From NCBI GenBank assembly GCA_015680905.1, contig JADFTS010000011.1:1-64000 (forward strand): DNA of 64,000 nucleotides, written 5' to 3'. Made by a program: the position numbers and the translations under genes. Below are positions 1 to 64,000 of the stretch, in pieces. The notes under the pieces were generated by a model, which saw nothing but the letters and a program-made list of their open reading frames with translations, searched no databases and had not been told where the DNA came from. This DNA is from Coptis chinensis. Lineage: Eukaryota; Streptophyta; Magnoliopsida; Ranunculales; Ranunculaceae. Within the stretch, counting starts at the first letter, position 1, and every line of letters begins with the position of its first letter.

Positions 1-548
1 TCAAAAATTTGTACTCACATTTCTTTTATGAAAAGTCAATTTTAAGTTGCGCATAACTTTACTCATATGTTAGGGCTGTAAATGCCAATGTGAGGTCTTT
101 TAGGCCTAGGGCGGGATCCTTGGGATTATACATCAAGAAAGATCTCTTAAGTTGTTGTACATCGCCTTTTCTTATAACACCACCACTAAAGATAACAAAA
201 AGATTCTTGAAGTAAATATAACTGAAGGGAATGAAATCTCTCGGGTGCAACGTGTATAGCTTTGTTGTGATCTTGAGAGAGAAGATGACAATGTTTGAAC
301 GAGGATATTGCAGTCCTTGGTGCGTGAGGAATAGACATCCGTGTAGTTGATTTTGTAGTCTTGAGTTAATTTGAGATCGAATAAGGGATGGTGACTTTCC
401 TTCGATTCCAAATTTGAATTGGAAATTTGGAAATAAGATTTACTATAAGTTTTATTTTAGTGTTTTGTCTTTCATATTTGACTAAGTTGTTCACTTAGGA
501 TTATCTTTCAATGTTGAAATCTTATTTCTTTTACATGTTCTAAAAAAA

Positions 549-586
<38 letters not shown>

Positions 587-3500
587 TTTATTCGAAGAGT
601 ATAATATACAAAAAAAAAAAAAAAAAACGGCATTTTTCTTTTTTTTTTCAATTCATTTAGAGCTATACTCTAACTTAGATAAAATTTGTTGTCCACTTTT
701 AAAAAATATCTAACGGTCAATAAATGTCTAGTTTTTGCAATCATCATTTATCAAAGTTAAAAATTGTCAAACATGTTGAATTTTTGTAGGGATGTTACTT
801 ATGGTTAGTAGTTCAAATCCACAAAAAATGAGGTTTTAAATCAGTGAGCATAGGCTTTAATTTCTGTATTTTTTTTCACTGTTGTCGTTAAATTTTTAGG
901 GTTGACTTTGGAACCCCTCTTGAAAGTTTTATTTAATTTTTCATTTGAATACCTTAAGATTATGGTTAGAATACATGTACACTTTCAATCCATTTGTATA
1001 TGGGATGATTGACCTTGAAATTGTATTGGAATAAAGAAAAACATTTACATTTATTTGTTTTGAGGTGGTGTTAATTACCGATTATTTACAATAAAACATT
1101 TATGAGTATCACTTAGTGCCTTGCTTCTGTAATTGGTCACCACATTGTAAGTCTATTCTTTCCAAGATAGATGATTCATTTACAGAGTCATAACTTTTTT
1201 CTAAATTAAACATTTCTAGACGTTGGATCGGAAAAATTTGTACTCAATATTTATTTTATGAAAAAAAGTTTGAATTAAGTTATGCTATAACTTTACCTTG
1301 TTACGTTACAAATGCCACATGAGGGTCTTAGGCCTAGGGGGATCCTTGGGATTAGACATCAAAGCTAAACTTTGCATTGGATGTCGGTTTTGTTTTCTAA
1401 TTGCCGTATCATTGCCTAACATCTCTCGGATCACCTTATTTCTTGAACTGTCATAATTAATCAAGAATGCAATGCCAACATCAACATCTTTTAAGTTGTC
1501 TTATAACATCACCACTAAAGATAACAAAAAGATTCTTGAAGTAAATATAACTGAAGGGAATGGATTCTCTCGAAGGTGCAACGTGTATAGCTTTGTTGTG
1601 TTCTTGAGAGGGAAGATGACAATGTTTGAACGAGGATATTGCAGTCCTTGGTGCGTGAGGAATAGACATCCGATCTAGTTGATTTTATAGTACTGAGTTA
1701 ATTTGAGATCGAATGAGGGATGGCGACTTTCCTTCGATTCTCGTTTAATTGGAAATATGGAAATAAGTTTTACTATAAGTCTTATTTTAGTGTTTTGTCT
1801 TTCATATTTGACTAAGTTGTTCACTTAGGATTATCTTTCAATGTTGAAATCTTATTTCTTTTACTTCTTCTCAAAATAAATAATAATAATAATAAAATCT
1901 TTATTTCAAGAGTATAATATACAAATAAAAAAAAAAAAAAAAAAAATTTTTAAATTTATTTAGAGATATACTCTATAAAAAATTTGTTGTCCACTTTTGA
2001 AAAATATCTAACGGTAAAAAATGTCTAGTTTTTTGCAATCATCACTTGTCAAAGTTAAAAATTATCAAACATGTTAAATTTTTGTAGTGATGTTCCTTAT
2101 GGTTAGTAGTTCAAATCCACAAAAAATGAGGTTTTATATCAGTGAGCATAGGCTTTAATTTCTGAATTTTTTTTCACTGTTGTTGTTAATTTTTAGGTGT
2201 GACTTTGGAACCCCTCTTGAAAGTTTATTTAATTTGTCATTTGAATACCTTAAGATTATGGTTAGAATACCTGTACACTTTCAATCCTTTTGTATATGGG
2301 ATGATTGACCTTGAAATTGTATTGGAATAAAGAAAAACATTTTACATTAATTTGTTTGTGAGGTGTTGCTAATTACCGATTATTTACAATAAAACATTTA
2401 TGAGTATTACTCGATGCCTTGCTTCAGAATTGGTCACTGCATTGTCACTCTATTCTTTCCAAGATAGATGATTCAATTCTGAGAGTCATAACTTTTTCTA
2501 AATTAAGCATTTCTAGACGTTGGATCGGAAAATTTGTACTCAATATTTCTTTTATGAAAAAGTTTGAATTAAGTTGCGCATAACTTTACCTTGTTACGTT
2601 GCAAATGCCACATGAGGGTCTTAGGCCTAGGCGGGATCCTTGGGATTAGACATCAAGCAAAACTTTGCATTGGGTGTCGGTTTGTTTCTAATTGCCGGTA
2701 TCATTGCCTAACATCTCTCAGATCACCTTAATTCTTGAACTATCATAATTAATCAAGAATGCAATGCCAAAGATCTTTTAAGTTGTTGTACATCGCTTCT
2801 CTTATAACACCACCACTAAAGATAACAAAAAGATTCTTGAAGTAAATATAACTGAAGGGAATGGATTCTCTCTCAAGGTGCAACGTGTATAGCATTGTTG
2901 TGATCTTGAGAGGAAAAGATGACAATGTTTGAACGAGGATATTGCAGTCCTTGGTGCGTGAGGAATAGACATCCGTGTAGTTGATTTTATAGTCTCGAAA
3001 GTTAATTTGAGATCGAATAAGGGATGGCGACTTTTCTTCGATTCCCCGCTGAATTGGAAATTTGGAAATAAGTTTTACTATAAGTTTTATTTTAGTGTTT
3101 TGTCTTTCATATTTGACTAAGTTGTTCACTTAGGATTATCTTTCAATGTTGAAATGTTATTTCTTTTACATGATCTCTCAAAAAAAAAAAAAAATTTTTT
3201 TTTTTTTTTTTAAAAAAAATCATTTAGAGATATACTCTAACTTAGATAAAATTTGTAGTCCACTTTTAAAAAATAACTAACGGTCAAAAAATGTCTAGTT
3301 TTTGCAATCATCATTTGTCAAAGTTAAAAATTGTCAAACATGTTGAATTTTTGTAGAGATGTTTCTTATTGTTAGTAGTTCAAATCCTAAAAAAATGAGG
3401 TTTTAAATCAGGTGAGCGTAGGCTTTAATTTTTGATTTTTTCACTGTTGTTGGTAAATTTTTAGGTGTGACTTTGGAACCCCTCTTGAAAATTTTATTTA

Positions 3501-4437
3501 ATTTGTCAGTTGAATACCTTCAGATTAAGGTTATTATACCTGTACACTTTCACTCCTTTTGTATATGGGATGATTGACATTGAAATTGTATTGGAATAAA
3601 GAAAAATATTTACATTAATTTGTTTGTGAGGTGTTACTAATTTATGATTATTTACAATAAAACATTTATGAGTATTATTCAATGCCTTGCTTCGTAAATT
3701 GGTCACCGCATTGTCAGTTTATTCTTTCCAAGATAGATGATTCATTTTCATAGTCATAAATCTTTCTAAATTAAGCATTTATAGACGTTGGATCGGAAAA
3801 TTTGTACTCAATATTTCTTTTATGAAAAAGTTTGATTTAAGTTGCGCATAACTTTACCATGTTAGGTTGCAAATGCCACAGGAGGGTCTTAGGCCTAAAA
3901 GGGGATCCTTGGGATTATACATCAAGCTAAACTTTGCATTGGGTGTCGGTTTGTTTCTAATTGCCGGTATCATTGCCTAACATCTACGAGATCACCTTAT
4001 TTCTTGAACTGTCATAATTAATCAAGACTGCAATGCCAGCATCTCTTAAGTTGTTGTACATCAGCTTTTCTTATAACACCACCACTAAAGATAACAAAAA
4101 GATTCTTGAAGTAAATATAACTGAAGGGAATGAATTCTCTCGAAGGTGCAACGTGTATAGCTTTGTTGTGATCTTGAGAGAGAAGATGACAATGTTTGAA
4201 CGAGGATATTGCAGTCCTTGGTGCGTGAGGAATAGACATCCGGTGTAGTTGATTTTGTAGTACTGAGTTAATTTGAGATCGAATAAGGGATGGTGACTTT
4301 CCTTCGATTCCAGTTGAATTGGAAATTTGGAAATAAGATTTACTATAAGTTTTATTTTAGTGTTTTGTCTTTCATATTTGACTAAGTTGTTCACTTAGGA
4401 TTATCTTTCAATGTTGAAATCTTATTTCTTTTACATG

Positions 4438-4482
<45 letters not shown>

Positions 4483-7400
4483 TTATTCGAAGAGTATAAT
4501 ATACAAAAAAAAAAAAAAAAAAAAAACGGCATTTTTTCTTTTTTTTTTTCAATTCATTTAGAGATATACTCTAACTTAGATAAAATTTGTTGTCCACTTT
4601 TAAAAAATATCTAACGGTCAATAAATGTCTAGTTTTTGCAATCATCATTTATCAAAGTTAAAAATTGTCAAACATGTTGAATTTTTGTAGGGATGTTCCT
4701 TATGGTTAGTAGTTCAAATCCACAAAAAATGAGGTTTTAAATCAGTGAGCATAGGCTTTAATTTCTGTATTTTTTTCACTATTGTCGTTAAATTTTTAGG
4801 GTTGACTTTGGAACCCCTCTTGAAAGTTTTATTTAATTTGTCATTTGAATACCTTAAGATTATGGTTAGAATACATGTACACTTTCAATCCATTTGTATA
4901 TGGGATGATTGACCTTGAAATTGTATTGGAATAAAGAAAAACATTTACATTTATTTGTTTTTGAGGTGTTGCTAATTACCGATTATTTACAATAAAACAT
5001 TTATGAGTATCACTCAGTGCCTTGCTTCTGTAATTGGTCACCACATTGTAAGTCTATTCTTTCCAAGATAGATGATTCATTTACAGAGTCATAACTTTTT
5101 TCTAAATTAAACATTTCTAGACGTTGGATCGGAAAATTTGTACTCAATATTTATTTTATGAAAAAGTTTGAATTAAGTTGCGCATAACTTTACCTTGTTA
5201 CGTTGCAAATGCCACATGAGGGTCTTAGGCCTAGGCGGGATCCTTGGGATTAGACATCAAGCTAAACTTTGCATTGGATGTCGGTTTGTTTCTAATTGCC
5301 GGTATCATTGCCTAACATCTCTCAGATCACCTTATTTCTTGAACTGTCATAATTAATCAAGAATGCAATGCCAACATCTTTTAAGTTGTTGTACATCAGC
5401 TTCTCTTATAACACCACCACTAAAGATAACAAAAAGATTCTTGAAGTAAATATAACTGAAGGGAATGGATTCTCTCGAAGGTGCAATGTGTATAGCTTTG
5501 TTGTGTTCTTGAGAGGGAAGATGACAATGTTTGAACGAGGATATTGCAGTCCTTGGTGCGTGAGGAATAGACATCCGGTCTAGTTGATTTTATAGTACTG
5601 AGTTAATTTGAGATCGAATGAGGGATGGCGACTTTCCTTCGATTCCCGTTTAATTGGAAATATGGAAATAAGTTTTACTATAAGTTTTATTTTAGTGTTT
5701 TGTCTTTCATATTTGACTAAGTTGTTCACTTAGGATTATCTTTCAATGTTGAAATCTTATTTCTTTTACTTCTTCTCAAAAATAAATAATAATAATAATA
5801 AAATCTTTTATTCGAAGAGTATAATATACAAATAAAAAAAAAAAAAAAAGGAAAAAAAATTTTAAATTTATTTAGAGATATACTCTAACTTAGATAAAAT
5901 TTGTTGTCCACTTTTGAAAAAATATCTAACGGTAAAAAAATGTCTAGTTTTTGCAATCATCACTTGTCAAAGTTAAAAATTATCAAACATGTTAAATTTT
6001 TGTAGTGATGTTCCTTATGGTTAGTAGTTCAAATCCACAAAAAATGAGGTTTTATATCAATGAGCATAGGCTTTAATTTCTGAATTTTTTTTCACTGTTG
6101 TTGTTAATTTTTAGGTGTGACTTTGGAACCCCTCTTGAAAGTTTATTTAATTTGTCATTTGAATACCTTAAGATTATGGTTAGAATACCTGTACACTTTC
6201 AATCCTTTTGTATATGGGATGATTGACCTTGAAATTGTATTGGAATAAAGAAAAACATTTACATTAATTTGTTTGTGAGGTGTTGCTAATTACCGATTAT
6301 TTACAATAAAACATTTATGAGTATTACTCAGTGCCTTGCTTCTGTAATTGGTCACTGCATTGTCACTCTATTCTTTCCAAGATAGATGATTCAATTACAG
6401 AGTCATAACTTTTTTTCTAAATTAAGCATTTCTAGACGTTGGATCGGAAAATTTGTACTCAATATTTCTTTTATGAAAAAGTTTGAATTAAGTTGCGCAT
6501 AACTTTACCTTGTTACGTTGCAAATGCCACATGAGGGTCTTAGGCCTAGGCGGGATCCTTGGGATTAGACATCAAGCAAAACTTTGCATTGGGTGTCGGT
6601 TTGTTTCTAATTGCCGGTATCATTGCCTAACATCTCTCAGATCACCTTAATTCTTGAACTATCATAATTAATCAAGAATGCAATGCCAGCATCTTTTAAG
6701 TTGTTGTACATCAGCTTCTCTTATAACACCACCACTAAAGATAACAAAAAGATTCTTGAAGTAAATATAACTGAAGGGAATGGATTCTCTCGAAGGTGCA
6801 ACGTGTATAGCATTGTTGTGATCTTGAGAGGAAAGATGACAATGTTTGACCGAGGATATTGCAGTCCTTGGTGCGTGAGGAATAGACATCCGGTGTAGTT
6901 GATTTTATAGTACTGAGTTAATTTGAGATCGAATAAGGGATGGCGACTTTTCTTCGATTCCCGTTGAATTGGAAATTTGGAAATAAGTTTTACTATAAGT
7001 TTTATTTTAGTGTTTTGTCTTTCATATTTGACTAAGTTGTTCACTTAGGATTATCTTTCAATGTTGAAATGTTATTTCTTTTACATGTTCTCAAAAAAAA
7101 AAAAAAAAAAAATTTTTTAGTTTTTTTTTAAAAAAAAATTTAGAGATATACTCTAACTTAGATAAAATTTGTTGTCCACTTTTAAAAAATAACTAACGGT
7201 CAAAAAATGTCTAGTTTTTGCAATCATCATTTGTCAAAGTTAAAAATTGTCAAACATGTTGAATTTTTGTAGAGATGTTTCTTATGGTTAGTAGTTCAAA
7301 TCCTGAAAAAATGAGGTTTTAAATCAGTGAGCATAGGCTTTAATTTCTGGATTTTTTTCACTGTTGTTGGTAAATTTTTAGGTGTGACTTTGGAACCCCT

Positions 7401-8352
7401 CTTGAAAATTTTATTTAATTTGTCGGTTGAATACCTTCAGATTATGGTTATTATACCTGTACACTTTCACTCCTTTTGTATATGGGATGATTGACATTGA
7501 AATTGTATTGGAATAAAGAAAAATATTTACATTAATTTGTTTGTGAGGTGTTACTAATTTATGATTATTTACAATAAAACATTTATGAGTATTATTCAAT
7601 GCCTTGCTTCTGTAATTGGTCACCGCATTGTCAGTTTATTCTTTCCAAGATAGATGATTCATTTTCATAGTCATAAATCTTTCTAAATTAAGCATTTATA
7701 GACGTTGGATCGGAAAATTTGTACTCAATATTTCTTTTATGAAAAAGTTTGATTTAAGTTGCGCATAACTTTACCATGTTAGGTTGCAAATGCCACAGGA
7801 GGGTCTTAGGCCTAGGCGGGATCCTTGGGATTATACATCAAGCTAAACTTTGCATTGGGTGTCGGTTTGTTTCTAATTGCCGGTATCATTGCCTAACATC
7901 TACGAGATCACCTTATTTCTTGAACTGTCAGAATTAATCAAGACTGCAATGCCAGCATCTCTTAAGTTGTTGTACATCAGCTTTTCTTATAACACCACCA
8001 CTAAAGATAACAAAAAGATTCTTGAAGTAAATATAACTGAAGGGAATGAATTCTCTCGAAGGTGCAACGTGTATAGCTTTGTTGTGATCTTGAGAGAAAA
8101 GATGACAATGTTTGAACGAGGATATTGCAGTCCTTGGTGCGTGAGGAATAGACATCCGGTGTAGTTGATTTTGTAGTACTGAGTTAATTTGAGATCGAAT
8201 AAGGGATGGTGACTTTCCTTCGATTCAGTTGAATTGGAAATTTGGAAATAAGATTTACTATAAGTTTTATTTTAGTGTTTTGTCTTTCATATTTGACTAA
8301 GTTGTTCACTTAGGATTATCTTTCAATGTTGAAATCTTATTTCTTTTACATG

Positions 8353-8409
<57 letters not shown>

Positions 8410-11400
8410 TTTATTCGAAGAGTATAATATACAAAAAAAAAAAAAAAAAAAAATTTTTTTCTTTTTTTTTTTTTTCAATTCATTTAGAGATATACTCTAA
8501 CTTAGATAAAATTTGTTGTCCACTTTTAAAAAATATCTAACGGTCAATAAATGTCTAGTTTTTGCAATCATCATTTATCAAAGTTAAAAATTGTCAAACA
8601 TGTTGAATTTTTGTAGGGATGTTCCTTATGGTTAGTAGTTCAAATCCACAAAAAATGAGGTTTTAAATCAGTGAGCATAGGCTTTAATTTCTGTATTTTT
8701 TTTCACTGTTGTCGTTAAATTTTTAGGGTTGACTTTGGAACCCCTCTTGAAAGTTTTATTTAATTTGTCATTTGAATACCTTAAGATTATGGTTAGAATA
8801 CATGTACACTTTCAATCCATTTGTATATGGGATGATTGACCTTGAAATTGTATTGGAATAAAGAAAAACATTTACATTTATTTGTTTTTGAGGTGTTGCT
8901 AATTACCGATTATTTACAATAAAACATTTATGATTATCACTCAGTGCCTTGCTTCTGTAATTGGTCACCACATTGTAAGTCTATTCTTTCCAAGATAGAT
9001 GATTCATTTACAGAGTCATAACTTTTTTCTAAATTAAACATTTCTAGACGTTGGATCGGAAAATTTGTACTCAATATTTATTTTATGAAAAAGTTTGAAT
9101 TAAGTTGCGCATAACTTTACCTTGTTACGTTGCAAATGCCACATGAGGGTCTTAGGCCTAGGCGGGATCCTTGGGATTAGACATCAAGCTAAACTTTGCA
9201 TTGGATGTCGGTTTGTTTCTAATTGCCGGTATCATTGCCTAACATCTCTCAGATCACCTTATTTCTTGAACTGTCATAATTAATCAAGAATGCAATGCCA
9301 ACATCTTTTAAGTTGTTGTACATCAGCTTCTCTTATAACACCACCACTAAAGATAACAAAAAGATTCTTGAAGTAAATATAACTGAAGGGAATGGATTCT
9401 CTCGAAGGTGCAACGTGTATAGCTTTGTTGTGTTCTTGAGAGGGAAGATGACAATGTTTGAACGAGGATATTGCAGTCCTTGGTGCGTGAGGAATAGACA
9501 TCCGGTCTAGTTGATTTTATAGTACTGAGTTAATTTGAGATCGAATGAGGGATGGCGACTTTCCTTCGATTCCCGTTTAATTGGAAATATGGAAATAAGT
9601 TTTACTATAAGTTTTATTTTAGTGTTTTGTCTTTCATATTTGACTAAGTTGTTCACTTAGGATTATCTTTCAATGTTGAAATCTTATTTCTTTTACTTCT
9701 TCTAAAAAATAAATAATAATAATAATAAAATCTTTTATTCGAAGAGTATAATATACAAATAAAAAACAAAAAAAAAGGAAAAAAAAAATTTAAATTTATT
9801 TAGAGATATACTCTAACTTAGATAAAATTTGTTGTCCACTTTTGAAAAAATATCTAACGGTAAAAAAATGTCTAGTTTTTGCAATCATCACTTGTCAAAG
9901 TTAAAAATTATCAAACATGTTAAATTTTTGTAGTGATGTTCCTTATGGTTAGTAGTTCAAATCCACAAAAAATGAGGTTTTATATCAGTGAGCATAGGCT
10001 TTAATTTCTGAATTTTTTTTTTTCATTTGTTGTTAATTTTAGGTGTGACTTTGGAACCCCTCTTGAAAGTTTATTTAATTTGTCATTTGAATACCTTAAG
10101 ATTATGGTTAGAATACATGTACACTTTCAATCCTTTTGTATATGGGATGATTGACCTTGAAATTGTATTGGAATAAAGAAAAACATTTACATTAATTTGT
10201 TTGTGAGGTGTTGCTAATTACCGATTATTTACAATAAAACATTTATGAGTATTACTCGATTGCCTTTGCTTCAGTAATTGGTCACTTTGCATTGTCACTC
10301 TATTCTTTCCAAGATAGATGATTCAATTCTGAGTCATAACTTTTTTTCTAAATTAAGCATTTCTAGACGTTGGATCGGAAAATTTGTACTCAATATTTCT
10401 TTTATGAAAAAGTTTGAATTAAGTTGCGCATAACTTTACCTTGTTACGTTGCAAATGCCACATGAGGGTCTTAGGCCTAGGCGGGATCCTTGGGATTAGA
10501 CATCAAGCAAAACTTTGCATTGGGTGTCGGTTTGTTTCTAATTGCCGGTATCATTGCCTAACATCTCTCAGATCACCTTAATTCTTGAACTATCATAATT
10601 AATCAAGAATGCAATGCCAGCATCTTTTAAGTTGTTGTACATCAGCTTCTCTTATAACACCACCACTAAAGATAACAAAAAGATTCTTGAAGTAAATATA
10701 ACTGAAGGGAATGGATTCTCTCGAAGGTGCAACGTGTATAGCATTGTTGTGATCTTGAGAGGAAAGATGACAATGTTTGACCGAGGATATTGCAGTCCTT
10801 GGTGCGTGAGGAATAGACATCCGGTGTAGTTGATTTTATAGTACTGAGTTAATTTGAGATCGAATAAGGGATGGCGACTTTTCTTCGATTCCCGTTGAAT
10901 TGGAAATTTGGAAATAAGTTTTACTATAAGTTTTATTTTAGTGTTTTGTCTTTCATATTTGACTAAGTTGTTCACTTAGGATTATCTTTCAATGTTGAAA
11001 TGTTATTTCTTTTACATGTTCTCAAAAAAAAAAAAAAAAAAAAAATTTTTTAGTTTTTTTTTTAAAAAAAAAAAATCATTTAGAGATATACTCTAACTTA
11101 GATAAAATTTGTAGTCCACTTTTAAAAAATAACTAACGGTCAAAAAATGTCTAGTTTTTGCAATCATCATTTGTCAAAGTTAAAAATTGTCAAACATGTT
11201 GAATTTTTGTAGAGATGTTTCTTATTGTTAGTAGTTCAAATCCTGAAAAAATGAGGTTTTAAATCAGTGAGCGTAGGCTTTAATTTCTGGATTTTTTTCA
11301 CTGTTGTTGGTAAATTTTTAGGTGTGACTTTGGAACCCCTCTTGAAAATTTTATTTAATTTGTCAGTTGAATACCTTCAGATTAAGGTTATTATACCTGT

Positions 11401-12315
11401 ACACTTTCACTCCTTTTGTATATGGGATGATTGACATTGAAATTGTATTGGAATAAAGAAAAATATTTACATTAATTTGTTTGTGAGGTGTTACTAATTT
11501 ATGATTATTTACAATAAAACATTTATGAGTATTATTCAATGCCTTGCTTCTGTAATTGGTCACCGCATTGTCAGTTTATTCTTTCCAAGATAGATGATTC
11601 ATTTTCATAGTCATAAATCTTTCTAAATTAAGCATTTATAGACGTTGGATCGGAAAATTTGTACTCAATATTTCTTTTATGAAAAAGTTTGATTTAAGTT
11701 AGCATAACTTTACCATGTTAGGTTGCAAATGCCACAGGAGGGTCTTAGGCCTAGGCGGGATCCTTGGGATTATACATCAAGCTAAACTTTTCATTGGGTG
11801 TCGGTTTGTTTCTAATTGCCGGTATCATTGCCTAACATCTACGAGATCACCTTATTTCTTGAACTGTCAGAATTAATCAAGACTGCAATGCCAGCATCTC
11901 TTAAGTTGTTGTACATCAGCTTTTCTTATAACACCACCACTAAAGATAACAAAAAGATTCTTGAAGTAAATATAACTGAAGGGAATGAAATCTCTCGAAG
12001 GTGCAACGTGTATAGCTTTGTTGTGATCTTGAGAGAGAAGATGACAATGTTTGAACGAGGATATTGCAGTCCTTGGTGCGTGAGGAATAGACATCCGGTG
12101 TAGTTGATTTTGTAGTACTGAGTTAATTTGAGATCGAATAAGGGATGGTGACTTTCCTTCGATTCCAGTTGAATTGGAAATTTGGAAATAAGATTTACTA
12201 TAAGTTTTATTTTAGTGTTTTGTCTTTCATATTTGACTAAGTTGTTCACTTAGGATTATCTTTCAATGTTGAAATCTTATTTCTTTTACATGTTCTAAAA
12301 AAAAAATTTAAAAAA

Positions 12316-12377
<62 letters not shown>

Positions 12378-15300
12378 TTTATTCGAAGAGTATAATATAA
12401 AAAAAAAAGAAAAAAAAAAAATTTTTTTTTTTTTTTTTTTCAATTCATTTAGAGATATACTCTAACTTAGATAAAATTTGTTGTCCACTTTTAAAAAATA
12501 TCTAACGGTCAATAAATGTCTAGTTTTTGCAATCATCATTTATCAAAGTTAAAAATTGTCAAACATGTTGAATTTTTGTAGGGATGTTCCTTATGGTTAG
12601 TAGTTCAAATCCACAAAAAATGAGGTTTTAAATCAGTGAGCATAGGCTTTAATTTCTGTATTTTTTTTCTCTGTTGTCGTTAAATTTTTTAGGGTTGACT
12701 TTGGAACCCCTCTTGAAAGTTTTATTTAATTTGTCATTTGAATACCTTAAGATTATGGTTAGAATACATGTACACTTTCAATCCATTTGTATATGGGATG
12801 ATTGACCTTGAAATTGTATTGGAATAAAGAAAAACATTTACATTTATTTGTTTTTGAGGTGTTGCTAATTACCGATTATTTACAATAAAACATTTATGAG
12901 TATCACTCAGTGCCTTGCTTCTGTAATTGGTCACCACATTGTAAGTCTATTCTTTCCAAGATAGATGATTCATTTACAGAGTCATAACTTTTTTCTAAAT
13001 TAAACATTTCTAGACGTTGGATCGGAAAATTTGTACTCAATATTTATTTTATGAAAAAGTTTGAATTAAGTTGCGCATAACTTTACCTTGTTACGTTGCA
13101 AATGCCACATGAGGGTCTTAGGCCTAGGCGGGATCCTTGGGATTAGACATCAAGCTAAACTTTGCATTGGATGTCGGTTTGTTTCTAATTGCCGGTATCA
13201 TTGCCTAACATCTCTCAGATCACCTTATTTCTTGAACTGTCATAATTAATCAAGAATGCAATGCCAACATCTTTTAAGTTGTTGTACATCACCACTAAAG
13301 ATAACAAAAAGATTCTTGAAGTAAATATAACTGAAGGGAATGGATTCTCTCGAAGGTGCAACGTGTATAGCTTTGTTGTGTTCTTGAGAGGGAAGATGAC
13401 AATGTTTGAACGAGGATATTGCAGTCCTTGGTGCGTGAGGAATAGACATCCGGTCTAGTTGATTTTATAGTACTGAGTTAATTTGAGATCGAATGAGGGA
13501 TGGCGACTTTCCTTCGATTCCCGTTTAATTGGAAATATGGAAATAAGTTTTACTATAAGTTTTATTTTAGTGTTTTGTCTTTCATATTTGACTAAGTTGT
13601 TCACTTAGGATTATCTTTCAATGTTGAAATCTTATTTCTTTTACTTCTTCTCAAAAATAAATAATAATAATAATAAAATCTTTTATTCGAAGAGTATAAT
13701 ATACAAATAAAAAACAAAAAAAAAAAAAAAAAAATTAAATTTATTTAGAGATATACTCTAACTTAGATAAAATTTGTTGTCCACTTTTGAAAAAATATCT
13801 AACGGTAAAAAAATGTCTAGTTTTTGCAATCATCACTTGTCAAAGTTAAAAATTATCAAACATGTTAAATTTTTGTAGTGATGTTCCTTATGGTTAGTAG
13901 TTCAAATCCACAAAAAATGAGGTTTTATATCAGTGAGCATAGGCTTTAATTTCTGAATTTTTTTTCACTGTTGTTGTTAATTTTTAGGTGTGACTTTGGA
14001 ACCCCTCTTGAAAGTTTATTTAATTTGTCATTTGAATACCTTAAGATTATGGTTAGAATACCTGTACACTTTCAATCCTTTTGTATATGGGATGATTGAC
14101 CTTGAAATTGTATTGGAATAAAGAAAAACATTTACATTAATTTGTTTGTGAGGTGTTGCTAATTACCGATTATTTACAATAAAACATTTATGAGTATTAT
14201 TACTCGATTGCTTCTCAGAATTGGTCACTTGCATTGTCACTCTATTCTTTCCAAGATAGATGATTCAATTACAGAGTCATAACTTTTTTCTAAATTAAGC
14301 ATTTCTAGACGTTGGATCGGAAAATTTGTACTCAATATTTCTTTTATGAAAAAGTTTGAATTAAGTTAATATAACTTACCTTGTTACGTTGCAAATGCCA
14401 CATGAGGGTCTTAGGCCTAAGGGATCCTTGGGATTAGACATCAAGCAAAACTTTGCATTGGGTGTCGGTTTGTTTCTAATTGCCGGTATCATTGCCTAAC
14501 ATCTCTCAGATCACCTTAATTCTTGAACTATCATAATTAATCAAGAATGCAATGCCAGCATCTTTTAAGTTGTTGTACATCAGCTTCTCTTATAACACCA
14601 CCACTAAAGATAACAAAAAGATTCTTGAAGTAAATATAATTGAAGGGAATGGATTCTCTCGAAGGTGCAACGTGTATAGCTTTGTTGTGATCTTGAGAGG
14701 AAAGATGACAATGTTTGACCGAGGATATTGCAGTCCTTGGTGCGTGAGGAATAGACATCCGGTGTAGTTGATTTTATAGTACTGAGTTAATTTGAGATCG
14801 AATAAGGGATGGCGACTTTTCTTCGATTCCCGTTGAATTGGAAATTTGGAAATAAGTTTTACTATAAGTTTTATTTTAGTGTTTTGTCTTTCATATTTGA
14901 CTAAGTTGTTCACTTAGGATTATCTTTCTATGTTGAAATCTTATTTCTTTTACATGTTCTCAAAAAAAAAAAAAAAAAAACTTTTTTCAGAGAGTATAAT
15001 ATACAAAATAAATAAAAAATAAAAACTGGAATTTTTTTTTTTTTTTTAAATTCATTTAGAAATATACTCTAACTTAGTTAAAATTTGTTGTCCACTTTTA
15101 AAAAATAACTAATGGTCAAAAAATGTCTAGTTTTGGCAATCATCATTTGTCAAAGTTCAAAATTGTCAAAAATGTTGAATTTTTGTAGAGATGTTCCTTA
15201 TGGTTAGTAGTTCAAATCCACAAAAAATGAGGTTTTAAATCTGTGAGCATAGGCTTTAATTTCTGGATTTTTTTTCACTGTTGTCGGTAAATTTTTAGGT

Positions 15301-17093
15301 GTGACTTTGGAACCCCTCTTGAAAGTTTTATTTAATTTGTCATTTGAATACCTTAAGATTATGGTTAGAATACCTGTACACTTTCAATCCTTTTGTATAT
15401 GGGATGGTTGACTTTGAAATTGTATTGGAATAAAGAAAAACATTTACATTAATTTGTTTGTGAGGTGTTGCTAATTACCGATTATTTACAATAAAACATT
15501 TATGAGTATTACTCAGTGCCTTGCTTCTGTTATTGGTCACCGCATTGTCAGTCTATTCTTTCCAAGATAGATGATTCATTTACAGAGTCATAACTTTTTT
15601 CGAAATTAAGCATTTCTAGACGTTGGATTGGAAAATTTGTACTCAATATTTATTTTATGAAAAAGTTTGAATTAAGTTGCGCATAACTTTACCTTGTTAC
15701 GTTACAAATGCCACTTGAGGGTCTTAGGCCTGGGCGGGATCCTTTGGATTGGACATCAAGCTAAACTTTGCATTTGGTGTCGGTTTGTTTCTAATTGCCG
15801 GTATCATTGCCTAACATCTCTCAGATCACCTTATTTCTTGAACTGTCCTAATTAATCAAGAATGCAATGCCAGCATCTTTTAAGTTGTTGTACATCAGCT
15901 TCTCTTATAACACCACCACTAAAGATAACAAAAAGATTCTTGAAGTAAATATAACTGAAGGGAATGGATTCTCTTGAAGGTGCAACGTGTATAGCTTTGT
16001 TGTGATCTTGAGAGGAAAGATGACAATGTTTGAACGAGGATATTGCAGTCCTTGGTGCGTGATGAATAGACATCCGGTGTAGTTGGTTTTATAGTACTGA
16101 GTTAATTTGAGATCGAATAAGGGATGGCGACTTTTCTTTGATTCCCGTTGAATTGGAAATTTGGAAATAAGTTTTACTATAAGTTTTATTTTAGTGTTTT
16201 GTCTTTCATATTTGACTAAGTTGTTCAGTTAGGATTATCTTTCTAAGTTGAAATCTTATTTCTTTTACATGACCTCAAAAAAAAAAACGTTTATTCGGAG
16301 AGTATAATATACAAAAAAAAAAAAAACTGGAATTTTTTTTTTTTTTTAAAATCATTTAGAGATATACTCTAACTTAGTTAAAATTTGTTGTCCACTTTTA
16401 AAAAAATAACTAACGGTCAAAAAATGTCTAGTTTTGGCAATCATCATTTGTCAAAGTTCAAAATTGTCAAAAATGTTGAATTTTTGTAGAGATGTTCCTT
16501 ATGGTTAGTAGTTCAAATCCACAAAAAATGAGGTTTTAAATCTGTGAGCATAGGCTTCAATTTCTGGATTTTTTTTCATTGTTGTTGGTAAATTTTTAGT
16601 TGTGACATTTGAACCCCTTTTGAAAGTTTTATTTAATTTGTCATTTGAATACCTTAAGATTATGGTTAGAATACCTATACACTTTTAATCCTTTTTATAT
16701 GGAATGATTGACTTTGAAATTGTATTGGAATAAAGAAAAACATTTACATTAATTTGTTTGTGAGGTGTTGCTAATTACCGATTATTTACAATAAAACATT
16801 TATGAGTATTACTCAGTGTCGTGCTTCTGTAATTGGTCACCGCATTCTCACTCTATTCTTTCCAAGATAGACGATTCATTTACATAGCCATAACTTTTTT
16901 CTAAATTAAGCACTTACAGGCGTTGGATCGGAAAATTTGTACTCAATATTTAATTTATGAAAAAGTTTGATTTAAGTTGCGCATAACTTTACCATGTTAC
17001 GTTGCAAATGCCACAGGAGGGTCTTAGGCCTAGGCGGGATCCTTGGGATTAGACATCAAGCTAAACTTTGCATTGGATGTTGGTTTGTTTCTA
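1..17093. repeat. Satellite array 1: ~1.3 kb monomers in a trimeric higher-order repeat
   Basis: Thirteen near-identical monomers can be followed by the landmark TCTAGACGTTGGATCGGAAA near 1217, 2515, 3783, 5117, 6432, 7701, 9046, 10366, 11642, 13011, 14307, 15617 and 16920 (a few copies vary by a base), so monomers are 1.27-1.37 kb. Three subtypes alternate. One has a long poly-A followed by CTTTATTCGAAGAG (541, 4441, 8357, 12297). One has an AAT microsatellite (1875, 5785, 9712, 13665). One has an A-run followed by a T-run (3175, 7091, 11021, ~14957). Each subtype recurs every 3.90-3.95 kb, giving four higher-order copies. The last two monomers (from ~15000) are more diverged, as expected at an array edge. 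The array ends inside a monomer at 17093. Short ORFs of 60-107 codons recur in each monomer, but none resembles a known protein. The window starts inside the array, so its left end is unknown. Confidence 0.93.
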
Positions 17094-20000
17094 AGTCACA
17101 TTAGTGTGCCAGAGAGGATGGCACACTGGTTGTGCATAACATTTTGCAGTTTTGTTGAAGCACTTTGGTTTGTCGTTCAATTATTCTTTAATGTGATATT
17201 ATTCTTTTTCTCTCTTAGGAATAATACATGACTAAAATAACATTCCATTGGTCAAGAAAATTACGAAAAATCTTATGTCACACGAGTGTGTCAGAGAGGC
17301 TGGCACACTGCTTGTACTTACTGTTTTGTAGTTTCATTGAAGCGCTTCGGTTTGTCGTTCAATTATTCTTCAATGTGATATTCTACTTTTTCTTTCTTAC
17401 GAATAATTGCTAATTAAAATAACATTCCATTGGTCAAGAAAATGATTAAAAATCTTATGTCACATTAGTGTGCCACAGAGGCTGGCACACTGCTTGTGCA
17501 TAACGTTCTGCAGTTTTGTTGAAACGCTTTGGTTTGTCGTTCAATTATTCTTTAATGTAATGTTCTTCTTTTTCTCTCTTACAAATAATACATTATTATA
17601 ATAACATTCCATTGGTCAAGAAAATGATGAAAAATCTTAAGTCACATTAGTGTGCCAAAGAGGTCGCACAATCGCTTGTGCATAACGCTTTTTCGTTTTG
17701 TTGAAGCGCTTTTAGTTTGCCGTTCAATTATTCTTTAACGTAATATTTTTATTTTTCTCTCTTATGAATAATTCCTTATTAAAATAACATTCTATTGGTA
17801 AAAAAAAATGATGAAAATTTTTTGACACATTAGTGTGCCGAGAGGTCGGCACACCGCTTTGCTGCATAACGATATAGCAGTTTTGTTAAAAGCGCTTTGG
17901 TTTGTCGTTCAATTATTCTTCAATTTGATATTCTTCTTTTTCTCTCTTGTGAATAATAATACCTAAAATAAAATAACATTCCATTGGTAAAGAAAATTAT
18001 TAAAAATCTTATTTCACGTTAGTGTGCCGGAGAGAGGTCGCCTTGCTTTGCTTGTGGTTAATGTTTTGCAGTTTTATTGAATCGCTTTTGTTTGTCGTTT
18101 CATTATTCTTCAATGTGATATTCTAATTTTTTCTCTCTAATGAATAATACATGACTAAAATAACATTCTTTTGCACTAGAAAATTATGAAAAAGCTGATG
18201 TCACATGAGTGCCAGAAAGGTTTGCACACTGTTTGTACTTACCATTTTGTAGTTTTATTGAAGCGCTTTGCTTTGTCATTCAATTATTATTTAATGTGAT
18301 ATTTTTATTTTTCTATCTTAATAATAATACCGTATTAAAATAACATTCTATTGGTAAAAAAAATGATGAAAAATCTTATGTCACATTAGTATGCTAGAGA
18401 GGCGGGCACACTGCTTGTGCATAACGTTTTGCAGTTTAGTTGAAGCGCTTTGATTTGTCGATCAATTATTCTTCAATGTGATATTCTTCTTTTTCTCTCT
18501 TATGAATAATACATGAAAAAAATAACATTGCATTGGTCAAGAAAATTTTGAAAAATCTTATGCCACATGACTGTGCCAGAGATGCTAACACACTGCTTGT
18601 ACTTTCCGTTTTGTAGTTTTGTTAAAGCGCAATGGTTTGTCGTTCAATTATTCTTCAATGTGATATTCTTCTTTTTATCTATTATGAATAATACCTTACT
18701 AAAATAACATTCCATTGGCCAAGAAAATGATGAAAAATCTTATGTCACATTAGTGTGCCAGCAGAGAGGCTGGCACACCGCTTGTGCATAACGTTTTGAA
18801 GTTTTGTTGAAGCACTTTGATTTGTCGTTCAATTATTCTTCAATGTGATATTATTCTTTTTCTCCCTTATGAATAATACATGACTTAATTAACATTCCAT
18901 TGGTCAAGAAAATTACGAAAATCTTATGTCACAAGAGTGTGCCAGAGAGGCTGGCACACTGCTTGTACTTACCGTTTTGTAGTTTTATTAAAGCGCTTTG
19001 GTTTGTCGTTCAATTATTCTTCATTGTGATATTCTTCTTTTTCTTTCTAATGAATAATACCTTATTAAAATTACATTCCATTGCTCAAGAAAATGATGAA
19101 AAATCTTATGTCACATTAGTGTGCCAGAGAGGCTGGCACACCACTTGTGCATAACGTTTTGCAGTTTTGTTGAAGCGCTTTGATTTGTCGTTCAATTATT
19201 CTTCAATGTGATATTATTCTTTTTCTCTCTTATGAATAATACATGACCAAAATAACATTCCATTTGTCAAGAAAATTACGATAAATCTTATGTCACAGGA
19301 TTGTGCCAGAGAGGCTAGCACACTGCTTGTACTTACTGTTTTGTAGTTTTATTGAAGCGCTTTGGTTTGTCGTTCAATTATTTTTCAATGTGATATTCTT
19401 CTTTTTCTTTCTTATAAATAATTCCTTATTAAAATAACATTCCATTGGTAAAAAAAATAATGAAAAATCTTATGTCACATTAGTGTGCCACAGAGGCTGG
19501 CACACTGCTTGTGCATAACGTTCTCCAGTTTTGTTGAAGTGCTTTGGTTTGTCGTTCAATTATTATTTACTGTGATATTCTTCTTTTTCTCTCTTACGAA
19601 TAATACCTAATTAAAATAAAATTCCATTGGTCAAGAAAATGATGAAAAATCTTAATTTACATTAGTGTGTCGAAGAGGCTGGCACACTGCTTATGCATAA
19701 CGTTTTGCAGTTTTGTTGAAGCACTTTGGTTTGTCGTTCAATTATTCTTTAATGTAATATTATTCTTTTTCTCTATTATGAATAATACCTTATTAAAATA
19801 AAATTCTATTGGTAAAAAAAATGATGAAAAATCTTATGTCACATTAGTGTGCCAGAGAGGATGGCACAGTGCTTGTGCATAACATTTTGCAATTTTGTTG
19901 AAGCGCTTTGGTTTGTCGTTCAATTATTCTTCAATGTGATATTCTTCTTTTTCTCTATTTGAATAATACATAACTAAAATAACATATCGTTGGTCAAGAA

Positions 20001-22837
20001 AATGATGAAAAATTTTATGTCACATTAGTGTGCTAGAGAGGCTGGCACACCGATTGTGCATAATGTTTTGCAGTTTTGTTGAAGCGCTTTGATTTGTTGT
20101 TCAATTATTCTTCAAAGTGATATTATTCTTTTTCTCTCTTATAAATAATACATAACTAAAATAACATTCCATTGGTCAAGAAAATTACGAAAAATCTTAT
20201 GTCACACGAGTGTGCCAGAGAGGCTGGCACACTGCTTGTACTTACTGTTTTGTAGTTTTATTGAAGCGCTTTGGTTTTTCGTTCAATTATGCTTCAATGT
20301 GAATTCTTCTTTTTATTTCTTTTGAATATTAAAATAACATTCCATTGGTTAAGAAAATGACGAAAAATCTTATGTCACATTAGAGTGCCACGTAGGCCGG
20401 CACACCGCTTGTGCATAACGCTCACTTGATTTTGTTGAAGCTTTGGTTTGTCGTTCAATTATTCTTTAATGTGATATTCTTTTTTTCTCTCTTACGAATA
20501 ATACCTTATTAAAATAACATTCCATTGGTCAAGAAAATGATGAAAAATCTTAAGTCACATTAGTGTGCCAAAGAGACTGGCACATTGCTTGTGCATAACG
20601 TTTTGCAGTTTTGTTGAAGTGCTTTGGTTTGTCATTCAATTATTCTTTAATGTAATATTCTTCTTTTTGTTTTGCAGTTTTATTGAATCGCTTTGGTTTG
20701 TCGATTAATTATTCTTCAATGTTATATTCTACTTTTTCTCTCTAATGAATAATACATGACTAAAATAACAATCTTTTGGTCAAGAAAATTATGAAAAAGC
20801 TGATGTCACATGAGTGCCAGAAAGGCTTGCACACTGTTTGTACTTACTGTTTTGTAGTTTTATTGAAGCGCTTTGCTTTATCGTTCAATTATTATTTAAT
20901 GTGATATTCTTATTTTTCTATCTTATTAATAATATCGTATTAAAATAACATTCTATTGGTAAATAAAATGATGAAAAATCTTATGTCACATTAGTGTGCC
21001 ATAAAGGTTGGCACACTTCTTGTGCATAACGTTTTGCAGTTTAGTTGAAGCGCTTTGATTTGTCGATCAATTATTCTTCATTGTGATATTCTTCTTTTTC
21101 TCTCTTATGAATAATACATGACAAAACTAACATTACATTGGTCAAGAAAATTTTGAAAAATCTTATGCCACATGAGTGTGCCAGAGACTCTGACACACTG
21201 CTTGTACTTTTTGTTTTGTAGTTTTATTAAAGCACAATGGTTTGTCGTTCAATTATTCTTCAATGTGATATTCTTATTTTTCTCTCTTATGAATAATACC
21301 TTACTAAAATAACATTCCATTGACCAAGAAAATGATGAAAAATCTTATGTCACATTAGTGTGCCAGCAGAGAGGCTAGCACACCGCTTGTGCATAACGTT
21401 TTGCAGTTTTGTTGAAGCGCTTTCATTTGTCGTTCAATTATTCTTCAATGTGATATTATTCTTTTTCTCTCTTATGAATAATACATGACTAAAATAACAT
21501 TCCATTAGTCGAGAAAATTATGAAAAATCTTATATCACATAAGTGTGCCAAAGAGGCTGGCACACTGCTTGTACTTACCGTTTTGTAGTTTTATTATAGC
21601 GCTTTGGCTTGTCGTTCAATTATTCTTCATTGTGATATTCTTCTTTTTCTTTCTTATGAATATTAAAATCACATTCCATTGGTCAAGAAAATGATGAAAA
21701 ATCTTATGTCACATTTGTGTGCCAGCCTGGCTGGCACACTACTTGTGCATAACGTTCTGCAATTTTGTTGAAGCGCTTTGGTTTGTCGTTCAATTATTCT
21801 TTAATGTGATATTTTTTTTTCTCTCTTACGAATAATACCTTAATAAAATAACATTCCATTGGTCAAGAAAATGATGAAAAATCTTAAGTCACATTAGTGT
21901 GCCAAAGAGACTGGCACATTGCTTGTGCATAATGTTTTGTAGTTTTGTTGAAACGCTTTGGTTTGTCGTTCAATTATTCTTTAATGTAATATTCTTCTTT
22001 TTCTCTCTTATGAATAATACCTTACTAAAATTACATTATATTGGTAAAAAAAATGATGAAAAATCTTTTGTCACATTAGTGTGCCAAAGAGGATGGCACA
22101 CTACTTGTGCATAACGTTTTGCAGTTTTGTTGAAGCGCTTTGATTTGTCGTTCAATTATTCTTCAATGTGATATTCTTCTTTTTCTCTCTTGTGAATAAT
22201 ACCTACCTAAAATAACATTCCATTGGTAAAGAAAATTATTAAAAATCTTATTTCACATTAGTGTGTCAGCCGCACACTGCTTGTGCTTAATGTTTTGCAG
22301 TTTTTTTGAATCGCATTGAAGAATAATTGAACGACAAATCAAAGCGCTTCAACAAATCTGCAAAACGTTATGCACAAGCGGTGTTGCCAGCCTCTCTGCT
22401 GGCACATTAATGTGACATAAGATTTTTTATCATTTTCTTGGCCAATGGAATGTTATTTTAGTAAGGTATTATTCATAATAGAGAAAAAGAATGAAATCAC
22501 ATTGAAGATTAATTGAACGACAAACCATTGCGCTTTAATAAAACTACAAAACGGAAAGTACAAGCAGTGTGTCAGAGTCTCTAGCACACTCGTGCTGGCA
22601 TAAGATTTTTCATAATTTTCTTGACCAATGTAATGTTATTTTTGTCATGTATTATTCATAAGAGTGAAAAAGAAGAATATCACATTGAAGATTAATTGAT
22701 AGACAAATCAAAGAGCTTCAACTAAACTGCAAAACGTTATGCACAAGCAATGTGCCAAACTTTCTGGCACACTAATGTGATATAAGATTTTTCATAATTT
22801 TCTTGACTAACGGAATGTTATTTTAGTCACCACACGT
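17094..22837. repeat. Satellite array 2: ~187 bp monomers, about 30 copies
   Basis: About thirty tandem monomers of roughly 180-190 bp share ordered landmarks: CACATTAGTGTGCCAGAGAG, GCATAACGTTTTGCAGTTTT, TTGTCGTTCAATTATTCTTC, TGAATAATAC and AACATTCCATTGGTCAAGAA. Two subfamilies are mixed, one with GTGCATAACG...TTTTGCAG and one with GTACTTACCG...TTTTGTAG after the hairpin; they often alternate. Most monomers carry the palindrome GTGTGCCAG / CTGGCACAC with a five-base loop (for example 18937-18959). The array begins abruptly inside satellite 1 at 17094 and ends abruptly in Athila-like DNA at ~22837. Orientation is uniform to ~22312 and then reverses. Small ORFs in the array are by-products of the repeat. 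Confidence 0.93.
22312..22837 (-). repeat. Inverted block at the distal end of satellite 2
   Basis: From about 22312 the monomer landmarks appear as reverse complements: GAAGAATAATTGAACGACAA, then AAAACGTTATGCACAAGCGG, then the hairpin, then GACATAAGATTTTT. Just upstream a plus-orientation monomer is cut off in its GCAGTTTTTTTGAATCGC segment. About three monomers are inverted. Their subtype order matches the reverse complement of the block near 21000-21430, for example the variant with an extra CAG in GTGCCAGCAGAGAG. This suggests fold-back duplication of neighbouring monomers rather than a random inversion. Confidence 0.85.
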
Positions 22838-24081
22838 CCACTTGCTTGATCACCATGCCATATCCTATGAGGGAATTTAGGCCCTTTTTGGATCGATATA
22901 GCCAAATAAACGTTAAGAACCCAAAAAAATAGTTTTCCTCTAGTCACCCCTTTTTTAGCCTTCACCCTTTCTAAAAGCCTTTTTATTCTTCACCAATAAT
23001 TCCTAACCCATCACAACACACAATAAAAAGCTTACCCAGTTGATGAGTTGAGAACTTGATGGTTATCAGAAAAAGAGAAGAGAAGACCTTGTACAAAAAC
23101 ATAATAGTTATTTGCTTCAAAAAGAGAAAAAAAAAAAAAGAGAAGAAAAGAAAAGAAATACCCATCCAAAGCCAAAACTCCAAAGATCCAAAGGAGTCAA
23201 AAAAATCAAATCTCCCAAAAGTTTAAAATCAAAAGAAGACGATATCAGAAACAAAAAGAATCAAAAGCAAAGTTAGAACTCCCAAAAGTCAAAATCATAT
23301 GGAGTCACAAAGCCAAAGGGCTAAAAGAATGTATCACAATTTGGAAGCAAAAGAAGAAAACGAGGTTCTTCTCTCACACAAGTATCTTGAAGACCCAAAC
23401 TTCTCATCTTATCGATTTTGTTTTTCCCTTTCTTTTTCTTTTTAAACCATCACCCTAGCCCCGTAACTCCTAATAAAAAACTTCTAGCTAAATTAGGAAT
23501 AGGATGGTGTGATAGTAAGTGGCAAGCATGATCAATTGACCCCGATTTCTTTAGACGTCATTTGAGTATGCGAGGAATATAAGTGCCTGCTGCACTTGAG
23601 AGAACGAACCTTGAGTGAAGCTATCAGAGAGTTGTGATTGTAACACACCCCTGCGAGAACCCACCTTAAGGAAGCTCTCCAAAAGCCTCGGAAACAACTC
23701 TGCTTTTGCATTTCATTGCTCATGTTTTGTACAATTATCTGTTGATGCTTAAATTACTGAACATATGTTAGTCTGAGTTCAAAGGAGCTTGTCCTTATTC
23801 ACCACTAATGAGATGTATGAACTTCTGAGAATAAATAAGGAAACAAGACCCTATGTACTAAATAGAAGAAGTTTGTGAGTACCTTCACTGGAAAACTCTC
23901 ACGAGGCTTAAAGCTCGTCCACTAGGGAAGTCCTAGTGGTTTAAAGCCTTGTTGCATATGGTCAATGCAATCGCACTCTGCAAAACGAGATTAGTATAAC
24001 ATATAATAAATCACTCATTTGTGATCTTAGTTTTTTCTCTCATCCTTGCTTGAGGACAAGCAAGATGCTATTTGGGGGTGG
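22838..24081 (+). mobile_element. Athila-like Ty3 retrotransposon, 3' internal non-coding region
   Basis: There is no coding sequence here. The stretch has the layout of the untranslated 3' internal region of Athila-type elements. It ends with the characteristic segment CTTGCTTGAGGACAAGCAAG, then a polypurine tract (TTTGGGGGTGG, 24071-24081) directly before an LTR starting TGATCAGCTCCC. A homologous segment (23876-24081) recurs in inverse orientation at 63036-63242, including the shared CCACTAGG...CCTAGTGG block and the phrase GTTTGTGAGTACCTTCACTG. The left edge is truncated against satellite 2. The family assignment rests on this conserved 3' signature and is inferred. Confidence 0.65.
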
Positions 24082-25559
24082 TGATCAGCTCCCAAATGTG
24101 CGTTTTATTACCCGTATATTGCTGCATTACAGTCTCTCTTATGCTTAACGAAAAGACAACTCATAGCTTTTACTGCCTTTTTCAAGTTAAGGAGTATTTT
24201 AGACTACTTATCATAAAAACTATATCTTAGCTCCAAAAGGAGCATTAATCACGCTTATAATGAAAACCAGTAGTTGTTGTGGAAAACTGCTGAAAAAGTC
24301 AAAGTTAACCGATCAAAGTCAATAGTCAAAGGAATCAAATTAGAAGACCAAAGATGGAGGCCCTTATTCCAAATTATGAAGACTTATCCCTAAACCTACC
24401 TTGGTCAAGAAGGCACCAAAAAGCAAAAGCAAAAGCAAAAGTGAAATGGGTGAGGTGTTTAGTTTGTAATGGAGAAGGGTATTAAGTGCCTAAAATTGTA
24501 TATTTTATATATAGTTTTATAGGCACTTTATAATATCATTTATGCTTAATTGAGTATTTTTAACGTAAAACCATACATTTGTTTTATTCCATGACATTAT
24601 GCATATTTTTTTGTCATAAAGAATTATTTGCATATATGTGCATGTCATTGGAAAAGTCCAATTCAAAATATGTTTTATTAATTTGGTTTAATATTTTTTG
24701 TAAGAAATAAAGATATTGGTCAAACCCCAATCAAAGCCCGAGCCCATAAGCCAAAGAGGATCATTTAGAGAATCAATAAGTGAGAGCTCATAGAATAAAT
24801 TGTGCTATCAAGAATAGAAGGAAATGTTAGAGAATTGATAATTATGGAAGGAAATCAAGAAAGGATAATTGCAACTACCACCATATATTCTTACCATTTT
24901 CACCACATTAAATATCCCAATTTCCGTTAATTACTTATTCCATAGATTTCATTATATCAAATCATTCCATAATACCTTATATCCTAGCCACCATATATAT
25001 TCTCCCATATCCTCACCGTATTCTTGCCAATCACTCCATTCCTAATTCAAAACCATATCATTCCATTTTATCATTTATTTGATTTCCAATTTATATTTCC
25101 TTCCTTCCTCATGCTTTGATAATATCTCTTCCGTATTCCATTTCCTAAATTCTTTTATCTTATATTTTCTTCCTATATCCCAAAGATTATTTGTATTTTG
25201 TGTGAAGATATTATATGCACAAAGATCTTGTTGGTGGAAGCTATAAATAGATAAGAGAATTGGCATTGAGGGGAGAACCATTCTACACTCATTTTAGAAC
25301 CATTCTACACTCATTCTACACCCATTCAACATCCATTCTAGTATTCAAGTAGTAGAAATTTTGCTTTGTAGTTTTAGTTCATTTAATTAATGAGAAAGAG
25401 TGCTCTTGAGTGTGTAATTTTCCAAAGATCAACATCAAAGCAATAAAAGCGGTTTCAATGTTCACTCTATCTCTTGTCTTTAATTATTCTTTAATAGCAT
25501 GGAGGGCTAAGCTTTCACCCCATGGTGGAAAGTGAAAGCTCTCCATGAAATTCTTGTTA
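24082..25559 (+). mobile_element. Athila-like LTR, visible portion
   Basis: The LTR starts at TGATCAGCTCCC immediately after the polypurine tract. It is AT-rich, has no ORF, and contains a TATA box at 25242-25249. A motif with CATTCTACAC is repeated three times downstream (25280-25325). The Pack-MULE target duplication begins at 25560, so the LTR was interrupted. I could not fix its 3' end: sequence right of the Pack-MULE (from 28242) reads as continuing low-complexity LTR-like DNA. Confidence 0.5.
25242..25249 (+). promoter_or_regulatory. Putative LTR promoter TATA box
   Basis: TATAAATA lies in the U3-like part of the Athila-like LTR, about 1.16 kb from its start. A transition to C-rich sequence with repeated CATTCTACAC follows about 30 bases downstream, where an R region would be expected. 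This is a positional inference only. Confidence 0.4.
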
Positions 25560-25568
25560 TTTTGTTTT

Positions 25569-25695
25569 GAAAAAATGACCGTTTAGTACCATGAACTTTG
25601 GTGGTTTTATCAATTTGGGCCAAAAACTTTTTTTTTTAGCAAATTAGGCCATGACTTTTCTTTTTTGTATCAGTTTGGGCCACTGTTACCATTCC
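25569..25695 (+). repeat. Pack-MULE left terminal inverted repeat
   Basis: This pairs with 28135-28232 in reverse complement. An indel of about 15-20 bases in the GGTGGTTTTATCAATTTGGG region makes the left copy longer. The conserved core GGCCATGACTTTTCTTTTTT is shared. Confidence 0.8.
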
Positions 25696-26119
25696 GTTAC
25701 TTCACATGCTTATGTGGCTTGCCGGATGTATATGTGTCCAACCAAATGCTCATGTGTCACCATTGAAGTGCACACCTAATCACCGTGATGTGGCATTGAA
25801 ATTTCAAAGTGTTTCAATCCGAAATTTCACATAAGTTTCACGAAAATTTCACCGAAATTTCAAAGTGTTTCCCAAATTAATTTCGCCCTAACATAAAAAC
25901 TCAAGCCCACATATTGATTTTTGGCCCAAGCCCAACAAAACCCAAAAAACTTCACTGTTCATCTTCCTCACCAACGCCTCCACCACCACCACCGGATCAG
26001 CTCACGTCCGGCCACCACTTCTCCCTTCCTCATCACATCGGTTTTGATCCTTGAGAAAAACCCTACCTCTTTAATTAAACAAGTGTAATGAGAAGATTAA
26101 CTAGTATGTTGCCTCTTAC

Positions 26120-27349
26120 CAGTGGCGGAGCCAGGGGGGCCCAGGGTACGCCCTGGCTCACCCTCAATTTCTTCCTAAAAAGTGACTAGTATATATATGA
26201 AAATGATTTTGTTACTAAACCCTCACTGACCAAAAATAAAAACCCCCTTCCCTTAACTAACATGAGAAAGCATTCCATCTCTAATTTATGTATTTTGAGA
26301 AACAACACTTTTGGCAAGTGTTTTTCCTTGTTTGGAAAAACAAAAAAGATGAAAGAGAAAAAAAGAGTAATAACATTCTCAAGTCTCAGTCCCAATAATT
26401 CATATGTATGTTTATTGGTATGTTTTCTAAACCTTAATTCCCCAATCTCTTATTTTTTTAGTTTTTTTATAATGAATTTTATTAGTTATAATTCAATTTT
26501 GTATGTAATGAATTCAATCCATCGGTTACTTGAGTCCATTACAATTTTAATTTGTTGCATAAAATTGTAGTAAAGTTACTTTTGAATCTACTTAAGGCAT
26601 TGATTGGAATTTTGGGATTGAATGAAAACGAAAACAATTAAAATAAATGCTAAAGTGACACAAAAAAAAATGTACTGGTGCCTAAACATGTACAGTTTAA
26701 AACAATGGTGGGATCATAAACCATGTTGGCACAACAAGCTAGTTTGAAAATCCAAATTTTGCTTACCCACTATAGATTTTTGAGAAAGCGTAAACATGAG
26801 AATTATATTCCCAATCTAGAATTTGTAAACGCTTTGTAAGTCTGTAACACCATTTTTTGCTATTAATATTAATTACCCTTTAGCCAAAAAAAAAAAATCT
26901 AAACATTCTATAATATTCTTTATTGCTCTAAGTGCTTATTTTTTCCCCAATGCCTTTTAGACTATTTTACTTACAGTTCCCAAAGAATTCATTGTTTTTT
27001 TTTCATTTGTGGAATTTTAAAGTGGTTTCCATAAGCATATATATTTGTAAGAAGCATATATTTGTAGGCACTTTCTACTTAAGTTCCTAATTTTCTAAAG
27101 CTAAATGTCCGTGTATTTTTATTTATATTTTCCTCCTAAATCGATCTATTAAGCAATCTAGTTTTTTGTAATTCCAAAATTTACATGTCTTTTGTGATGG
27201 GATTCGAATTGTGTTTTTTTTTCTTTTTTACTTTTAAAAAATATGCAAGGGAAAACAAAAATTCGACAAATTGGGTGTTATTTTATTTTAGTTTTTATAT
27301 AGTGACTAGTTATGGCTCACCCTCACCCAATTTCCTGGCTCCGCCACTG
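26120..27349. mobile_element. Non-autonomous hAT element nested in the Pack-MULE
   Basis: The left end CAGTGGCGGAGCCAGG and the right end CCTGGCTCCGCCACTG are perfect 16-bp inverted repeats typical of plant hAT elements. The perfect 8-bp duplication CCTCTTAC flanks it (26112-26119 and 27350-27357). Subterminal sequence is also inverted (GGCTCACCCTCA at 26154 and 27314). The 1230-bp interior is AT-rich with no recognisable transposase; the short ORFs inside (26186-26570, 27185-27367) have no family resemblance. It is inserted in the Pack-MULE and is therefore younger. Confidence 0.92.
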
Positions 27350-27457
27350 CCTCTTACCTACAATTAGTTTATGTAACAGAGTCGAGAGGAAGAAGAAATA
27401 GCAAATTACAACATCAATAGTTTGATATGTAAGTTCATATACTTAATTCTTTCAAAG

Positions 27458-27757
27458 TTAAAGAATGTTGCTAAAAGGGTTGGTAAGTGAATTCTTCAAG
27501 TTGGAGTACAAGTTAAAGAGCGAGTACTGTCCGAGGTTCTTCACTTCATACCAAGAGTTGAGCACCTTGTCGTTCTTATCTGTCCCCGCAAAAGCCAACT
27601 GTATGCTAGTGGTGCAATCTGGTGATCCCGCTTTGCCTGTACAGTTAGACACTGGAGTTGCGTAGTCTGTTTGATTCAGGCAAATACCAGAACATGAACC
27701 ACAACCATTGCTATTCCAAAATAGATTCTGCAGTGTACCCTTTTTAAATTCAAGTAC
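27458..27757 (-). pseudogene. Captured terminal exon of an Expp1-like gene
   Basis: A 99-codon open exon starts after an acceptor GTGCACCAG at 27758-27766 and ends in TAA at 27458-27460. It contains the Cys-rich signature GCGSCSGICLNQTDYATP and a conserved tail with SIQLAFAGTDKNDKVLNSWY and QYSLFNLYSNLK. These I recognise as the C-terminal part of the plant Expp1 family of secreted proteins of unknown function. The signal peptide and N-terminal half are absent: upstream sequence runs into intron-like DNA and then the Pack-MULE terminal repeat. Because it lies wholly between the TIRs, it is best read as a transduplicated fragment. The reading frame is uninterrupted, so capture is recent or the source gene is close. 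Expression cannot be judged from sequence. Confidence 0.75.
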
Positions 27758-28134
27758 CTGGTGCACATAGATAAATAGAATGTACGTTAAACAAATTAAT
27801 TAATCAAGTTGAGGGACACTATTGCCTTATCAGCTTATAAATCGTGATATTACCAGAGTAAAGTTGCTTATGATGTTGGTATAATTGCGCGGCGGCCGAC
27901 TTAATATCAGTTTAAAAAAGTATATAGAGACAATCAACGGTAATCAACGGTATACACTGTAGTACTGTTGCCTGTTCAAAGCTAGAGGAAGAAGACTAAT
28001 TGCCTGGGCTTGTGCTGGTGCTGCAGCTGCAGCCTATTCATCTGCTACCAGCGAAACTAGATTTGGGCCCATTGGGTCCATGGGTAAGTCCAGCACACAT
28101 AAACAGCCGTTTGTACACATAGACAAATTTTCTA

Positions 28135-28232
28135 ACGGAAATACACTGGTGGCCCAAACTGATACAAAAAAGAAAAGTCATGGCCCAATTTGCTCAAAAA
28201 AAAAGTTCTTGGTACAATACGGTTATTTTTTC
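28135..28232 (-). repeat. Pack-MULE right terminal inverted repeat
   Basis: This is the reverse-complement partner of 25569-25695. The 9-bp target duplication follows at 28233-28241. Confidence 0.8.
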
Positions 28233-28241
28233 TTTTGTTTT

Positions 28242-29950
28242 TGTCCTTTTTGTTAGAATCTCCACTATATGTGTTTTTGATGAAATCCAATGATATCTCT
28301 TTTTAATTGATTTTTGCACTAAGGTTAAATGTGCATGGTTTCTATCACCGTGAAAAATACGGGGTATTTTCCATTGTTAGTTTATTCTTTTTGTTAAAAA
28401 TTTTTTAGACTCAACTTTATTAGTTATTAAGGGATTTTTTGTACTTCTTATTGTGGACATTGAATGCCTAAAAATTCCTCATTTGGAGTCAAAGAGAATA
28501 GAGGATTGAATTTAATATTGAGATGTTTTATTATGTTCTTCAAGTTATATTTTCCACTAATTCTAGAACTAGCGTTTAAGATTTAGTGAAGTTTCGGAGA
28601 AATTTAACAAGAGGTATAAAACTGAAATACAAGAATTGTTGGTGAGTTAGTAACTTTTTACCAAGGGTTTTGATAAATTGATCTTTGAAAATTAATTGTT
28701 TTAGTTAGTCATTATTTCCTTACAAGTTACTTTTATTTTTAGTTTAGATAAGAAATTAGAAATCCTCAACAATTGTTTTAATATTAATCACCAAGTTAGC
28801 TATTGGTTTATGAAATCTTTTCTCCCCCATTTATTCACTTCAAGATGTGGATCGATACCTCACTTACCGCTATTCTAATCATATTTTATTGATTATTTTG
28901 CAGTTTTTGAGATTTTTGTTGATTGACAAGTTCTAGATGACGGAATTAAATATTCAAAGAATTTGTGCAATTCAAAGGGCAAATCAGTAAATGGCAAAAG
29001 TAGGGGTATATAAACAAAAAGCAAGGGAGAGAACTTATCCATTGTCTTAGGATCTAAACCATTTGGTTTGTTTATTTTCTTGTCTTGTTTTTCAATTCAT
29101 GTTTTTAATTTATTGTTGTTTTATTTTATTTCAATCAACTTGTTATTTCCTTTTCTTTATTTCAATCAAACTTGTTACTTGTTCTTTGTTTTAATCTTCA
29201 ATCTTGTTTGTTGCTTTCATTTCAATGTTTTAATCAATCTTCCTTTCATGTTTTCAAGTCATTTTAATTAAACAATCAAGCTTTCAAGTTCATTAATTAG
29301 CTTAGAACCATTCTAATACTATAAGAGTATACCTTTCTTCTTCATATATTTCCTCACTCAAACTCTAAACAATTTAGGATGAACCTCAACTCTTAATCTA
29401 ACTCTTTTGAAGTATACTCACTACAATATTAAAGTTTCACCACCAAAACAAAACTTGCTGTATAATATGAACCCATGAATAATACCCAAACAAGTCAATC
29501 TACTGAAACAATTAGAAAAGGATAAGAGAAAAATCATAATTAAAGCATAACAAACATGATATTTGAAAGTGAAGGGAAAACAAACAATACAATAGCTATC
29601 CATTGAATCATTGATGGCTGCTTCTCGCTTATCCAACCCCCTTATATATACCTTGCTAATCATAAGCAACCCATGTTAAGGCATTGAATTCATTCATTTC
29701 CTACGAACCTGACGAGCCTGCAAGCAGGTAGTGGTGATTTCTAATTTTTTTTAATCGCCATCCCTCCATGACAAGAGTTCATCCCCTTTTTTCTCTATTT
29801 TTTTCGTCGAGAAGATAAGAATCCCCTAAAGTAGAGAACCAATAACTCCTCTTTTAATGCAAGCAGGAGGTGTTTCCCACTTATAATCATTATCCCACAA
29901 TAAGCCATATGTGGCTATTAGTTAGTTGTTAGCACAATAAAACAGACCCA
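28242..29950. other. Non-coding AT-rich stretch, probable LTR remnants
   Basis: No gene is seen. Sequence right of the Pack-MULE resembles LTR DNA. It includes a TATA-like GTATATAAAC near 29007 in the setting AGTAGGGGTATATAAACAAA, followed by pyrimidine-rich repeats of CTTGTT and TCAATC (29060-29280). It may be the rest of the interrupted Athila-like LTR or a second LTR. The ORFs at 29068-29271 and 29421-29669 are low-complexity and unsupported. Confidence 0.4.
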
Positions 29951-29959
29951 TTAAATATA

Positions 29960-30120
29960 AGGTTAATTTGAGTTATCCCCCCAAACTTATGTAGCGTTTT
30001 GTGTTTAACCCCCAAATTTTGAATCATCACACTTAAACCCCCACTCTGTCTCAGACCTCTAACAGAACTATTCATATTTTCCATAATGCCCAAACTACCC
30101 CTTTGAAAGAGCCATTAGAA
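29960..30120 (+). repeat. MULE left terminal inverted repeat
   Basis: It begins AGGTTAATTTGAG and matches the reverse complement of 35650-35815 over about 160 bp with scattered substitutions. It likely holds the promoter for the plus-strand gene. Confidence 0.9.
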
Positions 30121-30179
30121 AGTTAAAACGTCCGCTTTGACTTATCCCATATTTGGTTGACTCCTTTCTTCCCCAACAA

Positions 30180-30186
30180 TATAAAT
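30180..30186 (+). promoter_or_regulatory. Possible TATA box of the MULE plus-strand gene
   Basis: TATAAAT lies just inside the left TIR, 32 bases before the proposed start codon at 30218. This would leave a very short 5' leader, so transcription may start elsewhere in the TIR. Confidence 0.35.
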
Positions 30187-30217
30187 TTCATCTTGCTTCT
30201 CTCTCCAACAACAACTA

Positions 30218-30746
30218 ATGGGTGGTGGTGAACCAACTAAGATGTCACTTGAGGTAAGTATCACTTTTGACCCGTCAGTTGTTACTATTAGGGTCCTTAC
30301 TATTATTGTTCTTGATTAGGTTCTTGATTAGAGCTTCCTTCCTTGTTTTTTGTCGTCTGGTTTTTTGGGGGTTAATTACAAATTAGTTACAAAGAGTAAG
30401 GGTTAATAACATAATTTTAGCACATGATTTGAGGGTTATGTTTTTCTCTTTTCAGGCTACCGGTTGCTTTCAATGTGGCGATTTGAACCATTGGAAGGAT
30501 ATATGCCCTCACAGTTGTCCTTGGGGTTGTGGGAAAACTATGAAAATGTACAAGAGTACTAGGGAATGGAGTTTTGGACAGAGATTTCTAACATGCAAGA
30601 GAGATGAATGTAAGGGTTTTATTTGGATAGACAAGGGGCACCTAGACAAAGACCCTAAAGACAAGAACAAAGAAGTAGTTGCCAGTACTTCAAGGGCTTC
30701 AAAAGAGGATATGAAGTGCCAGGGGGAAGTCACTGGTCACAATTGA
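30218..30746 (+). CDS. MULE-borne zinc-knuckle plus GRF-type zinc-finger protein (two exons, 108 aa)
   Basis: Exon 1 (30218-30253) encodes 12 residues and ends at a consensus donor GTAAGT. Exon 2 (30456-30746) follows a pyrimidine-rich acceptor TTTTCAG and ends in TGA. The spliced frame is open and in phase. Exon 2 opens with a CX2CX4HX4C zinc knuckle (CFQCGDLNHWKDIC) and continues into a GRF-type finger with CPWGCG, the GQRF motif and a final CKRDECKGFIW. The last ~40 residues are Lys/Glu-rich and charged. GRF fingers bind single-stranded nucleic acid in several repair proteins, and CCHC knuckles bind nucleic acids, so a nucleic-acid-binding accessory role is inferred. An AATAAA lies at 30857-30862. 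The gene is convergent with the transposase and, unlike it, has no break. It could also be a captured host fragment. Confidence 0.7.
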
Positions 30747-31157
30747 GGGTCCTATTAAAATGAAGGTGAAAGGAAATGCTAGTGATGTAACTGAACTTGT
30801 GAATGAAGAAGTTGTCACCTGGATGAATTGTGTATGAAAGAGAGGGATGGAAATGAAATAAATGTTATGTGTTGTTAGTCCTTATTTTCACTAACAGATC
30901 ATAGCAACATAGTAATCATACATAGAACTACATAGCCCATTGCAATTTAATATTATCTTAAAACTAAACAAACCAACAAACACACAGTCTTGATTAATAA
31001 GTAACTAACAATCATGTCCTGACAACTGAAAGAAAACCTAAGCATAGCCAAAATTCCAACAAAACATTGAAAGCATTGTTTTGGGCAAAAATACAAAAGC
31101 CACAAAACACACAACACAACAACTAACACAAAATAAGCACCATCACCAGAAACATGA
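30747..31157. other. Intergenic junction between the two convergent MULE genes
   Basis: This ~400-bp stretch holds the likely 3' UTRs of both MULE genes, including the plus-strand AATAAA at 30857. No further ORF is supported. Confidence 0.5.
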
Positions 31158-34100
31158 CTATTTCTTTGCTCTCTTTACTGGTCTCTCATTAACTGAGCAT
31201 GAGGCTTGGCTTGATATTACCTGCCTTCGATATCTCCGCACAGTTGGCTCTTCATGCCTGAAGTACCTTCTCTGTTGTTGTGGCTGGATGGGAGGCATAA
31301 CAGGTATCACCAATGGAGGTCTGACATTTGAAGTATGTTGTGTTGGAGGTTCTGACTGAGATGGTTGTGGCTGAGATGGTTGTGACTGACTGGGTTGGGA
31401 ATAGGTAAATGAGGCCTCAGTTGCATTATTAGAATTACCCATTCCTCCTTTACTACCCCTTACCCCTCTACTCACACTTTCATTTCCTCCTCTGCTGCCC
31501 CTACCTCCTTTACTACCCCTTCCTCTACTAACAGTTTCAGTTCCTCCTCTTCTTCCTCTGCTCCCCCTACCTCCTCTACAACCCCTTACTCTGCTCCCCC
31601 TACCTTCTCTGCCTCCTCTATTAACATTTTCATTCTCTCCTCTCTGCCTCCATTAACAGTTTTCACCTCTCCTCCTCCTCCTCCATTAACAATTTCATCT
31701 CTCCTCTGCCTCCTCCATTGACATTTTCAGTTTCTATACCTCTACTACCCCCTCCTCTTTTCCTCCTCTACTACCTCCTCCTCTTCCTCTTATTGGTGGA
31801 GCAGCTTGAGCTCCATCTTCAGGGTTGATTGGTGCCTGCAAGAATGGATTTGGAAGTGGTCTTGTTCTTGGCCTACATGGTCTTCCTCTAGTCCTTCTTC
31901 CTCTAACAACATTACCACCCACTTCACCTCCTTGACACCCTCTTATTTTATGGCCAAGTACACCATATCTAGAACACCTAACTGAGTTCTCATTTTCATT
32001 TGCACCCCTTCTCCTGTTAACTCTAGGCCTTCCAGGTTGTCTATGCTTAACTGGAGGATAAACATAATCTGCAGCTACAGGCTGCATCAATTAAACAAAA
32101 CACATGTCAATACTCAATGGGTGCCCATACTCAATCAATAAACTAGAAACTAAAAGAATTGAAAATTGGAAAAAGAATTACCTTTGGCCAATCATCCTCA
32201 TGAACCATCGGAGTTATGTTCCCACTATGTGCATTTCTATAAGCTCTAATAGTGAAAAAAAGACTGCAGAATCTAAAAACAAGTATAACAACAAATTGCA
32301 ATAAATAATGTAATTTAACACAACAAATTGCTATAGAACATATCAAATTTAAACTTACACTCTATCCAAGTGTCTCTCCTTGGCTTAATAACAACCACAA
32401 CATGAATGCAAGGAATTCCACACACTTGCCATTCTCTGCATGTACAACTTAATTGTACCAAATCAACAGTCCACCAATGTCTAGACTTATGTGTCACACA
32501 GAACTTATCCTCATTTGAACCAGCAACTTCATAATCACCAATTGCATCTCTCTTTCTGCTAAAATATCTTTCACCCTTGGTACTAGATCATTCTTATTCC
32601 AGTCTACAAACTTCCCCTTTCTATCATAGATCAACTTCATTTGTAAAATCACTATCTTGGAAACCATCTTCACAATAGGCTTATCTCTACTATCCATTAT
32701 AAAATTATTCCATGATTTAGAGAAGTTATTAGAGAGGTGGTCAGACTTACATTCAGTGTCAAAGTGTGACCTTTCCCACAACTTAATTAGGCTCCTCACT
32801 CATTAAGTAGTCTTTGGAATCACTACATCTTTTCTCAAGCAACTCCATACTTTTATTAAAGTCAACTTCCCCAAATGTTTTTGCTGCATTCCATGCTTCC
32901 ACTTCAAGACCCTTAAACCTTGTCTTCATGTTCTTCAGCATGTGTCTAAAACAAAATCTTTGATTGCAATCTGGAAACACTGTGGCAACTGCATTACCTA
33001 AACCTTTTTGTCTATCAGAAATTATGGTCAGTCTAGATGGATGTAAGTTCAAGGATGGTGTCATAATATCCAGAAATTCAATCCAATTCTCAGTGTTTTT
33101 TGAAATACAAATAAAAAAACCTAGTGGAAACAATCCATTATTTCCATCTAATGCTAGAACAGACAGACATACACCCCCATGTTTCCCCTTTAAAAAACAT
33201 CCATCAAGACCTATTAAAGGCCTACACCCACTGACAAACCCATCTAAACATGCTTTGAAAGCAATACAAACCCATTCAAAACTCATGTAGTTAGCATTTC
33301 TAGAGAATTTAGCAATATATAGAATCTGGGTTGGAGTTGAGAATATGCAAACAAAGCTGATGAACCTTTGCATAAGACTCATCATAACTTCCATGAATCA
33401 TTTCCATTGCTAAGTTCCTGGCATTCCAAGCTTGCCAATACTTAATCTTAACTTGATATCTGTTCCACATGATTGCCTTGATGTCAGTTGGTTTGTAGCT
33501 CTTGAAATGAAGTCTCAAGTCTTTCTCAATATCTTTTGCTATCCAAGCTGCATTTTCCATAGAGTTTCTATTTTTTCTATCAGCTGTACAAGTGTGAGCA
33601 TCATTCAACCTTCTTAACCTGAATGTACTCCTCTTAGTCATGCACCTGCAATAAGCCCTCCATTTACAACTTTCCTCCTTACACACAACTTCAATCTGTA
33701 GAGAATCATTTTTCTTGAACCTCATACTAAATTTTATTTTAATAGCACACAACCTCAAATAATCTCTACACAAGTATCTATCAGCCCATTTCTAACCTAC
33801 AAACAACCTAATTGATGTTTCATCAGATCTAGTCTCTCCCTCATCAGTTGGAATATTAAAAGTGTTATCAACCAATAGATTTATTACATCATCATCCTCA
33901 ACTATTTGTGCCCTAATAGTTGGTTGTATTGGTTCATCTTCTTTAGCAATTGAATAATTTCCATCCTCTTCTTCAGCAAAAACATACCTCTCATCAAACA
34001 AAGACTCTTCACCACTTGAATTATTTTCAGAACGTATATACTCCTCATCAGATGAATCTTGACTATAGTAATGCTCACATTGCATCTATCCGGTCAATGT

Positions 34101-35477
34101 TGAATTCACATCTAAACCCTTCAACAGCATCAGGACATAAATCATTCAAACAACATACAAGATTTACAAAAGAAGTCTTTGGAAAAATTTGGATGTAGAC
34201 AACTATTAAAAAAAAATAGGATGTGTAATTATTAAAAAAATTGGATGTAGACAGCTATTAAAATAATTTGGATGTAATTACACATACCTGCAACTCCAGT
34301 AGATATAGACAGCTCCTCAACTTCAATAGATTTGGGTTGTTGCTCTTGTTCTCGAACAACTCTCTTTCCTTTTACTTTATGACTAGGGCCTGCCCCATGT
34401 GAACTTCCACTATCTTTCTTGTCTTCAGAATAATAAGGCAAAAGAAATGGTGGGGAGCTCAAATTTGTTGTCTTCTTCTTAACATAGTCATAGTCTTCTG
34501 TAGTGGGTCAGTCATCCAAGTCAAACAACTTCCCCCTTCTACATCTTCTGCCATGCATATATATATATATATATTCACTATCTGTGGAAGAGCCCACAAC
34601 ATGTGGTATTTCACATTGCCCCTCATTTTCATCATCACTTGAAATGACATCCAATATATATATATTTTAAATACTCATAAAGACATCAATTTATTTTTTG
34701 CCATCCATATTTACAAAAAATCAGATATGTGTGAACCCATTTACATCAACTCTTTCATTTTCCCATTCATGAACAACAACATGTGGTATTTCATTGCCCC
34801 TCATTTTCATCATCAGACATCCAACTTTTACAAAGATTTGAACCCATTTCCACCATTTTCCCACATGAACAACACAACTCTATCACCATGCATATTTCCA
34901 ATACATTTCCAGATGGGACACCAAATGCTAAACTGATCCAAGCAACAAGGTCTATCAAACTTGCATAATCATAATCCCATTCCTCAAAATCTACATACTG
35001 TCCACCAACATATTTCATATATTGTCCATCCTCTACCCATTCACCCCTATGGTGACACCTAAGGATCCTAATTGTGGCCATTATCCTCAGAAAGCAACGT
35101 AACCAAGCCAAAACCAAAACAACAATCAGACACAACAACCAAACTTTAAAACCGTGCTATCAATTATAAAGCTATCAACTTTAAAACATTTTGTGTTTAA
35201 GTTGAGTGAAATAAACTGACTTTGACAAAATAGCCATTCATATCATGAATATATCAATATAAATGAAACAAAGTAACTAAACATGATGCTACAATGTAAC
35301 TAAACAAACTAAAGTAACTATGTAAACTAAACAAAGTAAACTTTATCGGACATTGATTATATAATTTAAAAAACCTTAGAACAAAAACCCTAAATTATCG
35401 ATTATTGAAAATAAGGCACGTGAAAATTACCTTGACTGTGAAGATTGTCGATTCAAGTCTGAGATCGTGGATTCCAT
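31158..35477 (-). pseudogene. MULE transposase (mudrA-type), multi-exon with several frame breaks
   Basis: The start ATG is at 35475-35477. Exon 1 (35431-35477) joins in phase to an exon starting at 35085, whose N-terminal domain contains RCHHRGEWVEDGQY and KYVGGQYVDF. A Ser/Glu-rich linker and a donor at 34288 follow. The main exon (34085 to 32359) contains the FAR1/MuDR-type zinc-binding region (VCKEESCKWRAYC), the DDE core (first Asp in GLDGCFLKG, second in TIISDRQKGL, then CFRHMLKN) and the SWIM finger (SCTCREWQVCGIPCIHVV). Exon 4 (32245-32182) carries AYRNAHSGNITPM. The C-terminal exon from 32081 carries GRPRVNRRR and a degenerate knuckle, CSRYG where CxxC is expected, then Arg/Gly-rich sequence to a stop at 31158. 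Breaks: an in-frame stop near 34509, TAG near 33792, and one-base shifts near 33310, 32790 and 32545. A ~60-bp segment is duplicated 180 bp apart (34596 and 34776). The phase at the 34288/34085 junction also does not fit cleanly. Confidence 0.85.
31430..31740 (-). repeat. Low-complexity CCTCCT-type repeats in the transposase C-terminal region
   Basis: Degenerate repeats of about 18-45 bases built on CCTCCTCTACTACCCCT encode Arg/Gly-rich sequence on the minus strand. Repeat-length variation here explains why the reading frame is broken between 31475 and 31734. Confidence 0.7.
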
Positions 35478-35649
35478 TGTAAGAAGTAGTTCTTTCAAGG
35501 TTGAGAAATGAATGTTGAGAAATGGATGTTAGAAATTCAAAGGAGACGGCGAGGAGATGAGAAATAAAGTGAGAAACAAAATAAAATTCTAAGTTGGGGT
35601 TTTAATCAAACTTATTGGAGTGGACCATGTTTAATTGGAGGGTAAAACA

Positions 35650-35815
35650 ATTTGCTCCCCGCAATTTTCTTGAAAGGGTAGTTTGGACATTATGAAAAAT
35701 ATGAACAATTCTGTTAGAGGTCCGAGGCGAGTGGGGGTCTAAGTGTGATAATTCAAAATTTGGGGGTTAAACACAAAACGCTGCAAAAGTTTGGGGGGAT
35801 AACTCAAATTCACCC
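35650..35815 (-). repeat. MULE right terminal inverted repeat
   Basis: Read on the minus strand it begins GGGTGAATTTGAG and pairs with 29960-30120. It lies about 170 bp upstream of the transposase start codon and likely holds its promoter. Confidence 0.9.
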
Positions 35816-35824
35816 TTAAATATA

Positions 35825-36066
35825 ATACACAAGGCCCAAATAATAGAATAAGCCCAAGTAACAAAACAAGGTCTATATAATAAGGCAAGCTCAATAATAG
35901 AACAGGCTAAATATTAATAGAAAAGGCCCAATAAAATAGCATACCCAATAATAAGGAAGACTCCATAACATTTATAATAAAGTCCACATAGATTAAGCCC
36001 ATATAAATCAAACACTAAGATAAGCTAAGGTATTTATTTCACTAACCAAATTTAATTACGAGGTTA

Positions 36067-36118
<52 letters not shown>

Positions 36119-36422
36119 TTACAATCCAACAAGCAATTCACAAACCCATAGTAATAGTAACTACACATCAACTGTGTACAATTTTTATCGGATTTATTCG
36201 TATTAAAAACAACTACACAATTGTTATGAATATTATGCGATAGATCCCCATACCCCCTCTGCCTACGATGAAGCCCCCATGCTTGAATACGTGGAATCAG
36301 GTAATGAGTCTCATTCTCTTCCAACGTCTTCAACACAAGATGCATTACATGAAAATATTCGTACCACCAATATTAAATCAATAGATAAAATACAATATCA
36401 ATATATATATATATATATACAT
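35825..36422. other. AT-rich spacer with AGGCCCAATAA-type repeats and a 49-bp poly-A tract
   Basis: Degenerate ~20-25-bp repeats of AGGCCCAATAATAGAA run from 35830 to 36010. A poly-A run spans 36069-36117. The minus-strand ORF at 36067-36345 ends in this run. Its first 60 residues might be a fragment of a plant-mobile-domain protein whose upstream exon is at 41145-41621, but the resemblance is too weak to call. A TA microsatellite lies at about 36400-36419. Confidence 0.5.
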
Positions 36423-37209
36423 TGTAACAACCATTTTCATAAGATGGGCCATTGTATGTATTGGGCCCAGAGAATAAGCCCAAGACCATGCTAGGCCCCA
36501 TGAGGTGAACCTAAAGAGGAGACATCGGCCAGAGAGGAGGAGGAAGAGGAGGAGATATCTATAGCAGAGGAGGAGGCGGCCATAGGAGATGACGACCAAA
36601 GGAGACGACAGGATGAGGCATAGGAGGAGGAGGAATAGAAGGGGAGATCTAGAGAAGAGGAGAAGGGAGACGACAGCCAGAGAAGGGAAGAGGAGTAGGG
36701 AGATGATGTCCCGAGATGAGAGAGAAGGAGATACCTATAGCAGAGAAGGGAGCAGACGACGGCTAGAGAGGAGGAGGAGTAGGGAGATGATGTCCCAAGA
36801 TGAGGAAGAATAGAGGAGGAGATATCTATAGCAGAGAAGGGAGAAGATGACGGCCAAAGGATACGACGGTCAGAGAGGAAGAGGAGTAGGGAGATGATGT
36901 CCCAAAATGAGGAGGAAGAGAGGAGGAGATATCTAGAGCAGAGGAGCTGGAATGAGGAGACAACGAGAGGAGAATAAGGAGACAACCAGATGAGATGACG
37001 TCTAGAGAGGTGGAGAATCCAAGAGAGATAGAAAAGAGTGGAGAGAGGAGAGAACTACGGTGCAGCTTGATCCCTCGATAAGGGGGTACGTAGGCAACCC
37101 AAACGGGTTCAGCTGATGAAGTCAAATTAGGTGTATTGCTTGCCTTTAGCATCTAACCAAGGAGTCGAGAATTATAAAAATATAAAAAATTGTGAAATGG
37201 GTTGCAACA
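36423..37209 (+). repeat. 5' LTR (787 bp)
   Basis: It begins TGTAACAACC and ends GGTTGCAACA. The middle is GA-rich (AGGAGGAAGAG) with degenerate internal repeats around GGAGATGATGTCCC (near 36699, 36783 and 36891). Confidence 0.88.
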
Positions 37210-37211
37210 AA

Positions 37212-37228
37212 TGGCGCCGTCTGTGGGG
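37212..37228 (+). other. Primer-binding site
   Basis: TGGCGCCGTCTGTGGGG lies two bases after the 5' LTR end, the position and sequence style of PBS sites in many plant Ty3 retrotransposons. The matching tRNA was not checked. Confidence 0.75.
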
Positions 37229-37789
37229 ACCAAGAGGAAAAAGTTATTGTTCTCTACCACATGGTTTTGTTCTCTAAGGCATCTATGGAAGGATTACCTA
37301 CGGGATGAAACACAAACAAGTGCAATAGATCCATGGCTACGAGCCCAGTGCCGGCATCCTATCATACAATCAACATTCAACCGGAGTACTTTCTAATCGA
37401 TTTTAGAGCTTGAGCAAGAGTGTTCGACAACATCGACGGCGAGGCAGTTCGAGGTAGAGAAAGGATGAGATCAATAGGTTGGGATAGAGATCAATGACTT
37501 CGAGTGTCCGAATACGGATGGTAAGATGATTGCAAGGAAGGTAGAGGGGCATACACCGGCGGGTTACGAGAAAGAAAAAGGATCAGTGAACGAGTTGATA
37601 TTGACCGGTTTGTTGCGGGATATAACAACAAAATAAGACCGTGGTCGAGCCCCGTATTAGCTATCTGGGGAACCTCGAATCTCTGCTGGTGTCTCTAGGT
37701 AGTGAGGATGTTGGGTTTACTTGTATGTGGGAAGAGATAGAGAGAAGCTGCCTCTAAGCTAGAGAGCGGAGGGGTTCGAGAAGACCCTT

Positions 37790-38440
37790 CGCGGATATGT
37801 CGTGGGGCTATTCGAATGAGTGCGGGGGGGATGAGCCCTCCGCGGACCCTTGTGTCCAAACAGCGCGTGTGGGGCAGGCAGAGCTGTCCCGGACCGGCGT
37901 GTCCGAAGCTCCGAGCGGAATAGGATCCGCGGACCCTCGTGTCTAAACAAAAGTGTGTAAGGGCGGCGAGGGAGTTGTCCCGGACCCTCGTGTCCAAAGC
38001 CTCAAGCGGGATATGATATGCGGACATGAGGTCCGAATCAAACATGGGGGCAAGCTGAGTTTCCCCTCATCAGACTCCACTCCAGAGCAGAGACAACAGG
38101 GGGGATGAGCCCTCCGCAGAGATAAGATCCGAATCAAACATGGGGGCAAGCTGAGTGGTCCCTCATCAGACTCTACTCCTAAGCAGCGACAGAGGGGGGG
38201 ATGAGCCCTCTGCAGAGATGAGATCCGAGTCAAACATGGGGGCAAGATGAGTTGCCCCTCATCAGACTCCACTCCAGAGCAGAGACAGCGTGAGGGATGA
38301 GCCCTCCGCAGATATGAGATCCAAATCAAACATGGGGGCAAGCCGAAGGGCCCTCATCGGTTCCACTCCCGAAAGCAAAGAGAGGAGCCCTCCGCGGACA
38401 AAGGAGGGGGGCAATAGGGGCAAGGCGAGTTGCCCCATCG
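37790..38440 (+). repeat. Internal tandem array 1 of the LTR element (~96 bp units)
   Basis: The phrase AAACATGGGGGCAAG recurs at 38039, 38136, 38232 and 38328, a ~96-bp period. GATGAGCCCTCCGCAGA and CTCATCAGACTCCACTCC sit between. Upstream (37840-38000) a related shorter repeat carries CCCGGACCCTCGTGTCCAAA. The region is much more GC-rich than its surroundings. Confidence 0.85.
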
Positions 38441-38689
38441 ACTCCATTCCGGCGGCGACGGCGGGGGAATGAGCCTCCACGGCCGGAGTTCCAAATTACA
38501 ATTGGGAGCAAGCAACATATCCGTAAGGAATAATACTATTGAGTTCGACAAAAGAGAAATAGAGGGGATGAGGCCCTTTGTGGACGAGATATCGAGTTCC
38601 ATGAGTAAGGGCAAAGGGTATGAGACCCTTGGCGGATACAATGTTGAGTTCTACGAAAGGGAAATGAAAGGGTGAGACTCTGTGGACAT

Positions 38690-39660
38690 TGTAGTGAGTT
38701 CTTACGTGAAGAAGAGAGAGCTATGGCTGGGTTGAGACACTCCACGGACATAGTGCCGAGTTTTCCGAAGGAGAGATGCATGGCGGCTGAGGTGAGACAC
38801 TCCGCGGACATAGTAGTGAGTTCGGTGAAGGAGAGCTTATGGCTGGGCTGAGACACTCCGCGGACATAGTGGCGAGTTTCCGAATGAGAGATGCATGGCA
38901 GCTGAGGTAAGACACTCCGCGGACATATTAGTGAGTTCTGTGAAGGAGAGCTTATGGCTGGGATGAGACACTCCGCGGAAATAGTGGCGAGTTTTCTGAA
39001 GGAAAGATGGTGGCTGAGGTGAGTCACTCCGCGGACATAGTAGTGAGTACTGTGAATGAGAGCTTATGGCGGGGGTGAGACACTCCGTGGACATAGTGGC
39101 GAGTTTTCCGAAGGAGAGATGCATGGCGGCTGAGGTGAGAAACTCCGCGGACATAGTAGTGAGTACGGTGAATGAGAGCTTATGGCGGGGCTAACTCCGT
39201 GGACATAGTGGCGAGTTTTCCGAAGGAGAGATGCATGGCGGCTGAGGTGAGACACTCCGCGGACATAGTGGCGAGTTTTCTGAAGGAAAGATGGTGGCTG
39301 AGGTGAGTCACTCCGCGGACATAGTAGTGAGTACTGTGAATGAGAGCTTATGGCGGGGGTGAGACACTCCGTGGACATAGTGGCGAGTTTTCCGAAGGAG
39401 AGATGCATGGCGGCTGAGGTGAGACACTCCGCGGACATAGTAGTGAGTTCTGTGAAGGAGAGCTTATGGCTGGGCTGAGATACTCCGCGGACAGGGGCGA
39501 GTTTTCTGAAGGAGAGATGGTGGCTGAGGTGAGTCACTCCGCGGACATAGTAGTGAGTACTGTGAATGAGAGCTTATGGCTGGGCTGAGACATTCCGCGG
39601 ACATAGTGGTGAGTTCTCTGAAGGAGAGATGGTGGCTGAGGTGTGACACTCCCAATCGGG
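38690..39660 (+). repeat. Internal tandem array 2 of the LTR element (~59-60 bp units)
   Basis: About sixteen units share GAGACACTCCGCGGACATAG, followed alternately by two half-types: TGGCGAGTTTTCCGAAGGAG then ATGCATGGCGGCTGAGG, or TAGTGAGTTCTGTGAAGGAG then CTTATGGCTGGGCTG. A ~120-bp dimer is therefore a second level of organisation. The long ORFs on the minus strand here come from the repeat period being a multiple of three. Confidence 0.88.
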
Positions 39661-40133
39661 GTAGTGAATTCGGAAGGAGAGCCGGTGGTGGGGAGGCGTT
39701 CCAATCGACATGGTAATGAGTTCTATGTGAAAGGTGTTGGCTGGGTTGAGACACATCGTGGGCATTATATTGAGTTGAAGAGTGAAAGCAAAGGGGATGA
39801 GACCCTTCATGGATATGTTAATGAGGTATATGAATGAGAACCGATGGATTGAGACACTTCACGGACATGATAATTGATGGTGAAGATAGTGCCACGGGAA
39901 AGAGACACTTCGAGGAATGGTAGTGAATTCAATAAGAAGATCTAATAGTAGAAAGAGGATCGAAGACCTTACGATACGATCCAAGAGTTGAGTACATGGA
40001 TATGAACGTCCCGAGGAGAAGAAGGTTGCAAACAGCCTCAAGATAATCTGGGATATCTAGAGTTGAGAGAGACAATGAAGTTTAGAGACTTCCGGGTCCG
40101 TCGTCATCATCACCCGAACTCGAGAGGGGCAAA

Positions 40134-41024
40134 TGTAATGACCATTTTCATAAGATGGGCCATTGTATGTATTGGGCCCGAGAATAAGCCCAAGACCATG
40201 CTAGGCCCCATGAGGTAAACCTAAAGAGGAGACATCGGCCCGGAGAGGAGGAAGAGAGGAGGAGATATCTAGAGCAGGAAGGGAGGAGAGGACGGCCATA
40301 CCATAGGAAACGACGACCAAAGGAGACGACAACCAGATGAGACGACAGTCAGAGAGGAGGAGGAATAGAATGGGAGATCTAGAGAAGAGGAGAAGGGAGA
40401 CGACAGCCAGAGAAGGGAAAAGGAGTAGGGAGATGATGTCCCGAGATGAGAGAGAAGGAGATACCTATAGCAGAGAAGGGGAGCGGCGGCGGCCGAGAGG
40501 AGGAGGAGTAGGGAGATGATGTCCCGAGATGAGGAAGAAGAGAGGAGGAGATATCTATAGCAGAGAAGGGAGAAGACGACGGCCAAAGGATACGACGGTC
40601 AGAGAGGAAGAGGAGTAGGGAGATGATGTCCCAAAATGAGGAGGAAGAGAGGAGGAGATATCTAGAGAGCGAGGAGGAGCTGGAATGAGGAGACAAAAGA
40701 GAGAGAGGAGAATAAAGGAGACAACCCGATGAGATGACGCGTCTAGAGAGGTGGAGAATCCAAGAGAGATGGAAAATATATATATATAGTGGAGAGAGGA
40801 GAGAACTACATCCTTATAATGACATCTTTATTGTACATCCTATCAAAAAGCAACAATTGATCCCTTTTTGATAAGGATTATATCGTAGGGCAAATTAGCA
40901 AACCCAAATGTGGAACTTTGTTCAAAATAGTGTTTTGAAGTCAAATTAGGTGTATTGCTTGCTTTGATAAGGCTAACCAAGGAGTCGAGAATTATAAAAA
41001 TATAAAAAATTGTGAAATAGGTTG

Positions 41025-41029
<5 letters not shown>
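40134..41029 (+). repeat. 3' LTR (896 bp)
   Basis: It matches the 5' LTR through most of its length but is about 109 bp longer. Positions 40806-40940 differ strongly from the corresponding part of the 5' LTR (37045-37110), while both flanks agree closely. Either a local rearrangement or an assembly problem could explain this. Confidence 0.85.

Positions 41030-41077
<48 letters not shown>
41030..41077. repeat. TA microsatellite (~48 bp)
   Basis: An uninterrupted TA run directly follows the 3' LTR. A shorter TA run ends just before the 5' LTR, which suggests insertion into a TA tract. Confidence 0.95.
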
Positions 41078-41080
<3 letters not shown>

Positions 41081-41144
41081 ATGTCAACATTAATAACTAG
41101 ATAAATAAATGAGATGAAACAATAACTTAATATATAAGACTTAC

Positions 41145-41621
41145 CGGTATAATCCAAACAAAGCCACACAAATTGCCTTTAGCGGCTTTCGTCTCAACTG
41201 CGAGGTCTATCCAACGGTAAAGGTACGCCAAGATGGATTGACCCCAGTCATAATCCCACATCCTCTCTACGTCTGAGACAGCGGCCATCGACCCGATGCG
41301 TAAGAAACTATCAGAGTATCCGAATAATACCGCATCAACAAAGTAGAAGAGGAAGGCACGTACATATTCTTGGATCGACTCCTCACCAATATGATAGTCT
41401 TTCGACTTCTCCTTTAGCCTATTCAAGTATCTCGAAGTAAACCAACTTATATTTATAGCTCCTCCCTTAAACTGCTCAGCTGATAATCTCAAGAACCCGT
41501 CTTCCTCATCATCTTCTACCAAATCAAAATCTTCAAAGAAATTCATTGCCGTAGTAAAAACCTCCAAATTTTCTTTAAAAAGAACGACATCTCCATAACC
41601 AATTGGGATATTCGTGAGCAT
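41145..41621 (-). CDS. Plant mobile domain (PMD) protein, isolated exon
   Basis: A 159-codon open exon starts with ATG at 41619-41621 and ends at a consensus donor GTAAGT (41144-41139). Its sequence matches the plant mobile domain (aminotransferase-like, MAIL-type): IEEYVRAFLFY-like (residues about 80-90, here IQEYVRAFLFYFVDAVLFGY), then DVERMWDYDWGQSILAYLYR and a C-terminal GF. PMD proteins occur both as host silencing factors and as coding regions of transposons. No second exon is recognised before the retrotransposon begins 116 bp downstream, so the gene may be interrupted by that insertion (its 3' part could lie beyond 36422) or be a relic. An acidic stretch (VEDDEEDGF) lies near residue 36. 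Confidence 0.65.
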
Positions 41622-42941
41622 TATGAAATCAAAAGGGTAATCCCAAGCTCACCCCATGGGAAATGGAATATGTGGATAGATTTCTACCACCGCTCAATTA
41701 TCCCAAACAACAATGCTTGATCATTTTGTCCCAAATTTGAATTTAAAAAATTCCCAAATGGTGTGGCGGCTATAATGTTGGTAACCGTGACAAAATTAGG
41801 ATCCGTTTTTTATTTCAAACAACGCCACCATGACACAAATATTTGAAAGTGCACAACGTTACTTTCCATAGGTGTATTGCCTATATTACCGCTAATACAA
41901 CAAACTATTCAACACGATATAATTTCAACTCAAATTTTTTTTTTACGCAATGCAACAAATTCAAACTAATTACACAACAACAAACTTGATATAAACTAAC
42001 ATAAATAATAATAATTAACATAAAAAAAATCTAAAACTTACTTGAGACGCCGCCACTCTATTTGCTACGTGTTGGACCGATGTTGACGCTAATGGTGGTG
42101 TTTTGTTTTCTGTCTGATATTAGACTCACCAGACAGGATGTTTCATTCCGTCTCGATAAAAAATCCTCCAGACGGAATCCAACATCCCGTCCGAGATTAT
42201 TTTTCACCTTTGCATTGGGCAGTCTCACCTTGTTTTTCACCAAAACGGTGGAAAAGAGGAGAAATACTACTTACCTAGAGGTGAATATTTGTGACTCGCA
42301 TTGGGAATGCTCGTACGTACACAAATACGACCTAGCCTCCTTTTTGTCTTACTCACCCCAGCTCAATAACCCTGAGGTGTGGTGTCTCGCTAGTTTACTT
42401 TTAACGATGTAATCATGGTGCCGTAATGTGTCAAGGTGGGAATTAACTTGGGAGTCAGTACTGGCATAGGGCCGGGTTGGGGAGCTGTAGATTTGTAATG
42501 GGCTTATTCTTGGGTTCTTTTAAGCCTATGAACTTGACTCCGGATATGGCCGTCATGCCTAGTTCAGTACTTCAGTAGTTTAACTGCCCTGGCGAGTGGT
42601 GAGTCCAATATAATAATGGACGAGAACAAGGACAAGGACATGGACATGAAACAAGAAGATACACGAACATCTTAGGTCAATCAACCATGAATCTTTAAGG
42701 TTAACCGTTTATATAGTTAGATACATAAATTTGATAGTTTATCCAAGAAAAAGAAATCTATCTTTAGTAGGATTTACTTCCTCTTTGAATTAGTGAATAT
42801 ATGTAACAAAAAATAAATTTATATTAGTATTCAAAATTAAATATGAACATCTAACTTAAAATCAATTAGTGATAAATAGACACTGAGTTATCATATAATT
42901 ATAAATCACAAATGTATACTACCACCATGCATAACAAAAAG
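41622..42941. other. Non-coding stretch between the PMD exon and SINE
   Basis: No confident gene. On the minus strand 42243-42058 reads as a 61-codon ORF that could be an upstream PMD-gene exon, since a donor-like GTAAG follows near 42040. It matches no family I know. Confidence 0.35.
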
Positions 42942-43039
42942 ACCATTGGGTGATGATACCAGACGTCAGGGGCTCAAACCCGCCAACACCAAAGAATTAC
43001 TGATCTTGTTTAAAACAAGCTTGCCAATCAAAAAAAAAC
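42942..43039 (+). mobile_element. SINE fragment, plus orientation
   Basis: The stretch resembles the two SINEs at 45306-45536 in the same order: CATTGGGTGATGATACCAGA, then a B-box-like GGGGCTCAAACCCGCC, then TTACTGATCTTGTTTAAAAC, then AAGCTTGCCAATC with a poly-A tail. The A-box end appears truncated. Confidence 0.7.
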
Positions 43040-43365
43040 AGAGACCATTGAATGTGTTTTTGTTCCTAGTAAAATACATAAATACGTATGTCCATTACAA
43101 ACCCAAAACTAGTGGAATCCTCCTCATGCTTTGAGGAACCAAGAGTCAGAGCCTAAATACAACCACAGATGATGGAGATGAAAAATTTTAAACGCCAAAC
43201 ACAGCTAGACATCAACTCACGAGACTTAAAACCAAAAGTTTCTCATGGAGGGGGAAAACCTCAGATCCTGTAAAAAGTTCATTTCCCATGCAACTGAACC
43301 GACTGTTCACAACTGAGCCTTTTTATTTTCACTTACTCAGAACTACGTCTTCGATGCATCAAAGA

Positions 43366-45671
43366 TCAATCAGCTTTCTTGGACTCTTCATCTGTAGTCT
43401 GTCTTTTGTTCGCTGATCCTGTAGCAGATCCTTTGCCCTCGGCAGCCTTGGAATATATTTCATTCCTCTCCATGAAGTATCTCTCAAAGGATCTCGGAAG
43501 GAATTTAGGAATTAGAAATACAAAAAGATTGATAGAGAAATAGACCAAGTCTGCAGTAGCCAAGATCTTGCCAAACCAATACCACACAACATCCTACAAA
43601 ATAATTCGTATATTGCAACGAACTTTATGAGTAACTAAATCCTCTGTTTTCGAATATTCTACCAGAAATAAGATGCAACTTACAACAAAAATTTGGATCA
43701 GTAAAAAATGACAATATGAACAAGATGAAAATAACAACATTTAGTATTGAATATATAGCACTGAAGCTGCTGAACAAGTTTTTACTGAATTTTGATGACT
43801 GTAGATCTCATCATAGGAACAACCAAAGCATACTCATCAGATAGGAGTAACAAAATCAAAGCATACTAAAAAATCCACAATTTGGTTAGAGAAAGTAAAT
43901 AGAGAAGTGTGGAATGTGATCATATCTGATATTTGACAATGGTCCTTCATTTTGGTCATGCTGAACTGGTACCCTGAGTCAAGCCATAACCAATATTCCA
44001 TCCCACAGTGAAAGCGTAAACTTACAAATACAAACTAGTGTGAATATGTGCAAACATGAAAGCATGACTAAGAATTCACAAACTGAACTTGAGTGATGAA
44101 TTCACTCAATAATTAAGCTAATACTCTCTTGAGCACCTATCCTCCATAAGTCATACTTGACAACAATCTGAGACAGTCTCAATAATCAAATACATACTCT
44201 ACTGATTCCTTGTAGAGGTGAAAATGTGCTTGCTCCAAAGCCCTAGGAACCACATGTCCCATGTCCTAAAAGTTTTTCCAATGTTATTAGGGAAACAAAA
44301 TAGATGATCGCGACAAAATTCAATGTAAACTACAATGCAAATTTAATCTGAACTGCCCTGCTCTACCGAAGTACTAAGTTTTGATTGAATTTCCACTTCA
44401 TGCTGTTTTTTAAGAGCCCACGCTAAATCCCCTCAAAGCCCAAATGATCAATCATTATAAGCTCTCCAATCTTTGCTAGTGCCCCAGAATATCCATCGTT
44501 ACATATTTACATGTTCCCCATATTTGCCCTTGGGATTTATGAGTAATTCAAAATCAACTTAACTTCAAGCATTTTAGGTGTTTTGGACATTAATGAAACC
44601 ACCCTAATTGATTGAAAAGAAAATTCTTAATTCTTCAATGAATAGTTTGCATGCTGAATTACAAATACTGGACTATATGAAATTTTGTAGAAAAATTGTC
44701 AAGATATACGTAGCAAAAGAAAGATTGCATAAAAACCATCAGCAAATTCATTTGATGTAAGAAAAATCTGCATTTTCCATAAACTAAGTCCATAGCTACC
44801 AAACAGAAATGTTGAATTACCTTGAAAGGTGCATTTGCTGGCAAAGTCTTGTTAAGCCAAACATCGACAACCCAATCAGCAATCACAAACAATCTTCGAA
44901 CAGTATAAAGAAGCAGTACCAATGCTCTCACAGGTGGCAAAAACAAAGAAAGTCCACTGATTATATTTTCAGTTAAGATCTGAAACGAAAGCAAGAACAG
45001 GTGTGGTGTAGCAGATCTAACCGAATGGTCATCACCTCTAACGAACCCACCCAACACATACGCCAAAGGAAGGAACAAACCTATGGTTGTTCCAAGAATT
45101 ACGTACATCCGAAACAATCTACTCCCATGAAAGATCTCTCGTGCATTAGTACCATGGGAAGGGAAGGCGAAACGAGCTAGGATAATGAGACAAGCGGAAG
45201 TGAAGGCTGGAAACACTATGTCTATAACAGGGACAAGACCACTTACTGCAAATACCATTATGAATGCTACTAGTTGTAATTCAAATACAACGACCCCATT
45301 ACACTTTTTTTTTTTTGGCAAGCCTCTCTTTGATACTGGCGGGGTTCAAGTCGCAAACCTCTGGTATCATCACCCAAAGGTTTTACCGACTTTGCTAGTC
45401 GGCACCTGCAAAAAAAAAAATGTGTGGGCAAGCCTGTTTTTAAAGAGATCAGTAACTCAATTGTGTATAGCGGGTTGCGAACCCCAAACCTCTGGTATTA
45501 TCACCCAAAGGTTTTACCAACTAAGCTAGAAGGCACTTACAATTACACTACCCATTACTGGTTGATCATTTTGTTGATGAAGGTAGCACGGTGGAGATTT
45601 CCATTTGATTTTGGATCGATGGTTTCATCTGGCTCACTTCTTGGAGCCACTGCGACTAATACTCCAGACAT
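43366..45671 (-). CDS. DUF7733-family multi-pass membrane protein gene, 5' part split by SINEs
   Basis: The main exon is open from 45321 to a donor at 44821/44820 (GTAATT), and the last exon runs 43593-43366 after an acceptor TTTGTAG; they join in phase. Together they encode about 240 residues with several hydrophobic segments: VAFIMVFAVSGLV near the start, MYVILGTTIGLFLPLAYVLG, HLFLLSFQILTENIISG, RALVLLLYTVRRLFVIADW and YFSINLFVFLIPKFLP. A charged Lys/Glu tail follows. This order fits plant DUF7733 membrane proteins; the function is unknown. A natural start lies further upstream. The ORF at 45671-45555 begins MSGVLVAVAPRSEPDE and runs to a stop just before the SINE pair. Without the SINEs and one target duplication the two parts are about 17 bp apart but not in the same frame, so an intron or a frame break is needed. 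The gene may be damaged, or it may start inside at 45321. Confidence 0.65.
45306..45405 (-). mobile_element. tRNA-derived SINE, proximal copy
   Basis: On the minus strand it starts GTGCCGACTAGCAAAGTCGG (A-box-like), holds TAAAACCTTTGGGTGATGAT, a B-box-like GACTTGAACCCC, and ends AGAGAGGCTTGCC plus a poly-A tail (45306-45317 on the plus strand). It abuts the distal copy with no gap. The outer target duplication TTACACT-type sequence (45296-45305) is shared with 45540-45549 in 9 of 10 positions. Confidence 0.85.
45406..45536 (-). mobile_element. tRNA-derived SINE, distal copy
   Basis: On the minus strand it starts GTGCCTTCTAGCTTAGTTGG (good A box), contains TAAAACCTTTGGGTGATAAT, a B-box-like GGGTTCGCAACCCGC, then AACAGGCTTGCCCACACA and a T-run. 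It is the same family as 45306-45405 and 42942-43039. Its tail is T-rich rather than A-rich, which is odd next to the poly-A tail of its neighbour. Confidence 0.85.
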
Positions 45672-45767
45672 TTTTTTTCTCTTCTTTCTTTGTGTAATTC
45701 TCCGTTAGAGGATTGACTTCTTTTTCCTTGTTCTTCTGTGTTGGTAGCAATTTTGAAGGGTATTTTG

Positions 45768-45952
45768 CTATGTCACATGGACACACCATATTTCAAAAAT
45801 AATCTGTGTCGGATAAGTATCCACTTGTCCATATCGGACACACATGGACACATATTGTGTGTGATATACCTTAGTTTTTGATATTTCGCCGTGTCAGACA
45901 CTCCATATCTGTGTCGGATATGGACACACGTGTTCGTGTCAATGTAACTTAG
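45768..45952. mobile_element. hAT-type MITE copy A (185 bp)
   Basis: The perfect 8-bp duplication GTATTTTG flanks it (45760-45767 and 45953-45960). Its imperfect TIRs, CTATGTCACATGGACACACC and CTAAGTTACATTGACACGAA, match copy B at 50666-50829. The inside is built of palindromic GTGTCCG/CGGACAC motifs. It lies ~97 bp upstream of the DUF7733 start codon at 45671. Confidence 0.85.
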
Positions 45953-45960
45953 GTATTTTG

Positions 45961-46794
45961 GGAATGATGTGTGAAAAGTTGTTCTTCTTGCATGGAGACA
46001 AATAACCTGGTGAAAACACTTGTAACACTGACCATGCAAAGAGGTTGGTAACATACACGTGCCACGTAAACAACAATAGATGATAAGAAGAAGAAACAGT
46101 ACGAGGTGGTGCCGAGAAACTAACTGAGCTCTGTTTGTGGACTGGTTCCGACCCAAGAGATGTGTTGGTATAACCGGAATAGGTGTCTTTAAACATTGTG
46201 ATTGTAACATTAAACAACTTTCCAATTTATTATTTGTACAAACCAAATTCTCACCTCTGGACGCAAAAAATTTAAAATTGATGCGAAAATTGTTGAACCA
46301 GTAACAGACCACAAGTCCACAAGAATGAATACTGAATACTGGCTAAAAAGCCTCTATTGGCCTCCGGCCTAGAAGATAGACTACTGAAGAGTGGGTTTTT
46401 ACCAGCTTGATCACAAAACCACATGATTCCTATTTCAAGAAATATACCTACCAGAATAACAAAACTGATCGAATCTACTATTATGTGTGATGTGCCATAC
46501 TATTCTACTACTACGAATATCAAATTTCAAGATACGGAGCAGTCACAACCTCACAGGTGACAGGTTGATTGGGAGATACTGTTAGCACTGTGCCCCTCCT
46601 TTCTTTATGATGCGCAAAGCCTACTCAAGATCCCAAATTCCCAACTCCATTGCATCATATATAGAGAACTTAACTCGAGAATAGGTAGGGAACAAATGTA
46701 ACTTCGGTTTTCACCACAGGGCTTTTGAATAGAGGAATGGACATGAATATGTAGCACTCCAGATTTTCTAACATTAGAAACTACCAAAAGAAAA
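45961..46794. other. Intergenic stretch left of the inverted duplication
   Basis: No gene is seen. The ORF at 45773-46312 (minus) is open only because the MITE palindromes translate without stops. The ORF at 46605-46802 has no family resemblance. Confidence 0.5.
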
Positions 46795-47114
46795 CATGAC
46801 ATTTGACATATACAAAGTGAGTTAGGTACTTAGGTCTAGTGATTCCCAAAGGAAGAAAAAAGAGATGTATTTCTTCATGCAGTAAAAGCCCGATTGCAAG
46901 AGATATATACAACTCTCATGAATTAATAACCCTAAACAAGATGAATATGACTGCATTTGTGCATCTAGAAAGGCAATAGAGCATTTAGCCATGCAAGATA
47001 AACAACTACTACCCTCTAAAATACTGTTGTGGAACTTTCAAGTTTAAATGGCAATGCAAAAGCCATCATTCCACAAGCAAGTACAACAGGGCAGAACCCT
47101 CAGTCGCAATGATA

Positions 47115-47522
47115 GTGTTGCTATGTTGCTTAGAAGAGTTTTGTCAATGTAACATCTCACCAGTTGTAGTTGTTCACATGTTCTTCATTGATTCCTCTCC
47201 TCTCAACTTCTTGACAATAGCTATGGTTTCTGCCCCTCCAGATTTTCAGTTGATGTGGAGAGGTAGGTTTCCCTGATTCCCTTAATCAAACCACCAGTAG
47301 TCTATAGTGCAAATAGATTGGATCAGAATGGGAAGAGTTTATCCAACCCAGGGAATTGGACCATTAATGATGGTCCTATAATGATAGATACCTAAATTGA
47401 TACACACACTCTTAACTAAGAGCTCTAACATCCCATTAGAATTAACATAACAAGGCACCTAAACATACAAAAAATTGTCGAATGTAAAAGTGTTTTTTGT
47501 AGTTATCAACAATTATAATACA
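47115..47522 (+). repeat. Triplicated ~408 bp segment, copy 1 (outer left arm)
   Basis: It starts AGTGTTGCTATGTTGCTTAG and ends near ATAATACA. It matches 51221-51628 in direct orientation and 55071-55476 in inverse orientation. No coding sequence. Confidence 0.9.
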
Positions 47523-48034
47523 ATCTTCAAGGCCCACAAGTGGTAGACATAATTTTTGATAGATGAACGATAAGCTCATTAAAATGGAAGAGAGCAAGTG
47601 AAGACCATTAATATGGACAAGAATTGTACAAAGTAACTATGCACACTAGATGGTGAACAAATATCCCTAAGCACGGCTTGAAGTATAGTATTGCATTAGA
47701 TAAGTTCTAATAATAAAAAATATCACATGAAATTGTTGTCACTTTCCAACAAAGAAATATGACAAAAATTCGAAACATATAGAAAAAGATGTAAACACTT
47801 GTATAAGTCTTAAAAGGTCGAGATACATTCATCATCATTACTACCATCTACTCATCAAAAAAGTTAATATCATAAAATAATGTTCTCCATGATATCCAAA
47901 ATCTACAAAGTTACTATACAAACAAAAATATGGGTATGAAATGATTACCACCAATGCCACTCAGAATTCCACAGCTCAGTAACTTGACGAATATATTCCA
48001 ACCTAAAGCACTAGATTAAGGACTTGATTCTTTT

Positions 48035-50407
48035 TCATGCCTTATATTGCCATTCCCTACGGCACATGGGGCAATGTGCTTGAGAAGTCTGTGAATTGAC
48101 CCACTTCAAGATGCAATGAAGATGGAATGCATGGTTGCAAGCACCCCAAACTGCAAAACAATAAGATGATTCTTCAAAACACTAGTATACCTTCATGATA
48201 GAATTTTTTATTCTTTTTTGTTTCTCTTTCTAAACTGTTACTTTTTTATAGTATTTTTTACTCTTCCTTGGATAATATCGAATTGAGAAGAAACACACCA
48301 AAAATGATTATACATCTCATATAGCCCATCAAATTAACATAATCCAAACAATTGGAAGAATACACACATAGACAAAACCTTACTGACCATGATATCCAGT
48401 TTACAAATATTGTGTCTCCTATTTAAAGTCTTCTAAACATGAAAAACTACATGACCATATCATAAAATTTTGCTGATGTTCTGGTTGAAAAATATAACCA
48501 CGTAGAGCTACTCATATTGGTCCAAAGGATTCATATGATAACCTACAGTTAAGACCACAAAAACTCAATATATTTGTTGACCACTTAAAAACCTTACAAA
48601 TGTGTCTTTCATCCATTCACTGACTTGTAAAGAGGATGTCATACAAACTTCAATATTCAACTATAATTCTAAATAAGAAAATGTTCCGCACTTTCTATTG
48701 ACTATTTCACATTTTCACGTCTATCCCTGCTCACCTACCAAACAAACATTCCTGAGCATGTGATACAACAAAAGTCTAACATAATCTCTTCACTACAACA
48801 AGAATCAAGGAAATACATGAAGCATCTATCTGGAAGATAAAAGGAGCTACAATAACTTACTAAGTGGACAATCATCCCCAGGTAGTTGGCAATCAGGACA
48901 ACAACCATCAAATGCCATTCTACAAATTCCACATGTCTCATCTTGGGCATCCCATGTCCAGGAAGCTACAAAGATGCCATCTACAAACAAACAAACAAAT
49001 AAACAAAAGAAAGATGAAAGAAATGCCTCCCTCAGGGATCCTATCTATAAACTTTGACTCGAAGTATTACAAAATCTGTGATTGAAATGAATTATATATT
49101 CATATAAATGTAATATATACAAGGAGAAGAGAACATACTCTGTTCGAAGTCCCGCAACATTTTGCAACGTGATATGTTAACGGAAAATGACAAAGAACAT
49201 GAATGTATATAGACAAATAAAATGAAGAATAAAAAGAAAATCTTCTCAGCTTTGCTCCACCAACATCTATCATTGTATAGTTAACATCAATGATTTTTTT
49301 GTCCTAGTTAATTACATCAATTATAAGCTCTACTACATGAACAATATGTTAAGGAGTCTTTAGTTAAGGTGTGTGCTATCTACACAAATTTCAGCTTCAG
49401 TTGCACATATTCAAGTTTTTGCTACCAAACAACTACAAAATATAACATGGAAAAAAAAAAAAAACAAGATAAGGCAAGACTAGAATAGATTTTCATGTAC
49501 TTTAGCAAGACCAATACAAAAGATGAAATGCTTCTAAACACCCGATGGATCAAGTAGAGGCTAACAACTAAGGCTATTGGGGACCGATCAAAAATTATAA
49601 TGGAGATGGAAGCTAACATATAGAGGGCACTTTAAATCTAGGTATGTGATATTACGAGGACTCAAAGCAATTGAAGCAAGCATACATGGATGCATAAAAC
49701 TGAACCTGAAAAAGGTTAAGGTAGCATTTGACTCTCTTAGATCAGTCCAGATACTAAATGACAACAAAAGTTCACCGAGGTATCGTAGGGTTCCTATATG
49801 CCTCCATCAAGAACACTACCCCTTGGTATGAGAAATCGATATCATCCACACCTTCAGAGAGTGTAATAGAGCTTCAATCCATTTTCTTTTTTAGTCATAT
49901 TTAAATGAAAGTGTTCCCAAAACAAATAAACAAATAAATACTCAAGCTAGATAAATCATGTCATACTCATACAGAATTATAACAGAATATAGCTACTATA
50001 TAGTTCCCAAAATTTAAGCTCATAAGCACTTAGGAGCAAAATGCCTTTAACCACTCATTGGTATTCGTCTAATAAAGTCCCAGTAAAAAGAATATAAAGC
50101 ATTCTCGAGACACAAATTTATATCATGAGTACTATATATTTGGTTGATAGGTGGTTAAGATAATGTTTGCGAGCAAACATCATTAAATAGTTGAATAATT
50201 TACGAGGAAATGAGGAAGCATGCTAGTTGGAATATGGCTAATTTATTTAAACGGCGTAGGGAACTGCGATAAAAAAGTTCAATCGTAAAGTGTCCTTATT
50301 TACCAACATAGAAGCGTGATCTTTAGGTGCAAAATTTAAAACAAGAGATCCTACAATACATATGGTTAAAATGATGAAAAAAGGATACGCAATATTTTAA
50401 CCTTCAT
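48035..50407 (-). CDS. APC11: Anaphase-promoting complex subunit 11 (RING-H2), copy 1
   Basis: APC11 is the catalytic RING subunit of the APC/C ubiquitin ligase and recruits E2 enzymes in mitosis. The last exon (48150-48035, TGA stop) encodes WGACNHAFHLHCILKW and AHCPMCRREWQYKA with the RING His/Cys ligands. The middle exon (48965-48861, donor GTAAGT) encodes DETCGICRMAFDGCCPDC and LPGDDCPL. The first exon (50407-50389) encodes MKVKIL, ending at GTATCCTTTT. All zinc ligands seen in exons 2-3 are present and the two join in phase. The expected R-W-H-A-V-A stretch is the problem. It would lie at 48966-48983 (TGGCATCTTTGTAG), where one extra base breaks the frame. Using the TAG just before 48965 as acceptor restores the frame but drops these residues. 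An intron of ~1.4 kb holds an antisense RNase H relic. Family length is about 84 residues, so this copy is near full length. Confidence 0.75.
49640..49905 (+). pseudogene. RNase H-like (RVT_3-type) relic in APC11 copy 1 intron, antisense
   Basis: The translation contains LKAIEASIHGCIKLNLKKVK, then a D-S-L-R-S-V segment and, after a stop at 49829, TFRECNRAS. These resemble the C-terminal half of RVT_3-type RNase H domains of plant non-LTR elements, with the VxxDSxxxV and REANR motifs. Key catalytic residues beyond the DS motif are not visible. The matching right-arm copy is at 52670-52945. Confidence 0.55.
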
Positions 50408-50665
50408 TCCTTCCTCCCCCGCAAATACCAAATACAAAACATTAATAAAAAAAAAATCATTAAGAATTCAATAGTGAGAAATTAACGAGAAAAAAAAATG
50501 GACCGGATTAGAATAAATCCATGTCGGATCGCCCACGTGAGAAGGTTAATTATTGTATGTAATTTACCTTCCCAAAAGATATTTTGAGTAGTAAAAAAAG
50601 ACCCAAAATATTGATATATTAATTTCCTAGATTGATCGGGGTTAGGTTTTGGACATGGTTTTATG

Positions 50666-50829
50666 CTAGATTACATGGACACGCCATATTTTGAAAAAAA
50701 TCCATGTCGGATACGTATCCTCGTGTCCGTGTCGGACACATATTGCATGTAATTTACCTCGAATTTTGATATTTTGCCGTGTTCGACAATTCGTATCCGT
50801 GTCCGATACGGCGTGTCAATGTAACCTAG
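50666..50829. mobile_element. hAT-type MITE copy B (164 bp), left arm only
   Basis: The TIRs are CTAGATTACATGGACACGCC and its near-complement ending at 50829. The perfect 8-bp duplication GTTTTATG flanks it (50658-50665 and 50830-50837). The corresponding right-arm site (51984-51991) has a single GTTTTATG and no insert. It sits ~260 bp upstream of the APC11 copy 1 start codon. Confidence 0.93.
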
Positions 50830-51144
50830 GTTTTATGACTAAAAAAGACCCAAAATATCGATATATTAATTTCCTAGTTTCCGATATTTACATGATTGAT
50901 ATAATCGACTTATGTTTTTGCTGGACCGGCCCACATATTTGATGGGTCCATTATTGAGCCCAATCAAGCCACCAAAAATACAACTTCCGCGGTAAGATTA
51001 ACATATTCTCTTAATTAACGTGTTTTTAATTATAATGATATCCTTATTTGTTTCTGTATAATTATAAAGTTTTACTATAGTTGTTCAGTTGTTCTCCTCT
51101 TGGTTAACAAAATTTGTGAACAAACAAAAGTTTGTACGTTCTTA

Positions 51145-51658
51145 CTCATATAGGATAGTTAAAACTGAGTTTGTATGTTCTTACTCATATAGGATAGTTA
51201 AAACAAAAGTTTGTATGTTCAGTGTTGCTTTGTTGCTCAAAAGAGTTTTGTCAATGTAACATCTCACCAGTTGTAGCTGTTCACATTTTCTTCGTTGATT
51301 CCTCTCCTCTCAACTTCTAGACAATAGCTATGGTTTCTGCCCCTCAAGATTTTCAATTGATGTGGAGAGGTAGGTTTCCCTGATTCCCTTAATCAAACCA
51401 CCAGTAGTCTATAGTGGAAATAGATTGGATCAGAATGGGAAGAGTTTATCCAACCCAGGGAATTGGATAGGACTATTAATGATGGTCCTATAATGATAGA
51501 TACCTAAATTGATACACACTAACTAAGAGCTCTAACATCTCATTAGAATTAACATAACAAGGCACCTAAACATACAAAAACTTGTTGAAAGTAAAAGTGT
51601 TTTGTAGTTATCAACAAATATAATACAAAAGTTTGTTGTTCAGTTGTTCTTACTCATA
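51145..51658. other. Spacer of the inverted duplication
   Basis: The 514-bp spacer starts with two direct copies of TTTGTATGTTCTTACTCATA-like sequence (51130-51220). It then holds a third copy of the outer arm segment (51221-51628) and returns to the arm edge at 51659. Confidence 0.85.
51221..51628 (+). repeat. Triplicated segment, copy 2 (in the palindrome spacer)
   Basis: This is a direct copy of 47115-47522, starting AGTGTTGCTTTGTTGCTCAA. Small differences, such as an inserted ATAGG-type block near 51469 and a deletion near 51520, show it is not a recent perfect copy. Confidence 0.9.
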
Positions 51659-52183
51659 TAAGAACATACAAACTTTTGTTTGTTCACAAATTTTGTTAAC
51701 CAAGAGGAGAACTTTTGTTAACCAAGAGGAGAACTGAACAACTATAATAAAACTTTATAATTATAGAGAAACAAATAAGGATATCATTGTAACTAAAAAC
51801 ACGATAATTAATAGAATATGTTAATCTTACCGCGGAAGTCGTATTTTTGGTGGCTTGTTTGGCCTAATAATGGACCCATCAAATATGTGAGCCGGTCCAG
51901 CAAAAACATAAGTTGATTATATCAATCATGTAAATATCATAAATTAGGAAATTAATATATCGATATTTTGGGTCTTTTTCAGCCATAAAACCATGTCCAA
52001 AACCTAACCCGATCGATCGCGCCAGGTTTACTACTCAAAATATCTTTTGGGCGGCAATTAGCCTTCTCACCTAACAATCACGCTATTCTAGTCCCGGTGA
52101 TTTTTTTCTCTCGTTAATTTCTCACTCTTTAATTCTTAACGAGTTTTATTAATGTTTTGTATTTGGTATTTGCAGGGGAAGGA

Positions 52184-54560
52184 ATGAAGGTTAAAATATT
52201 GCGTATCCTTTTTTCAGTCATTTTAACCATGTATTGTAGGATCTCTTGTTTTAAATTTTGCACGAAAGACTGCTGCTCTATGTTGGTAAATAAGGAGACT
52301 TAAGATTGAACTTTTTATAAGCAGTTCCCTCCTTTGTTTGAATAAATTCGCCATATTCCGACTAGCATTCTTCCTCATTTCCTCGTAAATTATTTAACTA
52401 TTGAATGATGTTTGCTCGCAAACATTATCCAAACCACCTATCAACCAAATATATAGTACTCATGATATAAATTTGTGTCTCGAGAATGCTTTATATTCTT
52501 TTTACTTAGATTTTATTAGACGAATACCAATGAGTGGTTAAAGGCATTTTGCTCCTAAGTGCTTATGAGCTTAAATTTTGGGAACTATATAGTAGTTATA
52601 TTCTGTTATAATTCTGTATGAGTATGACATGATTTATCTGGCTTGAGTATTTATTTGTTTATTTGTTTTGGGAACACTTTCATTTAAATATGACAAAAAA
52701 AGAAAATGGATTGAAGCTCTATTACATTCTCTGAAGGTGTGGATGATATCGATTTCTCCTACCAAGAGATAGTGTTCTTGATGGAGGCATATAGGAACCC
52801 TGCGATACCTCGGTAGATTTTTGTTCTCATTTAGTATCTGGACTGATCTAAGAGAGTCAGATGCTACCTTAACCTTTTTCAGGTTCAGTTTTATGCATCC
52901 ATGTATGCTTGCTTCAATGGCTTTGAGTTCTTGTAATATCACATACCTAGATTTAAAGTGCCCTCTATATGCTAGCTTCCCTCTCCACTAAAATTTTTGA
53001 TCGGTCTCCCATAGCCTTAGTTGTTAGCCTCTACTGATCCATCGGTGTTTAGATCCACTTCATCTTGTATTGATCTTGCTGAAGTACATGAAAATCTATT
53101 CTAGTCTTGCCTTATCTTATTTCAGTTTTTTTTCCATGTTATATTTTGTGGTTGTTTGGTAGCAAAAACTTGAAAATATGCACCTGAAGTTGAAACTTGT
53201 GTAGATAGCACACACCTTAACTAAAGACTCCTTAACATATTGTTCATGTAGTAGAGCTTATAATTGATGTAATTAACTAGGACAAAAAAATCATTGATGT
53301 AACTATACAATGATAGATGTTGGTGGAGCAAAGATGAGAAGATTTTCTTTTTATTTTTCCTTTTATTTGTCTATATACATTCATGTTCTTTGCAGTTTTC
53401 CGTTCACATATCACTGCAGCAAAATGTTGCGGGACTTCGAACAGAGTTTGTTCTCTTCTCCTTGTATATATTACATTTATATGAATATATAATTCATTTC
53501 AATCACAGATTTTGTAATACTTGGAGTCAAAGTTTATAGATAGGATCCCCCTGAGGGAGGCATTTCTTTCATCTTTCTTTTGTTTGTTTGTTTGTAAATG
53601 GCATGTTGTAGCTTCCTGGACATGGGATGCCCAAGATGAGATGTGGAATTTGTAGAATGGCATTTGATGGTTGTTGTCCTGACTGCAATCCACTTAGTAA
53701 GTTATTGTAGCTCCCTTTATCTTCCAGATAGATGCTTCATGTATTCCTTGATTCTCGTTGCAGTGAAGAGATTGTGTAACATGTTATTATGTTAGACTGT
53801 CTTGTTGTATCACATGCTCAGGAATGTTTGTTTGGTAGTTGAGCAGGGATAGACTTGAAAATATGAAATAGTTCATAGAAAGTGGGGAACATTTTCTTAT
53901 TTAGAATTACAGTTGAATCTTGAAGTTTGTATGACATCCTCCTTACAAGTCCGTGAATGGATGAAGACACATTTGTAAGGTTTTTAAGTGGTCAGCAAAT
54001 ATATTGAGTTTTTGTGGTCTTAACTGTAGGTTATCATATAAATCCTTTATTTCTTCTGGTAGTTAGACCAATATGAGCAGCTCTACGTGGTTATATTTTT
54101 CAACCAGAACATCAGCAAATTTTTATGATATGGTCATGTGGTTTTTCATGTTTAGAAGACTTTAAATAGGAGATGCAATGTTTGTAAACTGGATATCATG
54201 GTCAGGAAGGTTTTGTCTATGTGTGTATTCTTCCAATTGTTTGGATTATGTTAATTTGATGGGCTATATGGGATGTATAATCATTTTTGGTGTGTTTCTT
54301 CTCAATTCGATATTATCCAAGGAAGAGAAAAAAATACTATAAAAAAAGAAAGAGTAACAGCTTAGAAAGAGAAACAAAAAAGAATAAAAAATTCTATCAT
54401 GAAGGTATACTAGTGTTATGAAGAATCATCTTATTGTTTTGCAGTTTGGGGTGCTTGCAACCATGCATTCCATCTTCATTGCATTTTGAAGTGGGGCAAT
54501 TCACAGACTTCTCAAGCACATTGCCCCATGTGCCGTAGGGAATGGCAATTTAAGGCATGA
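52184..54560 (+). pseudogene. APC11: APC11 copy 2, broken
   Basis: The exon layout equals copy 1: exon 1 52184-52202, middle exon ~53599-53696, last exon 54445-54560 after a GCAG acceptor. Here the W-H-V-V-A-S-W stretch reads through correctly (from 53599). However, two bases are missing just after GATGAG (53640), which shifts the frame into a TAG. A further 18-bp deletion near 53685 removes the LPGDD segment and one zinc-binding Cys. The last exon has Val to Gly in the LKWVN motif. The 5' leader retains a TTTGCAG acceptor that copy 1 has changed to TTTGCGG. Combined damage makes a functional RING unlikely. Confidence 0.85.
52670..52945 (-). pseudogene. RNase H-like relic in APC11 copy 2 intron, antisense
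   Basis: This is the same relic as at 49640-49905. Here the frame stays open through EIDIIHTFRECNRAS, because GGA replaces the TGA seen in the left arm. It was therefore present before the inverted duplication. Confidence 0.55.
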
Positions 54561-55070
54561 AAAAGAATCAAGTCCTTAATCTAGTGCTTTAGGTTGGAAT
54601 ATATTCGTCAAGTTACTGAGCTGCGGAATTCTGAGTGGCATTGGTGATAATCATTTCATACCCATATTTTTGTTTGTATAGTAACTTTGTAGATTTTGGA
54701 TATCATGGAGAACATTATTTTATGATATTAACTTTTGATGAGTAGATGGTAGTAATGATGATGAATGTATCTCGACCTTTTAAGACTTATACAAGTGTTT
54801 ACATCTTTTTCTATATGTTTCCGAATTTTGTCATATTTCTTTGTTGGAAAATGAACAATTTCATGTGATATTTTTTTTATTAGTAGAACTTATCTAATGC
54901 AATACTATACTTCAAGCTGTTAACCGGGATATTTGTTCACCATCTAGTGTGCATAGTTACTTTGTACAATTCTTGTCCATATTAATGGCCTTCACTTGCT
55001 CTCTTCCATTTTAATGAGCATATCGTTCATCTATCAAAAATTATGTCTACCACTTGTGGGCCTTGAAGAT

Positions 55071-55476
55071 TGTATTATATTTGTTGATAACTACAAAACA
55101 CTTTTACATTCGACAAGTTTTTGTATGTTTAGGTGCCTTGTTATGTTAATTATAATGGGATGTTAGAGCTCTTAGTTAGAGTGTGTGTATCAATTTAGGT
55201 ATCTATCATTATAGGACCATCATTAATGGTCCAATTCCCTGGGTTGGATAAACTCTTCCCATTCTGATCCAATCTATTTGCACTATAAACTACTGGTGGT
55301 TTGATTAAGGGAATCAGGGAAATCTACCTCTCCATATCAATTGAAAATCTGGAGGGGCAGAAACCATAGCTACTGTCAAGAAGTTAAGAGGAGAGGAAGC
55401 AATGAAGAACATGTGAACAACTACAACTGGTGAGATGTTACATTGACAAAACTCTTCTGAGAAACATAGCAACACT
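55071..55476 (-). repeat. Triplicated segment, copy 3 (outer right arm)
   Basis: This is the reverse complement of 47115-47522, as expected for the matching part of the right arm. Confidence 0.9.
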
Positions 55477-55810
55477 ATCATTGCAACAGAGGGTTCTGCC
55501 CAGTTGTACTTGCTTGTGGAAAGATCTATTATGCTGAAAAGATGGCTTTTGCATTGCCATTTAAACTTGAAAGTTCCACAACAGTATTTTAGAGGGTAGT
55601 AGTTGTATATCTTGCATGGCTAAATGCTCTATTGCCTTTCTAGATGCACAAATGCAGTCATATTCATCTTGTTTAGGGTTATTAATTCATGAGAGTTTGT
55701 ATATATCTCTTGCAATCAGGCTTTTACTGCATGAAGAAATACATCTTCTTTGCTGCCTTTGGGAATCACTAGACCTAAGTACCTAACTCACTGTATATGT
55801 CAAATGTCAT

Positions 55811-56720
55811 GTAGGAGTAGTAACTCTTGATGAAACCATCTTATCAAATCCACGCCATACCTACATCACACTTCGCCACCTCCGTGTCATGGTTTTCTCC
55901 CACGAGGATCGCCATCATCACTTGCAACATGTTCTCCCACTTGTCAAAGATGCCCTCAAATTTTGTGCAGATCACCCTGGATTCAATTGATTGCCTTTGT
56001 TACACCATAGGACCTAGCATGGGTGCTCCCTCCGTGTTTCGCTATCGTTGTCCGCATTCTTTCCCAATTGTGGAAAAAAAAGCCTATTGTTGGTGTTAAC
56101 CAACTGTGTTGCTCACATTGAGATGGGGAGAATTGTCACCGGTGCCGATGATCCTATTGTTTTGTATGTTAGTGGTGGGAATACGAAAGTGATTGCTTAT
56201 AGTGAGGGACGACATCGCATCTTTGGTGAAACAATTGATATTGTAGTTGGGAACCGTTTGGATCAGTTTGCTAAGGTTCCGACACTCTCCAATGATCCCA
56301 GCCCAGTTTACAACATTGAGCAGCTTTGCAAAGAAAGGTGATCGGTTCTTGGATATCCCATATCTTTGTCAAAGGAATGGATGTTTCATTCAGTGGGATG
56401 TTGAGCTATATTGAGGCCACTACTTGTGGAAAAACTGAAAAATAATGAATGCACCCCAGATGCTTGTGGAAATTACAGAAGCGTGCCACCGACGACCGCG
56501 ACAAGAAAGATATTCTTATTGTTGGTGGTGTTGGATGCAATGAACGGTTGCAAGAGATGATGAGAATAATGTGCTCTAAAAGGGAGGGAGGTTGTTTTCC
56601 AACGACGACACGATATTGTGTTGACAATGGTGCCATGATTGCATATACTTGTCTCTTTGGCTTATGTGAATGGCATGGTGACCGATAGACGAAAGTATAA
56701 GTTCCGTCATGTTTCAAGTT
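55811..56720 (+). pseudogene. KAE1: Kae1/OSGEP (tRNA threonylcarbamoyladenosine synthesis) pseudogene
   Basis: Kae1 (OSGEP) is the catalytic subunit of the KEOPS complex, which makes t6A in tRNA. The remnant starts abruptly at GTAGGAGTAGTAACTCTTGA (V-G-V-V-T-L-D), so about 17 N-terminal residues are missing, exactly at the edge of the inverted duplication. Recognisable blocks in shifting frames include [110 protein letters not shown] and NGAMIAYT. At least six frame changes and stops are visible (for example near 55985, 56095, 56338 and 56408). No introns interrupt the match, consistent with a processed copy, although intron content of the parent was not checked. Confidence 0.88.
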
Positions 56721-56780
56721 CGAGGAGCGGTTAAAAGAGTTTGACAGATCAAAGAAACACATGAATAATTCCATCGAGAC

Positions 56781-57320
56781 TTGGAAGTTCTCGGGGCTTG
56801 GAAGTTACCGATCAAACTAAGGAGGGCTCCACGATCCTTGAATGCTAATGGGTGGCACCTTCCAAAGCACCATGATAAAAGTGAATGCCGATGGTTGTTC
56901 ACGAGGAAATCCCGAAATTCAGGTTTGGGACACGCTTCTTCGAGACAGATCGTAAGGTTATTGGCGATATATAGGAGGCCCGGGTATTGCCACAAACTTT
57001 ATAGCGGAGAGTTTCAGCGATAGTGGAGGGCATCTTAAAAGCGGTAGAACTGGGATGGAAACTTATCCGGTGGAACTGACTTTCTTCAAGGGCAGTAAAA
57101 TCTTTTCGAAATGATCAAGTACATTAGCAAATTCGTGCAGCTTGGGACAAAGTGAAAGGGCTAGCGGATGGATCATTGTGACTAACACTTGGCCTCGAGG
57201 CTAATTTTGACATTTGCTCCAAAGAAACAGCTCACTTGGCAAAAGGAGAGAAGAAGTGGTGGGATGGTAGGCCGACATTCTTGCATAGAATTGAGGATAC
57301 TGAACACCACGCACTATAGA
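56781..57320 (+). pseudogene. RNase H-like (RVT_3-type) relic
   Basis: Across frames one can read VKVNADGCSRGNPEI, IGGPGIATNFIAE, GILKAVELGWK-like sequence and FDICSKETAHLAKGE. These are the ordered motifs of the plant RVT_3-type RNase H domain found at the end of non-LTR retrotransposons. Frame changes occur near 56950, 57050 and 57130. A typical trailing segment with PTFLHRIEDTEHHAL follows to 57320. Confidence 0.6.
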
Positions 57321-59079
57321 TTTGTAAACCGAGCTATGAGATAGTGATTTACTATCAATCCTATCCATTCTTTATACTTGAAAAAACTTTTTATTAATAC
57401 AATTACCCTTAGCAAAAAAAATGGGATGGTTGCACCACTAGAAGATTCTACATTCACACGAGATTCCGTACTAACGGCGTGCAAGCGATATGGAGAGAGA
57501 AAAGTGCAGTAGATACAAATGGTCAAGAGAAAGACGTTTTTAAGCCAACTAAGGAGTCTTGAGAACCACTTGATGCAACAGATTTGCGGCATGCCAGGGA
57601 GTTTCGGTTTTCAAGCGTTAATTTGTGCACATGTTTCTACATCTCTTGATGGCTGTATAATTCATTTGACAGTTGGAGGATAGTATCTTGTGAGCTTGTC
57701 ACTTTAGAAAATGCTTAAACTTTGATCTAGTGGTTGTATTACTGTAATTTATCTTGCTAGTAAACATTGCTAAATGGAAGGTTATGATCTTATTTGGCAT
57801 AGGGTTTAGGTGTAAGTCCGTTGTGGCGTAATCATCGTGATAATACATTGGACGCCTCTAGTATTTTGTATTTGTGTTTTATTTTCTCTAGCTTCTATTC
57901 TACAACTTTTTTCTCTTTAGGACATCATCGTACTTCTCTTTTGCTGTACATATATTATACCGACATGTATGCCCGAAGTGATCGTTTGTGTTAGGATTAA
58001 CATGGTATATTAGTGAGTAGGCGTAATGAAGATTAGATTGTAAAACAATACCTTGAATGTTTGAAAGGTGTAACGGTATATGTTCATCAACTATACGTCA
58101 TATCACATCTACTCCTTTTCCATCTTCTCATGTCACTCTCTCTCTCTATTCAATTTTGCCGAATAAAAAAGTCCTAGTTTGAAATAAAGTTCAAACAGAC
58201 TCCCTAGTTTTAGTCCGTTCAAGGCCAGAAAACTATTAAAGTATGCTAAAAGTAAGAAAACTTGAATGTTCAAAATCCATAAGATAAAGAAATAGCGCAA
58301 TATACTTCATAGCAGTCTAGCATCTACAGATATTATCGCGCACATATGTAAGTTTGTTTGAGCGACAATAAGAGAAACAAAGGCACCAAAAGTTCAAAGT
58401 CAAACAAACAAAAGTTCAAAGTCCAAATAACTAACAAATATACCAATGTCAATGAATCCATGCAATACTAAGCATATAGTTAAACTGTTTCAACATGCTC
58501 TCACTACTCTTGTTTGAACTAGCAATATTAGCATCGAAATGACAAAATGAAATCAACAACCAAATGAAATAAACTAGCAATCGAAATAAATGTAAACAAA
58601 ATGAGCTCAAACTACAATAACTCAATCGAACAATGAAATGAAATATGTATGTTACCTACACAAATGAATAATATCAATCAACACCTAACAACTCAAATCT
58701 CCTCGAATTTGATGAAGAAAACAGACCGATCTGCTCGAAATTCAATTTGATCTACATAAAAACGTTAGAAATTAGTAATTATCACCATTGAAATCCCTAA
58801 TTATCAATTTATCACCATTGAAATCCCAAATGATCAAATCTAAAATCCCTAATTTTCACTCGCCTCGTTTTTGCTTGGTTTCTGAGAAATGAGTTTTCTC
58901 TCTCCACAAAATAGAAATGCGTTTTCTCAATTTTATGTGAGGAGTAAAGAGTGAAAAGGGGGAAAAAGAAACTCGATTTTATAGGTTTTTCCTCGATTTT
59001 TTGGTCTCAAGAGTTTGGAAACCAGGGGAGTGATTTGTGCTTGTGCTTTCTTTTTTTGGTTTCACTTGCGGCACGCTAT
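57321..59079. other. Non-coding stretch
   Basis: I see no gene. The part from about 58300 to 59079 may be the body of a CACTA-type element whose right end is at 59228, but no left end was recognised. Confidence 0.4.
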
Positions 59080-59228
59080 TTTTTTTTATTTGGTAAAAGT
59101 TGAAATAGCGGGCAGGTTACGTGCGCTACTGTTTCAATTGCGAGCAGGTTAGGTTCGCTACTATTGCTAGTTGAAATAGCATTCCCATGAGGTAGGCTAT
59201 CTTATTGTTGCTACTTTTTGTTGTAGTG
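59080..59228 (-). mobile_element. CACTA-type transposon terminus
   Basis: The plus strand ends ...CTACTTTTTGTTGTAGTG at 59228, so the minus strand begins CACTACAACAAAAAGTAG, the typical start of plant CACTA (En/Spm) elements. Subterminal repeats of AGCAGGTTAGGTTCGCTACT and GGCAGGTTACGTGCGCTACT lie at 59110-59165, another CACTA hallmark. The opposite end was not found. Confidence 0.6.
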
Positions 59229-59452
59229 TGAGAAACCTCAATTTATAATTTATATGGTTATCAAATACAATATTCTAACTTCACACATTCTCTCAAAGGG
59301 AACACATCAGTGCTTGAACATAACCATGATAGATACAGGTAAGTATTCTAACACAACAGCGTCCACATTAGTTTGTTTCGTTCTTGTGATTTGTGACATA
59401 CGGTCTGCTTTTCTCAATAAGAAATCATGTTTACCATGTCGTCTGTTTTCAG

Positions 59453-60048
59453 CTTAATGCAATTACTTTAACACTTGTTGCGATTGCAACAAAACTACTA
59501 GTAGATCTCACCACTGCAATGCCTAGTGTAAAGGATCAATTATCTAAGCTCACTGGTACTATCTTTATATGCATATCAATAGGAGTTTTGGTGCCTTCAG
59601 TTGGAACCAATAGGGAATTTGAATGCCTGGCAAACTTGGGGGCATTGACCATCTTTGTGGTTACTATTGTTGTCAATATTTGTGTACAAATGGCCACTGG
59701 TATCATATTCTCTTTCATTGTGGAACATGCCATTATCTTGGTCTTCATGGTGGCGTTGCTCCTTATTTTGTGGTGAGAATCTTCCATTATAAATGTGTAC
59801 AAGGGGTCTGCTACAAAGACCGAAAATCTGTTTCTTGTACGCCTATCAATCCAACCCTCAGTTTATAGCTTGTAAAATCCCATTTCATGATGTCGTGAGC
59901 ATGACTTGCATGATCGGTTCAATGGTTCTAATAGAACTTTTGCTTAGGACGTTTGCCTTTAAAAATTTGGATTTTTGTGACGGAGTTTCTGATTATGGAT
60001 GGTCACCACTCTCTCTCTTTACGTACTCTTTTACATTGAAAAAGGTTA
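59453..60048 (+). pseudogene. Fragment of an uncharacterised plant multi-pass membrane protein family
   Basis: After a good acceptor (TTTTCAG, 59446-59452) an open stretch begins LNAITLTLVAIATKLLVDLT, continues with QLSKLTGTIFICISIGVLVP and GTNREFECLANLGALTIFVV, and contains VEHAIILVFMVALLLIL. I recognise a plant gene family of repeated hydrophobic membrane proteins without known function. The frame stops at 59776. The family's downstream motif, here FCDGVSDYGWSPLSL, continues in another frame around 59960-60020. No start, N-terminal exons or complete end are present, so this is most likely a relic. Confidence 0.5.
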
Positions 60049-60944
60049 GTAATGAAAACCACTTTAGAATTGCTAGCCTGTTTTGTTTCAGTTTTGGTAT
60101 ATAGTTAGATTGTTTATTTAGGTTCATGTTTTAATATGGTGCCAGAAAAAATTAATAAATCAAGTTTTATGAAAGAAGTTATGGTTCGTATATATAAGAT
60201 CTTTGTCATAATATTCGATTTCATTAGCTTATTTACACTAATTGTGATGATATATGACTTGAGAGTGGACATGGTAGTGTTGTTGTCTTGTTGATAGCTA
60301 GAAAGTGAGAAAGAGAATTCTATATAGTTTTCTGTGTAGCCATTGGATAGTCATAAACTCATAGAAGAGTAGCAAGTATACATGTTTTTCTAAAAAAAAT
60401 AATAATAAATAAATAAATTTCGGGGTGGTCCTAGCCATCTTCTAAGTTTGCCCCTGTATCGCCAGCAAAGTGTTTTAGGAACATTTAGATTATATTTTTG
60501 GTATATAAAAGTAGCACTTACTATGGTTGATATCTTACTTTTGTACATTTGTAATTCCTTCAAGCAAATGTTTACGGTAACTTATTCTAGGACAGTTTCA
60601 TTTAGCATAATATTTTTATCCAAAGAAAAATAATATTCAATGGAAAAAACGTCGGTAAAACTGGTTGCATCCACATTTGGTCTGAGAGCCCTCCTATTTT
60701 ATTGTTTGTGTGACTTTCAGGTTAGTTGGAATCAGTCTTTGTTACAAGCAATGGAAAATATATCTATCTTAATCATCTTTGCTTATTCTTTTTTGAGAGA
60801 TGAAGCAAATGATTTGATGCGAGGACGCAATAGATTATCATGTGCACAGAACATGCATAATGCTACAGCTAGAGTTTATCTTTTATTCTATTTCTATTTT
60901 AAATCCTTAGTTAATTAGAATTAGACTAACTTCTATTTTAGTTT
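60049..60944. other. Non-coding stretch
   Basis: No supported gene. The ORF at 60640-60918 follows an acceptor-like TTTCAG and could be a further decayed exon of the membrane-protein fragment, but no motif supports it. Confidence 0.35.
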
Positions 60945-61135
60945 CCCAAGTTCTATTATGATTAGGATTTGTTAACTAGTTCTCTATATAAGCAGATGTA
61001 AACCTTAAGATTTTCAGACTTGATTATTATTATTGAATTAAAAGAATTCGTTTTTATTCATTAAAAAACCCTAGTTTTGGGTATCTTTATACATTGTGTA
61101 TCTATTGTTCTTGCTTCCGCGACAAAGATACATCA
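60945..61135 (+). mobile_element. 3' part of a 5' LTR (Ty3 retrotransposon)
   Basis: The stretch contains a TATA-like CTCTATATAAGCAG (60982-60995), AT-rich U5-like DNA and ends GACAAAGATACATCA, two bases before the primer-binding site. The LTR's upstream boundary was not determined. Confidence 0.65.
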
Positions 61136-61137
61136 AA

Positions 61138-61148
61138 TTGGTATCAGA
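61138..61148 (+). other. Primer-binding site (initiator tRNA-Met type)
   Basis: TTGGTATCAGA matches the usual TGGTATCAGAGC initiator-Met PBS at its 5' part and lies directly after the LTR end. Confidence 0.75.
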
Positions 61149-61177
61149 TTTTTAGGTTTTTTCCTGGTTTGCTCGTC

Positions 61178-62336
61178 ATGGCCACTCAACGAAGAGGACG
61201 CTGACGGGCGACCACCGGTAAATTCAAGATTGGTTCGTGGTTGAGAAAGAATTGCAAGCAAATTCGACCGATTTGCTTGACATAAAAAAAGATTTTGATG
61301 AAGCTCGTACCTGACTTTCAACCCAAACACACCATTGACGTTGTGGACAGACAGTGGGTGGATGATGACCCCCAAGATTCCCACCACTCTGGTTCTGAAG
61401 TTGAGTTAGTTGTTGCAGCCCAAAATACTCAATCCAATCGACGCCGCAGTCATGCACCCTCGCGCAGAACTTCTCCACATCCATCTTCCATTGAAAGCGA
61501 TAAAGAATCGCTTGTAGCTTCAAGCACTAAATCACCATCTTCTCCAATTCGTCGATTGGGACGACCTATTGTTGATGGAAGTGGTCCGATTTTGAATCCC
61601 ACTGATCGGGGTCGATTTCCTCGTGCTGATTTGGCCTTCCCGAGTCAAGATCGCAGACGCAATCACACAATTCAAGTTCCCCATGTTGATCAAATTTTTC
61701 AGCATACAGATTTTGCTCCCGAAATTTATTATGATGCAGATCTCAATGCAAATCGCATAAGCTATCGTAGAAATCTGTCAGGCCTTGGCCGTGGTCAAAG
61801 GCATAATGATGCTTCTGTTACTCCTGGTCATCTTCTCCAGCAGAATTTCGATCGGCCAAAGAGACGATCTTATTTGCCTAATTCACGGGTTGGGCAAACT
61901 AATGCTCCTTGGGCTTCTACTGTGCAGGCCCATGGAAGACCTCATGATACTTTCAGGGCTACAAATTATATTCCAGTCCAACATAATACTAGGCCGCCCC
62001 AGAAAGAACGTTGTTATCACGACCGTGGTGCACCCCATTCACCTGACCCAGTTGATTCGCCACCCCCCTTCGCCACGCCGACAGCCACGTCGGTTAGCAC
62101 CAGCTTTTGATCCCCCGGACCCTTCAGATTCTCCATCTAGTCCTTCTCCACCAAGGCGCAATAACCACAATAGGCGCAATCAAAGGCGTGGGCATCAACA
62201 AAATGTGCACCATAATACAGGTAATTTTGATATTAATCGTTTATTGCGCATTTTAGAGAAGAATCAGATGGGTGATATTAAATTAGACGTGCCTGAATTT
62301 AATGGAAAATTGCAGCCTGATGCTTTATTGATCTAA
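61178..62336 (+). pseudogene. Ty3 retrotransposon gag leader and start of gag, truncated
   Basis: The ATG at 61178 (MATQRRGR) is followed by a stop within about 10 codons. The main open stretch (61295-62110) then encodes an Arg/Ser/Pro-rich, low-complexity 271-residue region. A frame change near 62085 leads into a Pro/Arg/Asn-rich linker and the gag start motif IKLDVPEFNGKLQPDAL. That motif normally continues into the retrotransposon gag domain, but the sequence switches to unrelated DNA at about 62336. The CCHC knuckle and all of pol are absent. Confidence 0.7.
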
Positions 62337-63035
62337 TGAATAGCAATAACAATAATTTAATAACTGAATTTAAAACAAGATAAAAAACTAATTAATTAAT
62401 GGAGTCTAAATCGAGATCTAAAACTATTCTCTAATGGCTACCTAAAGCTAAGAATTTTAAGTGCTAAGTCTTGTGTGTCGAAATAGAGGAGACCAGATCC
62501 ACATTTTCGTGCATGGGCTGAGGAGCCATGTTTTGGGCCGGAAAATCGAGCCCAAAGCCTAATTTCTTCAGTATACTTAGCCCTTTTCAGTTGGATTTGA
62601 CTTCAACAGACCTTTCGTCCACTTCTGCTCCTCTGATTGGGTCAAGGCTTGGATCATTGGAATGCTCTTTCCGAGCCAGTCGTTTTGACATAAGGTAGGC
62701 CATATTCCGAGGTCTGAGTCTAAACATGCAGTCTTCGGAAGTTCTGCTGACTTTTGTATGTTGTTTCTGCCCGCGTTGACTTTGACTTTCCAGCTTTGAC
62801 CAGGATTTAGAAAGGCTTTTTCTTCTTGAATCTTGGCCTTTAATCACATAACTTCTTAGCAACCAACCCTTGCTCCTTTATCTCGCTAAAGTGACATATT
62901 TCTGCACATAATTGACTCCAATGCCTGAAATACATAAAAGCACGTAATCAGCATTAACTCTTATTTATTACTCGGATAATTGGTCTAAAAGTATTATTGT
63001 TAAGGGGTTAAAACTATAGTTTTGGGCTCTTATCA
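62337..63035 (-). mobile_element. Athila-like LTR, minus orientation
   Basis: Read on the minus strand, the LTR begins TGATAAGAGCCCAAAACTAT at 63035, directly after a polypurine tract. Its distal end probably lies at the junction with the truncated gag (about 62337), but no CA end could be confirmed. The ORF at 62587-62862 has no support. Confidence 0.55.
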
Positions 63036-63500
63036 AACCACCCCCAAACAGCATTTTGCTTGTCCTCAAGCAAATATGAGAAATTAGAATAAGTGACCAA
63101 AAATGAAGTTCTAACTACTCTCATTTCGCCGAGTACGATTGCATTTACCATATGCAACAAGGCCTTAAACCACTAGGAATTCCCTAGTGAACGAGTTATA
63201 GCTTCGTGAGAGTTTTCCAGTGAAGGTACTCACAAACTTCATCTATACTACAACGACTAAGAAATAAAACTATTGTTTCCTTATTTATGCTCCCAATTAT
63301 CTATATATCTCACTAGCAATGAATACAGAATAATCAAGTCGAAACCTAAGCTAATATATGCATAATAATCAATCATCTACGAAGAAACATATATACAATG
63401 AGTAATACTATGAAATGCACTAGCAGGTCCGTTTATGAAAACTCGGAATAGCGTCCTTAAGTAGGTCCTCACATAAATGTCAAGACAAAAACCACTATGA
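63036..63500 (-). mobile_element. Athila-like 3' internal region with polypurine tract, minus orientation
   Basis: On the minus strand TTTGCTTGAGGACAAGCAAA is followed by the tract TGTTTGGGGGTGG (63038-63050). The part 63036-63242 is homologous to 23876-24081 in opposite orientation. This points to two related insertions at either end of the window. Confidence 0.65.
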
Positions 63501-63726
63501 TTTTTCCACTCAAGTTTCGCTACTCCAGTTCGCAGTGGGCACACTTTACCTTACAGTCTCAATGACACACAAGGAAGCCATAGTCGATCAAACACTTCTG
63601 AGGAGCAGTCTGTTAGGCACGAGCGTCGTCACCGCAGGACAGATGGCTCTGGCCCTTCGGAAGCCCAAGAGCCATCTCCTTCTCATGCGGATTCCATTAC
63701 CAGTAGTGTGTTGTTTAGGGATTGAT
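63500..63726 (+). pseudogene. Probable C-terminal end of a retrotransposon polyprotein
   Basis: A frame open from about 63500 to TGA at 63724-63726 encodes a Ser/His/Arg-rich tail with SNTSEEQSVRHERRHRRTDG and EPSPSHADSITSSVLFRD. About 170 bp further on a polypurine tract (63899-63909) precedes a likely LTR. Position and composition suggest the end of a retrotransposon ORF. I see no catalytic motif, so the call is tentative. Confidence 0.35.
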
Positions 63727-63898
63727 GAGTTGATTTGTTTTATTGTATTTGTTTTTATTTAGTTCGAATGTAAAAATACTAGTTCAGTAATTAAATTTGA
63801 ATTTGGTTGTGTTATGTTGTTTGAATTCAATTTTAATATAAGTTAGTTATTTACGAATTATGCGTTGTTTTTATCATTAATCCCACCTTCCCGAATAG

Positions 63899-63909
63899 TT
63901 TGGGGGTGG
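63899..63909 (+). other. Polypurine tract before a third Athila-like LTR
   Basis: TTTGGGGGTGG repeats the tract seen at 24071-24081, in plus orientation. The LTR would start at about 63910 and runs out of the window. Confidence 0.45.
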
Positions 63910-64000
63910 TATTATTTAGCCTAGCATAACTCGTTATATGATCACCTATTTTAGTATTTGTTTTGGAGTGAGGGTTGAGAATTTTGTCGATATGGGCATA

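Follow-up and report, generated by a model that had tools for sequence, protein, structure and literature searches.

The two genes of the maize element MuDR are convergent. The role of the second genes of Mutator-like elements (MULEs) has been an open question since mudrB, and several of the known ones are, to our knowledge, confined to one family and without a recognised domain. Insertion in maize is reported to depend crucially on MURB, and Abermu elements devoid of their opposite-strand gene apparently still move in rice (PMC9168764), so that a second gene need not matter for movement. According to the same description, the ORFR proteins of distant species do not resemble each other, and their function is unclear (PMC9168764).

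Here we describe a MULE on contig JADFTS010000011.1 of Coptis chinensis, lying in the 64-kb stretch of DNA that was analysed as a whole and that we call the window. Like MuDR (mudrA, mudrB; PMC9168764), the window element has long terminal inverted repeats (TIRs) and a 9-bp target-site duplication (TSD), its transposase has both a MULE and a SWIM domain, and a second gene runs in the opposite direction. In contrast to MuDR, this second gene encodes a protein with a CCHC knuckle and a GRF-like finger and has one intron near its start. MURB is not known to have a zinc knuckle.

Results

A MULE with a broken transposase gene

A previous reading of this DNA, made from the sequence alone, had proposed a full-length MULE with a small gene just inside its left TIR. 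The full-length element was confirmed by long TIRs and perfect 9-bp TSDs at the following positions of the window:

29951..29959, left TSD, 9 bp, TTAAATATA, with the identical 9 bp at 35816..35824
29960..35815, whole MULE element, 5,856 bp, delimited by TIR alignment, inverted-repeat arms and TSDs
29960..30107, + strand, left TIR, an inverted-repeat arm aligned to the right element end
35670..35815, - strand, right TIR, an inverted-repeat arm
35816..35824, right TSD, 9 bp, TTAAATATA, a perfect match to the left copy

The TIR arms are about 145-150 bp long and 90.9% alike over 143 bp; long TIRs together with a TSD of 8-11 bp are the hallmark of MULE/Mutator elements. The divergence between the TIRs was considered as a measure of age and dropped, because the ends of a MULE need not be identical at insertion. 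Pack-MULEs are defined by the lack of a transposase and by captured host sequence between the TIRs; here, transposase sequence is found inside the same element. Its pieces lie on the minus strand, and the three recognised domains each score above the respective Pfam cut-off:

31161..31652, - strand, open frame with the Gly/Arg/Ser-rich C-terminal tail of the transposase
31737..32090, - strand, C-terminal piece of the transposase with its own damaged zinc knuckle (one Cys replaced by Tyr), from frame and relatives
32318..32497, - strand, frame with the SWIM zinc finger (Pfam SWIM, E 2.1e-9)
32786..33397, - strand, frame with the catalytic MULE domain (Pfam MULE, E 1.6e-17)
33312..33791, - strand, frame with the DNA-binding domain (Pfam DBD_Tnp_Mut, E 2e-7)
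34794..35156, - strand, open frame with the N-terminal region of the transposase, matching the start of the 932-codon frame of copy L014

The small gene thus points at the transposase, as had been proposed, and the several breaks previously noted in the transposase were seen again as pieces in different frames with stops between them. Another copy in the same genome, L014, has TIRs and a TSD and carries both genes as open frames, a transposase of 932 codons and a small protein of 131 aa. Its transposase runs in a single frame from the N-terminus through SWIM, with DBD_Tnp_Mut, MULE and SWIM above the Pfam cut-offs, and the C-terminal part lies in a separate 156-codon frame that may follow an intron. 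Since L014 is unbroken where the window has pieces in different frames and stops, we regard the window transposase as broken. The transposase's own knuckle, at 31935-31976 on the minus strand, is intact in two distant copies (L030 and L031).

The small gene is truncated in the window copy

The small gene and its surroundings comprise the following features:

30180..30185, + strand, TATAAA box preceding the gene, conserved in 19 of the 21 aligned rows, the exceptions being L015 and L025
30218..30253, + strand, exon 1, 12 codons, MGGGEPTKMSLE, with a second in-frame ATG starting MSLE
30254..30455, + strand, intron of 202 bp, GTAAGT...TTTTCAG, with both splice boundaries conserved in 17 of the 21 aligned rows
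30456..30746, + strand, exon 2 of the window copy, 96 codons plus TGA, an early stop compared to relatives
30465..30506, + strand, CCHC zinc knuckle CX2CX4HX4C, CFQCGDLNHWKDIC, ligands invariant in the six-protein and the wider alignment
30516..30632, + strand, GRF-like four-cysteine finger, CX3C...CX4C, ending in CKGFIWID, read as a pattern and from alignment, with no Pfam GRF match
30727..30837, + strand, remnant of the C-terminal GPIKM...VTELV block, in a frame different from that of the finger
30857..30862, + strand, AATAAA, a possible poly(A) signal of the gene, read from the sequence

These coordinates and the GT-AG intron agree with the proposed two-exon gene of 108 codons with consensus splice sites just inside the left TIR, and the product annotated in the window copy has accordingly 108 aa. 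The frame had also been called clean and intact, which turned out to be wrong: relatives reach 131-139 aa, and the alignment with them shows a two-base gap in the window copy, located within 30720-30735, which makes its protein stop early, at 30744. Both missing bases are present in 19 of the 20 relatives aligned there, L028 being unrelated at that point, and the next frame still spells out the lost C-terminus as far as 30834. A codon-phase test of this lost part gave P 0.0002 with generic codon frequencies and 0.0006 with the MULE frame as reference, and P 0.064 with the gene's own upstream part; taken alone, the test is mixed, and it is the alignment of the relatives that settles the matter. 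With the window frame truncated, we rejected its cleanness as a sign of selection; nor does it hint at recent capture, given the divergence common to both genes described below. The whole small frame including the start codon is kept in five of the 20 fetched relatives (L009, L014, L015, L016 and L017), and two more (L013 and L019) lack the first ATG and keep the remainder.

The length of the open frame is unremarkable: when 400 Markov sequences as long as the element were generated, 56% of them contained an open frame of at least 106 codons, and their longest frame averaged 112 codons, compared to 119 codons from stop to stop in the real frame. The knuckle pattern occurred in seven of these 400 sequences and the finger pattern, which was composed after the sequence had been seen, in none. 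In the 64-kb window, each of the two patterns occurs once, both inside the small gene.

Two putative zinc-binding motifs and a conserved C-terminus

In the full small protein, the CCHC knuckle and the GRF-like four-cysteine finger are joined by a charged linker to a conserved block at the C-terminus. Eight presumed zinc ligands (C16, C19, H24 and C29; C33, C37, C59 and C64) and the blocks FGQRFL, GFxWxD, GPIKM and VTELV are unchanged in six aligned proteins from two subfamilies. A wider alignment of eight proteins, with four more distant rows, has invariant knuckle ligands, first and last finger cysteines and GFxW; in it, the first finger pair is CX2C, not CX3C, in L032, L036 and L037, a Tyr replaces one finger cysteine in L033, and the C-terminal block is mostly gone in L037.

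The previous description of the protein as a zinc knuckle followed by a GRF finger was borne out for the knuckle, the pattern of which is present, and not for the GRF label. The zf-CCHC model (PF00098) scored above its gathering cut-off of 20.8 in five of seven relatives (L029, L030, L031, L032 and L033; 22.6-29.2) and below it in L036 (18.0), L037 (15.3) and the window protein (17.6-17.8). The GRF model PF06839 gave no match at E 10 in the window protein or any of the seven relatives, and PF23549 gave none at E 10 in the window protein and weak matches below the gathering cut-off in L032 (E 0.013) and L037 (E 1.3). Comparison by hhalign of the wider alignment with six GRF rows, one of them entered by hand, yielded a probability of 52 and an E of 1.4e-4 in a single comparison over 25 columns. 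When our own GRF profile was run against 2000 shuffled sequences, four of these reached the score of L032, 30 and 38 (two runs) that of the window protein, and 96-451 those of four others. Because Pfam is negative, the profile comparison suggestive and the shuffle test clear for L032 only, we rejected a settled GRF label and call the finger GRF-like, its resemblance to a GRF zinc ribbon being suggestive.

Among solved structures, the best matches to the small protein were the knuckles of RECQL4, AIR2, retroviral nucleocapsids and LIN28. NCBIfam returned no match for it. No relatives of the small protein were confirmed in viral contigs, bacterial and archaeal genomes or plasmids (one plasmid match at chance level, E 7), and none of the transposase in viral contigs, as is expected for a plant element.

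The two-gene layout recurs in independent insertions

The assembly to which the window belongs (935,630,033 bases, with nine chromosome-sized contigs of 85-125 Mb) was searched with the 96-aa exon 2 as query, and the best 150 of 396 candidates were scored, corresponding to 141 distinct places. At least 28 of these places had an E of 5e-16 or better; identity in most of the others was 35-55%, and open frames of 120-200 codons were frequent among them. The small gene is hence not found only in this copy, and we rejected a one-off capture on account of these 150 scored matches.

For the 20 best places after the window, 9.8 kb each were fetched. Downstream transposase-related sequence on the opposite strand was detected in 19 of these 20 close copies, with none in L021 and a C-terminal piece only in L025. 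Both TIRs were contained in the fetched 9.8 kb in eight copies, seven of which have perfect 9-bp TSDs, the eighth (L023) having two mismatches at best; in this search either end could be offset by as much as 6 bp, and six of the TSDs were found at shift 0 and that of L024 at shift 1. The TSDs of L016 and L017 are of low complexity. In two copies, L009 and L026, the TSD is that of the window and the flanks match the window's at 90-97%; both thus represent the same insertion, copied together with its surroundings. This leaves six independent insertions with perfect and different 9-bp TSDs, namely the window (with L009 and L026), L010, L014, L016, L017 and L024, so that the two-gene layout does recur between TIRs flanked by 9-bp duplications, in this genome. 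Together with its flanks, the window insertion occurs three times in the assembly, twice on small contigs (C103 and C29) and once on C5, representing either a segmental duplication or unmerged haplotypes.

The MULE domain was used as a second query, and the best 150 of 2,401 candidates were scored, giving 148 distinct places that were matched with the small-gene places by coordinates only. A listed transposase lies within 10 kb of 49 of the 141 small-gene places, and all 49 pairs are convergent, as are the two genes of MuDR-type elements; the spacing is 1.87-2.13 kb in 34 of them. Random placement gave a mean of 0.45 and a maximum of 3 of 144 in 500 trials. Grouped by identity to the window, listed transposases have a small gene nearby in 17 of 19 cases at 70% or more, in 28 of 64 at 60-70%, in one of six at 55-60% and in three of 59 below 55%. 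The two misses in the highest class seem to be those on C1 (81.58 Mb) and C3 (107.32 Mb); on the side where it is expected, a small gene lies about 25 and 28 kb away from them. The 92 small-gene places with no listed transposase within 10 kb, and the unpaired transposases, cannot be read as true lacks because most of the 2,401 candidates were left unscored. Among the matches listed, 56 of the 59 transposases below 55% and 36 of the 64 at 60-70% have no small gene, and the pair is therefore perhaps restricted to a part of the MULEs. These results support the small gene as a recurrent second gene of a MULE family, with fixed place and orientation, within this genome; the proposal that the element carries a second gene of its own is upheld by its convergent recurrence between TIRs in independent copies.

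The layout extends to more distant copies. Three of them, about half identical to the window copy (L029-L031, 45-53%), have the same layout, the eight presumed ligands and the C-terminal GPIKM...VTELV block, and all three have a convergent transposase whose MULE domain is 58-62% identical. Their left ends gave short blastn matches to the window TIR, which those of L029 and L030 resemble by eye; their right ends were not found within the 8.1 kb fetched. Six further copies (L032-L037, 35-45% identical) were picked down the ranking from plus-strand places only, with 3.2 kb each. In five of these six, tblastn detected transposase-related sequence on the opposite strand, weakly in L036 and L037; none was detected within 3.2 kb in L034, the tail of which looks by eye like the transposase tail of L030. 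According to the coordinates of the genome search, L033, L035 and L037 have a listed convergent MULE domain within 10 kb.

Both genes are under constraint and diverged together

The dN/dS of the small gene had been proposed as a test, and we analysed it both within and between subfamilies. Polymorphism was assessed in 19 close copies including the window, with L025 and L028 left out. The pooled pN/pS of the small gene was 0.51; variants common to several copies had an N/S ratio of 0.39 (binomial P 0.009) and singletons one of 1.02. With one copy per insertion site, the ratios were 0.41 (P 0.026) for shared variants and 0.88 for singletons. The contrast between shared variants and singletons is not strong, with a Fisher P of 0.053 for all copies and of 0.19 when each site is represented once. 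For the MULE domain, no signal of constraint was detected in the close subfamily, with ratios of 0.97 and 0.92, and of 0.75 and 1.11 with one copy per insertion, which are not significant.

Between subfamilies, where the pairs are non-independent and dS is near saturation, dN was 0.43-0.52 and dS 1.16-1.50 for the small gene, compared to 0.26-0.30 and 1.24-2.09 for the MULE domain. Both genes are thus constrained, the small gene less so, at similar synonymous divergence. The protein distances of the two genes correlate with r 0.91 over seven loci that fall into three clusters. The divergence common to the small gene and the transposase favours an old association over a recent capture.

Other sequences in the window

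The first part of the window (1-16500) changes composition periodically, about every 4 kb, and has nearly evenly spaced spurious tblastn matches (713, 4614, 8540 and 12505); it thus seems to be built of large tandem units, each about 3.9 kb long. It is followed at 17095-22827 by an array of a 182-bp satellite, in which the orientation of the units appears by eye to be reversed from about 22309. On the other side of the element, GC-rich minisatellites at 36.6-39.7 kb lie near a minus-strand frame at 41130-41648 that resembles the plant mobile domain (Pfam PMD, E 9.4e-7, below the cut-off), and another minus-strand frame at 44662-45345 contains DUF7733 (E 2.5e-52). A large imperfect palindrome occupies 46810-55798; its arms measure about 3.7 kb, and their longer pieces are 90-98% complementary. 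Both arms contain the sequence CGICRMAFDGCCPDC, which we take to be like the RING of APC11.

Discussion

For anatomy and co-inheritance taken together, we are highly confident that the window element is a decayed member of a plant MULE family that has two convergent genes. CCHC knuckles generally bind single-stranded nucleic acid, and the GRF zinc ribbons of repair proteins bind DNA. We propose that the small gene, placed like mudrB and maintained by selection, encodes a nucleic-acid-binding partner for the element's own transposase. The knuckle and finger of this protein would contact either element RNA or, where ends are excised or joined, single-stranded or branched DNA, its C-terminal block would bind a partner, e.g. 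the transposase, and the protein would assist in excision-repair or in insertion, the role ascribed to MURB in MuDR. Judging from domain plan and conservation, a constrained nucleic-acid-binding partner of this kind is the best overall reading and, in our view, somewhat favoured. That the protein helps transposition is, on the sequence, an evenly poised proposition; with MURB reportedly crucial for insertion in maize and Abermu apparently moving in rice without a second gene, a helper role is likely and not certain. More tentatively, and from the genes of one genome, a clade of plant MULEs may be two-component, with a transposase and a dedicated double-zinc, MURB-like cofactor (knuckle, GRF-like finger and GPIKM...VTELV block) that would have co-evolved with it since the split of the subfamilies, at a synonymous divergence above 1, and would either handle the single-stranded or branched DNA of transposition or shield the element from silencing; we lean slightly against this wider generalisation.

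The main rival, which we consider rather unlikely, is an anti-silencing factor that would bind element DNA or transcripts and counter host methylation or small RNAs in the manner of VANC. A constrained, small, element-encoded nucleic-acid-binding protein fits such a role equally well, and vanC, with its anti-silencing function, offers a precedent among the second genes of MULEs (PMC6446971). The convergent layout, however, is that of MuDR. Zinc knuckles are, moreover, not a known feature of VANC.

It is unlikely, to a greater degree, that the small protein acts as an RNA-binding protein in the export, stability or translation of the element's mRNA, or limits the overlap of the convergent transcripts. 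CCHC knuckles frequently bind single-stranded RNA, and the solved structures matched best, listed above, would suit this role; these matches rest on the knuckle, however, and knuckles bind DNA or RNA depending on the protein.

An old capture of a host gene fragment, e.g. of a topoisomerase 3-alpha or a RECQ-like gene with CCHC and GRF fingers, carried along as a functionless passenger, appears improbable. Gene capture is frequent in MULEs, and Arabidopsis TOP3-alpha has a GRF and two CCHC fingers, the latter with the identical C-X2-C-X4-H-X4-C spacing (PMC6160208). A passenger is nevertheless hard to reconcile with the constraint between subfamilies whose dS exceeds 1, with ligands that do not vary and with a gene retained in independent insertions. 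A chance open frame or a pseudogene without a coding past, which the length of the frame alone would allow, can practically be dismissed in view of the 150 scored matches and of the TATA box, splice sites, frame and cysteines largely kept in the aligned copies.

The preferred reading, an element-encoded partner of the transposase, is readily approached by experiment: here, the second gene has a readable domain plan, recurs with the transposase in divergent subfamilies and is found in one copy with both frames open, which makes binding assays, reporter-transposition assays and searches in other plants straightforward.

Among the other described systems, Abermu of barley and other plants is a MuDR-like MULE that likewise has an opposite-strand second gene, ORFR, beside the transposase; compared by description, it differs in that the passages on ORFR name no zinc or GRF domain (PMC9168764). 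The insect MULEs Spectre and Ghost have two frames, the second with a zinc finger (PMC6446971); their finger types, C2H2 or RING, differ from those of the window protein, and their hosts are animals. VANDAL and Hiun elements (vanB, vanC) are MULEs with further genes, one of them anti-silencing (PMC6446971). Compared with VANDALs by description, the window element is set apart by its long TIRs. VANDALs are not known to have these, and the element thus falls outside that group. Set beside the cellular GRF/CCHC proteins (TOP3-alpha, ZCCHC4, APE2, NEIL3 and RECQL4), the window protein has the knuckle spacing of plant TOP3-alpha and a GRF-like finger tail, and the RECQL4 knuckle is the closest in sequence among solved structures; in contrast to them, the window family is a stand-alone protein of 131-139 aa encoded between TIRs, with a finger below Pfam GRF recognition. 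Among the matches listed in the open-licence literature, we found no account of a second gene with knuckle and GRF-like finger in MULEs. MULEs with a second gene are already known, and our best reading is that a second protein combining a zinc knuckle with a GRF-like finger represents a new variety of them.
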